A DNA stretch of 64,000 nucleotides, from NCBI RefSeq assembly GCF_003046475.1, contig NZ_PZZZ01000002.1:496001-560000 (forward strand), in the 5' to 3' direction. The position numbers and the translations under genes were made by a program. How positions within the stretch are numbered: the first letter of the stretch is position 1; every line of letters starts with the position of its first letter. The notes under the pieces are model-generated. The model worked only from the letters and a program-made list of their open reading frames with translations, was not told the DNA's origin and searched no databases. This DNA is from Mycoplana dimorpha (GTDB taxonomy: Bacteria; Pseudomonadota; Alphaproteobacteria; Rhizobiales; Rhizobiaceae). Of the stretch, positions 1 through 64,000 are shown one piece after another.

Positions 1-1
1 G

Positions 2-1453
2 CTCTATCGTGCACGACGGCTTCCAGAGGAGGCATCGGGCATACGACGCACAGGCACCATCGAGTTGGGCGATGGAAGCACCCAGGCAATATGGGAAACA
101 CCTGGCGACGAGCATGTCGTTGTAACCCTGACCCCATGGGACGAGCCGGGTCCGGAGCAGGGTTTGTTCCCCGTGGACGAACTCACGGGGCTGTGTGGTC
201 GCTCCGAACTTTTGTTCACGCTCGAGGGCGCGGCAGCGGAGCAACGCGACGACATTGCCGTGTATGCCCTGGATCTCGACCGCTTCAAGTTTGTCAACGA
301 CACGCTGGGGCATCCCATCGGCGATGCCCTTCTCAAGGCCGTTGCCAAGCGCTTGCGCGGCGCTTGCCGGCAGGACGACCTCATTGCGCGGGTGGGCGGC
401 GATGAATTCATCATCGTCCAGACGAATGTCAGCGACGTTAACGAAGCGATCAGACTAGCCGAAAGGCTGGTCGATCTTATCGGTCGCACGTATTTGCTCA
501 GCGGTCATTCGGTGAATGTCGGCGTGAGCGTCGGCATCGCCTTTTCGGGAAACGACGCGCGAGATCCCGAGAGGCTGCTTCAGAACGCGGACCTCGCGCT
601 TTATCGTGCAAAGAACGACGGGCGCGGCCGTTACGCCTTGTTCGACCCGGAACTGCACGAGAAGATGCAGCGGCGGCGGGCTCTGGAAATTGATCTGCGC
701 AGGGCGCTTGCCTTCAGGCAGTTCGTGCTTGTTTATCAGCCTCAGGTCGATCTCGTCAGGAACCGTGTAACCGGATTTGAGGCGCTCATCCGGTGGCACC
801 ATCCCGAGCGGGGCGTGGTGTCGCCGTTGGAATTCATTCCGCTGGCCGAAGAGATCGGGTTGATCACGCAGATCGGCGAATGGGTTCTGCGAACCGCATG
901 TAAGGACGCGGCCGGATGGCCGGACGACCTGTCGGTCTCGGTGAATGTGTCCCCTGTGCAATTCAGAGGCGGCAACCTGGGCGACATCGTCGTGTCCGCC
1001 TTGGGAGGTGCTGGCTTGCCGGCGCATCGTCTTGAGCTGGAAATCACCGAAAGCGCACTTCTGAATTACACCGACGAAGTTCTTGCCACCCTGAAGTCCG
1101 TCAAGGCGCTCGGGGTCCAGGTGTCTATGGATGACTTCGGGACCGGCTATTCCTCGCTCAGCTACCTGCAGAAATTTCCCTTCGACAAGATCAAGATCGA
1201 CCAGTCGTTTATTCGCGGCGCGGACAGCCGGCTGGAATGTCAGGCTGTACTCCGAGCCGTTGCCGGTCTCGGCATGAGCCTCGGCATGAAGACGATCGCC
1301 GAGGGCGTGGAGACAGAAGAACAGTTGGAACGGGTGCGAGCCGAAGGATGCACTTCCGTGCAGGGCTATTTTACCGGCAGGCCCATCGCCGAGATCGACA
1401 TCGACGCATTCTTGAGCTCGTGGAACCGCCAAAAGGAGGCTGGCAATGAGTAG
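2..1453 (+). CDS. GGDEF-EAL c-di-GMP enzyme (5' end outside window)
   Basis: The reading frame is open from the window edge, so the N-terminus is missing; a TTG at 65 is in frame but is probably internal. The 483 visible residues hold a GGDEF domain (motif GGDEF, bases 395-409) and then an EAL domain (EAL, bases 779-787; DDFGTGYSS and KIDQSFI downstream). Both signature motifs are intact. An RxxD inhibitory site (RQDD) sits five residues before GGDEF. Such proteins make and/or hydrolyse cyclic di-GMP, controlling motility, biofilm and polysaccharide; which activity dominates cannot be read from sequence. The stop codon overlaps the following BLUF gene by 8 bp, so the two are probably translated together and light may regulate this enzyme. 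Domain assignment is very safe; the input domain is unknown. Confidence 0.93.
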   Translation, partial: LYRARRLPEEASGIRRTGTIELGDGSTQAIWETPGDEHVVVTLTPWDEPGPEQGLFPVDELTGLCGRSELLFTLEGAAAEQRDDIAVYALDLDRFKFVNDTLGHPIGDALLKAVAKRLRGACRQDDLIARVGGDEFIIVQTNVSDVNEAIRLAERLVDLIGRTYLLSGHSVNVGVSVGIAFSGNDARDPERLLQNADLALYRAKNDGRGRYALFDPELHEKMQRRRALEIDLRRALAFRQFVLVYQPQVDLVRNRVTGFEALIRWHHPERGVVSPLEFIPLAEEIGLITQIGEWVLRTACKDAAGWPDDLSVSVNVSPVQFRGGNLGDIVVSALGGAGLPAHRLELEITESALLNYTDEVLATLKSVKALGVQVSMDDFGTGYSSLSYLQKFPFDKIKIDQSFIRGADSRLECQAVLRAVAGLGMSLGMKTIAEGVETEEQLERVRAEGCTSVQGYFTGRPIAEIDIDAFLSSWNRQKEAGNE

Positions 1454-1892
1454 GCAACTCTATCGGCTCGTCTATTACAGCCGAAACCGGATTTCCAAGG
1501 ATGGCGACGATTTCAGGCAGGCGATCGAGGAGATCCTCGCGACCAGTCGCGACAACAATTCACGCTGCGATGTGACCGGTGCATTGATCTTCAATGCGGG
1601 TTGTTTCGGCCAGGTGCTCGAAGGGCATATTGAGGACGTCGAAGCAACCTTTGAACGGATCCAGCAGGACGAGCGTCACGGCGACGTGTCGCTTCTGGCC
1701 ATCGAGCCGATCGAGCACCGCCATTTTGCCCAATGGTCGATGGCATTGGTTACCGCTCTCCCCAGCTTTGACAGCGTCTTGACCTCGATAGGACTGCAAA
1801 GCGGGTTCGACCCCAGCAAGCTGAACGGTGACGAACTCCATTCCGTATTGCACCGGCTGCTCTTGGAAGAGGAAGCCTTCCTGGCACAATAG
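1446..1892 (+). CDS. BLUF-domain blue-light sensor protein
   Basis: This 148-residue protein is essentially a single BLUF domain, which binds FAD and senses blue light. The expected photochemical residues are present: Tyr10 (LYRLVYYS), Asn38 (RDNNS), Gln56 (FGQVLEG), and Trp97/Met99 (QWSMA). There is a short helical C-terminal tail after about residue 105. It has no output domain of its own. It starts 8 bp inside the upstream GGDEF-EAL gene, so the likely output partner is that enzyme, as in fused BLUF-EAL proteins but split into two chains. The ATG at 1446 is preceded by AAAGGAGG at about 1432-1439. Confidence 0.93.
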   Translation: MSRQLYRLVYYSRNRISKDGDDFRQAIEEILATSRDNNSRCDVTGALIFNAGCFGQVLEGHIEDVEATFERIQQDERHGDVSLLAIEPIEHRHFAQWSMALVTALPSFDSVLTSIGLQSGFDPSKLNGDELHSVLHRLLLEEEAFLAQ

Positions 1893-2126
1893 CTGGAGTT
1901 GTCGTACGGCGCGCGGTTGGGATCGAACTGCCCGGCCCAGGAGCTGAAGCTGTCCCAGCATATTCGCCCCGCGTGATGGCGCGTTGCCCTCGGCCGCTGT
2001 CCGTCCGGGCCTGCGATGATTGAAAAATCGAGAAGCTGCGCCGTCCAGCATGGCAAAAAAGCCGCTGTCTGGCGCGCTGGGACCGGGCTGAGGCAGGCAG
2101 GCAGCGCCGTCTCCGTGCACCGGCAC

Positions 2127-2155
2127 CTTGACACGTCTGCCAAACTCGTTGATGA
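2127..2155 (+). promoter_or_regulatory. Possible housekeeping promoter of tRNA-Gly
   Basis: CTTGAC at 2127-2132 matches the rhizobial sigma-70 -35 element. About 17 bp later there is only a weak -10 (TGATGA, near 2150-2155). Transcription would start about 10 bp before the tRNA. The -10 match is poor, so this is tentative. Confidence 0.35.
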
Positions 2156-2172
2156 CTCCAGCGGCTCCATCA

Positions 2173-2246
2173 GCGGGTATGATGTAATGGTAGCCTGTCA
2201 GCTTCCCAAGCTGAACGCGCGGGTTCGATTCCCGCTACCCGCTCCA
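2173..2246 (+). tRNA. tRNA-Gly (anticodon CCC)
   Basis: A 74-base cloverleaf can be folded. The acceptor stem GCGGGTA (2173-2179) pairs with TACCCGC (2236-2242), followed by a T discriminator and an encoded CCA. The anticodon stem TCAGC/GCTGA encloses the loop TTCCCAA with anticodon CCC. The T-arm GCGGG-TTCGATT-CCCGC is perfect. It decodes GGG. A predicted ORF overlapping it is spurious. Confidence 0.97.
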
Positions 2247-2455
2247 ATTCTTACTCCTATAACCGTTTTCGATCGAGCGAGGCTCTGCAACGCGGCGTCA
2301 GTGGCCGTGAGATCGACGATCGGCTCCGGCGAAGATAAATCCCCAAATAAGCTTCGAGCACCTGGTCGAAGAACTTCAGCACTGCCGAACGAGGTGCCGG
2401 CTCTTTGTTGCTGACCGCCAGGCATGCCGTCCCGCCGGTTTGACCGGCTTCCCAT

Positions 2456-2485
2456 TGAACCGATCGCCAGCCTCCAACGTAACAG
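2456..2485 (+). promoter_or_regulatory. RpoE-type promoter candidate for the SDR gene
   Basis: TGAACC (2456-2461), an 18-bp spacer and TAACAG (2480-2485) match, with one -35 change, the TGATCC-N18-TA(T/A)C pattern seen at three other sites in this cluster. Initiation near 2492 would give a leader of about 25 bases before the ATG at 2517 and would exclude the upstream in-frame ATGs. Confidence 0.5.
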
Positions 2486-2516
2486 GAGGATGGCAAGGAC
2501 GTTGCGGGGAACGAAC

Positions 2517-3323
2517 ATGCACGAAAACAGGAACATGGATAAGCGCGCGCGGGCCGGTGCTGCACCCGAAGGGGTCGCGTGGGTCACCGGCGCCGGTTCT
2601 GGCATCGGCCGCGCCCTGGCGATCCGGCTCGCCCGCGAGGGTTGGAATGTCGCGGCGAGCGCGCGCACTGCCGGTGACCTCGTCACGCTTGCCGCCGAAT
2701 CCCCCGGCCGCATCCGTGCCTTCCCGCTCGACGTGACGGATGCGGAGGCGGTGCGAAAGACCGTCTCCGGTATTGAGCAGGATCTCGGGCCGCTCGATCT
2801 TGCCGTCTTGAATGCGGGCACTTACGCGCGCGACTCCGCAGCTGATTTCGACGCGGCCGCCTTCCGCGCCACCATCGAGGTCAACCTGATGGGGGCCGTC
2901 CACTGCCTGGCCGCGCTGATGCCGGGCATGATGGCGCGCGGTTCGGGACACATTGCCGTCGTCTCCTCGGTTGCCGGTTATGTCGGCCTGCCCGGCGCCG
3001 CCGCCTATGGTGCGTCCAAGGCGGCGCTCATCAACATGTGCGAGGCGCTTCATCCCGAACTCACCGCCCGCGACGTCCGCCTCAGCCTCATCAATCCGGG
3101 CTTCGTCGATACGCCGCTGACGCGGAAGAACGACTTTCCGATGCCGTTTCTGATTTCAGCCGAGGCTGCCGTCGATTACATTATGGCCGGCCTGAAGAGG
3201 CAGCGCTTCGAGATCGCCTTTCCCTGGAAGATGGTCCTGTCGATGAAGTTCCTGGCGGCACTGCCTGCAAGGCTGCGCCTTGCCGCGACGCGCCGCCTTG
3301 TTCGCGGCCGACCGCAGCCCTAG
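2517..3323 (+). CDS. Short-chain dehydrogenase/reductase in the RpoE-ChrR cluster
   Basis: A 268-residue NAD(P)-dependent SDR. The Rossmann motif TGAGSGIGRAL is near residue 20, there is an NAG stretch, and the catalytic triad is Ser (VSSVAG) with Tyr-x3-Lys (YGASK). The substrate is unknown. The ATG at 2517 is chosen because a candidate RpoE-type promoter ends at 2485; an open frame runs back to 2424 but would precede the predicted transcription start. An ATG at 2535 is also possible. It converges with the Cfa-like gene, their stop codons overlapping by 4 bp. Related SDR genes accompany Cfa-like and FAD genes in other alphaproteobacterial RpoE-ChrR clusters, suggesting a role in modifying or detoxifying oxidised lipids, which is inference. 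Confidence 0.88.
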   Translation: MHENRNMDKRARAGAAPEGVAWVTGAGSGIGRALAIRLAREGWNVAASARTAGDLVTLAAESPGRIRAFPLDVTDAEAVRKTVSGIEQDLGPLDLAVLNAGTYARDSAADFDAAAFRATIEVNLMGAVHCLAALMPGMMARGSGHIAVVSSVAGYVGLPGAAAYGASKAALINMCEALHPELTARDVRLSLINPGFVDTPLTRKNDFPMPFLISAEAAVDYIMAGLKRQRFEIAFPWKMVLSMKFLAALPARLRLAATRRLVRGRPQP

Positions 3324-4540
3324 CCCTCAGGCGCCAGCTGAAACTGGCAGACATCGATCGTTCCATGGCGAAAGCCTGTCGCGCAGTAGTGCAGGTAATA
3401 GCGCCACATCCGCTTGAAGCGTGCGTCGAAGCCAAGTGCCTCGATGCGATGCCAGGCGGCGACGAAGGCCCGGTCCCAGGCAAGCAGCGTCCTTTCGTAA
3501 TCGGCCCCGAAGAATTTCCGCTCCAGCACCTTCAGCCCGCGCTCGGTCGCCGCGGCGGCGAAGGCTGTCGGCGAGGGCAGCATGCCACCGGGGAAGATGT
3601 AGGTCTGGATGAAGTCGGCGTTGCGACGGTAGTTGTCGAAACGCTCTTCGGCGATGGTGATGGACTGGACCATGGCGCGGCCGCCCGGCTTCAGCAGGGC
3701 CCGAAGTGCATCGAAATAGGTCGGCCAGTTTTCCTCGCCGACAGCCTCGAACATCTCGATCGAGACGATCTTGTCGAACCGGCCCACGCAGTCGCGGTAG
3801 TCCTGCAGCCTGATTTCCACCCTATCCGAAAGACCGGCGGCGGCGAGGCGCTCCCGCGCGAACCCGGCCTGCTCACGCGACAGGGTCAGGGCGGTTATCC
3901 GGCACCCCGCCTCGGTCGCCGCGTATTCGGCAAAGCCGCCCCAGCCGCAGCCGATTTCCAGCACGTGATCCTTCGGGCCGAGCTCCAGCGCCTCGACGAT
4001 CCGCGCATATTTGGCCCGCTGCGCCTCGGCCAGGGTCAGGTCGTCGCGGTGGAACATCGCGGACGAATAGGTCATCGTCTCGTCGAGCCAGAGCCGATAG
4101 AAATCGTTGCCGAGATCGTAGTGGAAGGCGATGTTGCGACGGCTGCCGGCGCGCGTGTTGGCACGGAGCCGATGCTTCAGGAACGCGACAAGCCTGGCGA
4201 GGCCCGGGGCGTTAAGGACGGCGGCAAGCGCCGCCTCGTTAGCAAGGCCCAGTTGCAGCACCGCACCGAGATCGGGGCTGTCCCAGTCGCCATCGATATA
4301 GGCGCGGGCAAAGCCCAGGCTGCCGCCGGTTGCCAACTTCCATACCAGCCTGCCCGACCGCACGTGGATGATTGCGGACGGACCGGGCAGCGCTCCCTGC
4401 GCATGATGCGCGCTGCCGTCCGGGAAACGGATGGCGAGTTGGCCCGCGACGATCCGGTCGGCCCAGGCGCAAAGCGAACGCGCCCACAGTGGTCGGCGGA
4501 GCCTCCTCGTGGCGACCGACTTTCCTTCAACGTTGCTCAT
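3320..4540 (-). CDS. Cyclopropane-fatty-acid-synthase-like SAM methyltransferase
   Basis: A 406-residue member of the Cfa/mycolic acid methyltransferase family, which methylates acyl-chain double bonds in membrane phospholipids using S-adenosylmethionine. The SAM motif EIGCGWGGFAEYAA, LQDYRD, EMFEAVG and the C-terminal GADYERTL-AW region are clear. Compared from memory with E. coli Cfa, the bicarbonate-site Cys (YSCAYW) reads Ser here (YSSAMF) and the site His (HTIG) reads Gln (QSIT), while the Glu and Tyr are kept. That argues for a variant reaction such as methylation without ring closure. It is third in an operon after the FAD protein and DUF1365, overlapping the latter by 14 bp, and is probably induced by RpoE. 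Confidence 0.9.
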   Translation of the reverse strand: MSNVEGKSVATRRLRRPLWARSLCAWADRIVAGQLAIRFPDGSAHHAQGALPGPSAIIHVRSGRLVWKLATGGSLGFARAYIDGDWDSPDLGAVLQLGLANEAALAAVLNAPGLARLVAFLKHRLRANTRAGSRRNIAFHYDLGNDFYRLWLDETMTYSSAMFHRDDLTLAEAQRAKYARIVEALELGPKDHVLEIGCGWGGFAEYAATEAGCRITALTLSREQAGFARERLAAAGLSDRVEIRLQDYRDCVGRFDKIVSIEMFEAVGEENWPTYFDALRALLKPGGRAMVQSITIAEERFDNYRRNADFIQTYIFPGGMLPSPTAFAAAATERGLKVLERKFFGADYERTLLAWDRAFVAAWHRIEALGFDARFKRMWRYYLHYCATGFRHGTIDVCQFQLAPEG

Positions 4541-5336
4541 AGATGGTATGGTCCTGAAATTTCCCCGCCACGATGGTCGTGGCGACCCTGCTGGCTGCGG
4601 CGCGATGGCGGTGGACGGGAATGCCCTTGCGCCAGATCCGCAGCGCCTCCCAGTGAATGCCCGCCGTCACCTTGAGCGTCATCAGCGGGTATCGGATCAG
4701 CGCCCGCAGAAGCGCGCGGTCCGACAACGCTTCCCGCCGGCCGGAGAAAGAGGCGACGAGAACCCGACCGTCCGCGTCCGATTCATCGATGCGCAGCAGC
4801 ACCCTGTCGTCCGGCGGCTCGATGTGAAAACGGTAGAAGCATGCCATCGGCATGAAGGGCGAGACGTAGAGTTCCTTGGCGCAGCCCTGTCGCACCGGCC
4901 CCTTCGCGCCGTGCTCGACCGGGATGACATAGGTGTGGCGCTCGCCGAAAGTATTGCAGACCTCGTAGAGCATCGCCCGCAGCTCGCCGTCCGGGGCGTA
5001 GCAAAAGTAGACCGTCAGCGGATTGAAGACGTAGCCAAGGATGCGTGGATAGCAGAGCACGCGGATGCTCATGCCCGGCTCCAGCCTGCCGGCTTGCCGC
5101 AGGCGCGCCTCGACCCAGGCCCGCAACCCGCCTGGGCTGCCGTCGCCGTGGTCGGCGTCCCAGAAGCTCAGCATGGCCCGGCGGTTATACCCGAACAGCC
5201 GCGAGGTCGCGCTCAGCACGTCCAATTCGTCAAGATCGAGCAGCATCGAAAAGACGCGGTAGCGGAGCCTGTGACGGCGCGGCCGAACGCGCATGTGCAT
5301 GACCTCGCCGAGAAACAGCGCCGACTGTCCGGTCAT
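4527..5336 (-). CDS. DUF1365 protein
   Basis: A 269-residue DUF1365 protein, recognised by SALFLGEVMHMRVRP-type N-terminal residues and the central YPRILGYVFNPLTVYFCY stretch. The family has no settled biochemistry but is repeatedly found between an FAD-dependent amine-oxidase-like protein and a Cfa-like methyltransferase, pointing to a shared lipid-modification pathway. The start at 5336 forms an ATGA overlap with the upstream FAD gene; an open frame extends further but would lie inside that gene. It overlaps the following Cfa gene by 14 bp, so all three are probably translationally coupled. Confidence 0.9.
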   Translation of the reverse strand: MTGQSALFLGEVMHMRVRPRRHRLRYRVFSMLLDLDELDVLSATSRLFGYNRRAMLSFWDADHGDGSPGGLRAWVEARLRQAGRLEPGMSIRVLCYPRILGYVFNPLTVYFCYAPDGELRAMLYEVCNTFGERHTYVIPVEHGAKGPVRQGCAKELYVSPFMPMACFYRFHIEPPDDRVLLRIDESDADGRVLVASFSGRREALSDRALLRALIRYPLMTLKVTAGIHWEALRIWRKGIPVHRHRAAASRVATTIVAGKFQDHTIYEQR

Positions 5337-6691
5337 TCCGCCGCCTCCAATCGGGGCGGGAGCGCGATCCGGCCGGATTCGTCGCGCAACCGCCATGGCC
5401 GCCGCACGTCGGCGACGCTCTCGGCGGCGGCAAGCCCGGATTGCAAGCCGTCCTCATGGAAGCCGAACCCGAAGTAAGCGCCACAGAACCATGTGTTGCG
5501 CCGGCCCTGCAACCGCCATAGCTGCTGCTGCGCATCGAGTGCTCGCTGGTCGAATAGCGGATGGGTGTAGCGATAGCTTCCGACGACCTTTTTATCCGCG
5601 ATCGCGCGGGTGGGATTAAGCGTGACGAACAGCGGATGGCGCCTGTCGAGGTTCTGCAAACGGTTCATCCAGTAGGTCACGCACAGGGGCTGGACGCCTT
5701 CGTCGCCGCTTTCGCCGATATAGTTCCAGCTCGACCAGACACGCCGACGCCTCGGCATCAGGTTCTCGTCGGAATGCAGCACGGCCAGGTTGTCCGTGTA
5801 GCGGAAGGCGCCGAGCAGGTCGCGCTCCTCATGATCGGCATCGGTCAGCAGGCCGAGCGCCTGGTCGGCGTGCGTGGCAATGACGACATCGGTAAACGTA
5901 TCGTCATTTCCTCTCATGTCCGTCACGACGACGCGGCCGTTCTTCCGCGAGATGCTGCGGACCCCGACACCGGCACGGACACCTTCGATGAAGCTCGCGC
6001 TCAGGCGGTGGACATATTCCTGGCTGCCGCCAAGAACGGTTCGCCATTTCGGTCGGCCGGCGAGGCTGAGCAGGCCGTGGCTGGCAAAGAACCGGACAAA
6101 GGCAAGCAGCGGATAGGCGCGCATCTCGCGCGCCGTGGTCGACCAGATCGCCGCCCCCATCGGCATGAGGTGATCCTCGATGAAGGCCGGCGCATAATCG
6201 TTGCGGTCGAGATATTCGCCCAAGGTGACCCCGTGGAGGTCCGGGCGAGCCAGCAGGGAGGGCGCCTCGCGGTAGAAGCGCAAAATGTCCCGCATCATCC
6301 GCCAGAAGCGGGGCCGGATGACATTGCCCCGCTGGCCGATCAGACCGTTCAGTCCCGAGCCGGAATATTCGAGCTTGCCGCCCTCGAGCGAGGCGGCGAA
6401 GGACATGTCGGAAGCGGCCGTCGGCACCCCTGTTTCCTTGAACAGGGCTACCAGGTTTGGATAGTTGCGCTCGTTATAGACGATAAAGCCGGTATCGACG
6501 GGGATCACTCCGTCGTCCGTCGGCACCATGACGGTATTCGAGTGGCCACCGAGGCGCCCGTCAATTTCGTAAAGCGTGACACTGAGCTTGCGGCTTAGCA
6601 GCCAGGCCGCCGAAAGACCCGAGATCCCCGATCCGACCACCGCCACACGGCGCGCATGGTCAGGCAACTCCCTGCTGGAATGAATTTGCAC
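5333..6691 (-). CDS. FAD-dependent amine-oxidase-like oxidoreductase
   Basis: A 452-residue flavoprotein. The dinucleotide-binding motif VVGSGISGLSAAW lies near residue 15, followed by an acidic end-of-beta-2 region (YEIDGRLGGHSNT), the typical start of the NAD(P)-binding/FAD amine oxidase family. A GTG start at 6691 is preferred: it has GGAGAGG a few bases upstream, whereas the longer ATG frame would cross the promoter. It is the first gene of the FAD-DUF1365-Cfa operon and is divergent from rpoE. Homologues in Rhodobacter RpoE regulons have been linked to unusual (furan or branched) fatty acid synthesis. A desaturase/dehydrogenase role on methylated acyl chains is the best guess but is inference. 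Confidence 0.88.
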   Translation of the reverse strand: MQIHSSRELPDHARRVAVVGSGISGLSAAWLLSRKLSVTLYEIDGRLGGHSNTVMVPTDDGVIPVDTGFIVYNERNYPNLVALFKETGVPTAASDMSFAASLEGGKLEYSGSGLNGLIGQRGNVIRPRFWRMMRDILRFYREAPSLLARPDLHGVTLGEYLDRNDYAPAFIEDHLMPMGAAIWSTTAREMRAYPLLAFVRFFASHGLLSLAGRPKWRTVLGGSQEYVHRLSASFIEGVRAGVGVRSISRKNGRVVVTDMRGNDDTFTDVVIATHADQALGLLTDADHEERDLLGAFRYTDNLAVLHSDENLMPRRRRVWSSWNYIGESGDEGVQPLCVTYWMNRLQNLDRRHPLFVTLNPTRAIADKKVVGSYRYTHPLFDQRALDAQQQLWRLQGRRNTWFCGAYFGFGFHEDGLQSGLAAAESVADVRRPWRLRDESGRIALPPRLEAAE

Positions 6692-6724
6692 TATGCCTCT
6701 CCGATCCTGTAACGGCGTTGATCG

Positions 6725-6754
6725 TTGATACGCAGCCCAGGGTGTAGCGGATCG
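6725..6754 (-). promoter_or_regulatory. RpoE-type promoter candidate for the FAD-DUF1365-cfa operon
   Basis: On the minus strand CGATCC (6754-6749), 18 bp, then TATCAA (6730-6725). This mirrors the rpoE promoter lying 27 bp away on the other strand. Initiation near 6718 leaves about 27 bases before the GTG at 6691. Confidence 0.6.
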
Positions 6755-6780
6755 GTGGAGGTCGAAATTTGGTGTACCGG

Positions 6781-6810
6781 TGATCCGGTATCTGACTCGT
6801 GGCGTATCTC
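6781..6810 (+). promoter_or_regulatory. RpoE autoregulatory promoter candidate
   Basis: TGATCC (6781-6786), an 18-bp spacer and TATCTC (6805-6810). TGATCC is the -35 element known for alphaproteobacterial RpoE controlled by ChrR. It would transcribe rpoE-chrR with a leader of roughly 90 bases. Confidence 0.65.
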
Positions 6811-6910
6811 CGGCATGAACACAATCGTTCCCCTGAGCGCGCCGGCGTGGAAGAATCGTCATATAGTGGGGCATTGGCGCTGCGCGCCGTTGCGTAGCGA
6901 AGTGGGAACA

Positions 6911-7495
6911 ATGGGTATGGGCCGCGAGACTGATGCCGGCACAGGTGCTGACATGCGCGAACTTCTCTGCGCGGTGGGCTCACGGCGCGACATCGACGCC
7001 TACGAGGTTCTCTTCCGCCACTTTGCACCCCGCGTGAAGGCGTACATGGCGCGGATGGGCGGCGACAGTCAGCTGGCCGAAGAACTGATGCAGGAGACAA
7101 TGATCGCCGTCTGGAACAAGGCAGACCGGTTCGATCCGTCGAAAGGCGCGGCCTCGACCTGGATCTTCACCATTGCCCGAAACCTCCGCATTGATGCGTT
7201 TCGACGTGAAAAGCGCCCCGAATTCGATCCCAGCGATCCTGCCTTCGTGCCCGACGACATGGCCCCGGCCGATGCCGAGCTCGATGCCCGCGAGGCCTCC
7301 GAGCAACTGCACGAAGCCATCGCTGCCCTGCCGGAGGAGCAGGCGGCGCTGCTGAAATTGTCCTTTTTCGAAGACCAGTCGCACAGTGCGATCGCGGCGC
7401 GCCTCAACCTTCCGCTCGGGACGGTCAAGTCGCGCATGCGGCTCGCCTTCGACAAGTTGCGGGCCGCGCTCGCCCGTTCGGGAGACCTATTGTGA
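6911..7495 (+). CDS. rpoE: ECF sigma factor RpoE (ChrR-controlled)
   Basis: A 194-residue group-IV sigma factor. Region 2 (LAEELMQETMIAVWNKADRF, then STWIFTIARNLRIDAFRR) is near residues 55-95, and region 4 (LPEEQAALLKLSFFEDQSHS-IAARLNLPLGTVKSRMRLA) lies at the C-terminus. Its GTGA overlap with a gene encoding an unmistakable ChrR anti-sigma factor identifies it as the singlet-oxygen-type RpoE. The start is ATG 6911 or ATG 6917; the open frame back to 6725 contains the promoter. It probably directs its own transcription and that of the surrounding genes. Confidence 0.95.
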   Translation: MGMGRETDAGTGADMRELLCAVGSRRDIDAYEVLFRHFAPRVKAYMARMGGDSQLAEELMQETMIAVWNKADRFDPSKGAASTWIFTIARNLRIDAFRREKRPEFDPSDPAFVPDDMAPADAELDAREASEQLHEAIAALPEEQAALLKLSFFEDQSHSAIAARLNLPLGTVKSRMRLAFDKLRAALARSGDLL

Positions 7496-8157
7496 CCATC
7501 CGTCACCATGTCAGCGACGACCTGCTCTTGAGCTATGCGGCCGGCAGCCTTGCCGAAGGCTGGAGCATAGCGGTTGCCACGCACCTTGCCCTCTGCCCCG
7601 CCTGCCGCCGCCGCCTGGCCCTGGCCGAAAGCATCGGCGGCGAGCTGCTCGAGACCGAAACCCTTGCCGACCATGGTTCCGTCGATGACGCCTGGGCCAG
7701 CGTGCGGAGACGCCTTCAGCAGCCCATGAAGCCCTCGGCACCCGCGCGCGAAACGCCGCCCGCACGCCAACCCGGCGGCTTGCCGGAGCCGCTCCGCTCC
7801 TACGTCGGCGGCGACATCGAGACGCTCGCATGGCGGTCGCTCGGCCGCGGCGCCTACCACATACCGATCAGGACCGCGGATCGCGAGACCAAGGTGCGCT
7901 TGCTGCGGATCCCGGCGGGCAAGCCGGTGCCGGAGCACAGCCATGGCGGCCGCGAGCTGACCCTGGTGCTCAGCGGCAGCTTTGTGGACGGTGACGAAAT
8001 CTTCGCGCGCGGCGACCTTGAGGACGCGGACGCAAGCCTGACGCACCAGCCTGTCGCCACGCCCGAGACCGACTGCATCTGTCTTGCGGTGACGGACGCG
8101 CCGCTGAGATTCCGCAGTTGGGCTGTGCGGGCGATCCAGCCATTCCTGGGGATTTGA
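7492..8157 (+). CDS. chrR: Anti-sigma factor ChrR (zinc ASD plus cupin)
   Basis: A 221-residue ChrR. The N-terminal zinc anti-sigma domain has ligands His6, His31, Cys35 and Cys38 (HLALCPAC), the same numbering as Rhodobacter sphaeroides ChrR. The C-terminal cupin-like domain keeps the second metal set His149, His151, Glu155 and His185, the R. sphaeroides set shifted by eight. This protein should sequester RpoE and release it on singlet oxygen or organic peroxide stress. The GTG start lies inside the rpoE stop codon (GTGA), implying coupled synthesis. All ligands being present argues for a working sensor. Confidence 0.96.
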   Translation: MTIRHHVSDDLLLSYAAGSLAEGWSIAVATHLALCPACRRRLALAESIGGELLETETLADHGSVDDAWASVRRRLQQPMKPSAPARETPPARQPGGLPEPLRSYVGGDIETLAWRSLGRGAYHIPIRTADRETKVRLLRIPAGKPVPEHSHGGRELTLVLSGSFVDGDEIFARGDLEDADASLTHQPVATPETDCICLAVTDAPLRFRSWAVRAIQPFLGI

Positions 8158-8194
8158 GCGGGCGCCCTCGCCCTTTAGAGCGCCGAGAGCATCG

Positions 8195-8611
8195 ATGATC
8201 GCAAGCTACGTCACCGCCTATGCCGCAACAGCCGTTGTCTTCTTCGGTATCGACTTCGTGTGGCTGTCGACGATATCCACCAGCTTCTACCGCAGCCGGA
8301 TCGGCAGCCTGCTCCTGGAACAGCCCAATTTCAGCGTCGCCGGTCTCTTCTATCTCGTCTATGTCGCCGGGGTCGTGCACTTCGCGGTGATGCCGGCAGT
8401 CAATGGCGCGAGCTGGACGACGGCGCTGGTCAATGGCGCACTGCTGGGGCTTGTTGCCTATGGCACCTACGACATGACCAACCTGGCGATACTCAAGAAC
8501 TGGTCTGCCACGGTCAGCGTTGTCGACACGATCTGGGGTGTGGCGCTGACGGCTACTGCGGCAACCGTCGGATACCTCGTTACGACCTGGATGGCAGGCA
8601 AGCCTGTGTGA
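8195..8611 (+). CDS. DUF2177 membrane protein
   Basis: A 138-residue protein with about four transmembrane helices and the DUF2177 signature (GLFYLVYVAGVVHFAVMPA; GLVAYGTYDMTNLAILKNW; VVDTIWG). Function is unknown. It lies 37 bp after chrR on the same strand, so it is probably the third gene of the rpoE operon, and DUF2177 genes recur near RpoE-ChrR loci. A membrane role in photooxidative stress is inferred only from context. Confidence 0.9.
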   Translation: MIASYVTAYAATAVVFFGIDFVWLSTISTSFYRSRIGSLLLEQPNFSVAGLFYLVYVAGVVHFAVMPAVNGASWTTALVNGALLGLVAYGTYDMTNLAILKNWSATVSVVDTIWGVALTATAATVGYLVTTWMAGKPV

Positions 8612-8684
8612 CCTGTTTTGCCGCCCAGGCAGCAGCTAGACCTGGCAGTGACGCAAAATCTTTCACAACGCCTTTAGGCGCCCG

Positions 8685-9137
8685 TCAGTTCATAACCACC
8701 ACGCCGGCTGTAAGAGCCGTGGCGAACGCAGTCCATGCCGCATAAGGCAGAAACAGAATGGCTGCGACCCGATCCCTTTTCCAGGCAGTCGCGATAAAGG
8801 CCAGCACGGCCGCCAATGCAGCAATCACCACGACCAGCGCCAGGCCCGGCTGGTGTGCCCCGAAGAAGACGGGCGACCATAGAAAATTCAGGGCCATCTG
8901 AACGAACCACAGCTTCATCGCTATGCTGTTTCGGTCGCGAACCCAGCAACGCCAGCCGGCAATTGCGATGACGATGTAGAGCACGGTCCAGACCGGCGCA
9001 AAGACCCAGTTTGGCGGCGTGAACGACGGCTTGTTCAGGCTGGCATACCATTCGCCCGGCAGGGTGACGTAGCCGATGAGCATGCCTGTCAGGACCACCG
9101 CCAGCACGAAGACCAACAGGGAGAAAGCTTTAGGCAT
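8685..9137 (-). CDS. tspO: TspO/MBR family tryptophan-rich sensory protein
   Basis: A 150-residue, five-helix TspO. Conserved segments include LNKPSFTPPNWVFAPVW, ALNFLWSPVFFGAHQPGLAL and FLPYAAWTAFATAL. TspO binds porphyrins; in Rhodobacter it modulates tetrapyrrole and pigment gene expression. The ATG at 9137 with AAAGGAAACCTG upstream is chosen over a longer frame that enters the transporter gene. It overlaps the end of the transporter gene by 8 bp and is the last gene of the RpoE-linked operon. Porphyrins are the main singlet-oxygen photosensitisers, so its presence here makes biological sense. Confidence 0.93.
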   Translation of the reverse strand: MPKAFSLLVFVLAVVLTGMLIGYVTLPGEWYASLNKPSFTPPNWVFAPVWTVLYIVIAIAGWRCWVRDRNSIAMKLWFVQMALNFLWSPVFFGAHQPGLALVVVIAALAAVLAFIATAWKRDRVAAILFLPYAAWTAFATALTAGVVVMN

Positions 9138-10560
9138 CAGGTTTCCTTTCAATCTGAGCTTGACGACGACGACGAGCGACGGCCGCGGGCGGAGCGGATT
9201 CCTTATCAACGGCCTTGCCGCGTCCGGCGGTGGCGTCGATCTGCGCTCGTAGCGATCGTTGCGCGTCTTCGCCGAGCGGAAAATTCCACATGACCGCTAT
9301 GGCAGCTGCCTTGGGCAGAATGGGAAGCCAGGCATAAAGCGCTGAGAGCGTGACGAGGGCCATCTCCGGCATCCGCTGACCGCCTGAAGTGTCGAAACCC
9401 GACCAGGCAAGGACGGGAAACACCAGCCCGACGCTGAGCGCGAGCGACAGCTTGGTCGCAAGGCCCCATGCAGCGAAATAGAGGCCTGAGCGCTGTTCCC
9501 CGGAATTTGCCGTGTCGTAGTCGATGACATCGGCCTGGATCGCCGGCGGCAAGGCGAGGTCGAAACCCAGCAGCAGGCCGGTTGCCGCGCAGATGATGGT
9601 GAAGGCGACGATGTCGCCCGCGCCGAGGAAACCTGCAAAGACGAAAACCGCGCAGGCGATGAGCATCGCCCAGCACCATGTGCGGTGCTTGCCCGCCTTC
9701 GACGAAAGCCAGACGGCCAGCGGCACGCCGAGGATCCCGAAAAGGAAATACAGGAACAGCAGAGGACCTCGCAGTTCGGCAGCATCGAGCCGTTCGGAGA
9801 CGAAGTAGAGAAACAGCGTCGCCGGTATCGCATTGCCAAAGCCATTGAGCAGAAAGGCGACGACGAGCCGGGCGAATGGCCGGTTGCGCGCGACAAAGCG
9901 CAGGCTGTCCGCCAGGCTCAGCCGTGTCGTCGAGCGATTGGCCGGCTCCGGCACGGTCTTCACGGCGAGCACGCCGGCAGCAGGCAACAGCACTGCCGTC
10001 AGGACAGCGACGGCGGCGAGGCCATGGAAGCCGTCAATCCGGTCGAGCCCGACCGCGAAGGGCAGCACCACCGCAATCAATGTTCCGATCAGGGTCGCCC
10101 CTTCACGAAAGGCGGAAACGACCGAGCGTCCGCGATAGTCCGTCGAAAGTTCCGCGCCCCAGGCGGTGTAGGGCAGGAGCGTTGCAGTATAGCCGACCGA
10201 AAGCAATGCGCCCCAGAAGCCGAGATAGCCGACACCAGCGCCTGAAGAGGGCCAGAACACCATGAACGCGGCCAGTGCCGTCAGGGGCAGGGAAAGCAGG
10301 AAAAATGTCCGCCGCCGCCCGGACCCGATGAACAGGCGATCGCAGAGCCAGCCGATAATAGGGTCGCTCGCCGCGTCGAGGAGCCGGATCAGCAACAGGG
10401 CTGTTCCGACGGCAGCGATGGGGAGGCCGACATTCTGAGCGTAGAAGGTGGGCACGACGACGTAGAGCGGCAGTGCCACCGCTGCCAGCGGTATCGCCGG
10501 CAACGCATAGCACGAAAGCATCACCACCTGCGCCCACCGGCGCTTGTCGGGCTTGCCCAT
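9130..10560 (-). CDS. MFS transporter, GPH (MelB-like) family
   Basis: A 476-residue, twelve-helix transporter. LLLIRLLDAASDPIIGWLCDR near residue 60 is the cation-binding signature of glycoside-pentoside-hexuronide:cation symporters, and YFAAWGLATKLSLALSVGL is in the C-terminal half. The substrate is unknown; related GPH proteins in alphaproteobacterial RpoE-ChrR clusters are not sugar transporters by context and might move lipids or pigments. The start abuts the stop of the upstream small gene (TAG immediately followed by ATG), and its end overlaps tspO by 8 bp. Confidence 0.9.
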   Translation of the reverse strand: MGKPDKRRWAQVVMLSCYALPAIPLAAVALPLYVVVPTFYAQNVGLPIAAVGTALLLIRLLDAASDPIIGWLCDRLFIGSGRRRTFFLLSLPLTALAAFMVFWPSSGAGVGYLGFWGALLSVGYTATLLPYTAWGAELSTDYRGRSVVSAFREGATLIGTLIAVVLPFAVGLDRIDGFHGLAAVAVLTAVLLPAAGVLAVKTVPEPANRSTTRLSLADSLRFVARNRPFARLVVAFLLNGFGNAIPATLFLYFVSERLDAAELRGPLLFLYFLFGILGVPLAVWLSSKAGKHRTWCWAMLIACAVFVFAGFLGAGDIVAFTIICAATGLLLGFDLALPPAIQADVIDYDTANSGEQRSGLYFAAWGLATKLSLALSVGLVFPVLAWSGFDTSGGQRMPEMALVTLSALYAWLPILPKAAAIAVMWNFPLGEDAQRSLRAQIDATAGRGKAVDKESAPPAAVARRRRQAQIERKPDA

Positions 10561-10959
10561 CTAGTCGCCGACGAGCGCTGTGCCGCTTGCGCCATCATCA
10601 CGCAGCCATGAGATCTTTCGCTCGCCCAGCCGCCGGATCTTGAAGCAGAACCGGCGGCCGTTGTACCAACTCGGCCATTTCTGGCAAAGCGAGTTATCCT
10701 CGACCCACCAGCGGCCCTCTTCCTTCGGTGCAAACATGCTGGCCGCCGAAATGCCCGAGATATCGCCAACGACAACGCCGTCCGTGCGATACCGCAACGG
10801 CAGGGCAATACCGAAAGGCGTGTTCAGCCGAACCGTCTCTCCGGCAATCAGCTTCCTGATCTTCGGGCCGTCCAGTTCCTCGCTAGAAGCTGCCCCGGCG
10901 GTCAGGCACAGCGTGGACAGCGCGAGCAGCGACAGTCTTGTTGGCGCAGGATTTGACAT
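10561..10959 (-). CDS. Uncharacterised secreted protein in RpoE cluster
   Basis: A 132-residue protein with a Sec-type signal peptide (LSLLALSTLCLTAGAAS). The mature part is about 110 residues with a W/C-rich centre (WWVEDNSLCQKW, NGRRFCFKI), probably a small periplasmic beta domain with one disulfide. I do not recognise a named family with certainty. The ATG at 10959 has AGGAAGG at a good distance; an upstream ATG at 10977 lacks a ribosome site. It lies between DUF3833 and the GPH transporter, whose start codon touches its stop. Confidence 0.78.
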   Translation of the reverse strand: MSNPAPTRLSLLALSTLCLTAGAASSEELDGPKIRKLIAGETVRLNTPFGIALPLRYRTDGVVVGDISGISAASMFAPKEEGRWWVEDNSLCQKWPSWYNGRRFCFKIRRLGERKISWLRDDGASGTALVGD

Positions 10960-10991
10960 GATCAAGGCCTTCCTCATGTTGCAGGTTCCGG

Positions 10992-11029
10992 CTTTGCTGG
11001 TCTGGTCGGTCTTTGCTGGTCTGGCCGGT
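10992..11029. repeat. 19-bp tandem duplication
   Basis: Two adjacent 19-bp units (10992-11010 and 11011-11029) differ at one base. They lie in the short gap between the DUF3833 gene and the small secreted protein gene. Probably a slippage product. Confidence 0.7.
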
Positions 11030-11040
11030 CCGGCCCGGCT

Positions 11041-11547
11041 TCAGCGGCGTTGGAATTCCACACGGGTCAGGGCCACCGGGAACCCGAACTTGGTCACGAG
11101 CGCCGTGTTGAGCACCGTGCCGTCGTCTCGCAGCTTCATCGCGTCGTAAAAGCGCACGCGGTTGCCCTTTCCTTGCGGGTCGAGGTCGACAAGGTAGTTG
11201 AAGCGGGCCGTGTCGCCGCTGATCGTGACCAGGGTTTCCCCGATGACGTCCTCGCGTCTGCCGCGATACCGGTCGTTGCCGATCTTTTCGAAGCGCCAGG
11301 TTTTCCGATCGCGCTCGCCATCGTCATAGATGAAATCCTCGACCAGGGTCAGCGTCTTGCCGTTCCACTTGCCACGAAGATCGGCGGTGAACTTGCGCTT
11401 GACGCCATTGATGGCACTGAAGCTGCCGGCAGCAAATGTTCTGCCGGCAAAGTAACCTTCCAGCGAAAAGCCGCCTGCCGCCGCGGGTGCCAAGCCAAGC
11501 GACAGTGTCATCGCCAGGCCCGCCAGGCCGATTTTACCGCTGCGCAT
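11041..11547 (-). CDS. DUF3833 secreted protein
   Basis: A 168-residue protein with a signal peptide ending near AAAGG and a DUF3833 domain (GYFAGRTFAAGSF; LVEDFIYDDGERDRKTW; YRGRREDVIGET; TKFGFPVALTRVEF). Family members are often lipoproteins, but this one has no lipobox cysteine. It is the first gene of the DUF3833-secreted protein-GPH-TspO operon. The start at 11547 has GGAGG about 11 bp upstream and a RpoE-type promoter a further 40 bp upstream. Role unknown; membership of the oxidative-stress regulon is inferred. Confidence 0.88.
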   Translation of the reverse strand: MRSGKIGLAGLAMTLSLGLAPAAAGGFSLEGYFAGRTFAAGSFSAINGVKRKFTADLRGKWNGKTLTLVEDFIYDDGERDRKTWRFEKIGNDRYRGRREDVIGETLVTISGDTARFNYLVDLDPQGKGNRVRFYDAMKLRDDGTVLNTALVTKFGFPVALTRVEFQRR

Positions 11548-11864
11548 CGCATGCCTCCGCCCCTGAATGATCTGAGTTCAGCGGATGTTACGGTGCGAGA
11601 AGCCGGCTGGATCACCTGCGGTAGCGGACCAGCCTTGAGAATCGTTCGGCTTCGCCTGGTACCCGGCGAGCCGGTTTCCGTGCTCGGACCGTCCCAACCC
11701 GGCCCTACGCGGCGAGCTGCAGATACATCAGCCGGAGGTTACTGCGAGGGACGTGGGTATGACCCGCTGAGCACACGGGCGCTATGCCTCCATGCCTTAC
11801 CGGGGCCTTCTGGCCTGCAACGACCGTCAGGTCTTCGGTTGTGCCTTGCCGGTTTGCGGACTTG
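11548..11864. other. Intergenic region between DUF3833 and GT2 genes
   Basis: This stretch holds the RpoE-type promoter at 11585-11614. The rest (11615-11864) is the downstream flank of the glycosyltransferase gene, in which I see no convincing ORF, hairpin terminator or repeat. Confidence 0.5.
11585..11614 (-). promoter_or_regulatory. RpoE-type promoter candidate for the DUF3833-tspO operon
   Basis: On the minus strand TGATCC (11614-11609), 18 bp, then TAACAT (11590-11585). The spacing and -35 are the same as at the rpoE promoter. Initiation near 11578 gives a leader of about 30 bases. Confidence 0.6.
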
Positions 11865-13913
11865 TCAGTTGGTTCGACCCGTAGACGCGCGCCCCCCAGC
11901 TGCGCGGATCGGCGCCGGCCAAAGTCTCGACAGCCACCGGGAAGCCAACCTGCCGGCGCCTTGCGGCCGGGTTTCGCCCGGAGCAGGCGCCGTCGGTCGG
12001 TGAGCGGTCTTGTTCCAGAAGAACGGCTTTCGGCAAAGTTCGGCCACAGCCAGCCAGGCCGCAACCGACATCATCAGCCAGTACGCCCCGACCAGCAGCC
12101 AGCGCCAGCCGACGGACGCGCGCTCCTGCCGGCTCATCGGCATCAGGCCAAGAGCGATGAAGACGGCATAGCTGCCGAAGATATTGACGAAGTCCACGGC
12201 GAACAGGCCGATCGCCAGGCCGCTGGCGACGAAAGGCCCGTCGCCGGCCATCAGCCAGCCGAGATAGCCGACATAAAGCATGAGCAGCGGGTGGGCGAGC
12301 GACGACAGAAGCAATCCGCCGATCAAAACCTGCAACACGGCGAACGGCAGCAGGCCCATGTCGCCGGCCAGCTGACCCGGCCGGCGCATCAGCACGAGCC
12401 AGGTCTGTAGCCAGCCCTTGAACCAGCGGGTGCGCTGACCGGTCCAGGTGCGCAGGTCCTCCGGCGCATCCTCGAGCGTCGGCAGACGCAGGGTGGCAGA
12501 GCGATAGCCCATCCGATGAAGGCGCATGCCGAGGTCGGCATCCTCGGTAACGTTGAACGGGTCCCAGCCGCCGCTGCGTTTCAGCGCCGCCGTCCGGAAA
12601 TGGTTCGATGTTCCGCCGAGCGGCATCGGCAGTCGCCCTGCGGCCAGGAACGGCAGCAGGCGGCGGAACAGTCCCGCGTATTCGAGCGAGAACAGCGCGC
12701 TCACCCAGGATGCGCTTCCGTTCGAGATGACGAGGGGCGCCTGCAGGCAGGCCAGTTGATCCGGCGCTGACCGGAAGGTCGCCCAGGCCTCGTTGAGCTG
12801 CCCCGGATGCGGGCGGTCCTCGGCGTCGTAGATAACGAGAAACTCGCCGCGGGCCGCCGGCAGCGCATAGGAAAGCGCTTTTGGCTTGGTGCGCGGCAGG
12901 CCGGGAGGCACCTCCACGATCTCGTAATGCGGCCCGAGCGGCAGCGAACGCAGCGCTTCGAGGGTTTCGAGGTCGTCCGCCTCGCAGATCAGCTTGATGT
13001 CGAGGCTGGCGCGTGGCCAGTCGAGCCTGTCCAGAACCGCCACCAGTTGGCGGGCGACCGCGGCCTCGCGGTAGAGGGCGACGAAGACCGAGTAGACGGG
13101 ACGCGGTGATGTGGGGACCGGCGCCGTCGGCGTGGCCCCATTGCGTAAGGGGCGGACAAGCGCCCAAAACCGGATGCCCAAGGTGGCCAAGAAAAAAGGG
13201 GTCAGGACCAGGTGCAGGGCGAGGATGGTATTGGCGGGCGCCAGCGCGGCGGTGAACAGCAGTGCGGTGAGGCCGGCGCCGACATGGAAGCCCTGACGCC
13301 CCCAAAAGGTGAGACGGGCGCTGTGTTGCGGGGCCTCGTCGAACAGCCGGTTGACCGTTTCGCGTGAGCGTCGCGGCGCCCCGGCGCGCCAGACGGCGCT
13401 GCGGACCGCCTGCGGCGTCGCGACGACCAGGTGAGCGCGCAGCTTCGGCTCCCTTGCGAGCGCCGCCCGGAACTGTCCGATCCGCGCGGTGCTTGGCACG
13501 ACTGCGGTGACCGGCGGCCGCGAGCGAAAGGTCATGCGAAGCATCTCCGGGCGGACCAACTGGCCGTCTATTTCATTGATGTCGAGAACCTCCCGCTCGT
13601 CGATGCTGCGCAGAAAGGGCAGGCCAAGAAGCTCGGCAAGCGCTTCGTAGTAGGTATCGCTCTGGACCATGCCGGAGGCGAGCAGTTCCGCCTCGAGGCT
13701 GGTCCCGTTCCGCGTCGCCCGCACGGTATGCTCCAGGATCAGCGGCTTGCCGAAGCCGAGCCCGCGCAACAGCCGCGCCTCTTCGAGAAGATCCGGACGG
13801 AGCGAGGCCGTCGCCGTCGCACCGGTTGCGGATGCGCCGTCGGGCGGTCGTTCCACGGCCGCCGGGATTGCGGTGGAAATGGACGACTGATCGGGATAGT
13901 CTGCCAATCGCAT
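11865..13913 (-). CDS. GT2 glycosyltransferase with MshEN-like N-terminal domain
   Basis: A 682-residue membrane glycosyltransferase. Residues about 40-110 resemble a MshEN/GspE N-terminal domain (SLEAELLASGMVQSDTYYEA-A-LLGLPF), a fold that binds c-di-GMP in other proteins. Two transmembrane helices (about 208-260) precede a GT2 domain with the acidic motifs YDAEDRP and TEDADLG and the processive-type GQRTRW motif. Several helices follow, then a basic, proline-rich tail. It probably polymerises an extracellular polysaccharide. It is divergent from a binding-protein gene 58 bp away, with no other polysaccharide genes beside it. Confidence 0.85.
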   Translation of the reverse strand: MRLADYPDQSSISTAIPAAVERPPDGASATGATATASLRPDLLEEARLLRGLGFGKPLILEHTVRATRNGTSLEAELLASGMVQSDTYYEALAELLGLPFLRSIDEREVLDINEIDGQLVRPEMLRMTFRSRPPVTAVVPSTARIGQFRAALAREPKLRAHLVVATPQAVRSAVWRAGAPRRSRETVNRLFDEAPQHSARLTFWGRQGFHVGAGLTALLFTAALAPANTILALHLVLTPFFLATLGIRFWALVRPLRNGATPTAPVPTSPRPVYSVFVALYREAAVARQLVAVLDRLDWPRASLDIKLICEADDLETLEALRSLPLGPHYEIVEVPPGLPRTKPKALSYALPAARGEFLVIYDAEDRPHPGQLNEAWATFRSAPDQLACLQAPLVISNGSASWVSALFSLEYAGLFRRLLPFLAAGRLPMPLGGTSNHFRTAALKRSGGWDPFNVTEDADLGMRLHRMGYRSATLRLPTLEDAPEDLRTWTGQRTRWFKGWLQTWLVLMRRPGQLAGDMGLLPFAVLQVLIGGLLLSSLAHPLLMLYVGYLGWLMAGDGPFVASGLAIGLFAVDFVNIFGSYAVFIALGLMPMSRQERASVGWRWLLVGAYWLMMSVAAWLAVAELCRKPFFWNKTAHRPTAPAPGETRPQGAGRLASRWLSRLWPAPIRAAGGRASTGRTN

Positions 13914-13971
13914 GCGGCTAGCACCGCATCCTCATGACGCGGCGTCCCCTCTAAACCCCAAGTTGATAATA

Positions 13972-14847
13972 ATGCGGCAAACGCAATTTTCTTCAACAAA
14001 AATTTACGCTGTCATCGCGCTCTGCGTGTTGCAGGGGGTATGGACCGGCACGATCGCGGCAGCCGCGGAGCGGGGCTTGCCTGATTTCCCCACGAGTTTT
14101 GACAGCCGCGAGCGGCTTGCCAAGCCCGATCTCTCCACGCTGCAGCGACTGCGGTTTCTGACGACCGTCGACTTCCCGCCGTTCAACTTCATCGATCAGA
14201 CGGGAAAGCTGGCCGGCTTTCATATCGATCTGGTGCGCGCCATTTGCCACGACCTCGAAATCGAGTCCAAATGCCAGATCCAGGCGCTGCCGTTTGCCGA
14301 ATTGCGCGACGACCTTGAAAAGGACGCCGGAGAAGCGGTGATCGCCGGGATGGCGGTCACGTCTGGCCTGCGGCGCGACTTCACCTTCTCGCGGCCGTAT
14401 CTGCGGCTGCCGGCGCGCTTTGTCGTACGCACCGCCGCTGCGCCTGCCGGCGACGGTGCGCGGGCACTTTCGGGCCGCCCGGTCGGCGTCGTGCGGTCAA
14501 GCGTGCACGAGGCGATGCTGAAGGCGTATTTTCCGGCGCTCCGACCCGTCCCCTTCGACCGGCAGGGCGACCTATTCTCGGCTTTGAAAAGCGGGGGCAT
14601 CGATGCGGCATTCGGGGACGGCCTGCAGATGGCCTTCTGGATCGCCGGCTCGCAGGCCGAACAATGCTGCCGGCTGTTCGACGGCCCGTACTTCTCAGAG
14701 CCGTTCCTCGGCGAAGGGCTGACGGTCATGACCCGCAAGGACCAGCCCGCGGTCAGCGCTGCGATCGATCACGCCCTGCTGTCACTCACCCGCAGCGGAC
14801 GACTGGGCGAGATCTATCTGCGATACTTCCCCGTCAGCATCTACTGA
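13972..14847 (+). CDS. Periplasmic substrate-binding protein, SBP_bac_3 type
   Basis: A 291-residue protein with a signal peptide (KIYAVIALCVLQGVWTGTIAAAA) and a family-3 binding-protein domain (FLTTVDFPPFNFIDQTGKLAGFHIDLVRAIC; SRPYLRLPARFVV; VGVVRSSVHEAML). Such domains bind amino acids or similar small molecules. No ABC permease or ATPase is adjacent, so it may serve a distant transporter or act as a sensor partner. The ATG at 13972 is preferred because it gives a clean signal peptide; the frame is open back to 13912, overlapping the GT2 start. Confidence 0.83.
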   Translation: MRQTQFSSTKIYAVIALCVLQGVWTGTIAAAAERGLPDFPTSFDSRERLAKPDLSTLQRLRFLTTVDFPPFNFIDQTGKLAGFHIDLVRAICHDLEIESKCQIQALPFAELRDDLEKDAGEAVIAGMAVTSGLRRDFTFSRPYLRLPARFVVRTAAAPAGDGARALSGRPVGVVRSSVHEAMLKAYFPALRPVPFDRQGDLFSALKSGGIDAAFGDGLQMAFWIAGSQAEQCCRLFDGPYFSEPFLGEGLTVMTRKDQPAVSAAIDHALLSLTRSGRLGEIYLRYFPVSIY

Positions 14848-14916
14848 CACGGGTTTTCCGGAAGGGTGGGAAGCGGTTGAAGGGCCGGGAGGTGCCGTGT
14901 CAGACGGGGACCTCTT

Positions 14917-15333
14917 CTACCCGAGCCGGCGAAAGCGGGCGATCGCGGCGCGCTCGATCGCCGCGCAGGTGAGCTTGTCGAGCCCTAGTCGGTCGCGCAG
15001 CATCTGCAGCAGGCGGATTTCCTCGTTGCGGATGCGGTGGTCGGCGGCGGCGATCTCCACGGCGAGCGCATAGGCGGTGTCGGCGAGCCGCGGCGGAATG
15101 CGCTCGCGGATCACTTCGAGCGTGACGTCGAGGCCCTCGGGAGCGGACAGCAGTGACGCGCATTCGCGTGCAATGTGAATGATGCTTTCGTCATCGAACC
15201 CGTCGAAAACCGGCAGCACGCGAGCGAGCCGGCCGATCCGGGCGAGTTCGGTGTCGGTCATGGCGTTGTCCACCGCCGACATCATCACCATCACCTTGAT
15301 CAGGGCTTCCTGCTGTTCATGGCGTCCGGTCAT
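14917..15333 (-). CDS. TerB-like tellurite-resistance family protein
   Basis: A 138-residue, all-helical TerB/DjlA-type domain. The repeat of acidic metal-site residues is visible (AVDNAMTDTELARI; AAADHRIRNEEIRLLQMLRDRLGL). TerB-like proteins occur in tellurite, phage-defence and envelope-stress contexts. It is the last gene of a three-gene operon, its ATG overlapping the stop of the SNase-like gene (ATGA). Domain call is good; function is open. Confidence 0.85.
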   Translation of the reverse strand: MTGRHEQQEALIKVMVMMSAVDNAMTDTELARIGRLARVLPVFDGFDDESIIHIARECASLLSAPEGLDVTLEVIRERIPPRLADTAYALAVEIAAADHRIRNEEIRLLQMLRDRLGLDKLTCAAIERAAIARFRRLG

Positions 15334-16160
15334 TGGTTTTGATCCTCCGGCTGCTGCCGTGTTTCGCCGCCGCTTGTACCGGTGTTGCCGGACGCGGCGG
15401 CCTTGCGGCGGCGGGGGTCGGGACTGTAGAGCCCGCGCCCGGCAGCGCGCGCGGCTGCGGCATGCGTTTGGAGCGGAGCGCCCGGCGCCACCTCGGCCCA
15501 GCCGTTTTCAGCAAGCCATTGCGACAGGTCCTTGCCCGCCAGCGTGCAGTGCGCGATTGCGGTGCCCGACCATTGCGCGGCCGGCACGTCGCAGTCGATC
15601 GTGCGGCCACGAACGAGATTGGCGAAAGCGGTGCGCGCCATGCGGCCGCAGGGCCATCCTTCGCCGGAACTGTCCGTGCACTGCCGGGACACATCAACCG
15701 GCAGGATCCCGTCGAGCTGCAGCTCCTTGCCGCCGATGTTGAAGCGGCCGGCAGCGAGAACGATCGGCCGGGTCAGCGTGATCGGGGCGGGCGCAGGGGC
15801 GGAGGTGTGGGCGTTGAAGGATGGGACCGGCGCCACGCTCTTGTCCGGCGCCGGCGGGGCGATCAGAGCCTTTTCCGCCGCGGCATCGGCCTCTGCCTCC
15901 GGCGCGGGGCTTGTGCCGTCCGCGGTTCCGCTGGCGTCGGGGGGCAGGAGCATGGGAATATCCTCCTTGTCCCCATCGTTGGCGACAAGGCTGGCATCGG
16001 GAACTTCAAGGGCGAAGTCGCTGCCGCCCGCCGTCTCCCGGTTGCCGATCCGGACGGCGCCGAGGCCGATAATCACCGCTGTCAGGCCGACGCAGGCGAG
16101 GCCTCCGACAACGGCACGGACCGGCGACACGGGGGCAGGCGAGGTCGCGGCAATCCTCAT
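15330..16160 (-). CDS. Membrane-anchored thermonuclease (SNase)-like protein, degenerate active site
   Basis: A 276-residue protein. One N-terminal transmembrane helix (VVGGLACVGLTAVIIGLGAV) is followed by a long Pro/Ala-rich linker (about residues 40-135), then an SNase-like domain (ELQLDGILPVDVSRQC; GWPCGRMARTAFANLVRGRTIDCDV; IAHCTLAGKDLSQWLAENGWAEV; GRGLYSPDPRR). The usual catalytic residues of staphylococcal nuclease (Arg in R-L-x-GID, Glu in APE, Arg in DRYGR) read Leu, Val/Asp and Thr, so catalysis is doubtful. Similar rhizobial proteins are annotated as ExoI-like. It is coupled by ATGA overlaps on both sides, to the S24 repressor upstream and TerB downstream. Confidence 0.8.
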   Translation of the reverse strand: MRIAATSPAPVSPVRAVVGGLACVGLTAVIIGLGAVRIGNRETAGGSDFALEVPDASLVANDGDKEDIPMLLPPDASGTADGTSPAPEAEADAAAEKALIAPPAPDKSVAPVPSFNAHTSAPAPAPITLTRPIVLAAGRFNIGGKELQLDGILPVDVSRQCTDSSGEGWPCGRMARTAFANLVRGRTIDCDVPAAQWSGTAIAHCTLAGKDLSQWLAENGWAEVAPGAPLQTHAAAARAAGRGLYSPDPRRRKAAASGNTGTSGGETRQQPEDQNQ

Positions 16161-16822
16161 TGGCTGGCCCAGATGATCCGGGCCATCCAGTCGATCTCCT
16201 GGATATCGAAGGACCGGTTCGGATGCTCGGGATTGAGCGACAGCAGTTCGATGGCGCGCGGGCTCTGCCGATGCAGCACCTTGGCCATCACCTCTCCCTC
16301 GCGTGTCCTGACGACGACCCGGTCGCCGCGGCGCACCTGCGCGCCCGGCTCGACGATCAGCACGTCGCCGTCGCGGTACAGCGGCATCATGCTTTCGCCC
16401 TGGACCTCAAGTGCATAGACGCCCTGTTTACGGTCCGGAGACGCCGGAAACTCGACCACGTCCCAGCCCTGTCCGGCGGGAAAGCCGCCATCATCGAAGA
16501 AGCCGCCGGCGCCGGCCTGGGCGAATCCGAGCAGCGGGATCGTGCCGGGCTGGGGCGGGAAGATCCCCTGCGGAAGGTTCGCCCCGCGGCCGCCCGCGGT
16601 CGCAAGGCCGATGAACTCGTCGATCGTGGCACCGGTTGCATCCAGCACCTTGGCGATTGATTCCGTCGACGGCCAGCGCAGCCGTCCGTCCGACCCCAGG
16701 CGCTTGGACTTGTTGAACGATGTCGGATCCAGCCCCGCGCGCCGGGCCAGCCCGGAAGGCGAAAGCCGATGGCGCTCCGCAAGGGCGTCGATCGCCGCCC
16801 AGATCCTTTCGTGGGAAAACAT
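16157..16822 (-). CDS. S24-family (LexA/CI-like) transcriptional regulator
   Basis: A 221-residue regulator with an N-terminal helix-turn-helix (SPSGLARRAGLDPTSFNKSKRL, about residues 21-42) and a C-terminal peptidase S24 domain. The Ser-Lys dyad is intact: Ser144 (QGESMMPLYRDGD) and Lys181 (EGEVMAKVL), 37 residues apart as in LexA. Ala-Gly candidates for self-cleavage occur at 103-106. The ATG at 16822 has AAGAGAC upstream; the longer open frame looks non-coding. It overlaps the SNase-like gene by ATGA and so probably regulates its own operon, possibly in response to RecA or another stress. Confidence 0.88.
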   Translation of the reverse strand: MFSHERIWAAIDALAERHRLSPSGLARRAGLDPTSFNKSKRLGSDGRLRWPSTESIAKVLDATGATIDEFIGLATAGGRGANLPQGIFPPQPGTIPLLGFAQAGAGGFFDDGGFPAGQGWDVVEFPASPDRKQGVYALEVQGESMMPLYRDGDVLIVEPGAQVRRGDRVVVRTREGEVMAKVLHRQSPRAIELLSLNPEHPNRSFDIQEIDWMARIIWASQ

Positions 16823-16908
16823 CGTCTCTTGTCCTGGTCCACGGCCGGTGACGCCGGTCCGATTGGGTTGCGAGCATAGCCGAACCGGCGGTCGCCGTAA
16901 AGAAAAAA

Positions 16909-16920
16909 GGAATATAATCC
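16909..16920. promoter_or_regulatory. Imperfect palindrome upstream of the S24 operon
   Basis: GGAATATAATCC is a 12-bp palindrome with one mismatched pair, 87 bp before the S24 regulator start, next to an A/T-rich stretch. It could combine a -10 element and an operator. Confidence 0.3.
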
Positions 16921-17119
16921 TGAATGCCGGCGCGCCGTTCAACCGGCGTCCACCCATGTTGCTCTGGCACGCCCCGGCAAGACCCCGCCACGGACAGAGA
17001 GAGCGAAGCGGCCGAGCGGCTGCAGGCGGCGCATCGGCGATTTCTAGCCTCTTTCGCAACGCGCCGGCCGGCGCTATCTAGAGGAAGGGCGCATCGGTCC
17101 GGCGCCCGGAGTCCCGCCC

Positions 17120-18010
17120 GTGCACAATCGCATCCTTTCCGGCATTTTGCTGACGAGCTTTTCGTATTTTCTGTTTTCCGTTCAGGACGCGTCGGTCAAG
17201 TGGCTCGTTGCGGCGCTGCCGGTCTGGCAGGTGCTGTTCGTTCGCAGCGTCACGATCCTGGCGCTTTGCACGGCTATCGGGAGAGGACCGCTCCTGCGCC
17301 GCGCCGCCGGCTCGCCGATCGTCAAGCCGATGTTTGTGCGCAACCTGCTCTTGCTGGCCGCCTGGCTCTCCTTCTACACGGCCTCGCGTGACCTCGGGCT
17401 CGCCGAGCTGACGACGCTCTATTATGCCTCGCCGATCGTCGTGACGATCCTGGCAATCCCGATCCTAGGCGAGACCGTGCCGTTGAACCGGTGGGTCGCG
17501 GTCCTGACCGGCTTTGTCGGCGTCCCGATCGCCTGCGACGTGTTCGGCAAGGGACTGAGCATATCGCTGCCGGTCTATCTCGCCCTGCAGGCTGCCGTCT
17601 TTTGGGGAATTGGCACCATCCTGCTGCGCAAGACGGCACTGGCGGAAAGCACGATGGTGCAGATGACCATTTCCAGTGGCCTGCTCGTGCTGTTCACCGG
17701 CGTCGTCGCCCCCTTCGTCTGGTCGCCGCTCGGCCTTGCGCAGACCGCGTTGATGGCCGGCACCGGCGTTCTCGCCGGCATTGCGCAGTTCGCGCTGTTC
17801 GAAGGCATGCGCCGGGCGGAGGTGTCGCTGCTGGCGCCCTTCGAGTATTCGTCTCTGGTCTGGGGCTTCGTGCTCGGATTCCTCGTCTGGAATGAGGTGC
17901 CGACCGGCAATGTCTTTTTCGGCGCGGCGCTGATCTTTGCTGCCGGCATGGTGATCATCGCGGCCGAACGTTTCTCGGGCCGCGCGGCGGCGGCCCGAGA
18001 CGGGGCCTGA
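17120..18010 (+). CDS. DMT-superfamily (EamA) transporter
   Basis: A 296-residue membrane protein with ten predicted helices in two EamA halves (FSYFLFSVQDASVKWL near the N-terminus; YYASPIVVTILAIPILGE at the end of half one; FEYSSLVWGFVLGFLVWNE in half two). The family exports or imports metabolites; the substrate is not predictable. It starts with GTG at 17120. It stands alone, divergent from the S24 operon with 297 bp between them. Confidence 0.9.
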   Translation: MHNRILSGILLTSFSYFLFSVQDASVKWLVAALPVWQVLFVRSVTILALCTAIGRGPLLRRAAGSPIVKPMFVRNLLLLAAWLSFYTASRDLGLAELTTLYYASPIVVTILAIPILGETVPLNRWVAVLTGFVGVPIACDVFGKGLSISLPVYLALQAAVFWGIGTILLRKTALAESTMVQMTISSGLLVLFTGVVAPFVWSPLGLAQTALMAGTGVLAGIAQFALFEGMRRAEVSLLAPFEYSSLVWGFVLGFLVWNEVPTGNVFFGAALIFAAGMVIIAAERFSGRAAAARDGA

Positions 18011-18057
18011 AGCGAAGTCGGCCGGGCGGCCTGCGCCCAAGCGGCTTTTGTTCCAGG

Positions 18058-18420
18058 CTATTGCAGGTTGCCGTCGCCGCTGCGGTCCGCGGCCGCGAAG
18101 TCGGCCATGACCCGGTTCATGAACTCGGCCTTGCTGAGAACACCGTCGGAATTGGCATCCGTGGCGGCGAACTGCGCCTTGGTGAGAACCGCCTCGACTT
18201 CTGACGGCTCGAGCCGGCCGTTCCGGTTCCTGTCAAGGTTGGTAAAGGCCGCCTGCATGAAGGCCTGGTATTCCGAGCGCTGCACCACTCCGTCCTTGTT
18301 GGAGTCGAGTTGGTCCTTCTGCCCCTGCTGCATCTGCGCCGTTTGCGCCGTTTGCGCCTGGGCAACCGAGAATAAAGTTTGGCACGCCACAAGGACCGCC
18401 AACAAAACCGCCGGCTTCAT
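18058..18420 (-). CDS. Secreted EF-hand calcium-binding protein
   Basis: A 120-residue protein with a signal peptide (MKPAVLLAVLVACQTLFSVAQA) and three complete EF-hand loops (DSNKDGVVQRSE, DRNRNGRLEPSE, DANSDGVLSKAE). A fourth loop, DRSGDGNLQ, is cut short at the C-terminus. It presumably binds Ca2+ in the periplasm. Such EF-hand proteins are common in rhizobia with unknown roles. It lies just downstream of the glycine-zipper lipoprotein gene on the same strand (4 bp gap). Confidence 0.9.
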   Translation of the reverse strand: MKPAVLLAVLVACQTLFSVAQAQTAQTAQMQQGQKDQLDSNKDGVVQRSEYQAFMQAAFTNLDRNRNGRLEPSEVEAVLTKAQFAATDANSDGVLSKAEFMNRVMADFAAADRSGDGNLQ

Positions 18421-18424
18421 GCGT

Positions 18425-18679
18425 TCACCTATATCTGCAAGTCAGGAGATTGCCGACGACCCCGCCCAAACCGATACCGCCGCCGATGGCGGCAATCTGC
18501 CCGGTTCCGGCACCGATGGTGGCGCCGGCCATGCCGCCGACGATGGCGCCGCCGACTGTTCCGGCAACGCAGGCAAACTCGGTATTGAAATCGATGACGC
18601 TCTGGGAGACCGGCTGCGACTGGCAAGCCGACAGGGCAAACGCGGCACTGACGAGAATGGTGGCCGTATGTATTTTCAT
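18425..18679 (-). CDS. Glycine-zipper lipoprotein
   Basis: An 84-residue lipoprotein. The signal peptide and lipobox LSAC are followed by a glycine-zipper segment (GTVGGAIVGGMAGATIGAGTG) and a second Gly-rich stretch, as in 17-kDa-antigen-type outer-membrane lipoproteins. The ATG at 18679 is preceded by GGAGGG; an ATG at 18691 is in frame but lies across that site. It probably forms an operon with the EF-hand gene. Confidence 0.85.
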   Translation of the reverse strand: MKIHTATILVSAAFALSACQSQPVSQSVIDFNTEFACVAGTVGGAIVGGMAGATIGAGTGQIAAIGGGIGLGGVVGNLLTCRYR

Positions 18680-19014
18680 CTTACCCTCCAAGTATTCTTT
18701 CGCTTGTCACGGAATCGCCGGCCGGGTCGCAATCGGATTTCGAGAATATAGCGGAGCTTGGATGACCCTGCGGCAGCGGCTGATCGTCGATTGCATGCAT
18801 TCAAGTGAAGTGCCGTAGGCACAATGCAATGCAGGAGCGCGGGCCAAATGGCATTCGCAACTCGGGGGTTCGCTCCACGCCATAAGTGTGGGCGCCGACA
18901 TCCTATAGTCGACCTGATATGATGGCAACTTGAGGACGATCAGGTTCTATTACAGGCGTTCACATCGCAAGGCTGCCGTGTCTGGCATTCCCGGCAGATC
19001 TGCCGTTGGAGGCA
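18680..19014. other. Intergenic region, no gene seen
   Basis: It lies upstream of the lipoprotein gene and downstream of the acyl-CoA dehydrogenase terminator. Short ORFs here have no recognisable features. It must hold the promoter of the lipoprotein-EF-hand operon, but I cannot place it. Confidence 0.4.
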
Positions 19015-19059
19015 AGAAAAAATGCTGTGGGCCCCTCTCCATCACCCAGATAGGGGCCC
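19015..19059 (-). terminator. Rho-independent terminator of the acyl-CoA dehydrogenase gene
   Basis: On the minus strand, 8 bp after the stop codon, GGGCCCCT (19059-19052) pairs with AGGGGCCC (19036-19029) around a 15-base loop, followed a few bases later by a run of six T (19022-19017). Confidence 0.7.
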
Positions 19060-19067
19060 GCCGGTGG

Positions 19068-20240
19068 TCAGAAAACGTTGGCGACCGAGTGGCCGAGCGC
19101 CAGAGCCCCGGCATATTCGGATTGCGGCCCTGCCTGCAGCGGATGGAAGCGGGCGCCCTGGATGTCTCGAAACCGCCGTTCGAGGCCGTTGATGCGGTAG
19201 AAACCGGCCCCGCCGGCCAGTTCCATCGCGAGCTCGACGGTGGCGATCGCATGTTTTGCGACGAGCGACCGACCGATCATCACCTCGTTGACGCTCTCGG
19301 CGGACGGTGCGTTGCGCTCGACCGTCTCGATCATCCAGCGGTGCGCCAGCTGGGCGGCGCGGAGCGCGGTATCCATCCGTCCGGCCAGGCTGAGCAGCGC
19401 GGCACCGGGATGCTTCTTGCGCGCGATGCCGATTGCTATGTCGCGGGCGCTTTCGGCAACGCCGAGATAGGCTGCATAGATGAGCGGGAAGGCGGTGGTG
19501 GCGATGATCTGGAACATCGGATGCCATTCGCCGGCCCGGCGGGTGAAGGCGACGCCGGCGTCGGTAATGAACAGGTTGTCGATGACCACGTCGTTCGAGC
19601 CGGTGCCGCGCATGCCGAGCGCCCGCCAGGTTTCGACGATGCTCACTTCGGGGGCCTTCATCGGAGCGGCGAAGTGGATCACGGCGTCCGGTCCGTCGGC
19701 GGTCTCGACGACGGCGCCGGTCAGGAGCAGGTCGCCGGCCTCGGCTCCCGATGTGAATACCTTGCGCGCCGAGACCCGGTATCCGCCCTCGACCCGGATC
19801 GCCTTGCCCGAGCCGCCGATCCAGTCCGACCCGCCGCTCGACAGCAGGATCAGCCGCTCGGTGGCGACACGTTTCAGCAACGGCTCCACGGCTGCAACAT
19901 GTTGGTGGCGCCACCGCCAGGCGGGAATTGCCACCTGATGGGTGTGCATCGAGAAGGCCAGCGCGGTGGACGAGCAGGCGTGCGCCATGACGCGCAACAT
20001 ATCGGCCAGCGCGCGGACCTCGGCGCCGCCGCCGCCCAGTTCGCGCGGCACGCCGGCCTCGACCAGGCCCGATTGCTTGAGCAGTTCGTAGTTCTCCGCG
20101 ACGAACTGGTCGTCCTCGTCGAAGCGAGCGGCGCGCTCGGCAAGGACCGGCGCCAGCACTTGGGCGATCGCGACCGGATCTCCGGATGCCTCCGAGCGCG
20201 TATTGGCATCCTGCGGCGAAGTGTATGCCATCGTGTGCAT
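19068..20240 (-). CDS. Acyl-CoA dehydrogenase-family flavoprotein
   Basis: A 390-residue protein of the acyl-CoA dehydrogenase/DszC-like superfamily: an N-terminal helical domain (FVAENYELLKQSGLVEAGVPRELGG), then a middle beta domain (YRVSARKVFTSGAEAGDLLLTGAVV; WRALGMRGTGSNDVVIDNLFI) and a C-terminal helical bundle. The canonical catalytic Glu segment is not obvious. It may therefore be a flavin monooxygenase or a dehydrogenase of unusual substrates. The ATG at 20240 has AGGAGGAAGAG upstream. It is divergent from an HxlR regulator, its probable controller, and ends in a terminator. Confidence 0.87.
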   Translation of the reverse strand: MHTMAYTSPQDANTRSEASGDPVAIAQVLAPVLAERAARFDEDDQFVAENYELLKQSGLVEAGVPRELGGGGAEVRALADMLRVMAHACSSTALAFSMHTHQVAIPAWRWRHQHVAAVEPLLKRVATERLILLSSGGSDWIGGSGKAIRVEGGYRVSARKVFTSGAEAGDLLLTGAVVETADGPDAVIHFAAPMKAPEVSIVETWRALGMRGTGSNDVVIDNLFITDAGVAFTRRAGEWHPMFQIIATTAFPLIYAAYLGVAESARDIAIGIARKKHPGAALLSLAGRMDTALRAAQLAHRWMIETVERNAPSAESVNEVMIGRSLVAKHAIATVELAMELAGGAGFYRINGLERRFRDIQGARFHPLQAGPQSEYAGALALGHSVANVF

Positions 20241-20369
20241 GAGCTCTTCCTCCTGCGGTTCTGCAGCAATGTTTGGTTGGCGCATGATGTTTTCCGGCAA
20301 CCGTTCTCCAACTGCCGGGAGCGGAAACTGCCGGACCATGGAAGGCTCCTCCGATCCCGCGCGTTCGTC

Positions 20370-20383
20370 CAGTTCAGGAACTG
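20370..20383. promoter_or_regulatory. Candidate HxlR operator
   Basis: CAGTTC-AG-GAACTG is a perfect inverted repeat in the 207-bp gap between the divergent acyl-CoA dehydrogenase and HxlR genes. Its position fits a shared operator. Confidence 0.5.
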
Positions 20384-20447
20384 TACCGGCAGAATGGCGG
20401 CCGTCAGCGTTTTCCTTTATGATCCGCCCACCACGTGTTGCCGGGTG

Positions 20448-21146
20448 ATGGGCATGGTCGATCATGCAAGCTACGGGCAGTTCTGCCCGGTTTCGATGGC
20501 CGCCGAAATTCTGTGCACGCGCTGGACCGTGCTGGTCCTGCGCGAATTGCTGTGCGGGACGACCCGCTTCAACGATCTGCGGCGCGGCGTGCCGCGCATG
20601 TCGCCGGCACTGCTGTCGAAGCGTCTCAAGGAACTGGAGCGCGCCGGCGTGGTCGTCACCGTGCCGGGCGAGAAGGGGGGCATGGAATACCGGCTGTCCC
20701 CGGCCGGCGAGGACCTGCAGCCGATCATCATGGGAATGGGGTTCTGGGGCCAGCGCTGGGTGGATTCGCAGATTTCCCTGAAGAATCTGGACCCCTCGCT
20801 GCTGATGTGGGACATGCGGCGCAACCTCAATCCGCAGCCACTGCCGCGCCGACGCTGCACGATTCAGTTCCTGTATCCCGAACTGCCGCCGAGCCGGCAG
20901 AACTGGTGGCTGGTCGTCGACGGCGGCTCGGTTGACCTGTGCGGCTTCGATCCCGGTTTCGAGATCGACCTGTTTGTGACGAGTTCGTTGCGAAGCATGA
21001 CGGCGATCTGGATGGGCATATCGCGCGTCCGCCGCGAACTCGAGGCAGGGCACCTTGAATTCGAAGGCGATCCGCAGATCGCCGCCGCCATGCAGCAATG
21101 GCTGGGTCTCAGCAGGTTCGCGGCGGAGCCGGGCCGCTCGTCCTGA
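20448..21146 (+). CDS. HxlR-family transcriptional regulator with C-terminal extension
   Basis: A 232-residue regulator. The N-terminal HxlR winged helix (CPVSMAAEILCTRWTVLVLRELLCG; RFNDLRRGVPRMSPALLSKRLKELE; YRLSPAGEDL) spans residues about 10-105. A roughly 110-residue C-terminal domain (SCP2-like in position) may bind a ligand. Cys residues near 13 and 24 might be redox sensors. The start is ATG 20448 or ATG 20454; the frame is open far upstream but runs antisense to the dehydrogenase gene. It probably regulates the divergent flavoprotein gene. Confidence 0.88.
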   Translation: MGMVDHASYGQFCPVSMAAEILCTRWTVLVLRELLCGTTRFNDLRRGVPRMSPALLSKRLKELERAGVVVTVPGEKGGMEYRLSPAGEDLQPIIMGMGFWGQRWVDSQISLKNLDPSLLMWDMRRNLNPQPLPRRRCTIQFLYPELPPSRQNWWLVVDGGSVDLCGFDPGFEIDLFVTSSLRSMTAIWMGISRVRRELEAGHLEFEGDPQIAAAMQQWLGLSRFAAEPGRSS

Positions 21147-21270
21147 CATTTACGTGATCGCCGCGCACGATAAAAAGGCTTTCGCCACCTTAAACTTGAA
21201 AGGGCCCGGACTTATATGGCGCCCATGTGCGCCTTTGCGTGCGCGAGAATGGATAGTGGGAAGAGTTGGC

Positions 21271-22299
21271 ATGCAGCGTTTTGGAAAGATTTTCGCGATG
21301 ATCGGCGTTGCCGTGATGGTGATGGTAACGGCCGTCGACGTGGCGGAGGCCCGCCGGGCCGGCGGCGGCGGTTTCGGCAGCCGGGGCACGCGCACCTTCT
21401 CGCCGCCGCCCGCGACCCGTACTGCCCCGACGCAAACCGCTCCGATCGACCGGACCATGACGCAGAAGCCGGCCGGCCAGCAGGCTCCCGGCGCCAACCA
21501 GCAGACGGCGGGCGCCAACCGTCCGGCGGCGCAGCGGCCGGGCCTGTTCGGCGGCCTCGCCGGCGGGCTGCTCGGCGGCCTGATGCTAGGCGGCTTGGTC
21601 GGCATGCTGATGGGCAACGGTCTCGGCGGTGCTGCGGGCTTCCTCGGCCTGCTCCTGCAGGCGGCACTGCTGTTCGCCGTTGTGTCGCTTGCGATGCGCT
21701 TCTTCCGCAGCCGCCAGCCGGCTTTTAACGGCGGCACTGCCGCCGGAACCGCCGCGGGCGGCCCGTTGGGCGGCCTGACGGGCACGGCGCGCACGGCGGA
21801 GGGCGGCACGGGGCCGTCGTTCTCGATCCCGCGGATCGGCGGCGGCCTTTCGCCGCGTGCCGCAGCGCCGCAGCAGGCCGACGAGATGGGCGTTGGGCAG
21901 CAGGATCTCGACCAGTTCGAGAAGATGCTGAAGGAGGTTCAGGCCGCCTATGGTGCCGAGGACTATGCCGCCCTTCGCAAGCTGACGACGCCCGAGGCGA
22001 TGTCGTGGCTCGCCGAGGAGCTGAGCGACAACGCCACCGGCGGGGTTAAAAACGAAGTGCGGGACGTCCACCTCCTTCAGGGAGACGTGGCGGAAGCCTG
22101 GCGCGAGGATGACGGCACGCAGTATGCCACCGTCGCCATGCGCTACGAGAGCATCGACGTGCTGCGCGACCGCGCCACCGGCAAGGTGGTGAGCGGCGAT
22201 CCGGACAACCTGACGGAGTCGGTCGAGGTCTGGACGTTCCAGCGCAAGCCGGGCGCCGACTGGCAGGTTTCCGCCATCCAGGGCACCGAGGCGGCCTGA
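21271..22299 (+). CDS. TIM44-like domain membrane protein
   Basis: A 342-residue protein. A signal-like N-terminus (FAMIGVAVMVMVTAVDVAEARR) is followed by a Gly/Thr/Pro-rich linker, then hydrophobic Gly-rich helices (LFGGLAGGLLGGLMLGGLVGMLMG; LLLQAALLFAVVSLAMRFF). The C-terminal TIM44/Bam-like domain runs from about residue 210 to the end (DLDQFEKMLKEVQAAYGAEDYAALRKLTTPEAMSWL; VEVWTFQR). Bacterial TIM44-like proteins sit at the inner membrane, with unclear function. A strong hairpin follows the gene. Confidence 0.9.
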   Translation: MQRFGKIFAMIGVAVMVMVTAVDVAEARRAGGGGFGSRGTRTFSPPPATRTAPTQTAPIDRTMTQKPAGQQAPGANQQTAGANRPAAQRPGLFGGLAGGLLGGLMLGGLVGMLMGNGLGGAAGFLGLLLQAALLFAVVSLAMRFFRSRQPAFNGGTAAGTAAGGPLGGLTGTARTAEGGTGPSFSIPRIGGGLSPRAAAPQQADEMGVGQQDLDQFEKMLKEVQAAYGAEDYAALRKLTTPEAMSWLAEELSDNATGGVKNEVRDVHLLQGDVAEAWREDDGTQYATVAMRYESIDVLRDRATGKVVSGDPDNLTESVEVWTFQRKPGADWQVSAIQGTEAA

Positions 22300-22330
22300 C
22301 GGGACCGTCACCCTCTCTCACTTTCTCCAG

Positions 22331-22353
22331 GAGCCGGCGCCATGCGCCGGCTC
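22331..22353 (+). terminator. Hairpin downstream of the TIM44-like gene
   Basis: A perfect 10-bp inverted repeat, GAGCCGGCGC-CAT-GCGCCGGCTC, begins 31 bp after the stop and is followed by TTGCG. The T-run is short, so termination may be partial or Rho-aided. Confidence 0.55.
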
Positions 22354-22433
22354 TTGCGTATCCGAAGTTCCGTGCCGATGGTTGAAACAGGATTTCTGTT
22401 TCGATTTCCGGTTTCGTGCGCTACACGTCTGTC

Positions 22434-22892
22434 ATGGACAGCATTCAGTTCCGCAAGGCCGAGGTCCGGGATCTCGCCGCCATCATCGCCTTGCTTGCCG
22501 ACGATCCGCTGGGGGCGCAACGGGAGCAGGTGAGCGGATCGCCGGCCGCCGCCTATGAGGCGGCGTTTGCCGCGATCGATGCCGATCCGAACCAGTTGCT
22601 CGCCGTCGCGGTCGACGGTGAAGAGATCGTCGGCACGTTGCAGCTCACCTTCATTCCCGGCCTTTCGCGCCGCGGGGCCTGGCGCGGCCAGATCGAGGCG
22701 GTGCGGGTCGCACGCGCCCGACGCGGGGAGGGGCTGGGGCACCGCTTGTTCGAGTGGGCGATCGCGGATTGCCGCGCCCGCGGCTGTGGGCTGGTGCAGC
22801 TGACGACGGACAAGGCTCGCCCCGACGCGCACCGCTTCTATGAAGACCTCGGCTTCGTCGCCAGTCATGTGGGCTACAAGCTTTCGCTTTGA
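22434..22892 (+). CDS. GNAT-family N-acetyltransferase
   Basis: A 152-residue acetyltransferase with a standard GNAT fold: N-terminal IQFRKAEVRDLAAI, the acetyl-CoA binding stretch VRVARARRGEGLGHRLFEWAI (R-x-G-x-G) and the end motif HRFYEDLGFVASHVGYKL. It probably acetylates a small amine or a toxin-like compound; the substrate is unknown. The ATG at 22434 is preferred; a GTG at 22416 would add six residues, and neither has a strong ribosome site. Confidence 0.9.
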   Translation: MDSIQFRKAEVRDLAAIIALLADDPLGAQREQVSGSPAAAYEAAFAAIDADPNQLLAVAVDGEEIVGTLQLTFIPGLSRRGAWRGQIEAVRVARARRGEGLGHRLFEWAIADCRARGCGLVQLTTDKARPDAHRFYEDLGFVASHVGYKLSL

Positions 22893-22917
22893 TCCTTGCG
22901 CGCCTGCACAAGCCGGC

Positions 22918-22933
22918 GGATGCATGTGCATCC
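22918..22933. repeat. Perfect 7-bp inverted repeat after the GNAT gene
   Basis: GGATGCA-TG-TGCATCC lies 26 bp after the GNAT stop. There is no T-run, so it is a hairpin or a protein site rather than a clear terminator. Confidence 0.35.
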
Positions 22934-23143
22934 CGATTAAAGGTTGTGCCGCGTGTCCCCGTCCGCCTCGCGGGCGAAGGCTGATCCATGCGAGTTTCCG
23001 CCGCATGCCGTAGATTAACGGCCTTGTTGTCCCGCACCGTTTTGTCAGGTTGCGGCGCGTGACCTGTTACGCGCCGAGCAGCAGGCGTTCGGGGATATTA
23101 CTCCCTGCACATTGATCGCAGCACACTTCCGTAGGAGGCGCCG

Positions 23144-23805
23144 ATGGTTCGTGCCACGCACATGCTGACTGTATTCCTGTTCACCCTCATTCCGGCGGCG
23201 GCGCTTGGTCAGAGCACACAGCCTGCGCCAACCCATGTTCCGTTGCAGAAAACGATCGGCCAGGCGAAGCCCGACATTGTGCCGTCGCTGATCGTGCTCA
23301 ATTCCAACGGCGCGACCCTGGCGGGCGACACGCTGACGCTGACCGGTGTGTCGACAAACGCCGTCATATTTTCCGATCGTCCGGTGCGGTCGGCCGGCCA
23401 CGCGCTGACGGATCACCTGCTGGAGGAATGGTCGCAAGGCAGCGACAGTTTCGCCAAGGACCCGCCGAACGCGACAGTTTCGGCCTTCAGCAAGGACGGC
23501 AAGACGATCCGCGATGCCGTCGTCGTGCTCAAGTCGCCCAAGCGCGAGGGTGACCGGCTGGACTTCGCCGTGGAGGTCCTCGAAGGCAGCCTCGATGGCC
23601 CGACGGCCCGGCATCGGTCGTCATCGACATCATTGGGCTGCCGAGAACGCCTGCGTCCTTCGCCGGCGTCGCCCGCCGGACCGCCTACCGCGGTGCGTGG
23701 TACGCGGGGGCAGCGGAGGCCGGGGCCTACGGGGCGGCGCAGTATTATCGCCCCTACGCCCCGCCGCCGCCGTGCGGCTACTACCCCTATCCGCCCTGCT
23801 ATTGA
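23144..23805 (+). pseudogene. Secreted hypothetical protein, probable frameshift
   Basis: The frame starts with a signal peptide (MLTVFLFTLIPAAALG) and about 130 ordinary residues including VLNSNGATLAGDTLTLTGVS and AVEVLEGSLDGP. After about base 23600 the original frame turns into Arg/Pro-rich nonsense ending at 23833. The +2 frame instead reads ASVVIDIIGLPRTPASFAG and a Tyr/Pro/Cys-rich tail that stops at 23805, far more protein-like. The junction contains GATGGCCC followed by GACGGCCC, so a lost base or an 8-bp duplication explains the shift. It could be a sequencing error, a real mutation or programmed slippage. The ATG at 23144 has AGGAGG upstream. The family is not recognised. Confidence 0.65.
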
Positions 23806-23895
23806 GCCGGGACGTGCAACGGGAGCCAGGTGAGGGCGGGTGCCGCAGTGCCCCGTCCTTGCGCGTAGCTTGTAACGGGCAGTGACGGCGGCAGG

Positions 23896-26106
23896 CTATG
23901 CCGCCGCCTTCTTTCCATATGGATCAAAGCGGCCGTAGAACGTCTCGCCCTTGGCCGCCATGTCGCGCAGCAGCGGCGTCGGCTTGAAGCGATCACCGTA
24001 GCTGCCGGCAAGCTTATCGCACAGCGCGACGAAGGTTTTGACGCCCATGCCGTCGATGTAGGAGAGCGTGCCGCCTGTATAGGGGGCAAAGCCGAAGCCG
24101 AGGATCGAGCCGACATCGGCCTCGCGCGGGTCGGTGACGATGCCTTCCTCGACGGTGCGGGCTGCCTCCAGGGCGATCGTCACGAGCAGCCGCTCCTTCA
24201 GCACCTTGACGTCGAGGTCCTCCGGCTTCTGCTGCGGATAAAGATCCTTCAGTCCCGGCCAGAGGCGCTTCTTTGCCGGCTTCGGCGGGTAGTCGTAGAA
24301 CCCCTTGGCGCTCTTGCGCCCCAGGCGGCCGTCTTCGACAAGCCTCGTCACCAGGTCCATGTGGCGGGGATCGACGGCCTCCGGCCCGAGGTCGGCGAGC
24401 GCCGCCTTGAAGATCTTGTAGGAGAGGTCGACGGCCACCTCGTCGTTGAGCGACAGCGGCCCGACCGGCATGCCGGCCATCTTCGCCGCGTTCTCGATCA
24501 TCGCCGCCGGAACGCCTTCGATCAGCATGTCGTAGGCCTCGCCGATATAGCGGAAGACGCAGCGGTTGACATAGAAGCCGCGCGTATCGTTGACGACGAT
24601 CGGCGTTTTTTTGATCGCCGCCACGTAGTCGAGGGCCGTGGCGAGCGCCCTGTCGCCCGTCTCCTCGCCAAGGATCACCTCGGTCAGCATCATCTTTTCC
24701 ACTGGCGAGAAGAAATGGATCCCGACGAACTGGTCGGGGCACTTCGAGTTCTTAGCGAGCCCCGTGATTGGCAGCGTCGAGGTGTTCGAAGCCAGGATCG
24801 CGCCTTCCGGAAGCACCGCCTGGATCTTCTCGGTCACGGCCTTCTTCACCTCGCGATCCTCGAACACCGCCTCGATCACCAGGTCGGCGTCGGAAAGTGC
24901 GGCATAGTCGGCGGTCGGCGTGATCAGCGACAGCAGCTTTTCGCCGTCCTCCTTGCTGATCCGGCCCTTGGTGACGCTGCCGGCGACGAGGTTCTCGCAG
25001 ACGGCCTTGCCCTTGTCGGCCGCTTCCTGGTCGCGGTCGATCAGCACGACGGGAATGCCGGCCGCCGCCGTCACATAGCCGATCGAGGCGCCCATGAAGC
25101 CGGCGCCGACGATGCCGACCTTCCTGAACTCGGCCCTCGGTACGGCGGCGGGCCGGCGCGCGCCCTTGCCCAGTTCCTGCATGGAGATGAATAGCGAGCG
25201 GATCATCGAGAAGGCCTCGGTGGTCTGCAGGATATGAGTGAAATAGCGCTGCTCGACCTTCAACGCGGTGCCGAAGGGCAACTGCAGGCCCTCGTAGACG
25301 CATTTGAGGATCGCAAGCGCCGCCGGGTAGTTGCCGGCGCTCTCGCGCCGCAGGATGGCGGGTGCAGCCGGCCATAGCTGGGCGGCAGCCGGCGTCCAGA
25401 TGCCGCCCCCCGGCGCCTTGAAGCCCTTCTCGTCCCATGGGGCCATGGGCTTGAGCCCGTCGAGGATCATCTTCCTGGCAGCCGGGATCAGTTCCTCGGG
25501 CGCAACGACCTGATGGACGAGGTTCATCGCCTTGGCGCGTGCGGCCGACAGCGACGAGCCCGTGGTCATCATCTGCAGCGCATCCTGCGTATTGGCCAGC
25601 CGCGGCACGCGCTGCGTGCCGCCAGCGCCCGGGAAGATGCCGACCTTGACCTCGGGCAGGGCGAACTTGACCGACTTCGCGTTCGAGGCGACGCGGCCGT
25701 GGCATGCCAGAGACAATTCAAACGCGCCGCCCATGCAGGTCCCGTTGATCGCCGAGACCCAGGGCTTGCCACAGGTCTCGAGCTTCCGGAACAGCCCGCT
25801 CATGCGGCCGGTCAGCGCGAACAGCTTTTCGACGGCGTGGGCCGGATCCTTCGCCTTCTCCTCCACCTGCAGGGTGAACAGCGCCTTGATCATCGAAAGG
25901 TCGGCGCCGCCGGAGAACGAGGACTTGCCGGAGGTGATGACGACGCCCTTGACCGCACCGTCTGCGACCGTCCGGTCGATGATTGCGTCGAGTTCGTCCA
26001 TCACCTCGACGGTGATGACGTTCATCGACTTGCCCGGCATGTCCCAGGTGACAAGCGCGATCCCGTCGGCGTCGGTTTCGACGTTGAAGTTCTTGTAATC
26101 GGTCAT
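23896..26106 (-). CDS. fadB: Fatty-acid oxidation multifunctional enzyme (enoyl-CoA hydratase / 3-hydroxyacyl-CoA dehydrogenase)
   Basis: A 736-residue FadB/FadJ-type protein. The N-terminal crotonase domain (FSGGADLSMI oxyanion motif; GGAFELSLACH and LPEVKVGIFPGAGGTQR carrying the two catalytic Glu) spans about 1-190. The NAD-binding 3-hydroxyacyl-CoA dehydrogenase domain starts near residue 325 (VGIVGAGFMGASIG) and includes HFFSPVEKM. Two C-terminal HAD helical domains follow. It catalyses hydration and oxidation in beta-oxidation. The ATG at 26106 has GAGGAAATC upstream. It follows fadA on the same strand with a RIME-like repeat in the 175-bp gap. Confidence 0.95.
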   Translation of the reverse strand: MTDYKNFNVETDADGIALVTWDMPGKSMNVITVEVMDELDAIIDRTVADGAVKGVVITSGKSSFSGGADLSMIKALFTLQVEEKAKDPAHAVEKLFALTGRMSGLFRKLETCGKPWVSAINGTCMGGAFELSLACHGRVASNAKSVKFALPEVKVGIFPGAGGTQRVPRLANTQDALQMMTTGSSLSAARAKAMNLVHQVVAPEELIPAARKMILDGLKPMAPWDEKGFKAPGGGIWTPAAAQLWPAAPAILRRESAGNYPAALAILKCVYEGLQLPFGTALKVEQRYFTHILQTTEAFSMIRSLFISMQELGKGARRPAAVPRAEFRKVGIVGAGFMGASIGYVTAAAGIPVVLIDRDQEAADKGKAVCENLVAGSVTKGRISKEDGEKLLSLITPTADYAALSDADLVIEAVFEDREVKKAVTEKIQAVLPEGAILASNTSTLPITGLAKNSKCPDQFVGIHFFSPVEKMMLTEVILGEETGDRALATALDYVAAIKKTPIVVNDTRGFYVNRCVFRYIGEAYDMLIEGVPAAMIENAAKMAGMPVGPLSLNDEVAVDLSYKIFKAALADLGPEAVDPRHMDLVTRLVEDGRLGRKSAKGFYDYPPKPAKKRLWPGLKDLYPQQKPEDLDVKVLKERLLVTIALEAARTVEEGIVTDPREADVGSILGFGFAPYTGGTLSYIDGMGVKTFVALCDKLAGSYGDRFKPTPLLRDMAAKGETFYGRFDPYGKKAAA

Positions 26107-26150
26107 TGCGGGATTTCCTCTTCCCTGAAATCTCTGGCGTTTAGAACAGC

Positions 26151-26281
26151 TCAATCACCCGACCTCCGCTTCGCTCGGCCACCCTCTGCCCGAGGGGAGA
26201 GGAGGATCCGAGACATCGCGGCAAATTCCTCTTCTCCCCTCGGGAAGAAGGTGCCCGAAGGGCGGATGAGGGGGATTACCC
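26151..26281. repeat. RIME-like rhizobial palindromic repeat between fadA and fadB
   Basis: Two related units lie head to head: a left arm with CTCCGCTTCGCTCGG and CTGCCCGAGGGGAGAGGAGG, and an inverted right arm whose complement reads TCATCCGCCCTTCGGGCACC followed by TTCTTCCCGAGGGGAGAAG. Both halves can form long hairpins. This matches the mosaic intergenic elements (RIME) known in Rhizobium and Sinorhizobium. Confidence 0.7.
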
Positions 26282-27490
26282 TCAAACCCGCTCGATCACC
26301 GTTGCCGTCCCCATGCCGGCGCCGATGCAGAGCGTCACCAGCGCCGTGTTGAGGTTGCGCCGCTCCAACTCGTCCAGCACCGTGCCGAGGATCATTGCGC
26401 CGGTGGCGCCGAGCGGATGGCCCATGGCGATCGCCCCGCCGTTGACGTTGATCCGGTCGTGCGGGATCTCGAACGCCTGGCAGTAGCGCAGCACGACGGC
26501 CGCAAAGGCCTCGTTCAGCTCGAACAGGTCGATGTCGGAAAGCTCCATGCCGGCGCGCTTTAAGAGCTTCTCGGTAACGTCGACCGGACCGGTGAGCATC
26601 AGCGCCGGGTCGGAGCCGATATTGGCGAAGGCCTTGATGCGGGCGCGCGGCTTCCTGCCGAGGATCGCGCCACCCTCCTTCGAGCCGATGAGCACGGCAG
26701 CCGAGCCGTCGACGATGCCCGACGAGTTGCCGGCATGATGGACGTAGTTGATCGCCTCGATCTCCGGGTGCGCCTGGATGGCGACGGCCTCGAAGCCGCC
26801 CATCTCGCCGGGCATCTGGAACGAGGGGTTGAGCTGGGCGAGTGCCTGCATGTCGGTGCCGGGGCGCATGTGCTCGTCGCGGTCGAGGATCGTCAGGCCG
26901 TTGAGATCCTTCACGGCGATCACCGAATTGGCGAAGTAGCCCTTGTCCCAGGCGTTGGCAGCGCGCTTCTGGCTCTCGACCGCGTAGGCGTCGACGTCGT
27001 CGCGGGAGAAGCCATATTTGGTGGCGATCAGGTCGGCCGAGACGCCCTGCGGCATGAAATAGGCGGGGAAGTTGACGGATGGGTCCATGTACCAGGCGCC
27101 GCCGGACATGCCCATGCCGACCCGCGACATGCTCTCGACGCCGCCGGCGATGACGATGTCGTCGGCGCCCTGGGCGATCTTTCCGGCGCCGAAGTTGACC
27201 GCGTCGAGGCCGGAGGCGCAGAACCGCGAGATCTGCATGCCCGGCGCCCGCGTCGAGTAGCCGGCTTCGAAGGCAGAAGCCTTGGGAATCACCGCGCCGG
27301 CGTCCATAACCGGATCGACGCAACCCATGATGATGTCGTCGACCTTCGAGGTGTCGAACTCGTTGCGATCGCGGATCGCCTCAAGGACCTTGGCGGCGAG
27401 ACGGACGGAGGGCACCTCGTGCAGCGCCCCGTCCTTCTTGCCGCGCCCGCGCGGGGTGCGCACGTGGTCGTAGATGAAGACTTCGGTCAT
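26282..27490 (-). CDS. fadA: Acetyl-CoA C-acyltransferase (thiolase)
   Basis: A 402-residue thiolase with the full catalytic set: Cys91 ([12 protein letters not shown]), His358 ([16 protein letters not shown]) and Cys388 ([10 protein letters not shown]). It cleaves 3-ketoacyl-CoA in the last step of beta-oxidation. The start at 27490 (MTEVFIYD) has an A/G-rich ribosome site; the longer frame enters the intergenic repeat. It lies between fadE- and fadB-type genes on the same strand, and RIME-like elements occupy both gaps. Confidence 0.95.
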
Positions 27491-27615
27491 GGATCTCTTC
27501 TCCCTGCGGCGCCGCTGCGCCTGAGATGCTTTTGGTTCCGCCGCTCTGCGGCCTCCCACTTTATAAGTGCCGAGCAGGTGAGAAGCGACGAGGGCCGTTC
27601 GGCAGCGCGCCGCTG

Positions 27616-27670
27616 GCCCCTTTATCCGGCCTTGCGGCCACCTTCGCCCCGACGGGGAGAAGAGGCAACC
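27616..27670. repeat. RIME-like half element between fadE and fadA
   Basis: CTTTATCCGGCCTTGCGGCC, then ACCTTCGCCCCGACGGGGAGAAGAGG, has the same layout as the right arm of the element at 26151-26281. It ends directly at the fadE stop codon. Confidence 0.6.
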
Positions 27671-29467
27671 TCAAAACGCCTCGGCCGCCATCGCCATCAT
27701 CGTCTCCGCGCCGCTTTCGATTCGGGCCTTGCGCAGCGCTGTCTCCGGCATGATCCGCTCCATGAAGAAGCGGGCGGTGATCAGCTTGTTGCGCAGGAAC
27801 GCCTCGCGTTCGCCGGCAGCCGCCGCCAGTCCCGCCTGCGCGGCCTTCGCCATCCTCGCCCACATGTAACCAACGACGACGAGGCCGAAGAGATGCATGT
27901 AGTCGGTGGAACCGGCGCCGGCATTGTCGGGCTTGGCCATGGCGTGCTGCATGAACCACATGGTGGCGGCCTGCAGGTCGTTCAGGCCCTTCTTCAGGTG
28001 CTTGGTGAAGAAGGAGAGGCTCTCGTCGGCGCGGTTCTCCTCGCAGAAGTCGCCGATCTCCTTGAACAGCGCCATGACGGCGCGCCCGCCATTCATGCCG
28101 AGCTTGCGGCCGACGAGGTCGAGCGCCTGGATGCCGTTGGCGCCCTCGTAGATCATGGCGATGCGGGCGTCGCGCACGTACTGGCTCATGCCGTGCTCTT
28201 CGATATAGCCGTGGCCGCCGAAGATCTGCTGCGCCATCACGGTGTGGTCGAAGCCCTTGTCGGTCAGCACACCCTTCAGGATCGGCGTCATCAAACCGAG
28301 AAGATCGTCGGCAGCCTGCCGCTCGCTCTCCTCGGATGAGCGGTGGGCGATGTCCGACTTAAGTGCCGTCCAGAGCAGGAAGGCGCGGCCGCCCTCGTTC
28401 CAGGCCTTGATGGTCAGCAGGGCACGGCGGATGTCGGGGTGCACGATGATCGGGTCGGCCGGCCTGTCGGGCGCCTTCGGGCCGGAGAGCGAGCGGCCCT
28501 GGATGCGCTCGCGCGCATAGCTGGCGGCGTTCTGGTAGGCGGCCTCGGCGACGGCGAGCCCCTGCAGGCCGACGCCGAGTCGCGCCTCGTTCATCATCAC
28601 GAACATGGCGTTGAGGCCCTTGTTCTCCGCGCCGATCAGATAACCGGTCGCCTCGTCGTAGTTCATCACGCAGGTGGCGTTGCCATGGATGCCCATCTTG
28701 TGCTCGATCGCGCCGCAGGACACGCCATTGCGCCTGCCCGGTTCGCCGTTCTCATCCGGCAGGAACTTCGGCACGATGAACAGCGAGATGCCCTTGGTGC
28801 CGGCCGGCGCGCCCTCGATGCGGGCCAGCACCAGGTGGACGATGTTTTCCGCCATGTCGTGCTCGCCGGCGGAGATGAAGATCTTCTGGCCGGAAATGCG
28901 GTATGAACCGTCGCCGACCGGCACCGCCCTGGTGCGCAGCATGCCGAGGTCGGTGCCGCAATGGGGCTCGGTGAGGTTCATCGTGCCGGACCAGGTGCCG
29001 GCGACCATTTTCGGCAGGTAGGTCTGCTTCTGCTCTTGCGAGCCGTGCACGAGGATCGCCGCGATCGCCCCTTGCGTCAGGCCGGGATACATCATCAGCG
29101 ACATGTTGGCCGATGACATGTACTCTGCCACAACGGTATGCAGCACATAGGGAAGGCCTTGGCCACCAAATTCCTCCGGAACCGCGAGCCCGAGCCAGCC
29201 GCCCGCGCGATAGAGCTCGAACGCGCCCCTGAAACCTTTGGGTACGACGACCGAGCCGTCCTCGTTGCGCCGGCAGCCTTCGCGGTCGCCGGCGAGGTTG
29301 AGCGGAAACAGCACTTCCTCGGACAGCTTTGCAGCCTCCGTGGCAATCGCCTCGATGATGTCCGGCGTCGCTTCGGCAAAGCCTGAAAAATTCCTGTAGC
29401 GCTCGAGCCCGAGCACATCATTGAGGACGAACATCGTCTCGTTCACGGGGGCCTTGTAGGTGGGCAT
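27671..29467 (-). CDS. fadE: Acyl-CoA dehydrogenase with C-terminal DUF-type extension
   Basis: A 598-residue acyl-CoA dehydrogenase of the long type common in alphaproteobacteria. Features are the N-terminal cap (MPTYKAPVNETMFVLNDVL), the middle domain (GTMNLTEPHCGTDLGMLRT; ISGQKIFISAGEHDM), the C-terminal domain with the catalytic Glu in MIYEGANGIQALDL, and an extra C-terminal helical domain. It introduces the 2,3-double bond in fatty acyl-CoA. It is the first gene of the fadE-fadA-fadB series. A palindrome resembling fatty-acid/branched-chain catabolism operators lies 68-83 bp upstream. Confidence 0.93.
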   Translation of the reverse strand: MPTYKAPVNETMFVLNDVLGLERYRNFSGFAEATPDIIEAIATEAAKLSEEVLFPLNLAGDREGCRRNEDGSVVVPKGFRGAFELYRAGGWLGLAVPEEFGGQGLPYVLHTVVAEYMSSANMSLMMYPGLTQGAIAAILVHGSQEQKQTYLPKMVAGTWSGTMNLTEPHCGTDLGMLRTRAVPVGDGSYRISGQKIFISAGEHDMAENIVHLVLARIEGAPAGTKGISLFIVPKFLPDENGEPGRRNGVSCGAIEHKMGIHGNATCVMNYDEATGYLIGAENKGLNAMFVMMNEARLGVGLQGLAVAEAAYQNAASYARERIQGRSLSGPKAPDRPADPIIVHPDIRRALLTIKAWNEGGRAFLLWTALKSDIAHRSSEESERQAADDLLGLMTPILKGVLTDKGFDHTVMAQQIFGGHGYIEEHGMSQYVRDARIAMIYEGANGIQALDLVGRKLGMNGGRAVMALFKEIGDFCEENRADESLSFFTKHLKKGLNDLQAATMWFMQHAMAKPDNAGAGSTDYMHLFGLVVVGYMWARMAKAAQAGLAAAAGEREAFLRNKLITARFFMERIMPETALRKARIESGAETMMAMAAEAF

Positions 29468-29534
29468 GCTCTGACATTCCTCCCTCGTTGCCGGACGATC
29501 GTCCTGACTACCGGCAGGATACTAGAAAATTTTG

Positions 29535-29550
29535 ACGTTTGCGTAAACGT
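29535..29550. promoter_or_regulatory. Candidate operator of the fad operon
   Basis: ACGTTT-GCGT-AAACGT, within TTTGACGTTTGCGTAAACGTTA, is a near-perfect palindrome 68-83 bp before the fadE start. It resembles from memory the LiuR-type MerR motif (TTTACGT/ACGTAAA) found at acyl-CoA catabolism genes. Confidence 0.45.
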
Positions 29551-29660
29551 TAGTTTGCCTACGCACCGGCAATTCCTTCGCGAGGATGTTAGGCGCGGAG
29601 CGGCCGGCGCGCCTTGCTGGTGCGACCCGATCAGCAAAATTGCTGAAAGCTTGGCCGGCG

Positions 29661-29675
29661 TTAACGGCTTGTTTA
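29661..29675 (+). promoter_or_regulatory. CtrA-like box upstream of podJ
   Basis: TTAA-N7-TTTA followed by CC differs at one base from the CtrA full site TTAA-N7-TTAA. It lies about 250 bp before podJ, a cell-cycle-regulated polarity gene in related bacteria. Confidence 0.35.
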
Positions 29676-29771
29676 CCACGTTTAATGAATTGTGGCGGCC
29701 GAAGGCAGCGCACGAAATAGTTTCATTGTTCCCGTTCTTGGCTGCCCGCGGACGTCAGGTCCGGGAAAGCT

Positions 29772-29790
29772 GCCTCACCTAAGGTGGGCC
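29772..29790. repeat. Inverted repeat before podJ
   Basis: CACCT-A-AGGTG extended by GCC/GGC with one G-T pair. It lies 136 bp before the podJ start. Operator or leader hairpin; no factor is assigned. Confidence 0.3.
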
Positions 29791-29925
29791 CCCCTGGTTT
29801 GCACGTGCGTACCGATCGGCCGACGCGTTTAGCTTGGCCAGAAATACAGGAAGGCGACGCGTGCCGTTGGCGGCGCGACGCGGTTCTCCCGGCGGGCCGA
29901 CGGGCTCCCAAGCGAGGCGAAGAAC

Positions 29926-32900
29926 ATGAACGGATCGCGAGCCAATCCTCCCCGCTACGGCGACAGGTCGTCGTTCGATGCGCTGAATCGGACCATCGAG
30001 GGCCTGGAGGCGCGAATCGAAGGGCTGATGGGCGCCCGGGAACGCGGTCGCGGCGCGGCTTACGGCCGAGCGGAACCGACTCGCCAGGAACCGGTATCGT
30101 CGGCGGCACTCCGGAACGATCCGGTGAGCGAGATCAGGCAACGCCAGCGCGTGCTGGAGGCGAGTCGCGAGCGGCTGGCGACCAGCGCCGAGCACCGGCC
30201 GGCCGCACCTGACGCTCATGCCCCCCAGCGCACACAGCCGCCGGGCGCGCCGGACTTCGCCGCCAGGGAAATCGCCCAGGCGCTCCTCGGTCTCCGCCAG
30301 GACCTGAAGCGAGACATTGCCGAGGGCGTCGCCCGCGAGATGGACATGCTGCGCGCCGAAATGCGCGCGATCCGTCAGTCCGCCGAGATGCGCGATCATG
30401 GCGATGATCTCCGCGAGGACCTGCAGCGGCTGTCGCAGAGCATCGGCCAGCTCGGCCGCCAGTCGGAGCATTCCGAGGCCGACAGCCTGCGCATCGAGTT
30501 CGACGAGCTCCGCTCGGTGCTCGACGGGCTTGCCCGCGAGGATACGGTGCGCCGGATGGAAGATCGCTGGAACGGCGTCGAGCAGAAGCTCACGGCATTC
30601 GACCAGAGCCGCGACGACGAACTGCTGGCGCTCGCCTACCGGCTCGACGAACTGAAGGCGCAGATCCACTCCGCCAGCCCAACCCCGGCGCTGCGCGACC
30701 TAGAGCGCCAGTTGCAGGCAATGGGGCAGGCGGTAGAGGCGTTGGGTCGCAGCGTCCAGCAACCGGACGACCGTCGCTTCGTCTCGCATTTCCAGGGGCT
30801 GGACCTGCGGCTGGACGAGATCAGCCGTGCCATCGCGGCCAGCAGCCGCGCGAACGCCTCCTCCGGCGACGCGGCGCTGTTCCAGCGCATCGAGGGCCGC
30901 ATTTCGGTTCTTTCCGACCAGATCGACGCGATCGCGCATCGGCCCGCGCCGGAGCAGGGCCTCGGTCAGAGGCTGGAAGCGCTCGCCTATCGCATCGAGG
31001 AACTGACGAACGAAAAGGCTGCGATTCGCCTCGAGGAGCGGCTGGAGCAGCTTTCGGCGATGATCGAGCAGGGGCAGCGCGCACCGGCCGCAGGTGCGGA
31101 CCTCGCCCATCATCTGAATGACATTTCCCGCAAGATCGACGCGCTCGACCAGGGTGCCGTCAACGAGGTGCTGGCGGAACGGCTCGAGCAGATCGCCCGC
31201 CGCATCGATGAACTCGACGTGCCGGCCGCTCCGATGCTCTCCAGCGGGCATTTCGCGTCGATCGAAGACCGGCTGCAGGCGATCGCCGAACGACTCGACC
31301 GAGCCAGCACGGCCCCGCTGGAAGATGGCAGCGCCCTGCGCGGCCTCGAGGCACAGATTGCCCATCTCTCGACGCTCATCAGCGCTCCCCAGCCGGCAAC
31401 CGCCACCGCGCTGCCCTCCGATTTCGACAGCCGCATGGCGACGATCGAAGACTATATGGCGACCAACGACGAATACATCGTCGAGGCCGCCCGGCAGGCA
31501 GCCGAGGCGGTGATGCAGGCCTACCGGCACAATGGCAACACCGGCGAGGCGCCATCCGACATCGCTGCGATCGCTGCGCTGGCGGAAGACCTGCGCACGC
31601 TCGAGGACATGATGCGCTCTGGAGAGGAGCGGACGGCCCGGACCTTCGACGCGCTGCACGATACGCTGGTGCAGATCGCCGCGCGGCTGGAACAGCTCGA
31701 TGCAACGCGGGATAACCACGATCGGGAAGAGGCACGCGAAGCCGCACCGGCGGCGGCGCATCATGCCGCGCCGGTCTTCCACACAGACGAATACCCGTTT
31801 GTCGACGATGGTTTCGACGCGTTGCGCCATGGAGTTTCCGCGCGTGGGGCGGATGAAGATGTTTCGGTCCGCGAGCAGGGTGCGGCAGTCGCCGTTGCCG
31901 AGTCTGACGTCATGGAAGCCGAGGTCGAAAACGCCGCGACGAAGACCGGCAAGCCCAGCCTGATCGCTGGTCTTGCCCGTCGCTTCGCTCCGGCCTGGAA
32001 GGAGCCGTCCGCTCCCGTCGAGCGCCAGCAGATCGATCCCGCGCCGTCGCTGGACCCGGGCGATGAAATGGCGCCCGAGATCGCCAACCAGCTCCTGGAG
32101 CCGGGCTCTGGCGCACCGGATGTGCGCAAGATCCTCGAACGTGTTCGCGCCAGCCAGTCCGGCGAAGGGCGGGCGTCTCGCGACGACGCCGGCAAGGCCG
32201 ACTACATCGCCGCGGCTCGCCGCGCAGCGCGCCTGGCCGCCGAGGAAACCGATGCGATCGCCAGCATCGCGCCGGAACGCAACGCATCCGACGCGGGTGC
32301 AGCCATCTCAAAATTCGGCCGCCATCGCCGGCCGATCATGATGGCTGTCGGCGCTATCCTTTTGGCAATCATGTCCTATCCGCTCGTCAACACGCTGGTA
32401 CGTGGCGACGAGGCACCGAAGCTGGCGGAACGCGAGCAGGCCAGCGTTGCAGCCGCGTCGGCCACGGCCGAACCTGTCGAAAGCAACGCTGAAACAGCAA
32501 TGGTTCCGTCGTCCGCCGCGCCCCTGGAACCGGTCGCGGTTCCTGCGGACGATGTACACGTGAACAAAGGTGCCACGGCGGAACGCGCCGGGCCGGACAC
32601 TGCTGCGCCGGCGGTTGCGGCGACAGGTGCCCAGCAGATGACCAGGCCGCTCGGCACCGCGGCCGTCCCGACGGGCGGTTTCGAGCCGATCGCCGCTGCC
32701 GCGGATGCTGGTGAGAATGCTACGGCGCCCACTGAGAACGAACACGCGGTCGCCAGCGTCGAGCCGGCAGGAAGCAAGGCCGGTGTCATCATCGTACCGC
32801 CGGCAATCGAGCCGGCATCGCTCGCGAAGTCGGCGGGTGAGGGGGACAGACTGGCCCTGTTCGAAATCGGCGCGCGCTATACCGATGGTCGCGGCGTTGC

Positions 32901-33651
32901 GATCGACCTCGTCGAAGCGGCACGCTGGTACGCGCTTTCGGCCGAGCGCGGCTTCGCCCCGGCCCAATACCGCCTGGGCAGCTTCTACGAAAAGGGACAG
33001 GGCGTCGAGCGCGACCTCGACAAGGCTCGCGATTTCTACGAGCAGGCGGCCAAGCAGGGCAATGCCAGCGCCATGCACAATCTGGCCGTGCTGCTTGCCA
33101 CGGGCGGCGGCAAGGAACCGGATCTTGCCGCTGCTGCCGAGTGGTTCAAGAAGGCGGCCGATCTTGGTGTTCGCGACAGTCAGTTCAATCTCGCGGTCCT
33201 GTATGCCCGCGGCAACGGCGTGACGATGGATTTCGAGGAGGCCTACAAGTGGTTTGCGATCGCAGCGCGCGATGGGGACCGTGACGCCGCCGAGAAGCGC
33301 GACGAGGTGGAAAACGCCATGAAGCCGGAGCAGCTTGCAAGCGCGAAGGCGAAGCTGGAAGCCTGGAAGGAGCAGCCGCTCGACGACAAGGCCAACGCGG
33401 TGGATTTGCCGGACGAGTGGGTCGGCAAGGGCACCAAGACTGCCTCCGTCGACATGAAGAGGGCGATCCGCAACATCCAGGCCATCCTCAACAACAACGG
33501 CTTCCAGGCCGGAACGCCGGACGGCGAACTGGGGCCGAAAACGGTGCAGGCGATCAGGGCTTTCCAGAAGTCGGTCGGCCAGCCGGAGACCGGCAGGATC
33601 GACGACCGGCTCGTCAACGAGTTGCTCAAACGCAACAAGCAGCCGGGTTGA
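29926..33651 (+). CDS. podJ: Polar organelle development protein PodJ
   Basis: A 1241-residue PodJ-type protein. Residues 1-650 are long coiled coil with repeating R-L-E/I-D heptads (cytoplasmic). One transmembrane helix spans about residues 804-825 (IMMAVGAILLAIMSYPLVNTL). The periplasmic part has an Ala/Thr/Pro-rich linker, four Sel1-like repeats (about 965-1110, e.g. ALFEIGARYTDGRGV; AQYRLGSFYEKGQGV) and a C-terminal peptidoglycan-binding domain (about 1178-1239, NNNGFQAGTPDGELGPKTVQAIRAFQ). This order and length match PodJ of Agrobacterium and Sinorhizobium, a scaffold localised at the old/new pole that controls polar growth and division. It is transcribed alone, divergent from fadE. Confidence 0.92.
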   Translation: MNGSRANPPRYGDRSSFDALNRTIEGLEARIEGLMGARERGRGAAYGRAEPTRQEPVSSAALRNDPVSEIRQRQRVLEASRERLATSAEHRPAAPDAHAPQRTQPPGAPDFAAREIAQALLGLRQDLKRDIAEGVAREMDMLRAEMRAIRQSAEMRDHGDDLREDLQRLSQSIGQLGRQSEHSEADSLRIEFDELRSVLDGLAREDTVRRMEDRWNGVEQKLTAFDQSRDDELLALAYRLDELKAQIHSASPTPALRDLERQLQAMGQAVEALGRSVQQPDDRRFVSHFQGLDLRLDEISRAIAASSRANASSGDAALFQRIEGRISVLSDQIDAIAHRPAPEQGLGQRLEALAYRIEELTNEKAAIRLEERLEQLSAMIEQGQRAPAAGADLAHHLNDISRKIDALDQGAVNEVLAERLEQIARRIDELDVPAAPMLSSGHFASIEDRLQAIAERLDRASTAPLEDGSALRGLEAQIAHLSTLISAPQPATATALPSDFDSRMATIEDYMATNDEYIVEAARQAAEAVMQAYRHNGNTGEAPSDIAAIAALAEDLRTLEDMMRSGEERTARTFDALHDTLVQIAARLEQLDATRDNHDREEAREAAPAAAHHAAPVFHTDEYPFVDDGFDALRHGVSARGADEDVSVREQGAAVAVAESDVMEAEVENAATKTGKPSLIAGLARRFAPAWKEPSAPVERQQIDPAPSLDPGDEMAPEIANQLLEPGSGAPDVRKILERVRASQSGEGRASRDDAGKADYIAAARRAARLAAEETDAIASIAPERNASDAGAAISKFGRHRRPIMMAVGAILLAIMSYPLVNTLVRGDEAPKLAEREQASVAAASATAEPVESNAETAMVPSSAAPLEPVAVPADDVHVNKGATAERAGPDTAAPAVAATGAQQMTRPLGTAAVPTGGFEPIAAAADAGENATAPTENEHAVASVEPAGSKAGVIIVPPAIEPASLAKSAGEGDRLALFEIGARYTDGRGVAIDLVEAARWYALSAERGFAPAQYRLGSFYEKGQGVERDLDKARDFYEQAAKQGNASAMHNLAVLLATGGGKEPDLAAAAEWFKKAADLGVRDSQFNLAVLYARGNGVTMDFEEAYKWFAIAARDGDRDAAEKRDEVENAMKPEQLASAKAKLEAWKEQPLDDKANAVDLPDEWVGKGTKTASVDMKRAIRNIQAILNNNGFQAGTPDGELGPKTVQAIRAFQKSVGQPETGRIDDRLVNELLKRNKQPG

Positions 33652-34106
33652 GCCCCGAACGGCTGTCGTGCCGCATAAACCCCTCGCTTGAACCGTTACT
33701 CCGAGTTGACGCCGCCTTCAGGCGCGGGCATGACGGAACATGAAAAAACCACAAGCCGCTTCAGAATTATAAGTAGGCGGCCGGTCGACGGCCCGGTCAC
33801 GGTCAAGCCCGTGCCCTGGCGGCGCTCGGTAGCGTATGCAAACCTTCTGGGGGCTGACGGTACAACGTTTCGGACCGGCGGACAGGCGGCCTGCGAACTG
33901 TCTGGCGGTTCCGTTCATGCGAATTCGGTTCGGCCGAATTCGATCGATACTGGGCAATTTCCAGCAGATGAGCGCAGCGGCTTTGCGTCCGGAAGTTGCC
34001 CGTGACGCAGGAAGATGAGCGTCTTCGAGAATTGCGAATGCGCTCCAGGTGAAGACGGCGTTCGGGGGCGCCGAGGTTTGGGCCGCGTGCCCATCGGGGT
34101 AATGCT
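33652..34106. other. Intergenic region after podJ
   Basis: 455 bp with no convincing ORF, hairpin terminator or repeat. It must contain the podJ terminator and the promoter of the TauE-type gene, but neither can be placed with confidence. Confidence 0.4.
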
Positions 34107-35030
34107 GTGACGGTCTATCTGCCCATCGCCGAGCTCTCGGTGAACATCTTCATCATTCTCGGTATGGGCGCTGCGGTGGGGTTTCTCTCCGGCATGTTCG
34201 GCGTCGGCGGCGGCTTCCTCATCACCCCGTTATTGATCTTCTACAACATCCCTCCGGTCGTGGCGGTGGCGACTGGCGCCAATCAGGTCGTTGCCTCGTC
34301 GATTTCCGGCGCGATCACCCATTTCCGCCGCGGCACGCTCGACATCAAGCTCGGGACAGTGCTTCTGATCGCCGGCCTTTGTGGCGCGACGGCCGGCGTC
34401 TGGCTGTTTGCGCTGCTGCGTCGCGTCGGCCAGCTCGACCTCGTCATCTCGTTGCTTTACGTGGCGCTGCTTGGCACCGTCGGTGCGCTGATGCTGTTTG
34501 AAAGCGTCAACGCGCTGCGCCGTGCGGCCAAGAACCAGCCCGCCAGCTTGCGCAAGCCCGGCCACCACAACTGGGTGCACGGCCTGCCCCTGAAGATGAA
34601 ATTCAAGAAGTCGAAGATCTATCTGAGCGTCATTCCGCTCGGCGTGCTCGGCTTCTCGATCGGTGTGCTGACGTCGATCATGGGTGTCGGCGGTGGGTTC
34701 ATCATGGTGCCGGCGATGATCTATCTGCTGCGGATCCCGACCAACGTGGTCGTCGGAACCTCGCTGTTCCAGATCATCTTCGTCACCGCCTACACGACGA
34801 TCATGCAGGCGACGACGAACAATTCGGTCGATATCGTGCTGGCCTTCATCCTGATGGTGGCCGGCGTGGTCGGCGCGCAATACGGTGTACGCGTCGGCCA
34901 GCGGCTGCGCGGTGAGCAATTGCGCGCGTTGCTGGCGCTCCTGGTGCTCGCGGTCGGCCTGCGTCTCGCGGTCGACCTGGTGCTGACGCCCGAGGAAATC
35001 TATTCCGTCGTCAGCGAATGGGGGTATTGA
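34107..35030 (+). CDS. TauE/SafE-family sulfite exporter-like permease
   Basis: A 307-residue membrane protein with eight or so helices and the two characteristic repeats (GFLSGMFGVGGGFLITPLLIF near residue 30; SIGVLTSIMGVGGGFIMVPAMIYL near residue 190). The family exports sulfite, sulfoacetate or other organosulfur anions. The start is GTG at 34107. Its TGA overlaps the ATG of the TIGR02186 gene (TGATG), a pairing conserved in rhizobia, so the two probably form one transport unit. Confidence 0.92.
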   Translation: MTVYLPIAELSVNIFIILGMGAAVGFLSGMFGVGGGFLITPLLIFYNIPPVVAVATGANQVVASSISGAITHFRRGTLDIKLGTVLLIAGLCGATAGVWLFALLRRVGQLDLVISLLYVALLGTVGALMLFESVNALRRAAKNQPASLRKPGHHNWVHGLPLKMKFKKSKIYLSVIPLGVLGFSIGVLTSIMGVGGGFIMVPAMIYLLRIPTNVVVGTSLFQIIFVTAYTTIMQATTNNSVDIVLAFILMVAGVVGAQYGVRVGQRLRGEQLRALLALLVLAVGLRLAVDLVLTPEEIYSVVSEWGY

Positions 35031-35827
35031 TGAAGTCCCTTCCTGCTGCACTCGCCGCTGCCCTGGTGTGGGCGCTTGTTCTGCCTGCCGCCGCTCAGGA
35101 CAAGCCGCCGAGCACCGCGACCGAGAAGATGGAAATCGGCATCTCCACCGACGAGATCGCCATCACCTCCGACTTCCGCGGCGCGGACCTGACGATCTTC
35201 GGGGCGATCGAAGGCTACGATCCGAACCTACTCGCGCAGGGCAAGTACGACATCGTCGTGGCCCTGGAAGGCCCCAAGGACAACCTGACGGTGCGCCGCA
35301 AGGAGCGGGTGCTCGGCGTCTGGGTGAACCGGCGCTCGATGACCTTCGAGCTGGTGCCGGAATCCTATTCGCTGTCGAGCACGCGCGACGTCGAGAAAAT
35401 CGCTTCGGACGAGGTCCTCAACAGCATAGGCGTCGGGCTGCACCATATCCGGCTCGATCCGATCGGCTATATCGGCGACGGCAGCAATCTTTCCGAATTT
35501 CGCGAGTCGTTGCGGCGCCTGAAGGAAACCGGCGGCTTTTACCAGCGTGACCCGGGCGGCGTGCAGTTCATCAGCGCCAGCCTTTTCAAGGCCACGGTGA
35601 AGCTGCCCGCCAACGTGCCGAACGGCACCCATGTGGTGCGCGCGCATCTGTTCCGCGACGGTGTCTTCATCAGCGAGAAGGCGCTGCCGCTGCGCGTGGT
35701 CAAGACCGGGCTGGAGCAGATGATCTCCAACGCTGCCTACAGCCATCCGCTCTCCTACGGCGTGCTTGCCGTCGTTCTCGCACTGTTGACCGGCTGGATC
35801 GCGAGCATCGTCTTCCGCAAGGATTAG
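35030..35827 (+). CDS. TIGR02186-family membrane-anchored protein
   Basis: A 265-residue protein. The signal peptide (LPAALAAALVWALVLPAAA) is followed by a mostly beta periplasmic domain (ISTDEIAITSDFRGADLTIFGAIEGYD; DIVVALEGP) and a C-terminal transmembrane helix (YGVLAVVLALLTGWIASIVF). TIGR02186 genes are typically next to TauE/SafE permeases. The ATG at 35030 lies within the permease stop. Function is unknown; an accessory subunit is likely. Its stop overlaps the convergent HxlR gene by 4 bp. Confidence 0.88.
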   Translation: MKSLPAALAAALVWALVLPAAAQDKPPSTATEKMEIGISTDEIAITSDFRGADLTIFGAIEGYDPNLLAQGKYDIVVALEGPKDNLTVRRKERVLGVWVNRRSMTFELVPESYSLSSTRDVEKIASDEVLNSIGVGLHHIRLDPIGYIGDGSNLSEFRESLRRLKETGGFYQRDPGGVQFISASLFKATVKLPANVPNGTHVVRAHLFRDGVFISEKALPLRVVKTGLEQMISNAAYSHPLSYGVLAVVLALLTGWIASIVFRKD

Positions 35828-36351
35828 GCTTGCGGCGACGCTGCCTCAGGCTGGGGCGCCGCAGCGGTTCGCGCTACGACCTGCTCGTAGGCGCGCTGCA
35901 ATTCTGCGAGGACGGAGCGCGCCGGCCGCTCCATGCCGAGGTGGATGAAGCGCAACTCTGCCATCATGGCCTCCCACATCGCCGGTCCGCCGTTTTCAAG
36001 AAGCTCGGCGCGAATGCTCAGTTCCTCGCTGACCGGCAGGTGCCGGCGGCCCCAGGCACCCATCTGCGCAAAGAGCGGCACGAGACAGATCGCCATTTCG
36101 GTGAGGCTGTAGAGCGCCTTCTGCTTGTGGCTCGGGTCGTCGGCCCTGGTGATCAGACCCTTCTCCGTCAGCCGCTTCAGGCGATCGGACAGGATGTTGG
36201 AGGCGATGCCTTCCTCGGATCGGGTCAGAAGCTCACGGAAGTGGCGGCGGTTGCCGAACATCATGTCGCGGATCACGATCAGGCTCCAGCGGTCGCCGAG
36301 AATCTCGAGCGTCAGGTTGATCGGGCAGCCAGAGCGATGTTCGTCCTTCAT
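35824..36351 (-). CDS. HxlR-family transcriptional regulator
   Basis: A 175-residue HxlR winged-helix regulator (CPINLTLEILGDRWSLIVIRDMMFG; RHFRELLTRSEEGIASNILSDRLKRLTEKGLI; YSLTEMAICLVPLF) with a charged helical tail. Cys9 is at the position of the redox-sensing Cys of several HxlR proteins. The start at 36351 (MKDEHRSG) is chosen by family alignment; in-frame ATGs upstream lie in the operator region. It is divergent from the DHFR-like reductase gene and probably regulates it through the twin palindromes at 36373-36422. Confidence 0.9.
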   Translation of the reverse strand: MKDEHRSGCPINLTLEILGDRWSLIVIRDMMFGNRRHFRELLTRSEEGIASNILSDRLKRLTEKGLITRADDPSHKQKALYSLTEMAICLVPLFAQMGAWGRRHLPVSEELSIRAELLENGGPAMWEAMMAELRFIHLGMERPARSVLAELQRAYEQVVARTAAAPQPEAASPQA

Positions 36352-36372
36352 TGCGGTCTCCAGAGAATCTGA

Positions 36373-36422
36373 TTGCATTTTGCCACTGGTCTGCATAGTC
36401 TTCAACCGATTGCATTCTGCAA
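36373..36422. promoter_or_regulatory. Twin candidate HxlR operators
   Basis: TTGCA-TTC-TGCAA (36410-36422) is a perfect palindrome. A copy with two changes, TTGCATTTTGCCA, lies at 36373-36385, both preceded by GA or CGA. They are 37 bp apart between the divergent HxlR and reductase genes. Confidence 0.55.
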
Positions 36423-36441
36423 CCTGAATGGGAGAAGCAAA

Positions 36442-36999
36442 ATGAGCCGGCTCATCGTATGGAACCTGATCACGCTCGACGGCTGCTTCGAAGGCGAGGA
36501 AAAATGGGATCTGGCCTTTCATGGCCACGCCTGGGGTGACGAGCTTGCGGCGATGAGCAACGCGTTCGGCGCGCGCGCAAGGCTGCTGGTCTTTGGCCGG
36601 ACGACCTACGAGGGCATGAAGACGTACTGGACGACCACGGAAGAAGAGGGCGAGACCAAGGCCTTCATGAACGCCCTTCCGAAGCTCGTCGCCTCGCACA
36701 CGCTGAAAAGTTCGGACTGGAACAACACCCGCACGACCGACGACATCGTCGGCGAGCTCACGCGGTTGAAGGCGGAGCCCGGCAAGGACATCTTCGTCTT
36801 CGGCAGCGCCGATCTGACCGACACGCTGCTGAAGGCTGGCCTTGTCGACGAACTGATGATCGGCCTCGTGCCGACGGTGCTCGGCAAGGGAAACCGCTTC
36901 TTCAAGGACGGCGAGGCACAGCAGCGCTTCGACCTCATCGAGGCGCGCCCGTTGAAGAACGGGACAGTGATCCTGCGCTATGCGCCGAAGCCGGACTAA
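36442..36999 (+). CDS. RibD C-terminal/DHFR-like reductase
   Basis: A 185-residue protein of the dihydrofolate-reductase/RibD C-terminal family (LIVWNLITLDGCFEG; RARLLVFGRTTYEGM; DIFVFGSADLTDTLLKAGLVDELMIGLVPTVLGKGNRFF). It probably reduces a pterin- or flavin-like or other small substrate with NADPH; the exact reaction is unknown. The ATG at 36442 has GGGAGAAG upstream. It is divergent from an HxlR regulator, suggesting induction by an electrophile or drug-like compound. Confidence 0.9.
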   Translation: MSRLIVWNLITLDGCFEGEEKWDLAFHGHAWGDELAAMSNAFGARARLLVFGRTTYEGMKTYWTTTEEEGETKAFMNALPKLVASHTLKSSDWNNTRTTDDIVGELTRLKAEPGKDIFVFGSADLTDTLLKAGLVDELMIGLVPTVLGKGNRFFKDGEAQQRFDLIEARPLKNGTVILRYAPKPD

Positions 37000-37010
37000 G
37001 GAGTATTCCG

Positions 37011-37736
37011 TCAAGCCAGCAGGTTGGCGAACCGCACCGAGTAGACGCGGTCGCGCCCGAGCAGATGCGCGACGAGGTTGTCGCGCTCGAACAGCCCGCT
37101 CATTGCGCGATGCCGCAGGTCCAGCCCGCCGGTGGTGACCCCGAATGCGGGCATCAATAGGCGCCGGCCATCGGTCGCAAAGCACGGCCGGCGGACCGAT
37201 TTGTCGCGCCGACGCACCGTCGCCGACGGATGCAGGTGCCCGGCGATTTCGCCGTCCCCGGCCGCAAGCGACGGCTCGTGGCGGAAGGCGAGGCCCGCAT
37301 AGTGCAGCTCGTCGGCGGACTGACCGGGCAGGCCGGTGGTGCCGTCCGGGTCGTGGTTGCCGTTGATCCAGATCCAGTCGCGGCCGCGCGCCATGGCCTC
37401 GATCCGCTGGCGGAATTCCTGCGGCAGGTGAGCGGAGCCGACGCGATCGTGGAAATTGTCGCCGAGGCTGACGACGATCGCCGGATCGTGGCGGGCGATG
37501 ACCGCCTCGAGAATCCTCAGCGTGGCGAGCGTGTCGTAGGGCGGAAGCAGCATGCCGCGGCGTGCGAATGCGGCTCCTTTTTCCAGATGCAGGTCGGATA
37601 TCACGAGTAGGCGCGTCTGCGGCAGGTAGAGCGCCCCGAAGGGGTCGCAGATCGCCTCGACGCCGGCGATAAGCGTTCGCGCCGAAACCGCGCCGAAGTC
37701 CTGCATTTCCGCGGCCGCCAGGGCCAATCTGTGCAT
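37011..37736 (-). CDS. pdeM: Ligase-associated DNA-damage endonuclease PdeM
   Basis: A 241-residue metallophosphoesterase with all five motifs (ISDLHLEKG, SLGDNFHD, INGNHD, GHLHP). The family is known as ligase-associated PdeM, a predicted nuclease acting with Lhr-type helicase, exonuclease and ATP-dependent ligase in DNA repair. An ATG at 37736 or GTG at 37739 can start it. It lies only 7 bp after the Lhr-type helicase gene and is surely co-transcribed. The ligase and exonuclease genes are not in this window. Confidence 0.92.
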   Translation of the reverse strand: MHRLALAAAEMQDFGAVSARTLIAGVEAICDPFGALYLPQTRLLVISDLHLEKGAAFARRGMLLPPYDTLATLRILEAVIARHDPAIVVSLGDNFHDRVGSAHLPQEFRQRIEAMARGRDWIWINGNHDPDGTTGLPGQSADELHYAGLAFRHEPSLAAGDGEIAGHLHPSATVRRRDKSVRRPCFATDGRRLLMPAFGVTTGGLDLRHRAMSGLFERDNLVAHLLGRDRVYSVRFANLLA

Positions 37737-37743
37737 CACCGCT

Positions 37744-40323
37744 TCACTCTCGTTCCGTCCAGCGGTCGTTGTCGTCCGCCCGCCTCATTACGTCCTGCAT
37801 CGCCGCTTCGCCGAGCGCTTCGGCGATCAGGTCCTCGGCCGCTTCCGCCAGCACGACGTCATGCGCCTCCCCGGCCACCGTCTCCCTGCCGATCTCCAGC
37901 ATGACGGGAATCGCCAGCGGCGAGATGCGGTCGAGCGGCCGATGGGTGATGTGGCCCCTGATTCTCGCAAGCATAGTCCCGAGCCGCTCGATGTCCAAAA
38001 GGCCCGATGCCGCATCATGGCGCGTCGCCTCGAGCAGGATGTGGTCCGGCTCGTGGCTGCGAAGCACGTCATAGATGAGGTCGGCCGACACGGTGACCTG
38101 CCGGCCGGTCTTTTCCCGTCCCGGATGGCGCTGCTCGATAAGTCCGGCAATCACGGCGCAATTGCGGAAGGTGCGCTTCAGCATCCAGCTTTCGTCGAGC
38201 CAGGCCTCAAGGTCGTCGCCGAGCATGTCCTCATCAAAAAGATCGGCGAGCGACGGGCGGCGGGCTCCGAAGGCGGCGCCGAGGTCGTCGAGCGCCCAGA
38301 CGGCCAGCGAGTAGTCGGTGGCGACAAAGCCGAGCGGCTTCAGCCCGGCGCGCTCGAGGCGGCGCGTCAAAAGCATGCCGAGCGTCTGGTGGGCGAGCCG
38401 GCCCTCGAAGGCATAGGCGACCATGTAGTGGCGGCTGCCGCGCGGAAACGTCTCGATCAGCAGCTCGTCGCGCTTCGGCACCATCGAGACATCGCGCTGG
38501 ATCGACAGCCATTCGCGCACCTGGCCGGGCAGCTCGCGCCAGCGGTCCGGGTCGGCCAGCATGACGCGGACCTGCTCGGCGAGGTAGGTCGAGAGCGGGA
38601 ACTTGCCGCCCGCATAGACCGGCACCTTCGGATCTTGCGAGAAGGCCTGGCTGACGAGGCATTCGTTCTCCCGGATGCCTTCGAAGCGCAGCACCTTGCC
38701 GGCAAAGAGGAACGTGTCGCCGGGCGACATGGTCTCCAGGAAATACTCCTCTACCTTGCCGAGCGCCGCACCGCCGCGACCGAGCGAACCGCGCGCGTTG
38801 CGCTTGACGAGCCGCAGGTTCAGCATCGGCATCTCGACGATGGTGCCGAGGTTCAGCCGGTACTGCTGCGCGACCTGCAGGTTGGAGACACGCCAGAGCC
38901 CGTCCTTCGTCTTCCGGATCTTGGCATAGCGTTCATAGGTCTGCAGCGCATAGCCTCCGGTGGCGACGAACTGCACGACGCGGGCAAAGGTCTCCCGCGG
39001 CAGCGCCGCGTAGGGTGCGGCCGAGATGACCTCGGCAAGGAGCGCGTTCTCGTCGAACGGGCCCGCACAGGCCATGCCGAGCACGTGCTGGGCGAGCACG
39101 TCGAGGGCGCCTGCGGTCATCGGCGGCGTATCCTGGGCGCCGACATAGTTCGCATCGAGGGCGGCCTGGCACTCCATCACCTCGAAGCGGTTGGCCGGCA
39201 CCAGGATCGCCCGGCTCGGCTCGTCCATGCGGTGGTTGGCGCGGCCGATGCGCTGGGCGAGCCGCGAGGCGCCCTTCGGCGCGCCGACATGGATGACGAG
39301 GTCGACGTCGCCCCAGTCGATGCCGAGGTCGAGCGTCGAGGTGGCGACGACGGCGCGCAGCCGGTTCTCCGCCATCGCCGACTCGACCTTGCGGCGCTGC
39401 GCCACGTCGAGCGAGCCGTGGTGCAGGGCGATCGGCAGCGTCTCCTCATTGATGCGCCAGAGCTCCTGGAACAGCATCTCCGCCTGGCTGCGGGTGTTGA
39501 CGAAGAGCAGCGTGGTGCGGTGCTCGCGGATCGCCTGGTAGACCTCGGGCATGGCATAGCGCGCCGAATGGCCCGACCAGGGGATATGCTCCTCGCTCTT
39601 CAGGATGGTGATGATCGGCTTTGCGCCGCTCGGGCCGAGGACGAGGCCGGCATGGTTGTCAGCTTCCGGCGCCTGCCCGACCAGCCAGCGGCGCAGGTCC
39701 ATCGGTTCGGCGACAGTGGCGGAAAGGCCGATGGTGCGCAGGCCGGGAGCGAGCTTTCGCAGTCGCGCCAGCCCGAGCGAGAGCAGGTGGCCCCGCTTGG
39801 AGGTGACGAGCGAGTGCAGTTCGTCGAAGACGACGAATTTGAGGTCCTTGAAGAAGCGCGGGGCCTCGGCGTTGGCGATCAGCAGCGCCAGCTGCTCCGG
39901 TGTCGTCAGCAGGATGTCGGGCGGGGTCAGCCGCTGGCGCTGGCGCTTGGCCTGCGGCGTGTCGCCGGTGCGCGTCTCGATCGTCACCGGCAGCCCCATC
40001 TCCTCGACCGGCTTGGTCAGGTTCCGCTCGATGTCGACGGCGAGCGCCTTCAGCGGCGAGATGTAGAGCGTGTGGATGCCGGTGAAGGCCGAGCCGGGCG
40101 GCATTTTCCCGCGCGCGAAGAGATCTGTAAGCGAGGGCAGGAAGCCGGCGAGCGTCTTGCCGGCACCGGTTGGCGCGATCAGCAGCAGGCTCTCGCCGGC
40201 GCGGGCGCGGGTGAGCAGCTCCAGCTGATGCGCGCGCGGCGCCCAGCCCCTTGCCGCAAACCAGTCGGCAAAAGGTTTTGGAAGCGGGGAGGCGCCCCGG
40301 CTGGCAGAATCGCTCGCGGTCAC
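37744..40323 (-). CDS. Ligase-associated DEXH-box helicase (Lhr-like)
   Basis: An 859-residue superfamily-2 helicase: Walker A APTGAGKTLAGF, DEXH as DELHSL, SATVAEP motif III, the RIGRANHRMD motif VI, and the Lhr-core C-terminal domains. It belongs to the ligase-associated Lhr branch that pairs with PdeM. It unwinds DNA or RNA:DNA in repair. The start is uncertain: GTG at 40323 (MTASDSASRG) gives the family length, while the ATG at 40425 adds 34 unlikely residues. The long plus-strand ORFs over it are antisense artefacts. Confidence 0.92.
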   Translation of the reverse strand: MTASDSASRGASPLPKPFADWFAARGWAPRAHQLELLTRARAGESLLLIAPTGAGKTLAGFLPSLTDLFARGKMPPGSAFTGIHTLYISPLKALAVDIERNLTKPVEEMGLPVTIETRTGDTPQAKRQRQRLTPPDILLTTPEQLALLIANAEAPRFFKDLKFVVFDELHSLVTSKRGHLLSLGLARLRKLAPGLRTIGLSATVAEPMDLRRWLVGQAPEADNHAGLVLGPSGAKPIITILKSEEHIPWSGHSARYAMPEVYQAIREHRTTLLFVNTRSQAEMLFQELWRINEETLPIALHHGSLDVAQRRKVESAMAENRLRAVVATSTLDLGIDWGDVDLVIHVGAPKGASRLAQRIGRANHRMDEPSRAILVPANRFEVMECQAALDANYVGAQDTPPMTAGALDVLAQHVLGMACAGPFDENALLAEVISAAPYAALPRETFARVVQFVATGGYALQTYERYAKIRKTKDGLWRVSNLQVAQQYRLNLGTIVEMPMLNLRLVKRNARGSLGRGGAALGKVEEYFLETMSPGDTFLFAGKVLRFEGIRENECLVSQAFSQDPKVPVYAGGKFPLSTYLAEQVRVMLADPDRWRELPGQVREWLSIQRDVSMVPKRDELLIETFPRGSRHYMVAYAFEGRLAHQTLGMLLTRRLERAGLKPLGFVATDYSLAVWALDDLGAAFGARRPSLADLFDEDMLGDDLEAWLDESWMLKRTFRNCAVIAGLIEQRHPGREKTGRQVTVSADLIYDVLRSHEPDHILLEATRHDAASGLLDIERLGTMLARIRGHITHRPLDRISPLAIPVMLEIGRETVAGEAHDVVLAEAAEDLIAEALGEAAMQDVMRRADDNDRWTERE

Positions 40324-40546
40324 GGGAGTGAAACTAGCCGAACGGGTCTGAAAGGGAAGGTGCTGTGCGGGCGGTAGAGCGCCTCTCAGTCGGTTTCCGT
40401 CTTGCAGCATCTGGACGACAAGCAACTGAAGACCGCCTGAGCGAGCCCGACATCACGAAATACCTGCCGGCGAGGCCTCCAATGTCTAAAGCAGGATCAG
40501 CACCACCGGGCCACAAATGGTGCAGGGCAACATTGCAGCAGTTCGA

Positions 40547-41494
40547 TCACGACGCCCGTCGCTTCGCCAGATACAGCCGTCCCTGCACCGGTTCGCCGGC
40601 GTCCTTGCGGATGACCGTCTGCCAAGCCTGCAGGATGGCGAAGCCGGCAGCGTCGGCGCGCCGGCGCACATGCGCCTCGCCATGCGCATAGCGCAGCGAC
40701 GGCCGGAGCACGTAGTCCTCGCCGTCGGCGGCGTCCTCTACAGAAAAGCCGAAGTAGCCGCCCGAAGCGACCAGGTCCGCGGCTGTCGTAAACACGTGTG
40801 CAAGCTCGCCCAGATACATCAATACATCGGCGGCCGTTGCAAGAGTAGTGCGGCCCCGCGGCAACCCCGCCTCGAACACGCCGCTCTCGGCGGGGGAAAG
40901 CGTAAGGTCTGCCTGCGCCAGCCGGTCGTAGAGCCGTTTCTCCCGCGCTTTCGCCAGCATCCTGGCTGACAGGTCGAAGCCTTCGAGAAAGCTGGCCCGG
41001 TCGCGGATCCGCTCGCCGAACAGCCCGGTGCCGCAGCCGAGGTCGGTGACGAAGGAGAATGTCGTGGAGGGGCAATGTTCGCAGATCAGGGCGGCCAGCT
41101 TTTCCGGCACGCTGTAGTCGAGACGCCCGACAAGGGCGGTATCGAAGCGCTGGGCATAGTCGTCGAACAGCTGTTCGACGTAGCGGCTCGGAGGTGCGCT
41201 GGGAACGCCGCTCGCGCCGAGCACCGCGAGCTTCAGCCCCGCGCCGAACGGATCGGCGGGGGCCAGGGAGAGCACTTTGGCAAGACCGGCCGCAGCCGCC
41301 TCCTTCTGGCCGGATTTTTCCGCATATTCCGCAAACCGGAACCAACCCGCCGCCCAATCTGGGGTGATCGCCAGCGCCTGCTCCATAAGCTCCGCCGCGC
41401 CCGAATAGTCGCCGTTTTCGGCGAGCAGACGGGCATAGTCGGCGCGGCGATCGGCGAGGATATCGCCGGAGGAGTGCTGCGTGGCGGCTGTCAT
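40547..41494 (-). CDS. TPR-containing SAM-dependent methyltransferase
   Basis: A 315-residue protein. The N-terminal TPR-like helices (ADYARLLAENGDYSGAAELMEQALAITPDWAAGW) span about 1-80, followed by a class I methyltransferase domain (FVTDLGCGTGLFGERI; ARMLAKAREKRLYDRL; DVLMYLGEL). It resembles contractile-injection or putative polyketide-type methyltransferases only loosely; the substrate is unknown. The ATG at 41494 begins the TPR part, though no strong ribosome site is seen and the frame is open further upstream. Confidence 0.87.
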   Translation of the reverse strand: MTAATQHSSGDILADRRADYARLLAENGDYSGAAELMEQALAITPDWAAGWFRFAEYAEKSGQKEAAAAGLAKVLSLAPADPFGAGLKLAVLGASGVPSAPPSRYVEQLFDDYAQRFDTALVGRLDYSVPEKLAALICEHCPSTTFSFVTDLGCGTGLFGERIRDRASFLEGFDLSARMLAKAREKRLYDRLAQADLTLSPAESGVFEAGLPRGRTTLATAADVLMYLGELAHVFTTAADLVASGGYFGFSVEDAADGEDYVLRPSLRYAHGEAHVRRRADAAGFAILQAWQTVIRKDAGEPVQGRLYLAKRRAS

Positions 41495-41654
41495 GATTTG
41501 CGTTGGACTGCGAGGTGAACACGGTAATTGTCGAGGCTTCGGCAAAATGCAAGTGGATTCGCCGCGATTCCGTGGCAGAACATGAAAAAACCGCGTCTTG
41601 CAGCCCACGCAGCGGCGGCTTAAGAGGCGGAGCGGCAACAACAGGAGCGAACGC

Positions 41655-41921
41655 ATGTCGGATGGCGTCAACAGATTCCTCGGCGATACGCCGTTGCGAA
41701 TAATCGTAAAGCTGCTGATCCTGTCGGTCGCTCTCGGCTTCCTCATGTCGGTCTTCGGCCTCTACCCGGAAGACATCCTGCGGGGCGTGCGCGACTTCGT
41801 GATCAATCTTTGGGAAACCGGCTTTGAAGCGCTCGGCCGGGTCGGTGACTATCTCATGCTCGGCGCGGTGATCGTCGTGCCGGTCTTCTTCCTCATTCGA
41901 ATCCTGAGCTACAGACGCTGA
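41655..41921 (+). CDS. DUF6460 small membrane protein
   Basis: An 88-residue protein with two hydrophobic helices (IIVKLLILSVALGFLMSVFGL; YLMLGAVIVVPVFFLIRIL) typical of a short rhizobial inner-membrane family (DUF6460). Role unknown. The ATG at 41655 is preceded by AGGAGCGAACGC. Its stop is 1 bp before the next start, so it forms an operon with the CAP lipoprotein gene. Confidence 0.82.
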   Translation: MSDGVNRFLGDTPLRIIVKLLILSVALGFLMSVFGLYPEDILRGVRDFVINLWETGFEALGRVGDYLMLGAVIVVPVFFLIRILSYRR

Positions 41922-41922
41922 G

Positions 41923-42429
41923 ATGACATCCAGAACGACGAAACCGATCGGTCGCAGGACCCTTCTGGCGATCTCCGTCGGCGCAGCTGCGGCCGCGATT
42001 GCCGGCTGTACGACGACGGAAAAGATAGATAACGCCTCGCACGGCAGCGACCGTACCGACACGACGCTCGCGATGATCAACAAGCTGCGCGGCGAGCGCG
42101 GGTTGCAGCCGCTGTCCCGCCATCCCGCCGCAGCGAGTGCCGCCCTCGATCAGGCCAGACGCATGGCCTCGGCCGGCAAGATGGCGCACAACATCGGGCT
42201 CGGCGCCAACTTCGCCAAGCGCATGAAGGGCATGGCAGTGCCGTTGCCGGCGGCCGAGAACATCGCTGTCGGTCAGGCCGATGCCGCGCGGGCGTTTCAG
42301 GCCTGGGTCAATTCCCCCAAGCACCTCGCAAACATGCTCGGTCCCGGCTACCGCGGCCTCGGCGTCGCCGAGGCGAGGCACCCGGCTTCCGGAAACCGGC
42401 CCTATTGGGCAATGGTGCTGTCGAGCTAG
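41923..42429 (+). CDS. CAP-domain lipoprotein
   Basis: A 168-residue protein. The N-terminus has twin arginines (GRRTLLAISVGAAAAAIAGC) ending in a lipobox-type IAGC, so it is probably a Tat-exported lipoprotein. The rest is a CAP/SCP domain (MINKLRGERGLQPLSRHPAASAALDQARRMAS; AENIAVGQ; WVNSPKHLANMLGPGYRGLGVAEA). CAP proteins in bacteria are of uncertain enzymatic activity and may act on the cell envelope. It sits between DUF6460 and a MATE exporter. Confidence 0.9.
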   Translation: MTSRTTKPIGRRTLLAISVGAAAAAIAGCTTTEKIDNASHGSDRTDTTLAMINKLRGERGLQPLSRHPAAASAALDQARRMASAGKMAHNIGLGANFAKRMKGMAVPLPAAENIAVGQADAARAFQAWVNSPKHLANMLGPGYRGLGVAEARHPASGNRPYWAMVLSS

Positions 42430-42529
42430 CACCTGAGTCGGGCATGCCCGGCTCAGCGTGAATAGGGGGCGAGCGCCGAGCGGGTGCCGGGACCATCGGG
42501 GGCGAGGCGCTGGAGGGCGGGAAGGAAAC

Positions 42530-43882
42530 ATGGACGCATCGGCCAGAGCAAGCGAGGGGGCCGGTCCCTTCGAGGTCACGCACCGGCTGGTGCTGTCGAT
42601 CGCCATTCCGATGACGCTCGGCTTCCTGACGACGCCGTTGCTCGGCATCACGGACACGGCCGTCGCCGGTCGCCTCGGTTCGGCCGAGGCGCTGGCAGGC
42701 CTTGCCGTCGGCGCCGTGCTCTTCGACCTGATCCTCGGCAGCTTCAATTTCCTGCGCGCCTCGACGACGGGTCTCGTGGCGCAGGCATTCGGGCGTGGCG
42801 ACCGGCGCGAGGAACAGGCGATCTTCTGGCGGGCGCTTGCGATCGCCATCGGCTGCGGGCTGTTGATCGCGCTCGCCTCGCCGCTGCTGCTGAAGGCCGG
42901 GCTGGTGCTGATGGCGCCGCCGCCCGGCGTCGCGGAAGCGACGATCACCTATTTCTCGATCCGGATCCTGGCCGGGCCGATGGCGCTTGCCAACTACGCC
43001 ATCCTCGGCTTCGTGCTCGGGCGCGGCCGGGGCATGACGGGCCTGTTGCTGCAGGCGATCATCAACGGCGTCAACATCGTACTCTCGATCGTGCTCGGCC
43101 TTCACTACGGCTGGGGCGTGTCGGGGATCGCCGGCGGGGCGCTGATCGGCGAGACGGCCGGCATGCTGACCGGCCTCGTGCTGGTTCTGCGCCGCTTCGA
43201 CCGCGCCGATCGTCCTGCGAGGGGAGCGATCTTCACGGCCGCGCGGATGCGGGCGCTGTTCGCGCTCAACCGCGACATCATGATCCGCACCTTCGTGCTG
43301 CTGGCCGCCTTCACGCTCATGACCCGCATCGGCTCGTCCTTCGGGCCGCTATCGCTGGCCGCCAATGCGGTGCTGATGAACATCTTCCTGGTTGCCGGCT
43401 ACTATCTCGACGGATTGGCGAACGCGGCCGAACAGATCGTTGGCCGCTCGATCGGCGCGAACCACCGCCCCGCCTTCGACCGCGCGGTGCGGCTCACCAT
43501 GCTCTGGTCTTTCGGGCTCGGCGCCGCGACGGCGCTGTTGTTCTTCCTGTTCGGCACCGACGTCATCGCCCTGCTGACGACCACCGAAACCGTCCGCGCG
43601 GAAGCCGCCACCTACCTGCCCTGGGCGGCGCTGACGGCGATCACCGGCGCGCTCGCCTTCCAGATGGACGGCGTCTACATCGGCGCGGCCTGGTCGGCGA
43701 CGATGCGCAACATGATGATCCTGTCCTTTCTCGGCTACCTGGCGGCGCTCGCGATCTTCGTGCCGCTCTTCGGCAATCACGGGCTCTGGCTGTCGCTGAA
43801 CCTGTTTCTTGCCTTTCGCGGGCTGTTTCTCGCATCCCGCGTTCCGCGGCTCGCCGGTCAGATCTTCCGCTCGGCCCAGTAG
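42530..43882 (+). CDS. MATE-family multidrug/metabolite exporter
   Basis: A 450-residue, twelve-helix MATE protein of the DinF-like branch (IPMTLGFLTTPLLGITDTAVAGRLGSAEALAGLAVG; NFLRASTTGLVAQAFGRGD; GYYLDGLANAAEQIVGRSIGANHRPAF; FQMDGVYIGAAWSATMRNMM). It exports cationic drugs or other toxic compounds using ion gradients. The ATG at 42530 has GGGAAGGAAAC. Its 3' end overlaps pyrD by 25 bp in convergent orientation. Confidence 0.92.
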   Translation: MDASARASEGAGPFEVTHRLVLSIAIPMTLGFLTTPLLGITDTAVAGRLGSAEALAGLAVGAVLFDLILGSFNFLRASTTGLVAQAFGRGDRREEQAIFWRALAIAIGCGLLIALASPLLLKAGLVLMAPPPGVAEATITYFSIRILAGPMALANYAILGFVLGRGRGMTGLLLQAIINGVNIVLSIVLGLHYGWGVSGIAGGALIGETAGMLTGLVLVLRRFDRADRPARGAIFTAARMRALFALNRDIMIRTFVLLAAFTLMTRIGSSFGPLSLAANAVLMNIFLVAGYYLDGLANAAEQIVGRSIGANHRPAFDRAVRLTMLWSFGLGAATALLFFLFGTDVIALLTTTETVRAEAATYLPWAALTAITGALAFQMDGVYIGAAWSATMRNMMILSFLGYLAALAIFVPLFGNHGLWLSLNLFLAFRGLFLASRVPRLAGQIFRSAQ

Positions 43883-44940
43883 GCGGTGCGGCTGCAACGG
43901 ATGTCGCGGATCGAGGCCAGGCCCTCGCGGTCGCAGAGAGCCGACAGTCCCTTGACGATCCCGGCGGGCAGGCCCGGGCCGGCATAGACCATGCAGGAGT
44001 AGAGCTGGACGAGATCGGCGCCGGCGCGGATCTTCTCCGCGGCGGTCTCCGCCGAGTTGACGCCACCGACGCCGATGATCGGCAAGGCTTGGCCGACGCG
44101 CTGGCGCATCTTGGCCAGAACGGTCGTCGATTTTTCGAACAACGGCCGGCCGGAAAGGCCGCCGGCCTCGCCCGCCTGCGCCCGGTCAGTCAGGCCGTCG
44201 CGCGACAGCGTCGTGTTGGAGACGATCAGGCCGTCGAGGTCGACGGCGAGCGCCACCTCGGCGATATCGTCGAGACCTTCCTCGGTCAGGTCCGGCGCGA
44301 TCTTCAGGAAGACCGGCACGCGGCGCCCGCTGCGAGCCTCCTGTTCGTCGCGGGCGGACAAAACGGCGGAGAGGAGGGCGGCAAGGCTCTCGCGCGCCTG
44401 CAGGTCGCGAAGGCCCGGCGTGTTCGGCGAAGAGATGTTGGCGGTGAAGTAGCGCGCCACGTCGTAGAAGGTGCGGATCCCGGTGACATAGTCGCCGATC
44501 CGGTCCTCGCTGTCCTTGTTGGCGCCAATGTTGACGCCGATCAGCGACTGGCGCGAGCAGGCCTGAAGACGCCGCAGCGCCGCTGCATGGCCTTCGTTGT
44601 TGAAGCCGAGCCGGTTGATGACGGCCTCGTCGGCGGTCAGCCGGAAGATGCGCGGCTTGGGGTTGCCCGACTGCGGCTTCGGCGTGACCGTCCCGATCTC
44701 GGCGAAGCCGAAACCGAGACGGATCAGCGCCTCCGGAACCTCGGCATTCTTGTCGTAGCCGGCGGCCATGCCGATCGGGTTCGCAAATTCGAGGCCGGCG
44801 ATCGTCTGGCGCAGGCGCGGGTCGGCTCGAAGCCGGCAGGCCGGAATCACGCCGCCCTTCAGCGCGGCGATCGAAAGTCCGTGCGCAGTCTCGGGATCAA
44901 ACAGGAACAGGCCCTTCCGGGCGAGATCGGCCAGTGTCAT
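43858..44940 (-). CDS. pyrD: Dihydroorotate dehydrogenase (quinone), class 2
   Basis: A 360-residue membrane-associated flavoenzyme that oxidises dihydroorotate to orotate with quinone in pyrimidine synthesis. Class-2 features are the N-terminal amphipathic helix (MTLADLARKGLFLFDPETAHG), NPIGMAAGYDKNAE, the catalytic Ser in NISSPNTPGLR, and FMN-binding LIVSNTTL and GVGGVNSAETAAEKI. The gene starts 1 bp after the DUF952 stop, a conserved DUF952-pyrD pair in rhizobia. Confidence 0.97.
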   Translation of the reverse strand: MTLADLARKGLFLFDPETAHGLSIAALKGGVIPACRLRADPRLRQTIAGLEFANPIGMAAGYDKNAEVPEALIRLGFGFAEIGTVTPKPQSGNPKPRIFRLTADEAVINRLGFNNEGHAAALRRLQACSRQSLIGVNIGANKDSEDRIGDYVTGIRTFYDVARYFTANISSPNTPGLRDLQARESLAALLSAVLSARDEQEARSGRRVPVFLKIAPDLTEEGLDDIAEVALAVDLDGLIVSNTTLSRDGLTDRAQAGEAGGLSGRPLFEKSTTVLAKMRQRVGQALPIIGVGGVNSAETAAEKIRAGADLVQLYSCMVYAGPGLPAGIVKGLSALCDREGLASIRDIRCSRTAYWAERKI

Positions 44941-44941
44941 C

Positions 44942-45286
44942 TCAATTCATCTCCGGAAAGACGTGACGACCGTCGGCGCCAAGCGGCAGCGGCTTTTCCC
45001 AGCGCACCGCGTCGAGCGGCAGCGCACCGTAGAGATGGGGAAACAGCTGTCCGCCGCGCGACGGTTCGTAGACGAGCGCCGCGCCGAGCGCCGCCCCGTC
45101 GATGGCAACCAGCAGCAGATCGGTTTGGCCGGAAAAATGCTTTGCCGCCGTCTCCGGCGCTTGTGCCGCGGTCGAAAAATGAATGAACCCGTCGGCGAGA
45201 TCGACTGGCGCACCCTCGAAGCGGCCCTGCTGTCGGGCGGCCTGCCACAGACTTGCCGGGACGATTTTGTATATAGTGTCGGACAT
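44942..45286 (-). CDS. DUF952 protein
   Basis: A 114-residue DUF952 protein (IYKIVPASLWQAARQQGRFEGAPVDLADGFIHFST; AAKHFSGQTDLLLVAID; LFPHLYGALPLDAVRW). The fold is related to ADP-ribosyltransferase-like proteins, but its role is unknown. Directly upstream of pyrD (1-bp gap), suggesting a link to nucleotide metabolism. Confidence 0.9.
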   Translation of the reverse strand: MSDTIYKIVPASLWQAARQQGRFEGAPVDLADGFIHFSTAAQAPETAAKHFSGQTDLLLVAIDGAALGAALVYEPSRGGQLFPHLYGALPLDAVRWEKPLPLGADGRHVFPEMN

Positions 45287-45397
45287 GGCGTGCTTCCTGC
45301 TCGATTGCGGACGGCGCTGGTTGCAGCGCTTGCCGCATCGTGGCCGGAAAGTCCACGGACAAATTCTATTCCGGGGTTGGTTTCAGGAGGAAGTCGA

Positions 45398-45829
45398 ATG
45401 CACAGGTCGCTTGCAGGTCTCGCCTTTGTCCTTCCACTGTTGGTCGCCGGTGCGGCGACGGCGGCAGAGAACGGACGCTACCAGATGGAACGCACCGCCG
45501 AGGGCTTCGTTCGGCTTGATACGCGCACCGGCGAGGTGTCGTTGTGCAAGGAGGCCTCCGGCCAGATCGCCTGCCGCATGGCCGCCGACGAGCGTGCCGC
45601 CTTCGAGACGGAGCTCGACCTGCTGACGAAGCGGGTAGAAGCGCTGGAAAAGGCACAGGGATCCGGGCTGTATTCCGATAAACCGCACCTCCCGACCGAC
45701 GAGGAGATTGACCGGACCATGGGCGTCATGGAAAGAATAATGCGGCGCTTCATGGACATCGTGAAGACACTGGAAGGGGGCGACCACAAGGCGGGCTCGC
45801 AGTCGGACCAGTTGCCGGAAAAGACCTGA
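45398..45829 (+). CDS. Uncharacterised secreted protein with coiled coil
   Basis: A 143-residue protein with a signal peptide (LAGLAFVLPLLVAGAATAAE). A small N-terminal domain (GRYQMERTAEGFVRLDTRTGEVSLCKEASGQIACRM) has two cysteines. A short coiled coil (FETELDLLTKRVEALEKAQ) and a charged tail follow. I recognise it as a recurrent rhizobial hypothetical but know no function. The ATG at 45398 has AGGAGGAAG. The long frame upstream is antisense to DUF952. Confidence 0.85.
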   Translation: MHRSLAGLAFVLPLLVAGAATAAENGRYQMERTAEGFVRLDTRTGEVSLCKEASGQIACRMAADERAAFETELDLLTKRVEALEKAQGSGLYSDKPHLPTDEEIDRTMGVMERIMRRFMDIVKTLEGGDHKAGSQSDQLPEKT

Positions 45830-45893
45830 GCGCGCCTTCGCGACGCCCCGCCGGCAAGGCCGATCATGACCGTGCTCTTGGGGAGGGGCCAGC

Positions 45894-46547
45894 ATGACGA
45901 CAGGAATGACGATCATCATAGCCGACGATCATCCGCTGTTCAGGGGAGCGCTGAGGCAGGCGTTGCTGGCGATGCACGACGAGCCGGCGGTGGTGGAGGC
46001 CGGTGACTTCGAAGCGGCCCGGTCGGCAGCCGCACGACACCAGAACGCCGACCTGATGCTGCTCGATCTCACCATGCCGGGGGGCAGCGGCCTTTCCGGC
46101 CTGATCATGCTGCGCGCCGAGTATCCGAGCCTGCCGGTCGTGATCGTCTCGGCCAGCGACGATGCGGCGACCGTCCGCCGGGCACTCGACCTCGGCGCCT
46201 CCGGCTTCATCTCCAAATCCGCCTCGATCGATGAAATCCGCAAGGGCATCGCCGCCGTTTTGGACGGCAATATCTACACGCCGGTCGGCTACGAGCGCGG
46301 CACCGAGCAGGACGCCGAGATTGGCGACCTGATCAACCGCCTGCGCACCCTGACGCCGCAGCAGTCACGCGTCCTCTCAATGGTGGGCGAGGGGCTCTTG
46401 AACAAGCAGATCGCCTACGAACTCGGGGTCTCCGAGGCGACGGTCAAGGCACATGTCTCCGCGATCCTGCTCAAGCTGAACGTTGACAGCCGCACCCAGG
46501 CGGTCATCCAGCTCGGCAAGATCGGCGCCACGTCGGCAGTGGTCTGA
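45894..46547 (+). CDS. LuxR/NarL-type response regulator
   Basis: A 217-residue two-component regulator. The receiver domain (1-125) has Asp11/Asp12, phosphoacceptor Asp58 (LLLDLTMPGG) and Lys near 107 (FISKSAS). The LuxR helix-turn-helix at the C-terminus (LTPQQSRVLSMVGEGLLNKQIAYELGVSEATVKAHVSAIL) binds DNA. It converges with a hybrid SSS/histidine kinase gene 16 bp away, the likely partner; this pairing resembles kinases controlling carbon use and acetate response in proteobacteria. Confidence 0.94.
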   Translation: MTTGMTIIIADDHPLFRGALRQALLAMHDEPAVVEAGDFEAARSAAARHQNADLMLLDLTMPGGSGLSGLIMLRAEYPSLPVVIVSASDDAATVRRALDLGASGFISKSASIDEIRKGIAAVLDGNIYTPVGYERGTEQDAEIGDLINRLRTLTPQQSRVLSMVGEGLLNKQIAYELGVSEATVKAHVSAILLKLNVDSRTQAVIQLGKIGATSAVV

Positions 46548-46563
46548 CGGCCGGTCGGCCCGG

Positions 46564-49500
46564 CTATTCCGCCGCCGCCTTCTCCAGGTTTGCCAGCCGC
46601 GTCAGCCATGCCCGCATCGAGGCGGGGCGGACCGGCTTGTTCTGCACGACGATGTCGTTGCCCTCCGCAAGCGCCCGCACCTCGGCCGAGCGGTCGGCGG
46701 TGATCAGCAGGCCCGGAATGTCTGCGCCGCAGCCCTCGCGGACACGGACGATCGCCTCGACGCCGGTCCCGTCGTCGAGATGATAATCGGCGAGGATCGC
46801 GTGCGGGGCGAGGACGCCACGGGCCAGCATGTGGTTGACGGCCACAAGGGATTCGGCGGTGACGACCTCGCATCCCCAGCCTGACAAGAGCAGCCGCATG
46901 CCGTCGAGAATCGTCGGCTCGTTGTCGATGCAAAGCACCCGCAAGCCCTGCAGAGGCTCGCCTGCCGGTGCCTTTTCGATGGTCGCCTTCGCCTTGCGCC
47001 GGCTTGCCTCTATGTCGATCGGGACGCGCACCTTGAAAGTCGTTCCCTTGCCCGGGCTCGATTGCAGATCGACCGGGTGATTGAGCACGCGCGAGATGCG
47101 GTCGACGATCGAAAGGCCGAGCCCCAGCCCCGGTGCCGTTCGCGCACCTTCATCGAGACGGGCGAATTCCTTGAACACGATGCGGAACTTCGAGGCGGGA
47201 ATGCCGATGCCGGAATCGAGCACCTGGATGCTGGCGCTGCCGCCCTTGCGCCGCACGCCGACCAGTACTTTTCCCTCTGGCGTGTATTTGACGGCGTTGG
47301 AGACGAGGTTCTGCACGAGGCGCCGCAGCAGGTTCGGATCGCTCTTCACGGCAAGCGAGCTCGGCACGACCCTCAGCGCCAGGTTTTTCTCCCTGGCCAT
47401 CGGGGCAAAGTCCGTCTCGATCCGCTTCAGCAGGTCACCGAGATGCACGACCTGCAGCCGCGGCTTCATCGCCCCCGTATCCAGGCGGGACATGTCGAGT
47501 ACGGCGCCGAGAATGGCTTCGACCGATTCCAGTGAGGAGTCGATGTTATGGATCAGGGCCCGGTTTTCCGAATCGCCGAGGCGTTCCACCAGCGAGGAAG
47601 AATAGAGCCGTGCCGCATTCAGCGGCTGGAGGATGTCATGGCCGGCGGCGGCAAAGAAGCGGGTCTTGCCGAGATTGGCCTCTTCCGCCGCCGCGCGGGC
47701 TTCCGCAAGCGCGGTGTTGACCCGGGTCAGTTCGGCGGTGCGTTCGGCGACGCGCAGTTCCAGCGTCTCGTTGGCGAGCTTCAAGGCGCGGTCGGCTTCA
47801 ACGCGCTCGGTAATGTCGGTGAAGGTCGCGACGAAGCCTCGTTCCGGCATGGTGTTGGAGAGGACTTCGACGATGCGGCGGCCGCCGGACAGCACCAGCT
47901 GGAACGGCTGGTCGGGGGTCATGATGGCGGCGAGGATCGCAGATCGCTCGGCGGCGGCGATATGGCCTTCGCCGACGAGGAGGTCGACCATGTCCTGCAA
48001 GGCGAAGCCGACCTGCCCCACCTGCTCGGGCAGGTCGAGCAGTTCGCGGAACCGGCGGTTCCAGACCGTCAGGTTCCCGGAACTGTCGAAGACGGCGATG
48101 CCCTGGTTCATTTGCCCGAGCGCCGTCTGCAGCATGCCTTGGTTGTACTGCAGCGCCTCGCTTGCCTGGTCGAGCAGCCAGTTGGTATCGGCGGCGGTCT
48201 CGTCGATCCGCTGGATCGTCAGGGACAGGACGAGGCGCGCCGAGGAGGAGCCGATCGCGCTGCCGAGCACCTGCTCTGAAAAGTGCACGAGCGCTATGTC
48301 GGCGGGCGCGGTGTCGGCCAGCCAGCGGCCGGCCTGCCGCTCGTAGGTCTGGAACGAGCGCTCGGTGCGCTCCTCGCCGAGGTAGGTGGCGACGGTATTC
48401 TTCAGGTCGCGCACCGTCACCTTGGTCTTGCTGCCGCGGAAGGCCCGTTCGAGCGGTGGCCGCGTGCTGATGAAGATGTTGGCCTGCAGCCGCTCGCTGT
48501 TGGTGGTGTTGCGTGACAGCGAGCCGATGACGAAGGCGCCGACATTGACCATCAGGGCGAGCACGGAGGCGGCGACGAGCGGGTCGCCATGCTCGGCGGA
48601 GAACACGGAGACGCCGGGGAAGACGAAGGCGAGGATCGTCGCGGCGACACCGGCATTGTCGCTGAGGCCGAGGCTTGGCAGGAAGAGCAGGTAAGCCCAG
48701 ACCGCCAGCCCCGACACCATGCCGGCGATCGCGCCGCGGGCGTTCGCCTGCCGCCAGACGAGGCCGCCGAGCAGGGCAGGGGCGACCTGGGCGATGGCGG
48801 CGAATGCGAGCAGCCCGATCGAGGCCAGACCGGCGCTCGACGTCGAAAAGCGATAATAGGCATAGCCGAGCAGCAGCACGAAGAAGATCGCCAATCTGCG
48901 GATGCGCAGCAGCGTCCGGGTCAGGTCCTCCTGCGGCTCGCCCCTGCCGATCAGGCTGCGGCGCAGGACGATCGGTATGACGATGTCGTTCGAAACCATG
49001 ATCGACAGCGCCACGCACTCAACGATCACCATCGCGGTGGCGGCGGAGAAGCCGCCGATGAAGGAGATCAGCGTCAGGATCGGCTGCCCCTGGGCGAGCG
49101 GCAGCGCCAGGACATAGAGGTCCGCATCGCCCAGCCCCTGGAAGGCGATCACGCCGCCGATCGCGACCGGCAGCACGAACAAGTTTATCGCCAGCAGGTA
49201 GAGCGGAAACAGTACGCGCGCGGTGCGCAGTTCGCCCGCGGTGCGGTTCTCGACAACCGTGACGTGGAATTGCCGCGGCAGCATGATGATGGCAAAGCCG
49301 GACAGCACGATCAGCAGCAGCCAGCGGACGATCGGCGTCTCGTGTGCCAGTGCGCCCATGACCCGTGCGTTCTCGGCGGCGCGCAGCCACAGATCGCCGA
49401 GCCCGTCGAACATGAAGTAGACGACGTAGATGCCGACGGTGGCGAAGGCGAAAAGCTTGACGACCGATTCCATCGAGATCGCCAGGATCAGCCCGTCCTG

Positions 49501-50067
49501 GTGCTCGGTCGCGTCGGTGTGGCGCGTGCCGAAGATGGCGGCGAAACAGGCGAGGAACAGCGAGACGATCAGCGGCAGGTCGATGAACGCGTGGGAACTG
49601 GAGAAGCCGTATTCGTAGTGATCGACTACCACCTTGACCGAGCTGGACACGGCCTTGAGCTGCAGGGCGATATAGGGGATCGCGCCGATCAGCGCGATCA
49701 GCGCCACGATCGCCGCAACGACGGGGTCCTTTCCATAGCGGGCGCCGACGAAGTCGGCGATCGAGGTGAGGCGCTCGGACTTGGCGAGCGCGACGATCCG
49801 GCGGATCAACGGCAGGCCGAGCGTGAACATCAGGATCGGGCCGATGTAGATGCCGAAGAACTCGAGCCCCTTGGTGCTGGCAAGACCGACGCCGCCGAAA
49901 TAGGTCCACGAGGTGCAATAGATGGCGAGGCTGAGCGCATAGACCAGCGGTCGCCCGCGGGTCGCTGCATCCGGCTCGCGCGTTTTCCGGTCGCCATAGG
50001 TCGCCACCGCAAACAGCAGCAGCAGATAAGCGAAGGCCGCGGCGAATATGGTCCAGCCCGGCAGCAT
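46564..50067 (-). CDS. Hybrid sensor kinase with sodium:solute symporter domain
   Basis: A 1167-residue protein. Residues 1-500 are a twelve-or-more-helix sodium:solute-symporter domain (YCTSWTYFGGVGLASTKGLEF; GGFSAATAMVIVECVALSIMVSND). A linker and a PAS domain (about 640-760, GIAVFDSSGNLTVWNRRFRELLDLP) follow, then a coiled coil, HisKA with His810 (AAAGHDILQPLNAARL), HATPase (NLVSNAVKYTPEGKVLVGV; LGLGLSIVDRISR) and a C-terminal receiver with Asp1094 (AILADYHLDDGTGVEA). It belongs to the CbrA/NahK-like class in which a transporter module may sense its own substrate. It probably signals to the adjacent LuxR-type regulator. Confidence 0.94.
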   Translation of the reverse strand: MLPGWTIFAAAFAYLLLLFAVATYGDRKTREPDAATRGRPLVYALSLAIYCTSWTYFGGVGLASTKGLEFFGIYIGPILMFTLGLPLIRRIVALAKSERLTSIADFVGARYGKDPVVAAIVALIALIGAIPYIALQLKAVSSSVKVVVDHYEYGFSSSHAFIDLPLIVSLFLACFAAIFGTRHTDATEHQDGLILAISMESVVKLFAFATVGIYVVYFMFDGLGDLWLRAAENARVMGALAHETPIVRWLLLIVLSGFAIIMLPRQFHVTVVENRTAGELRTARVLFPLYLLAINLFVLPVAIGGVIAFQGLGDADLYVLALPLAQGQPILTLISFIGGFSAATAMVIVECVALSIMVSNDIVIPIVLRRSLIGRGEPQEDLTRTLLRIRRLAIFFVLLLGYAYYRFSTSSAGLASIGLLAFAAIAQVAPALLGGLVWRQANARGAIAGMVSGLAVWAYLLFLPSLGLSDNAGVAATILAFVFPGVSVFSAEHGDPLVAASVLALMVNVGAFVIGSLSRNTTNSERLQANIFISTRPPLERAFRGSKTKVTVRDLKNTVATYLGEERTERSFQTYERQAGRWLADTAPADIALVHFSEQVLGSAIGSSSARLVLSLTIQRIDETAADTNWLLDQASEALQYNQGMLQTALGQMNQGIAVFDSSGNLTVWNRRFRELLDLPEQVGQVGFALQDMVDLLVGEGHIAAAERSAILAAIMTPDQPFQLVLSGGRRIVEVLSNTMPERGFVATFTDITERVEADRALKLANETLELRVAERTAELTRVNTALAEARAAAEEANLGKTRFFAAAGHDILQPLNAARLYSSSLVERLGDSENRALIHNIDSSLESVEAILGAVLDMSRLDTGAMKPRLQVVHLGDLLKRIETDFAPMAREKNLALRVVPSSLAVKSDPNLLRRLVQNLVSNAVKYTPEGKVLVGVRRKGGSASIQVLDSGIGIPASKFRIVFKEFARLDEGARTAPGLGLGLSIVDRISRVLNHPVDLQSSPGKGTTFKVRVPIDIEASRRKAKATIEKAPAGEPLQGLRVLCIDNEPTILDGMRLLLSGWGCEVVTAESLVAVNHMLARGVLAPHAILADYHLDDGTGVEAIVRVREGCGADIPGLLITADRSAEVRALAEGNDIVVQNKPVRPASMRAWLTRLANLEKAAAE

Positions 50068-50260
50068 GCGTCCTCCGTGGTGGGGCAGGGTGCCCCGTTC
50101 ACCTTAGGCGATCCGGACAGCGAAGAAAATCGCGCGCGCCTTAGCCTTAAGTCCGAGAACAGGAGCGCGGTTGCACGAGCGGAAAATGACCCGCACGGGT
50201 GGTTCACTTGATCGGAAAACTGCATTAGCCTCAGGTGACAGGCAGCAACAGGAGGTGCAC

Positions 50261-50695
50261 ATGCTCAATGAATTCAAGGAATTCATCGCCCGCGGCAACG
50301 TGATGGATCTCGCGGTCGGCGTGATCATCGGCGCCGCCTTCAGCAAGATCGTTGATTCCGTCGTGAACGACCTCGTCATGCCGATCGTCGGTGCGCTGAC
50401 CGGGGGTGGATTCGATTTCTCCAACTACTTCATCCCGCTTTCAGCGAACGTCACAGCGGGTTCGCTTGCCGCCGCACGCCAGCAGGGCGCCGTCTTCGCC
50501 TACGGCAACTTCATCACCGTGTTGATCAACTTCCTGATCCTGGCGTGGATCATCTTCCTGATGATTAAGGCAGTGAACCGCATCCGCGCTTCCGTCGAGA
50601 AGCAGACGATCGAGGAAGACGCCGCTCCGCCGCCGGCCGACGTGCAACTGCTGACGGAAATCCGCGACTTGCTCAAGGCGCGTCCGGTGGTTTGA
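50261..50695 (+). CDS. mscL: Large-conductance mechanosensitive channel
   Basis: A 144-residue MscL with the conserved N-terminus and first helix ([40 protein letters not shown]), a periplasmic loop and the second helix ([22 protein letters not shown]), then the C-terminal bundle helix ([11 protein letters not shown]). It releases solutes on osmotic downshock. The ATG at 50261 is preceded by AGGAGGTGC. Confidence 0.98.
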
Positions 50696-50855
50696 GCCTC
50701 CGGCTCGGGTCCTGCCGGTCGTGGCGCTCCGGCTTGCATCACCGAAATCGATCGGAATGTCAGATAAACTTGCGTGAACCGGCGGCAAAATCCCGCTAGA
50801 CATTCTCCGCATCGGACGCCGGCCATGCGCGCTCCGGCCGATCCGCAACGGAGGC

Positions 50856-52025
50856 ATGATGGACATTCTGAGCACCCTGAGCCCGCGGGCGCTGCATGCG
50901 CCCGAAAGCGGCATCGTCGAACTGGTGAACTACGCCCGCGGCCGGGCCGGTCTCATCCCGCTCTGGGTGGGCGAGGGCGACCTTCCGACACCGTCCTTCA
51001 TCTCCGACGCGGCGGCTGAGGCGCTCAGGGCCGGCGAGACGTTCTACACGTGGCAGCGCGGCATACCGGAGCTGCGCCAGGCGCTGTCGCGCTACTACCA
51101 GCGCCATTTCGGCCAGTCGCTCTCGCCCGAGCATTTCTACGTGGTCGGTTCGGGCATGCAGGCGATCCAGCTCGTGCTCCAGGCGATCGCATCGCCCGGC
51201 GACGACATGGTCTATCTCAGCCCTGCCTGGCCGAACTTCGCCGCGGCCGCCGGGATCGCCGGCATCCGGCCGCTCGCCGTTCCGCTGGAATTCACCGCCG
51301 GCCGCTGGCAGCTCGACCTGACGCGGCTCGAAGCCGCCATCACGCCGAACACGAAGGCTTTGTTCATCAACACCCCCTCGAATCCGACCGGCTGGACGGC
51401 GACGAAGGAAGAGCTTGCGGCGATCCTCGCCATCGCCCGCCGCCGCGGCCTCTGGATCATGGCCGACGAGATCTACGCGCGCTACTACTATGCCGGAGGA
51501 CGCGCGCCGTCCTTCCTGGACGTGATGGAAGCGGACGATCGGGTCGTCTTTGTCAATTCGTTTTCGAAGAACTGGTCGATGACCGGCTGGCGGGTCGGCT
51601 GGATCGTGGCCCCGCCGGCGATGGGGCAAGTGATCGAGAACCTGGTTCAATACTCGACCTCCGGCGTTGCCCAGTTCCTGCAGAAAGGCGCGGTCACAGC
51701 CCTCGACGAGGGGGACCGGTTCGTCCGCTCCAACATCGAGAAGGCAACGCTGTCGCGCGACCTGTTCTGCGACGCGCTGATCGCCACCAACCGCGTCGAG
51801 ACGCTCAAGCCCGACGGCGCCATCTACGCCTTCCTGAAGATCGACGGTGTCGAGGACGTCCGGAAGACGGCGCTCGACATTGTCGACAAGACCGGCGTCG
51901 GCCTGGCGCCGGGGACTGCTTTCGGCGAAGGCGGCTCGCTGTTCATGCGCGCCTGCTTCCTGCGCGATCCCGCCCAGGTTGCCGAGGCGGCGGAACGCCT
52001 GTCGCGCTACATTGCCGCACTTTGA
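50856..52025 (+). CDS. Class I/II PLP-dependent aminotransferase
   Basis: A 389-residue fold-type I aminotransferase (VGEGDLPTPSFISDAA; SGMQAIQLVLQAI; NTPSNPTGW; ADEIYARYYY; PLP lysine in NSFSKNWSMTGWRVGWIV; C-terminal arginine in FMRACFL). It likely transaminates an aspartate-, aromatic- or valine-like substrate; specificity cannot be read. Two adjacent ATGs at 50856 and 50859 follow GGAGGC. It stands alone between mscL and galE. Confidence 0.92.
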   Translation: MMDILSTLSPRALHAPESGIVELVNYARGRAGLIPLWVGEGDLPTPSFISDAAAEALRAGETFYTWQRGIPELRQALSRYYQRHFGQSLSPEHFYVVGSGMQAIQLVLQAIASPGDDMVYLSPAWPNFAAAAGIAGIRPLAVPLEFTAGRWQLDLTRLEAAITPNTKALFINTPSNPTGWTATKEELAAILAIARRRGLWIMADEIYARYYYAGGRAPSFLDVMEADDRVVFVNSFSKNWSMTGWRVGWIVAPPAMGQVIENLVQYSTSGVAQFLQKGAVTALDEGDRFVRSNIEKATLSRDLFCDALIATNRVETLKPDGAIYAFLKIDGVEDVRKTALDIVDKTGVGLAPGTAFGEGGSLFMRACFLRDPAQVAEAAERLSRYIAAL

Positions 52026-52096
52026 AACGTTGCGGATTGCTTCTTCGCCGCAGTCGCGTTTTTATCGGACGTTGAACAGCAGGCGGAGAGCACCGG

Positions 52097-53089
52097 ATGG
52101 CGGTACTGGTAACGGGCGGAGCGGGCTATATCGGCTCGCACATGGTGTGGGCGCTCTGCGACGCGGGCGAGGAGGTGGTGGTCATCGACCGGCTCTCCAC
52201 CGGCTTCCGCTGGGCGGTCGCGCCCGAGGCCCGCTTCTATGAAGGCGACATCGCCGACCGCGACCTGCTGACGCGGATATTCACCGAGAACGCCATCGAC
52301 GCGATCATCCACTTTGCCGGCTCGATCATCGTGCCGGAATCGGTTGCCGATCCGCTCGCCTATTACGAGAACAACACCGTAAAATCGCGGGCGCTGATCG
52401 CAGCTGCCGTCGAGGCGAAGGTGCCGCACTTCGTGTTCTCGTCGACCGCCGCCGTCTACGGCACGCCGGAGACTGCCGATCCGGTGGAGGAGACCGCGGC
52501 GCTGCGGCCGGAATCGCCCTATGGCTCCTCGAAGCTGATGACCGAGATCATGCTGCGCGACACGGCGCTGGCGCACGATTTCACCTACACCGCACTTCGC
52601 TACTTCAACGTCGCCGGCGCCGATCCGCGCGGGCGCACGGGGCAATCGACCAAGGGGGCGACGCATCTGATCAAGGTCGCCGCGGAGGCCGCGCTCGGCA
52701 AGCGCCAGGGCATGGATGTATTCGGCACCGACTACCCCACCCCGGATGGCACCTGCGTACGCGACTACATCCATGTCAGCGATCTCGCCAACGCCCATCT
52801 GAAGGCGCTGGAGCGCATGCGGGCTGGCGGCGGCTCGATCGTCGCCAACTGCGGTTACGGGCGGGGCTTCTCGGTTTTCGAGGTGCTGAACCGGGTCAAG
52901 GAGGTCTCCGGGGTTGATTTTCCGGTTCGGATCGCCGGGCGGCGGCCGGGTGATGCGGTCTCGATCGTCGCCAACCCGTCAATCGCGATGAAGGAACTCA
53001 ATTGGCGCCCCCAGCACGACGATCTGGCCTTCATCGTGCGCACCGCGCTCGACTGGGAAGAGCATCTGCGTCGCCGCAACCAGGTCTGA
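52097..53089 (+). CDS. galE: UDP-glucose 4-epimerase
   Basis: A 330-residue extended SDR with the NAD motif VTGGAGYIGSHMVW, catalytic Ser (FSSTAAVYG) and YGSSK (Tyr-x3-Lys), and the GalE-specific ATHLIKVAAEAALGKR and TPDGTCVRDYIHVSDLA. It interconverts UDP-glucose and UDP-galactose for polysaccharide synthesis (called exoB in Sinorhizobium; whether this is the exoB orthologue is undecided). GGAGAG precedes the ATG. Confidence 0.95.
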   Translation: MAVLVTGGAGYIGSHMVWALCDAGEEVVVIDRLSTGFRWAVAPEARFYEGDIADRDLLTRIFTENAIDAIIHFAGSIIVPESVADPLAYYENNTVKSRALIAAAVEAKVPHFVFSSTAAVYGTPETADPVEETAALRPESPYGSSKLMTEIMLRDTALAHDFTYTALRYFNVAGADPRGRTGQSTKGATHLIKVAAEAALGKRQGMDVFGTDYPTPDGTCVRDYIHVSDLANAHLKALERMRAGGGSIVANCGYGRGFSVFEVLNRVKEVSGVDFPVRIAGRRPGDAVSIVANPSIAMKELNWRPQHDDLAFIVRTALDWEEHLRRRNQV

Positions 53090-53156
53090 CCCGCGATTGC
53101 CGGTATCGACCTGTTGCGCCGCGGCCGTTTCGCTCCTGGCGCGGCGCAGGTTGGCT

Positions 53157-53477
53157 TTACTCGGTCGGCTCGTGGGTGTTCCCTTCGCCGAGCAATTCGG
53201 CCTCGTAGGCGATGGAGTGGCGGATCAGGCGCGTCCAGACTTCGTCGTAAAACGTCGGATCGAGGCCGTGCTTCTCAGCGTTGGCGCGCGCATTGGCCCG
53301 AACCTCGTCTACCCGCGTGGGGATGTCCGCCTTGAGCCCGAGGCCGGCCTTGATCTCGGCAGCCCGGCCGATGAAGCTCCAGCGTTCGGCGAACAGCGCC
53401 ATCAGCGCCTCATCGATCCGATCGATGTTGGCGCGGATCTCCGCCATGGTCCGGCATTCGGCTGCAGTGTCTGGCAT
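53157..53477 (-). CDS. Chorismate mutase (AroQ class)
   Basis: A 106-residue all-helical chorismate mutase (MAEIRANIDRIDEALMALFAERWSFIGRAAEIK; RVDEVRANARANAEKHGLDPTFYDEVWTRLIRHSIAYE). It converts chorismate to prephenate. The start at 53477 has GGAG; the longer frame would add an unrelated Ser/Arg-rich sequence. It converges with galE. Confidence 0.93.
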   Translation of the reverse strand: MPDTAAECRTMAEIRANIDRIDEALMALFAERWSFIGRAAEIKAGLGLKADIPTRVDEVRANARANAEKHGLDPTFYDEVWTRLIRHSIAYEAELLGEGNTHEPTE

Positions 53478-53777
53478 TCCCGTCTCCGCATGTCTGCTGC
53501 GTTCGCCCGTGCTGACGGGCGCTGCGGATGCCTCTAACAAAGTGGATGGGGTGGGGAAAGACCAAAGCGCCTTCGGGCGGCGCTGTGCCACATAGGGGCC
53601 GCTCGGAAGAAGGGAGGGTGCGGTCCTGTTCCTTCTTCCGGCGGCCCCATATGCTGGCCAAGGACAAGCTAGACCGCCAAACTTGAGCGAGCCTTAATTT
53701 ATCCGGCACTAAATAGTTGCGGTGCGGCGCCGCCTTACGTAGCGTTAGTTGCGCGATGCCTTGCCAGGACGAAATCC

Positions 53778-54020
53778 TCAGGACCGCGGTGTTCGCTTGA
53801 CGACTGCCGTGCCGCGGGGCTCATGGCACGCCCGATCTGCTTTCGGGGCAATGGCGCAACCGCAGCGCCGGAGCGAACCTATCGGGGGCCGGGCGAAAAC
53901 GCTGGCATCGGGCCAATTGTCGAGCTGGACGAAACGGGGAAGGCCGAAGTCTTCGGGAAAGGCATGCGCTGAGGATGCGGCCAGCACCAACATTAAAGCG
54001 GAAAAGGCCAGGTGCTTCAT
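53778..54020 (-). CDS. Small secreted hypothetical protein
   Basis: An 80-residue frame with a clear signal peptide (MKHLAFSALMLVLAASSAHA) and a 60-residue mature part with three Cys (RRCGCAIAPKADRACH). The ribosome site AGAGGG lies upstream of 54020. No family recognised. Codon use is plausible, but the tail is Arg/Thr-rich, so the 3' part could be non-coding. Confidence 0.55.
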   Translation of the reverse strand: MKHLAFSALMLVLAASSAHAFPEDFGLPRFVQLDNWPDASVFARPPIGSLRRCGCAIAPKADRACHEPRGTAVVKRTPRS

Positions 54021-54291
54021 ATCGCGACCCTCTAAAAGATCGGCCAAGTGCGCATCCCCTCCTGCCGATCCGTCAGGCTGCGCCGCGATTACGGTATTTT
54101 AATAAATGCTGAAATACACTGCTGGGCATTGCGGTACGGCACGCAAACGATCGCCGGAAAGGGCGAGCACCAAATGCCGGAGCGCCAAAAGTCCCTCATG
54201 CCGGGACCAACTGTATATTGGGATTGAGCGGTGGCCACCCGACCGTCCGCCGCGACGGTGCTATGGGGGCGCACATGCTGATTGAGCCGGA

Positions 54292-54531
54292 CTAGTCCTT
54301 GCGGGCGCCCTGGCTTGCGGGTTTCATCGAAGGATCGACGCAACGACGGACCGTCTTCACGCCGAACTTGCAGGTTGGTTCGACGGAGCCGGTGAGGGTT
54401 CGGTCGATCATGCTTTCATTGGAGGCTACGATCGGGTCACCGAACCGTGCACGGTCGAAGTTTGCGGCAGCAGCAAATGCACCAGTGGCGTAAACCGCCA
54501 GGACAGCAATCGATACAACGAATGTCTTCAT
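54292..54531 (-). CDS. Small secreted hypothetical protein
   Basis: A 79-residue protein with signal peptide MKTFVVSIAVLAVYATGAFA and a short mature chain with Cys (EPTCKFGVKTVRRCVDPSMKP). GAAGGA precedes the start. It resembles other short periplasmic proteins of rhizobia with unknown function. The 271 bp between this and the next small gene show nothing else. Confidence 0.65.
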   Translation of the reverse strand: MKTFVVSIAVLAVYATGAFAAAANFDRARFGDPIVASNESMIDRTLTGSVEPTCKFGVKTVRRCVDPSMKPASQGARKD

Positions 54532-54822
54532 GGTGGGGTCCTTCAGTTGCGGGAAGCATCGGACATCCTCGTGCATGCAGACGAATCATATGCGGCGCGA
54601 ATAGTTCCTGTTAAGTAGGTGTCAAACGGTAAATCATCACGAATTGTTGATTGCCGACAAAATGCGCGCCATGCGTCTCAGATCCGGCCGGACTGCGCTG
54701 CAATCTACTCCGAAAGTAGGTGGCGAGCGCCGCGGCGGGTAGCGAAAAGGAGTAGGGCACTTGGCCGGAGAACTGGGGTCGATGTGGTGCCGCCCCAGAA
54801 GGAATAGTGCGCCTGGGTCGGC

Positions 54823-55992
54823 TCAGGCCGGTCTGAGGTAGCTTTCCGCCAGTTCCGTCCAGAAGGCCGCGCCGACCGGCAGCAGGTCGTCGTTGAAGTT
54901 GTAGCCGGGATGGTGCAGCGGACGGTCTTTCTCGGAGGCCTTGGCGCCGAGGAAGAAATAGCTGCCCGGCCGTTCCTTCAGCATATAGGCGAAGTCCTCG
55001 CTGCCCATGAAGGGCCGGGGCAGGTCGAGCACCTTGTCGGCGCCGGCGAAACGGATCGCGAGGTCGCGCAGCAGGTCGGTCTCGGCCTTGTGGTTGATGG
55101 TGGCATCGTAGCTGCGCTGGTAGTCGACCGTTGCCGTCATCGCGTAGCTTTCCGCCTGTCGCTCGGCGATCAACCGGATGCGGCGCTCCAGTTCGTCGCG
55201 GACCGCCGGGTCGAATGAGCGGATGCCGACGACGATTTCCGCCCGCTCCGGGATGATGTTGCTCGCCGAGCCGCCGTGGAAGGAGCCGACCGTGACGACG
55301 GTCGGGTCGAGCGGATGGATGTTGCGGGCGACGATCGTCTGCAGCGCCATGATGATGGAGGCGCCGGCAACGATCGGGTCGGCGGTCTCCTGCGGCTCGG
55401 CGCCATGCCCGCCAAGACCGTTGACGGTGATGCGCGCCTCGTCGACGGCCGCCATGATCGGCCCCTCGCGGAAGGCGAACTGGCCGAAGGGAAGCTCCGG
55501 AGCGTTGTGAAGCGCGAACACCGCGTCACACGGGAAGCGGTCGAACAGCCCTTCCTCGACCATGATCTTCGCGCCGCCAAAATTCTCCTCCGCCGGCTGG
55601 AAGATCAGGTGCACGGTGCCGTCGAAATTCTTTCGTTCGGCGATCGCGCGTGCGGCACCCAGCAGCATCGCGGTGTGGCCGTCGTGGCCGCAGGCATGCA
55701 TCAGGCCCGGGGTCTTGCTGGAATAGGGCAGGCCGGTCTCCTCGTGGATCGGAAGCGCGTCGATGTCGGCGCGGATGCCGATCGACTTGCGGCTCGTGCC
55801 GTTGGAGAGCGTCGCAACGAGCCCGGTCTTCGCGAGCCCGCGCGTCACCTTGTAGCCGTAGCTCTCCAGGTGACCGGCGATCACCTCGGAGGTGCGCACC
55901 TCTTCCAGCCCCAGTTCCGGGTGGGCATGCAGGTCATGGCGGATGGCGACGAGTTCCGGCATGGCATTGGTCAGGGAAGCGCGAAGGGTCAT
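54823..55992 (-). CDS. M20-family amidohydrolase (hippurate hydrolase-like)
   Basis: A 389-residue M20D peptidase. Metal ligands and signature are present: RADIDALPIHEETG; MHACGHDGHTAMLLGAA; FQPAEENFGGAKIMVEEGL; HNAPELPFG; MGSEDFAYML. The family removes acyl groups from N-acyl amino acids. It is the last gene of an ABC-importer operon, starting 1 bp after the permease stop, so it probably deacylates the imported compound, perhaps an N-acyl-arginine. A GTG at 56004 is possible but lies inside the permease gene. Confidence 0.93.
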   Translation of the reverse strand: MTLRASLTNAMPELVAIRHDLHAHPELGLEEVRTSEVIAGHLESYGYKVTRGLAKTGLVATLSNGTSRKSIGIRADIDALPIHEETGLPYSSKTPGLMHACGHDGHTAMLLGAARAIAERKNFDGTVHLIFQPAEENFGGAKIMVEEGLFDRFPCDAVFALHNAPELPFGQFAFREGPIMAAVDEARITVNGLGGHGAEPQETADPIVAGASIIMALQTIVARNIHPLDPTVVTVGSFHGGSASNIIPERAEIVVGIRSFDPAVRDELERRIRLIAERQAESYAMTATVDYQRSYDATINHKAETDLLRDLAIRFAGADKVLDLPRPFMGSEDFAYMLKERPGSYFFLGAKASEKDRPLHHPGYNFNDDLLPVGAAFWTELAESYLRPA

Positions 55993-55993
55993 G

Positions 55994-56818
55994 TCAGGCA
56001 CCACGGGTCGGGATCTTGTTTTCGAGATAGCGGAACGCCACGACCAGGATGGCGGTGAGGCAGAGATAGATCAGCGCCAGGAGCAGCAGCGGCTCGTAGG
56101 TCAGGAAGGTCATCTGCCGGACCTTGGAGATGACGGCATAGACGTCGATCACGGTGATCGTGGCGACGAGCGGCGTCGACTTCAGCTGCAGCACCGTCTC
56201 GCCGTTGAGCGTCGGCAGTGCCCGGTGGACGGCGCGCGGCAGCCAGATGCGGCGGAACACCTTCCACCGGCTCATCCCGTAGGCGCGCGCAGCCTCCAGC
56301 TCGCCCCGCGGCACGCCGGCAAACGCGCCGCGCATCACCTCGCCCTCATAGGCGGCAAACGAGATGGTCAGCGCGGCGACGCCGTAGGGCCAGGCCTCAC
56401 GCAGATAGGGCCAGAGGAAGGACTGCCGTATCGCCGGGAACTGCGGAAACAGCGAGCCGATACCGTAATAGAGAAGCCACAGCTGCAAGAGCAGCGGCGT
56501 GCCTCGGATCACGGTGCAGAAGCCCTTGGCGAGCATCTTCAGCGGCCAGGGGCCGGTCACCTGCACCAGCCCGATCGGCAGGGCGAACAGGAAGCCGAGG
56601 ATGCAGGTGCCGAACAGCATCAGCAGCGTGACGCCGACGCCATGGGCGAGCCGCCCGCCATATTCCGGGATCCAGTCCCAGCGCATGAACCAGACGACGC
56701 AGAACACCAGCGCCGCCGCGACAGCCATCAATGCGATGCGATGCGGCTTGAAGAAGCCCTGCCGGTCCGGCAGGTCGGTAAGCGCCATGGCGCCGATCGT
56801 GCTCTCCTCGCTGATCAT
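55994..56818 (-). CDS. Polar amino-acid ABC transporter permease
   Basis: A 274-residue permease of the HisM/ArtM type with five or so helices and the EAA motif (YEGEVMRGAFAGVPRGELEAARAYGMSRWKVFRRIWLPRAV). It overlaps the other permease by ATGA. An N-terminal 30-residue cytoplasmic stretch precedes the first helix. Works with the binding protein and ATPase of the same operon. Confidence 0.94.
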   Translation of the reverse strand: MISEESTIGAMALTDLPDRQGFFKPHRIALMAVAAALVFCVVWFMRWDWIPEYGGRLAHGVGVTLLMLFGTCILGFLFALPIGLVQVTGPWPLKMLAKGFCTVIRGTPLLLQLWLLYYGIGSLFPQFPAIRQSFLWPYLREAWPYGVAALTISFAAYEGEVMRGAFAGVPRGELEAARAYGMSRWKVFRRIWLPRAVHRALPTLNGETVLQLKSTPLVATITVIDVYAVISKVRQMTFLTYEPLLLLALIYLCLTAILVVAFRYLENKIPTRGA

Positions 56819-57543
56819 GCCGGCGCCGCCATGCCGCGCCGTGCGCGGCTTTCGACGATGCGGATGACGAGGTTCGAGATCAGCGTGATGCCGAGATAGA
56901 GCGCGCCCGCGGCGCAGAAGAACAACAGGTATGCCTTGGTGGTGCCGGCCGCCTGCCGGGTCACCAGCGTCAGCTCGCTGAAGCCGACGACGGCGAGCAG
57001 CGCGGTGTCCTTCGTGGCGATCAGCCAGAGGTTAGACAGGCCGGGAATGGCATGCGGGAGCATCGCCGGAAGCGTCACGCGCCGCATGATCTGGGTGGGC
57101 GACATGCCGAAGGCACGGGCAGCCTCGATCTGCCCGGCCGGCACGGCCTTGATCGCGCCGCGCAGCACCTCGGTCGAATAGGCGCCCTGCACGACGCCAA
57201 TGACGAAGATGCCCGCCGCCAACCCGCTGATGTCGACAGGGCCGTGGCCCAGCGCCGTCATCAGCTGGTTGAGGAGATCCGTTCCCGCATAATAGAGCAG
57301 CAGGATCAGGACCAGTTCCGGAATAGCGCGCACGAGCGTCGTATAGACCTCGAGCAGATCCTTCAGCACGGGTCCGCCATAGAGCTTGCCGAAGGCGCCG
57401 CCGGTTCCGAGCGCGAGCCCGAGCGCATAGCCGCCGACCGCGATCTTGATCGAGTTGACGAGGCCTGCCAGCAGCACGCCGCCCCAGCCGGGCGGGTCGA
57501 GTGCCAGAAGGCTCCAGTTGATCAGTGTCGGGTCTGCTGCCAT
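56815..57543 (-). CDS. Polar amino-acid ABC transporter permease
   Basis: A 242-residue HisQ/ArtQ-type permease (GGVLLAGLVNSIKIAVGGYALGLALG; YSTEVLRGAIKAVPAGQIEAARAFGMSPTQIMRRVTLPAML). Its stop overlaps the second permease start (ATGA). Located 62 bp after the binding-protein gene. Confidence 0.94.
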   Translation of the reverse strand: MAADPTLINWSLLALDPPGWGGVLLAGLVNSIKIAVGGYALGLALGTGGAFGKLYGGPVLKDLLEVYTTLVRAIPELVLILLLYYAGTDLLNQLMTALGHGPVDISGLAAGIFVIGVVQGAYSTEVLRGAIKAVPAGQIEAARAFGMSPTQIMRRVTLPAMLPHAIPGLSNLWLIATKDTALLAVVGFSELTLVTRQAAGTTKAYLLFFCAAGALYLGITLISNLVIRIVESRARRGMAAPA

Positions 57544-57605
57544 GAGATGCTCGGTTCCGTGAAGGAGATGAGCCGGCGGGTGCCGCCGGCTCCGTTCACA
57601 GGCGG

Positions 57606-58385
57606 TCAGCCGCCGTAGACGTCGAAGTCGAAGTACTTCTTGGTGATGGCCTCATAGGTGCCGTTGGCGCGGATCGCCTTGATGGCGGCGTTGAGCTTGT
57701 CCTTCAGCTCGGTCTCGCCCTTGCGCAGGCCGACGCCGACGCCGGCGCCGAGGATGTCCGGATCGTCCTTGACGATGCCCTTCAGCTCGCAGCATTCCTT
57801 GCCCTGTTCGGTCTTCAGGAAGTCGCCGAGCGCGATCGAGTCGGCCTGCACGGCATCCAGGCGCCCGGCGGCCAGGTCGTTGTTGGCCTCGTCCTGGGTC
57901 TGATATTCCTTGATCGTCGACGCCGGGCCGAAATACTTGTTGGCGTAGGCCTGGTGGATGGTGGCCACCTGCACGCCCAGCGTCTTGCCGGCGAGGCTTT
58001 CGGGGGTGGCGTCGAACGCGACGCCCTTCGGCCCGATCACGCCGGTCGGGGTGTTGTAGTACTTGTCCGAGAAGTCGATCGTCTTCTGGCGTTCGGCGGT
58101 GATCGACATGGAGCTCATGATCATGTCGATCTTGCCGGTGGTCAGCGCCGGGATGATGCCATCCCAGGCGACCGGGGTGAGCACGCATTCGAGCTTGGCC
58201 TCGGCGCAGACGGCATTCATGAAGTCCACTTCCCAGCCTTCCCACTTGCCCGAGGCGTCCGGCGCGGTGAACGGCGGGTAGGGTTCGGCGGCAACGCCCA
58301 CCTTGAGCGGGTCCGCCATCGCGCCGGTGATGCCGGCAAGGCCGATGGCGGCAGCGAGAGCAATCGTCTTCAGTGCAGTCTTCAT
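57606..58385 (-). CDS. Amino-acid ABC transporter substrate-binding protein
   Basis: A 259-residue family-3 binding protein with signal peptide (LAAAIGLAGITGAMA) and typical features (VGVAAEPYPPFTAPDASGKWEGWEVDFMNAVCAE; IIPALTTGKIDMIMSSMSITAERQKTIDFSDKYY). The lysine/arginine/ornithine-type subgroup is likely, given the neighbouring arginine-catabolic genes. It follows the ATPase gene by 29 bp. Confidence 0.93.
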   Translation of the reverse strand: MKTALKTIALAAAIGLAGITGAMADPLKVGVAAEPYPPFTAPDASGKWEGWEVDFMNAVCAEAKLECVLTPVAWDGIIPALTTGKIDMIMSSMSITAERQKTIDFSDKYYNTPTGVIGPKGVAFDATPESLAGKTLGVQVATIHQAYANKYFGPASTIKEYQTQDEANNDLAAGRLDAVQADSIALGDFLKTEQGKECCELKGIVKDDPDILGAGVGVGLRKGETELKDKLNAAIKAIRANGTYEAITKKYFDFDVYGG

Positions 58386-58414
58386 GATTTTCCCTCTGTT
58401 GGTTATTTTTGATT

Positions 58415-59188
58415 TCAGTGGATGGAGCTGATGAATTTCTTCAGCCGCTCCGATTTCGGAGCGCCGAAGATCTCCTCGGGCGGGCCCTGCTCCTCGATGA
58501 CCCCGTTGGCGAGGAAGACGATGTGGTTGGCGACGTTGCGGGCGAACTTCATCTCGTGGGTGACGAGGATCATCGTCCGCCGCTCCTTCGCCAGGTCGCC
58601 GATCACCGAAAGCACCTCGCCGACCAGTTCGGGATCGAGTGCCGAGGTCGGCTCGTCGAAGAGCATGACGTGCGGCTGGATGGCGAGCGCCCGGGCGATC
58701 GCCGCACGCTGCTGCTGGCCGCCGGAGAGGAAGGCGGGATAGGCATCGCGCTTGTCGTGGAGGCCAACGCGGCGAAGGATCGCTTCGGCGCGTTCGACCG
58801 CCTCGGCCTTTGGAACGCCGAGCACCTGAACCGGCGCCTCGATGACATTTTCCAGGATCGTCATGTGCTGCCAGAGATTGAAGCTCTGGAACACCATCCC
58901 CAGTCGGGAGCGCAGGCGCTGCACCTGCTTGCGGTCGGCCGGCAGCAGGCCGCCGTGGCCATCCTTCTTCATGGCGATCGTCTCGCCATGGATCGTCACT
59001 GACCCGGCGCTGGGCAGTTCCAGCATGTTGATGCAGCGAAGGAACGTTGACTTGCCCGAGCCGGAACCGCCGATGATGGCGATGACGTCGCCCTCATGGG
59101 CGGTGAGGGATACTCCCTTTAGGACCTCCAGCGGCCCGAAGCGCTTGTGCAGGTTTTCTACTGCGATTGCCTCGGCGCGCTCCGTCAT
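58415..59188 (-). CDS. Amino-acid ABC transporter ATP-binding protein
   Basis: A 257-residue ATPase with Walker A GGSGSGKSTFLRC, LSGGQQQRAAIARAL signature, Walker B VMLFDEPTSALDPE and H-loop LVTHEM, highly like HisP/GlnQ. It leads the operon ATPase-binding protein-permease-permease-M20. It is divergent from the amidinohydrolase gene across 251 bp. Confidence 0.96.
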   Translation of the reverse strand: MTERAEAIAVENLHKRFGPLEVLKGVSLTAHEGDVIAIIGGSGSGKSTFLRCINMLELPSAGSVTIHGETIAMKKDGHGGLLPADRKQVQRLRSRLGMVFQSFNLWQHMTILENVIEAPVQVLGVPKAEAVERAEAILRRVGLHDKRDAYPAFLSGGQQQRAAIARALAIQPHVMLFDEPTSALDPELVGEVLSVIGDLAKERRTMILVTHEMKFARNVANHIVFLANGVIEEQGPPEEIFGAPKSERLKKFISSIH

Positions 59189-59347
59189 CGGACAGAATTC
59201 TCCGACGCACGGCAGAATACAGCATCAGTCATGCCCAATTTCGTTCCCCAATTGGCTTTGGCGACCATGCCGTTGCAGCCGGTCGCTTCTTTATTCGTGC
59301 AGGCCTCTTCGTGCCCGTCACGTCCTTCCATTGACACCATCGTGGCA

Positions 59348-59376
59348 CTTGTGGCGTAATTGTTCAAGCGTATAAT
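59348..59376 (+). promoter_or_regulatory. Sigma-70 promoter candidate of the amidinohydrolase operon
   Basis: CTTGTG (59348-59353), 17 bp, then a perfect TATAAT (59371-59376). The start codon is 64 bp downstream of the -10. Confidence 0.5.
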
Positions 59377-59439
59377 AACCGCGCTGAAGACTTTTCGCCC
59401 GCCCCCGTCCAAACCCGTCTTCCATCAAAGGAATAGCTG

Positions 59440-60318
59440 ATGCCCGCATTCGGTTCGCAGGAAATGTCCGCCCCGCTGCTCCGCGTGATGATGCGCCGGC
59501 CGGGGCCGAGCCTTGTGGCGGCCGATCCGGCGAAATGGCATTATGGCCCGACCTTCGACGGGCAGAAGGCGGTCCGGCAATATGCGGATTTCACCCGCCT
59601 GGTGGAAAAGTCGGGGACGGAGATCATTTGGCTGGAGGATGGCGGCGACGGGCTTGCAGACGCCATGTTCACCCATGATCCGTCTCTGATGACCGACCAC
59701 GGTGCGATCATCCTGCGGATGGGCAAGCCGCTGCGCGCCAACGAGACCGAACTGCACGAGAAGGCCTATGCCGAGCGCCAGATTCCCATTCTCGGCCGCA
59801 TCGAGGCACCTGGCACCGTCGAGGGCGGCGATTGCATCTGGCTGGACGCCAGGACTCTCGTGGTCGGCCGCGGGGTGCGCACCAACCAGCAGGGCATCGA
59901 CCAGCTGGACCGCATGCTTGCGCCGCACGGAATCTCGGTGCTCGCCTATGATCTGCCGCTCTGGCAGGGCGAGGCGGCCTGCCTGCACCTGATGAGCGTG
60001 ATGAGCCCGCTTGCCGGCGATCTGGCGCTCGTCTTCGCGCCGCTGCTGCCGGCCGCGTTCTACCAGCTTCTGAAGCAGCGCGGCATCCGCCTGATCGAGG
60101 CGCCGGCCGACGAGTTCCACGCCAGCAACGGCCTGTCGCTCAACGTCCTGCCGACGCGGCCGAACGAGGTGATCATGGTAGCCGGCTTCCCGAAGACGAA
60201 GGCGGCAATGGAGGCAGCCGGCTGCGCCGTCGAGACCTTCGAGGCGGACGCCCTCTGCATCGCCTGCGAGGGCGGGCCGACCTGCCTGACCCGGCCGGTC
60301 CTCAGGCGCGCGGCATGA
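59440..60318 (+). CDS. Amidinohydrolase/dimethylarginine dimethylaminohydrolase-like enzyme
   Basis: A 292-residue pentein-fold enzyme. The catalytic triad candidates are visible: EGGD (128-131), His183 (ACLHLM) and Cys282 (GPTCLTRPV) near the end. The family splits guanidino groups: DDAH makes citrulline and methylamines from methylated arginines, and amidinotransferases and arginine deiminases are related. It is first in a four-gene plus-strand operon and overlaps the TetR gene by ATGA. With arginine-type transaminase and decarboxylase downstream, a guanidino substrate is very likely. Confidence 0.88.
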   Translation: MPAFGSQEMSAPLLRVMMRRPGPSLVAADPAKWHYGPTFDGQKAVRQYADFTRLVEKSGTEIIWLEDGGDGLADAMFTHDPSLMTDHGAIILRMGKPLRANETELHEKAYAERQIPILGRIEAPGTVEGGDCIWLDARTLVVGRGVRTNQQGIDQLDRMLAPHGISVLAYDLPLWQGEAACLHLMSVMSPLAGDLALVFAPLLPAAFYQLLKQRGIRLIEAPADEFHASNGLSLNVLPTRPNEVIMVAGFPKTKAAMEAAGCAVETFEADALCIACEGGPTCLTRPVLRRAA

Positions 60319-60944
60319 GCAGGCGAAGCTTCCACCGGGCGCCCGAAAGCGAGCGCCGCCACGACCTGATCGAGGCGACGCTGGACTGCATCGCCGAGGG
60401 CGGGCTGGAGGGAGCGACGGTGCGACAGATCGCAATCAAGGCCGGGGTCACCGCGGGGCTGATCCGGCACTATTTCACCTCCAAGGAGCACATCCTGCAG
60501 GAGGCCTACCGGGTCGTGATCGCGCGACTGACGGAGAAGGCCGGGCGCGTGACCGGCGACCCGCAGGAGCGGCTGCGCGCCTTCATCATCATCAACCTGA
60601 CAGAGCCGGTCGCCAACAGCCGCAGCCTGTCGCTGTGGGCCTCGTTCATCAGCCGCGTCAGCGTCGATGCGGAACTGGCGGCCATCCACCGCGAGGGATA
60701 CCTGAACTTCCGCGACGCTCTGGAGGAACTGCTTTCGGAGTTCCTTGCGGCGAAGGGCCAGGACGCCAGTCCTGGCCGCTGCCGGGCCCTTGCCATCGCG
60801 ATCAACGGGCTGCTCGACGGCCTGTGGCTCGAAGGCTGCCTGGCGGGAGAACTTTTCGAGGAGAGCGAGCTCGTCTCGATCGCGCTTGCCTCGATCGAGG
60901 CGCTGATCGGCGTGCCGATCGGATCGCCGGATACAGATCAATAG
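60315..60944 (+). CDS. TetR-family regulator (BetI-like)
   Basis: A 209-residue TetR regulator: helix-turn-helix at residues about 16-60 (LIEATLDCIAEGGLEGATVRQIAIKAGVTAGLIRHYFTSKEHIL) and a helical ligand domain of the BetI type (AIAINGLLDGLWLEG). It is coupled by ATGA to the amidinohydrolase and lies 15 bp before the transaminase gene, so it is the probable local repressor of this catabolic operon. Confidence 0.94.
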   Translation: MSRRSFHRAPESERRHDLIEATLDCIAEGGLEGATVRQIAIKAGVTAGLIRHYFTSKEHILQEAYRVVIARLTEKAGRVTGDPQERLRAFIIINLTEPVANSRSLSLWASFISRVSVDAELAAIHREGYLNFRDALEELLSEFLAAKGQDASPGRCRALAIAINGLLDGLWLEGCLAGELFEESELVSIALASIEALIGVPIGSPDTDQ

Positions 60945-60959
60945 AACCGGAGGAATTCG

Positions 60960-62150
60960 ATGCGTTACGCATCCATAACGGACCGGCTGGCCAGCCTGGG
61001 CTCGGAGAAGTGGGCGATCCATGCCGAGGCGCGCAAGCGCAAGCAGAAGGGCGAGCCGATCATCGAACTGACGATCGGCGAGCCCGACATGCCGCCGCAC
61101 GACAGCCTGCTCACGGAGGCGACCCGCGCCATGCATGCCGGCCGCTATCGCTATTCCAATGGCCGCGGCGAACCGTCGGTCGTCGAGGCGCTGGTCCGGA
61201 AATACCGCCGTCGCCGCTCCGATGTGACGAGCGCCAACGTGCTTTGCTTTCCGGGCACGCAGACGGCTCTCTTCGTCGTCATGCTCGGCCTTGTCGAAAA
61301 GGGCGACGCCGTGCTCGTCGGCGATCCGCTCTATGCGACCTATGAAGGCGTGATCCGCGCCACCGGCGCCGATCAGGTGACTGTGCCGCTCCGCCCGGAG
61401 AATGGCTTTCACATGCAGGCCGCCGACCTGGAGCGGGCGATCACCCCGAATTGCCGCGTGCTACTCCTCAACACGCCGCACAATCCCACCGGAGCGGTGC
61501 TGACGGCGCAGGAGATCGCCGCCATCGGCGAGGTGTGCCGCAGGCACGATCTCTGGATCGTCTGCGACGAGGTCTACGAGGAGTTGGTGTTCTCCGGCGA
61601 GTTCGCCTCACCGTTCGACAATGCCGATCTCGCCGAGCGCACGATCGTCTGTTCGTCGATCTCCAAGTCGCATGCCGCCCCCGGTTTCCGCAGCGGCTGG
61701 GCGGTCGGACCGGAGGAGTTTGCAAACCGGCTTCTCTCCGTCTCCGAGACGATGCTCTTCGGCGTTCAGCCCTTCATCGCCGACATGACGGCCTTCGCGC
61801 TCGACAACCCGATCGACACCTCGTCGCGCATGCGCGCTGCCTACAAGAACCGTGCCGACCGTATCGTCGCCGGCCTCGCCGGCGCGCCGGGATTGATGCC
61901 GCTGCCGCCCGAGGCCGGCATGTTCATCGTCGTCGACGTGTCCGGCACCGGCATGAGTGGCGAGGAGTTCGCCTGGAGGCTGCTGGACGAGGAGCAGGTC
62001 GCCGTGATGCCCGGTTCCTCCTTCGGCGAGGGGGCGTCGAGCTTCATCCGCATCAGCCTGACGGTTCCGGAAGAAAAGATTGACGAGGCCTGCAGGCGGA
62101 TGTCCGCGCTTGCCGCGCGCTCGGGCTTCAGAAAGGAAAGACGCGCATGA
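60960..62150 (+). CDS. aruH: Arginine:pyruvate transaminase-like aminotransferase
   Basis: A 396-residue PLP aminotransferase (ELTIGEPDMPPHDSLL; PGTQTALFVVMLGL; NTPHNPTGAVL; VCDEVYEELVF; PLP lysine in SSISKSHAAPGFRSGW; FIRISLT). Its pairing with an AruI-like decarboxylase by ATGA overlap, as in the Pseudomonas arginine transaminase pathway, points to AruH: arginine plus pyruvate gives 2-ketoarginine plus alanine. GGAGGAATTC precedes the ATG. Name rests on context, not on a family-specific residue. Confidence 0.82.
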   Translation: MRYASITDRLASLGSEKWAIHAEARKRKQKGEPIIELTIGEPDMPPHDSLLTEATRAMHAGRYRYSNGRGEPSVVEALVRKYRRRRSDVTSANVLCFPGTQTALFVVMLGLVEKGDAVLVGDPLYATYEGVIRATGADQVTVPLRPENGFHMQAADLERAITPNCRVLLLNTPHNPTGAVLTAQEIAAIGEVCRRHDLWIVCDEVYEELVFSGEFASPFDNADLAERTIVCSSISKSHAAPGFRSGWAVGPEEFANRLLSVSETMLFGVQPFIADMTAFALDNPIDTSSRMRAAYKNRADRIVAGLAGAPGLMPLPPEAGMFIVVDVSGTGMSGEEFAWRLLDEEQVAVMPGSSFGEGASSFIRISLTVPEEKIDEACRRMSALAARSGFRKERRA

Positions 62151-63751
62151 CCAGCATGAAAACTGTCGGGGAGGCGATGGTCGACCTTCTCGAGGCAAAC
62201 GGCGTCGAGGTCGTCTTCGGCATCCCGGGGGTGCACACAGTCGAACTTTACCGGGGCCTGGCCGGGTCGAAGATCCGCCACATCACGCCGCGGCACGAAC
62301 AGGGCGCCGGCTTCATGGCCGATGGATACGCCCGTGTCACCGGCAAACCGGGGGTGGCGCTGGTCATCACCGGACCGGGGCTGACCAATACGATCACGGC
62401 GATGGCACAGGCCCGGCAGGATTCGGTGCCGATGCTGGTGATCTCCGGCGTCAATCGGCGCAATTCGCTGGGCCACGGTCGCGGCCTGCTGCATGAATTG
62501 CCGGACCAAGCGGCGCTGATGAAGAGCTTCGCGCTGCACTCGCACACACTGGTCGATCCGGCCGACCTTCCATCGGTGATTGCCCGGGCCTTTTCCATCA
62601 TGGGATCGGCGCGGCCAGGGCCGGTGCATATCGAGATCCCGACCGATGTGATGCCGCTGCCGGCGGGAGATATCGTGACAGGGCCGACCCGCGTTGCCCG
62701 GCCCAGCGCGGACGCGGCCACGCTCGGCGAATTGGCCCGACTGTGCAATCAGGCGCAGCGGATCGTCGTGATGTGCGGCGGCGGCGCGATCTCCGCCGAC
62801 AAGGCGGTGACGGCGCTGGCCGAGAGGCTGGATTCGCCGGTGGTGCTGACGACGAACGCCCGAGGCATGCTGTCCGGCCATCCGCTGCGGGTGCCGGCAA
62901 GCCCGAGCCTCAAGGCGACGCGCGCGCTGATCGCGGCGGCCGACCTCGTCATCGGCCTCGGCACGGAAATGGGCCAGACGGACTATGACATGTATGCAGA
63001 CGGCGCTTTCCCGACGCCGAAGCGCTTTGTCCGCATCGACATCGACGCCCAGCAACTGGCCCGCGAGCCGCGCGCCGACCTGCCGGTCCTTTCGACGGTA
63101 CTCGCGGCCGTGGAGGGTCTGCTGCCGCTGGTCGATGCCCACGATGCGGAGGGCGCCGAGCGCGCCCGCACGACACGGCAAGCCGCATGGGAAGAGCTTT
63201 CGCCCAAGTTGCGCACCGAGATCGGCGTGATCGGCATGATCTACGAAGCGCTGCCGGAGGCGATCGTCGTCGGCGACTCGACCCAGGCCGTCTATGCCGG
63301 CAATCTCTACCTCGACGTCGCCCGGCCCTTGTCCTGGTTCAACGCCGCCACCGGTTTCGGCGCGCTCGGCTATGGCCCGCCGGCTGCGGTCGGGGCGGCG
63401 ATCGGAGCTCCCGAGCGTCCGGTCGTCTGTCTCACCGGCGACGGCGGCTTCCAGTTCTCGCTGGCGGAAATCGGCTCGGCGGCCGATGCGGGTGCGAAGG
63501 TGATCTTCCTGGTCTGGAACAATGACGGTTACGAGGAAATCGAGAACTACATGGTCGATAACGGCATCGAGCCGGAGGGCGTAAAGCCTTCGGCCCCCGA
63601 CTTCCTCGACATCGCCAAGGCCTATGGCGTGCCCGCGGTGCGGCTCTCGGATGTCGACGAACTCGCCCCTGCGCTCCGGGCGGCTGCGGGCCGCGCCGGG
63701 CCGAGCCTGATCGAGATCCACCAGACCCGGACGAGGGGGGCGACCGCCTGA
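62147..63751 (+). CDS. aruI: ThDP-dependent 5-guanidino-2-oxopentanoate decarboxylase-like enzyme
   Basis: A 534-residue acetolactate-synthase-superfamily protein. Catalytic Glu51 (PRHEQGAGFMADGYAR) and the ThDP/Mg motif (GDGGFQFSLAEI to VWNNDGYEE) are intact. The size and the adjacent transaminase match AruI, which decarboxylates 2-ketoarginine to 4-guanidinobutyraldehyde. The GTE segment and other ILV-type FAD residues are not obvious, in keeping with a decarboxylase. An acetolactate-synthase-like activity cannot be excluded by eye. It overlaps the aminotransferase gene by ATGA; the aldehyde dehydrogenase that would follow is not in the window. Confidence 0.82.
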   Translation: MTSMKTVGEAMVDLLEANGVEVVFGIPGVHTVELYRGLAGSKIRHITPRHEQGAGFMADGYARVTGKPGVALVITGPGLTNTITAMAQARQDSVPMLVISGVNRRNSLGHGRGLLHELPDQAALMKSFALHSHTLVDPADLPSVIARAFSIMGSARPGPVHIEIPTDVMPLPAGDIVTGPTRVARPSADAATLGELARLCNQAQRIVVMCGGGAISADKAVTALAERLDSPVVLTTNARGMLSGHPLRVPASPSLKATRALIAAADLVIGLGTEMGQTDYDMYADGAFPTPKRFVRIDIDAQQLAREPRADLPVLSTVLAAVEGLLPLVDAHDAEGAERARTTRQAAWEELSPKLRTEIGVIGMIYEALPEAIVVGDSTQAVYAGNLYLDVARPLSWFNAATGFGALGYGPPAAVGAAIGAPERPVVCLTGDGGFQFSLAEIGSAADAGAKVIFLVWNNDGYEEIENYMVDNGIEPEGVKPSAPDFLDIAKAYGVPAVRLSDVDELAPALRAAAGRAGPSLIEIHQTRTRGATA

Positions 63752-63930
63752 GCGGTATCTCAAGTGCTCTGCCCTTCAAAGCCGTGAAAGCCGGTCCGGC
63801 CCATCCGCCGGGTCGGCTTCGCCTCGGCCGACTGCAGCAGGCGCTGCTTCAGTGCTTGTATGCAGCAGGTGGAGACGATGAATAAAATCCTCAACCATCG
63901 CCTTGGCGCCGATCAGCTTGACGGTGGTTA
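63752..63930. other. Intergenic region at right end
   Basis: Holds no convincing ORF or RNA on either strand. A GC-rich dyad around 63808-63835 may be a weak hairpin after the AruI-like gene. Confidence 0.35.
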
Positions 63931-63931
63931 G

Positions 63932-63960
63932 TAAAAAAAGCCGGCGGGCGAACCCGCCGG
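63932..63960 (-). terminator. Rho-independent terminator for a leftward transcript entering from the right
   Basis: On the minus strand CCGGCGGG-TTCG-CCCGCCGG (63960-63941, loop TTCG) is followed after a C by seven T (63939-63933). It should end a gene or RNA that begins beyond the right edge and runs leftward. Confidence 0.8.
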
Positions 63961-64000
63961 AATATGCTCGGTCTCCAATCCGAGCAGGTGCAGTGACAAG

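What the first reader, a model, noticed from the sequence alone, without database searches (positions are those of the whole stretch)
2456..11614. Four matching RpoE-type promoters define a compact regulon
TGATCC (or CGATCC, TGAACC), exactly 18 bp, then TA(T/A)C occurs at 2456 (+), 6725 (-), 6781 (+) and 11585 (-). Each lies before one of the four transcription units around rpoE-chrR. The identical spacing at all four is unlikely by chance and predicts the whole 2.5-11.6 kb block is RpoE-controlled.
Basis: partly seen in the sequence, partly recalled or inferred. Interest (0 to 1): 0.7.

Follow-up and report, generated by a model that had tools for sequence, protein, structure and literature searches.

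The report
Transferred RpoE-ChrR stress-response gene cassette
A nine-kilobase block carrying a predicted light-damage-sensing switch, the lipid-protection genes it should control and matching on-switches before each gene group appears to have moved between bacteria as one unit, and its master gene seems to begin almost exactly where its RNA is predicted to begin.

Summary
The four sites are real (two minus-strand coordinates are 2 nt off) and match the published RpoE/ChrR (ECF11) promoter, TGATCC-N16-CGTA. They precede four units: rpoE-chrR-DUF2177; the furan-fatty-acid genes ufaD-ufaO-ufaM; an SDR; and DUF3833-hypothetical-MFS-TspO. Sites recur before orthologous genes in 80 related loci (rpoE 80/80, ufaD 78/80, SDR 36/53). 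Genome-wide, 4 of 20 pattern hits lie in these 9 kb (reversed control: 10 in the genome); the other 16 look like background. That regulon is already known.

Three things go beyond the finding. (1) The block is a horizontally acquired insertion beside tRNA-Gly. It aligns in one 9,166-bp segment (80%) with Aminobacter carboxidus, differs in order and tree position from three same-genus copies, and is missing at this site in all six same-genus genomes held. Related loci sit on plasmids. (2) An in-frame ATG lies 8-9 nt after rpoE's own -10 in 79 of 81 loci, predicting a nearly leaderless mRNA and a 31-43-residue N-terminal extension. (3) The back-to-back rpoE and ufaD promoters are 24-28 bp apart around an A/T tract in 63 of 68 divergent loci. 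Points 2 and 3 are predictions; no transcript was mapped.

The parts
2173..2246 (+). tRNA-Gly (CCC); its 3' end marks the left side of the inserted segment
   Evidence: ARAGORN; followed 75-231 bp later by the glycosyltransferase-side homology in six same-genus genomes
2247..11994 (.). segment present here and missing at the orthologous site of six same-genus genomes; the regulon block fills 2427-11614
   Evidence: blastn and empty-site comparison
2456..2481 (+). RpoE-type promoter of the SDR gene, TGAACC-N16-CGTA
   Evidence: site before 36 of 53 SDR orthologues
2517..3323 (+). SDR family oxidoreductase (RSP1087-like); an in-frame ATG at 2490 also exists
   Evidence: Pfam PF00106
3320..4540 (-). 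ufaM-like SAM-dependent fatty-acyl methyltransferase (CMAS family)
   Evidence: Pfam PF02353; pathway as in PMC7380195 passages
4527..5336 (-). ufaO-like DUF1365 protein (furan-forming oxygenase by homology)
   Evidence: Pfam PF07103; PMC7380195 passages
5333..6691 (-). ufaD-like FAD-dependent fatty-acyl desaturase; first gene of the ufaD-ufaO-ufaM unit
   Evidence: Pfam PF01593/PF13450; PMC7380195 passages
6729..6754 (-). RpoE-type promoter of ufaD-ufaO-ufaM, CGATCC-N16-CGTA
   Evidence: site before 78 of 80 orthologues
6755..6780 (.). 26-bp gap between the two back-to-back -35 boxes, with a central A/T tract (AAATTT)
6781..6806 (+). autoregulatory promoter of rpoE-chrR, TGATCC-N16-CGTA
   Evidence: site before 80 of 80 orthologues
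6815..7495 (+). rpoE, predicted long form from the ATG 8 nt after CGTA; shorter alternative starts at 6911 or 6917
   Evidence: PDB 2q1z homologue
7492..8157 (+). chrR, zinc-dependent anti-sigma factor
   Evidence: TIGR02451 above cut-off; PDB 2z2s
8195..8611 (+). DUF2177 membrane protein, third gene of the rpoE unit
   Evidence: Pfam PF09945; follows chrR in 68 of 68 loci with divergent ufaD and rpoE
8685..9137 (-). TspO/MBR family protein, last gene of the DUF3833 unit
   Evidence: Pfam PF03073
9130..10560 (-). MFS transporter (RSP1089-like)
   Evidence: Pfam PF13347
10561..10977 (-). hypothetical protein (called smallA in scripts), no family found
   Evidence: no Pfam hit; no NCBIfam hit
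11041..11547 (-). DUF3833 protein (RSP1088-like; called smallB in scripts)
   Evidence: Pfam PF12915
11589..11614 (-). RpoE-type promoter of DUF3833-hypothetical-MFS-TspO, TGATCC-N16-CGTA
   Evidence: TGATCC site before DUF3833 in Aminobacter carboxidus and three Kaistia loci (spacing 16 in three of the four, 17 in L047)

Best explanation
This is a complete, self-contained ECF11 sigma-factor regulon that was acquired horizontally as one cassette. Inferred working: ChrR holds RpoE inactive. Singlet oxygen or organic peroxides cause ChrR to be degraded, and free RpoE-RNA polymerase fires the four TGATCC-N16-CGTA-type promoters. It amplifies its own operon, makes furan fatty acids through UfaM-UfaD-UfaO (which in R. 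sphaeroides are needed for full activation of the sigma factor), and turns on the SDR, DUF3833, MFS, TspO and DUF2177 genes. Shown here by sequence: recurrence of the sites at orthologous genes, gene content, single-block homology to Aminobacter, absence at the orthologous site in the genus, and tree conflict. Inferred: inducer, RpoE dependence in this host, a nearly leaderless start of rpoE, and use of the central A/T tract as a shared upstream element by the two back-to-back promoters.
For: Four sites at fixed spacing. Sites before orthologues with at most one mismatch: rpoE 80/80, ufaD 78/80, SDR 36/53; control upstream regions gave MFS 0/12, TspO 0/13, ufaM 2/66, DUF2177 2/80. RpoE and ChrR match the R. 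sphaeroides structures (5e-43, 1e-52). The published consensus is the same. ChrR and the DUF1365 protein co-occur in 61 genomes as 30 both, 3 ChrR only, 4 DUF1365 only, 24 neither, Fisher p 7e-10 (two weak ChrR matches, G008 and G029, of the 35 were counted as absent; related genomes are not independent). Transfer: one 9,166-bp alignment at 80% with Aminobacter carboxidus, window 2427-11558; the 11 proteins of the block are 76-87% identical to Aminobacter, and the 10 with a counterpart are 34-68% identical to same-genus copies; AU test against one clade with the genus p 2e-32; the site lacks the block in 6 of 6 same-genus genomes; related loci on plasmids.
Against: No expression data. The SDR site is missing or weak in 17 of 53 loci, and ufaD in L062 and L117. 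DUF1365 occurs without ChrR in 4 of 61 genomes and ChrR without DUF1365 in 3. Low identity to the genus is not by itself proof of transfer: the right-flank glycosyltransferase, which lies at the same site, is also only 65-70% identical across the genus. The edges of the insertion share no word of 10 bp or more and no recombinase was found among the 11 block proteins and 4 flanking genes scanned, so the mode of entry is unknown. No plasmid record covers 80% of the block at DNA level. For the rpoE start: codon-position substitutions are not significantly biased (57/57/75, p 0.18), an internal ATG with a moderate Shine-Dalgarno is common, and the annotations of three plasmid copies use other starts.
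Confidence: 0.87

Rival explanations
1. The block is an ordinary vertically inherited core RpoE regulon that clusters because of shared ancestry; relatives without it simply lost it.
For: Three of six same-genus genomes also carry a version of the block, clustering of these genes is widespread, and the genus is diverse: the glycosyltransferase beside the block is only 65-70% identical among its members.
Against: Same-genus copies are about 69% identical in DNA, have a different gene order and lie elsewhere; the six genomes have only 75-231 bp at this site. The window groups with Aminobacter (99% SH-aLRT) and the tree with window and genus as one clade is rejected. A dehydrogenase gene elsewhere is 94-98% identical in protein across the six genomes.
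Confidence: 0.06
2. rpoE is translated only from the internal ATG (6911/6917) with a Shine-Dalgarno. The ATG next to the start of the RNA is incidental and the about 100-nt leader is untranslated.
For: An internal in-frame ATG exists in 76 of 79 loci; the best one is at the position of window 6917 in 48, and the mean Shine-Dalgarno energy at the best ATG is -4.8 against -2.1 for control codons (taking the best of several favours the ATG side). Annotated starts on three plasmids differ from the upstream ATG. The solved R. sphaeroides chain aligns only from residue 39 of the long form. Codon-position bias is not significant. In B. japonicum EcfF, a sigma factor of another ECF group, a start site overlapping an annotated ATG was taken as evidence for a more distal start codon (PMC3420878 passages).
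Against: ATG at +8/+9 in 79 of 81 loci, in frame and open in 79 of 79. The alternative sense frames are open in 2 and 35 of 79 (antisense frames in 57, 54 and 31, so openness alone is weak), and at least 23 length changes on the tree keep the frame. Outside the order 10 of 15 sigma loci with a site show the same arrangement.
Confidence: 0.35
3. The constant 24-28 bp gap with an A/T tract is shared ancestry in a short spacer, not a functional shared upstream element.
For: The SDR promoters lack the tract. The rows are related, and the rpoE leader is also of similar length in most loci.
Against: Gap flanks have diverged while the central A/T run (mean 7.7 against 4.3 in shuffles) stays centred 12.7 and 13.5 bp from the two -35 boxes in 63 loci.
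Confidence: 0.4
4. The four motif matches are chance.
For: The pattern has 16 further matches in the genome, close to the control count of 10.
Against: Fixed spacing and recurrence at orthologous positions in 80 loci.
Confidence: 0.01

Closest known systems
Rhodobacter sphaeroides sigmaE-ChrR (ECF11) core regulon with RSP1087-1091 and RSP2144
   Same: Sigma/anti-sigma pair, promoter consensus, UfaD-UfaO genes immediately upstream of rpoE-chrR, UfaM, SDR, DUF3833-type lipoprotein, MFS (PMC6852236 sections 7, 15, 16; PMC7380195, PMC5507510 and PMC7074977 passages; that RSP1088 and RSP1089 are DUF3833 and MFS is partly recalled)
   Different: All units including ufaM lie in one 9-kb block. DUF2177 and TspO are not among the R. 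sphaeroides targets named in what I read. No site was found at the photolyase gene or at three rpoH-family genes of this genome. The block is horizontally acquired. The predicted N-terminal extension of RpoE is absent from the solved R. sphaeroides chain.
Furan fatty acid pathway UfaM-UfaD-UfaO (R. sphaeroides, R. palustris)
   Same: Homologues of all three enzyme families in overlapping order ufaD-ufaO-ufaM
   Different: Activity not tested; no search for the second methylase FufM was made
P. syringae PSPTO_1043 and S. oneidensis RpoE2 regulons
   Same: TGATCC-n16-CGTA promoters upstream of rpoE-chrR and of a phr-cfa cluster (passages)
   Different: Targets listed there such as katG, phrB and glyoxalase are not in this block
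Leaderless mRNAs of Sinorhizobium meliloti (171 mapped)
   Same: AUG at the transcription start in a related bacterium (PMC3616915 passages)
   Different: No ECF11 rpoE transcript is reported in the passages I saw

Membership tests
ECF11 RpoE-ChrR system | ECF sigma with regions 2 and 4, homologous to R. sphaeroides RpoE | tested here: met
   Pfam r2 and r4; best PDB match 2q1z RpoE, 5e-43
ECF11 RpoE-ChrR system | Adjacent ChrR-type anti-sigma with N-terminal zinc ligands and cupin domain | tested here: met
   TIGR02451 207 bits, cut-off 124.5; PF12973; H6, H31, C35, C38 present (their role is recalled)
ECF11 RpoE-ChrR system | TGATCC-N16-CGTA promoter upstream of rpoE | tested here: met
   Site 6781-6806; before 80 of 80 orthologues
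ECF11 RpoE-ChrR system | Induction by singlet oxygen with ChrR degradation | not testable with these tools
   Needs an experiment
Furan fatty acid biosynthesis cluster | UfaM, UfaD and UfaO families together | tested here: met
   PF02353, PF01593, PF07103; not compared residue by residue with the R. sphaeroides enzymes
Furan fatty acid biosynthesis cluster | Product 9M5-FuFA formed | not testable with these tools
   Needs lipid analysis
tRNA-targeted integrative element | Insertion at a tRNA 3' end | tested here: met
   Insert begins after tRNA-Gly 3' end
tRNA-targeted integrative element | Direct repeat of the tRNA end at the far edge | tested here: not met
   No shared word of 10 bp or more between 2101-2460 and 11541-12100
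tRNA-targeted integrative element | Own integrase | tested here: not met
   None among the 11 block proteins scanned against Pfam; so it is not filed as such an element
Leaderless mRNA gene (rpoE) | Transcript 5' end at the start codon | not testable with these tools
   Only the position of the ATG relative to CGTA is known

The most novel reading that the evidence does not exclude
The ECF11 RpoE-ChrR furan-fatty-acid regulon is a portable stress-response module that moves between Alphaproteobacteria with its own sigma factor, anti-sigma factor, effectors and promoters. It is wired for host independence: the rpoE start codon is placed at the start point of its own promoter, so the sigma factor is made as a nearly leaderless, N-terminally extended long form as well as a short form from an internal start. 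It shares one A/T-tract upstream element with the ufaD promoter, so that the switch and its feedback enzymes fire together.
Probability: 0.3. Interest if true: 0.68.

Novelty: new variant of a known kind. Interest (0 to 1): 0.5.

Why it matters
A whole sigma-factor regulon that travels as one block would show how a complete stress response can be gained in one step. A start codon placed 8-9 nt after the gene's own alternative-sigma promoter, kept in frame through at least 23 length changes, makes a direct and cheap prediction about how this sigma factor is translated. It also suggests that annotated starts of RpoE proteins of this family deserve checking.

Tried and rejected
Extra regulon members in the genome: of the 16 off-block YGAWCC-N16-CGTA sites, 12 lie inside frames with coding-like composition, and a thirteenth (L142) inside an amidase gene. 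L125, L128 and L143 were not placed inside a coding frame; L143 lies inside a longer open frame whose far part matches cytochrome families. The best intergenic candidate, a perfect site (L128) about 73 bp upstream of an alcohol dehydrogenase gene, has no counterpart upstream of that gene in the 14 relatives with a clear orthologue that I examined, of 25 relatives searched (a one-mismatch string in L184 lies, as I read it, in the coding end of the preceding gene), so I treat it as chance. The photolyase gene (site search) and three rpoH-family genes (site search) have no site in the fetched loci. My reading ignored that loci are not turned to the match strand; one search corrected it.

Spacing N17: 33 hits in the 80 loci. 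One each was assigned to ufaD, DUF3833 and SDR; 30 are unassigned, among them 9 TGATCC sites near 4 kb in Allorhizobium and A. vitis type loci. Not resolved.

Fixed gap as a universal rule: rejected, because class-wide divergent pairs have gaps of 12-37 bp within a search range of 10-40. In one search five loci were given a wrong ufaD site by my regular expression and one none; searches corrected these (2 of the 63 loci in the 24-28 range, L062 and L117, have one mismatch in the ufaD site, and the string taken in L117 differs from the one chose).

Codon-position bias in the rpoE extension: not significant in 21 independent pairs. The 86 overlapping pairs show third-position excess (198/162/338) but are not independent.

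SDR as a second leaderless gene: 23 of 39 loci have ATG or GTG at +6 to +10, but only 5 in frame with the aligned gene, so not claimed.

tRNA as attachment site: no edge repeat, and 14 of 15 other loci scanned hold no tRNA at all; L050 holds a tRNA-Leu. A published mention of block transfer or of a leaderless ECF11 rpoE was not found in the listings, nor in the passages; PMC7074977 only speculates that the different R. capsulatus rpoE-chrR locus was acquired by transfer. Papers outside that library were not searched. Dufour et al. 2008 is known to me only through the review PMC6852236.
Full report
Observation. The pattern YGAWCC-N18-TAWC occurs exactly four times in the 64-kb window, at 2456 (+), 6727 (-), 6781 (+) and 11587 (-). 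The shuffle mean was 0.47 and 0 of 100 shuffles reached four. Because the spacer ends in CG at all four, the motif is YGAWCC-N16-CGTA. In the genome of the window (4,592,697 bases, 22 contigs) this has 20 matches, of which 4 are in the block; the reversed control has 10. With CGTAWC and any first base there are 8, of which 4 are in the block, control 4. The exact TGATCC form has 6, of which 2 are in the block, control 0.

What the genes are. The sites head four units, inferred from strand, order and overlap. The rpoE unit is an ECF sigma gene, a ChrR-family anti-sigma gene and DUF2177. The ufaD unit is an FAD-dependent amine-oxidase-like gene, DUF1365 and a CMAS-type methyltransferase, with overlapping ends; these are the families of UfaD, UfaO and UfaM, which make a furan fatty acid in R. 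sphaeroides (PMC7380195, passages). The third unit is an SDR gene. The fourth is DUF3833, a hypothetical gene, an MFS transporter and TspO. RpoE and ChrR match the solved R. sphaeroides proteins 2q1z and 2z2s, and ChrR keeps H6, H31, C35 and C38 (that these bind zinc is recalled).

The motif is known. P. syringae PSPTO_1043 was studied by ChIP-seq, with consensus TGATCC-n16-CGTA (PMC5507510, passages). S. oneidensis RpoE2 has the same boxes, with starts mapped for rpoE2 and one target (PMC4336711, passages). The review PMC6852236 (sections 7, 15 and 16 read) describes a conserved core regulon of about eight genes including rpoE-chrR and furan fatty acid genes. PMC7074977 (passages) states that RSP_1090/91 lie immediately upstream of rpoE-chrR in many Rhodobacteraceae.

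Conservation. One scan of genome contigs with the window RpoE gave 185 encoding stretches, of which the best 80 loci were kept. In these 80 loci (1.54 Mb) spacing N16 gives 168 hits against 1 for the reversed motif; N12-N15 and N18-N20 give 3-14; N17 gives 33; reversed motifs at the other spacings give 2-22. With at most one mismatch (first base free, spacing 15-17) a site precedes rpoE in 80 of 80, ufaD in 78 of 80, SDR in 36 of 53, and the DUF3833 and hypothetical genes in 15 of 21 each. The last two counts include weak matches and are less secure. Control upstream regions: MFS 0/12, TspO 0/13, ufaM 2/66, DUF2177 2/80. The chrR (29/80) and DUF1365 (31/79) counts come from N15 in 29 of 29 and 28 of 31 cases, mostly with an imperfect -10; I read them as coding sequence. 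The -35 box depends on the gene: rpoE TGATCC in 75 and TGATCT in 5; ufaD mostly CAATCC (29) or CGATCC (26); SDR mostly TGAACC (29 of 36).

Is the regulon only this block? Off-block sites look like background: 12 of 16 lie inside coding-like frames and a thirteenth in an amidase gene. One perfect intergenic site is not found upstream of the orthologue in 14 relatives. The photolyase gene and three rpoH-family genes carry no site. Weaker sites could have been missed.

Horizontal transfer. blastn of the first 20 kb of the window against Aminobacter carboxidus (L046, 20.6 kb) gives one alignment over 60 bases long, 79.9% over 9,166 bases, window 2427-11558. The 11 block proteins are 76-87% identical to L046; the 10 that have a counterpart are 34-68% identical to the three same-genus copies, whose hypothetical-DUF3833-MFS genes lie on the other side. 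Identity alone does not decide: a dehydrogenase elsewhere is 94-98% identical in all six same-genus genomes, but the glycosyltransferase that flanks the block is only 65-70%. Order, tree and site do. In a quick tree of four joined proteins (84 rows) the window lies with Aminobacter (99% SH-aLRT) and the three same-genus rows form their own group elsewhere. A tree with window and genus as one clade is rejected, p-AU 2e-32 (two trees, LG+G4; the group was chosen after the blastn result). In six of six same-genus genomes the tRNA-Gly end is followed 75-231 bp later by the sequence that in the window starts near 11995, so about 9.7 kb are extra here. Both junctions lie on one contig between genus-typical sequence, which speaks against contamination. 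Three of the six gave no match to ChrR or DUF1365 anywhere.

Mobility context. In L046 the block is flanked by an integrase-core transposase fragment and an IstB gene. Six Aminobacter plasmids of 519-578 kb carry rpoE-chrR-ufaD-ufaO at 79% DNA identity over 43-44% of the block; no plasmid record covers 80% of it at DNA level. A DUF1365 homologue is found on 98 (76 with at least 80% coverage) and a ChrR homologue on 90 of 72,556 plasmid records. Annotated examples are pSR1, pCTYH.Ch1_2 and an R. daejeonense plasmid, which carry the same divergent promoter pair. I did not check all records for both genes. Of those records 77 of 98 and 75 of 90 are typed non-mobilizable. How the block entered the window's genome is unknown: the edges share no word of 10 bp or more, and no recombinase was found among the 11 block proteins scanned.

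rpoE start. In 79 of 81 loci (window plus 80) an ATG begins exactly 8 or 9 nt after CGTA of the rpoE promoter, and in 79 of 79 it is in frame with rpoE and open. For ufaD, SDR, the hypothetical gene and DUF3833, in-frame start codons at +6 to +10 are found in 4 of 78, 5 of 39, 0 of 8 and 0 of 5 (SDR has one in any frame in 23 of 39). The two rpoE exceptions are L052 and L061. In the 79, the other sense frames of the same stretch are open in 2 and 35, the antisense frames in 57, 54 and 31. On the tree, extension length changes at least 23 times, always keeping the frame (only the 79 in-frame loci, less three duplicates, enter this count, so the exceptions are outside it). Class-wide, of 385 genomes searched with a divergent-promoter pattern, 27 matched, the window's included (reversed control 0). 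Of their 27 loci, 19 hold an RpoE-like gene and 16 of these have a site within 300 bp; 11 of the 16 (window included) show ATG at +8 to +10 in frame and open. Against this, codon-position bias is not significant (57/57/75, p 0.18), an internal ATG, most often at the position of window 6917 (48 loci), has a better than average Shine-Dalgarno, and three plasmid annotations use other starts. In B. japonicum EcfF, of another ECF group, a start site overlapping an annotated ATG was read as a wrong annotation (PMC3420878 passages). The most likely state is two starts, a nearly leaderless long form and a short form. In the window the extension before 6911 is 32 residues; across the 79 loci it is 31-43. 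Leaderless AUG transcripts are common enough in S. meliloti (171 mapped; PMC3616915, passages) for this to be plausible. From the 6-bp distance reported for EcfF I expect the AUG within about 0-4 nt of the RNA start; this is inference.

Back-to-back promoters. In 68 loci with ufaD divergent from rpoE the two -35 boxes are 24-28 bp apart in 63 (26 bp in 38). The gap holds a central A/T run (mean 7.7 against 4.3 in shuffles) centred about 13 bp from each box. Some of the 12 non-divergent rpoE promoters listed keep an A/T-rich stretch there; SDR promoters do not. Outside the order the gap ranges from 12 to 37 bp, with 10-40 allowed by the search. [quoted passage not shown]

Verdict. The finding is right and the regulon known. 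The added value is that this regulon is a horizontally acquired, self-contained block, and that its sigma gene is predicted to start almost at its own transcription start.

Noticed in passing
window 65-1892: A GGDEF-EAL protein gene overlaps a BLUF blue-light sensor gene just left of tRNA-Gly and the block. Neither was found in the stretches fetched around the orthologous site of six same-genus genomes.
   Followed up: partly
L068, L070, L077, L086, L101, L104, L107, L108, L110 near 3.9-4.2 kb: A TGATCC-N17-CGTA site lies about 0.9 kb before DUF3833 in nine Allorhizobium or A. vitis type loci; the gene it serves was not identified.
   Followed up: no
L052-L061, L064, L083: Brucella/Ochrobactrum loci keep the rpoE promoter region, but ufaD-ufaO-ufaM and DUF2177 are rearranged to the other side of chrR; the ufaD promoter there mostly reads TGAACC.
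   Followed up: no
L066: A bin named Arenimonas carries a block that groups tightly with Ciceribacter; probably a misassigned contig, possibly transfer.
   Followed up: no
L128 (G000:C4:458259-458284): A perfect TGATCC-N16-CGTA site upstream of an alcohol dehydrogenase gene, not found upstream of its orthologue in 14 relatives.
   Followed up: yes
L044, L045, L250: Aminobacter ciceronei, a related bin and the Aminobacter plasmid pSR1 have the block without ufaM beside ufaO, so the methylase step may be encoded elsewhere.
   Followed up: no
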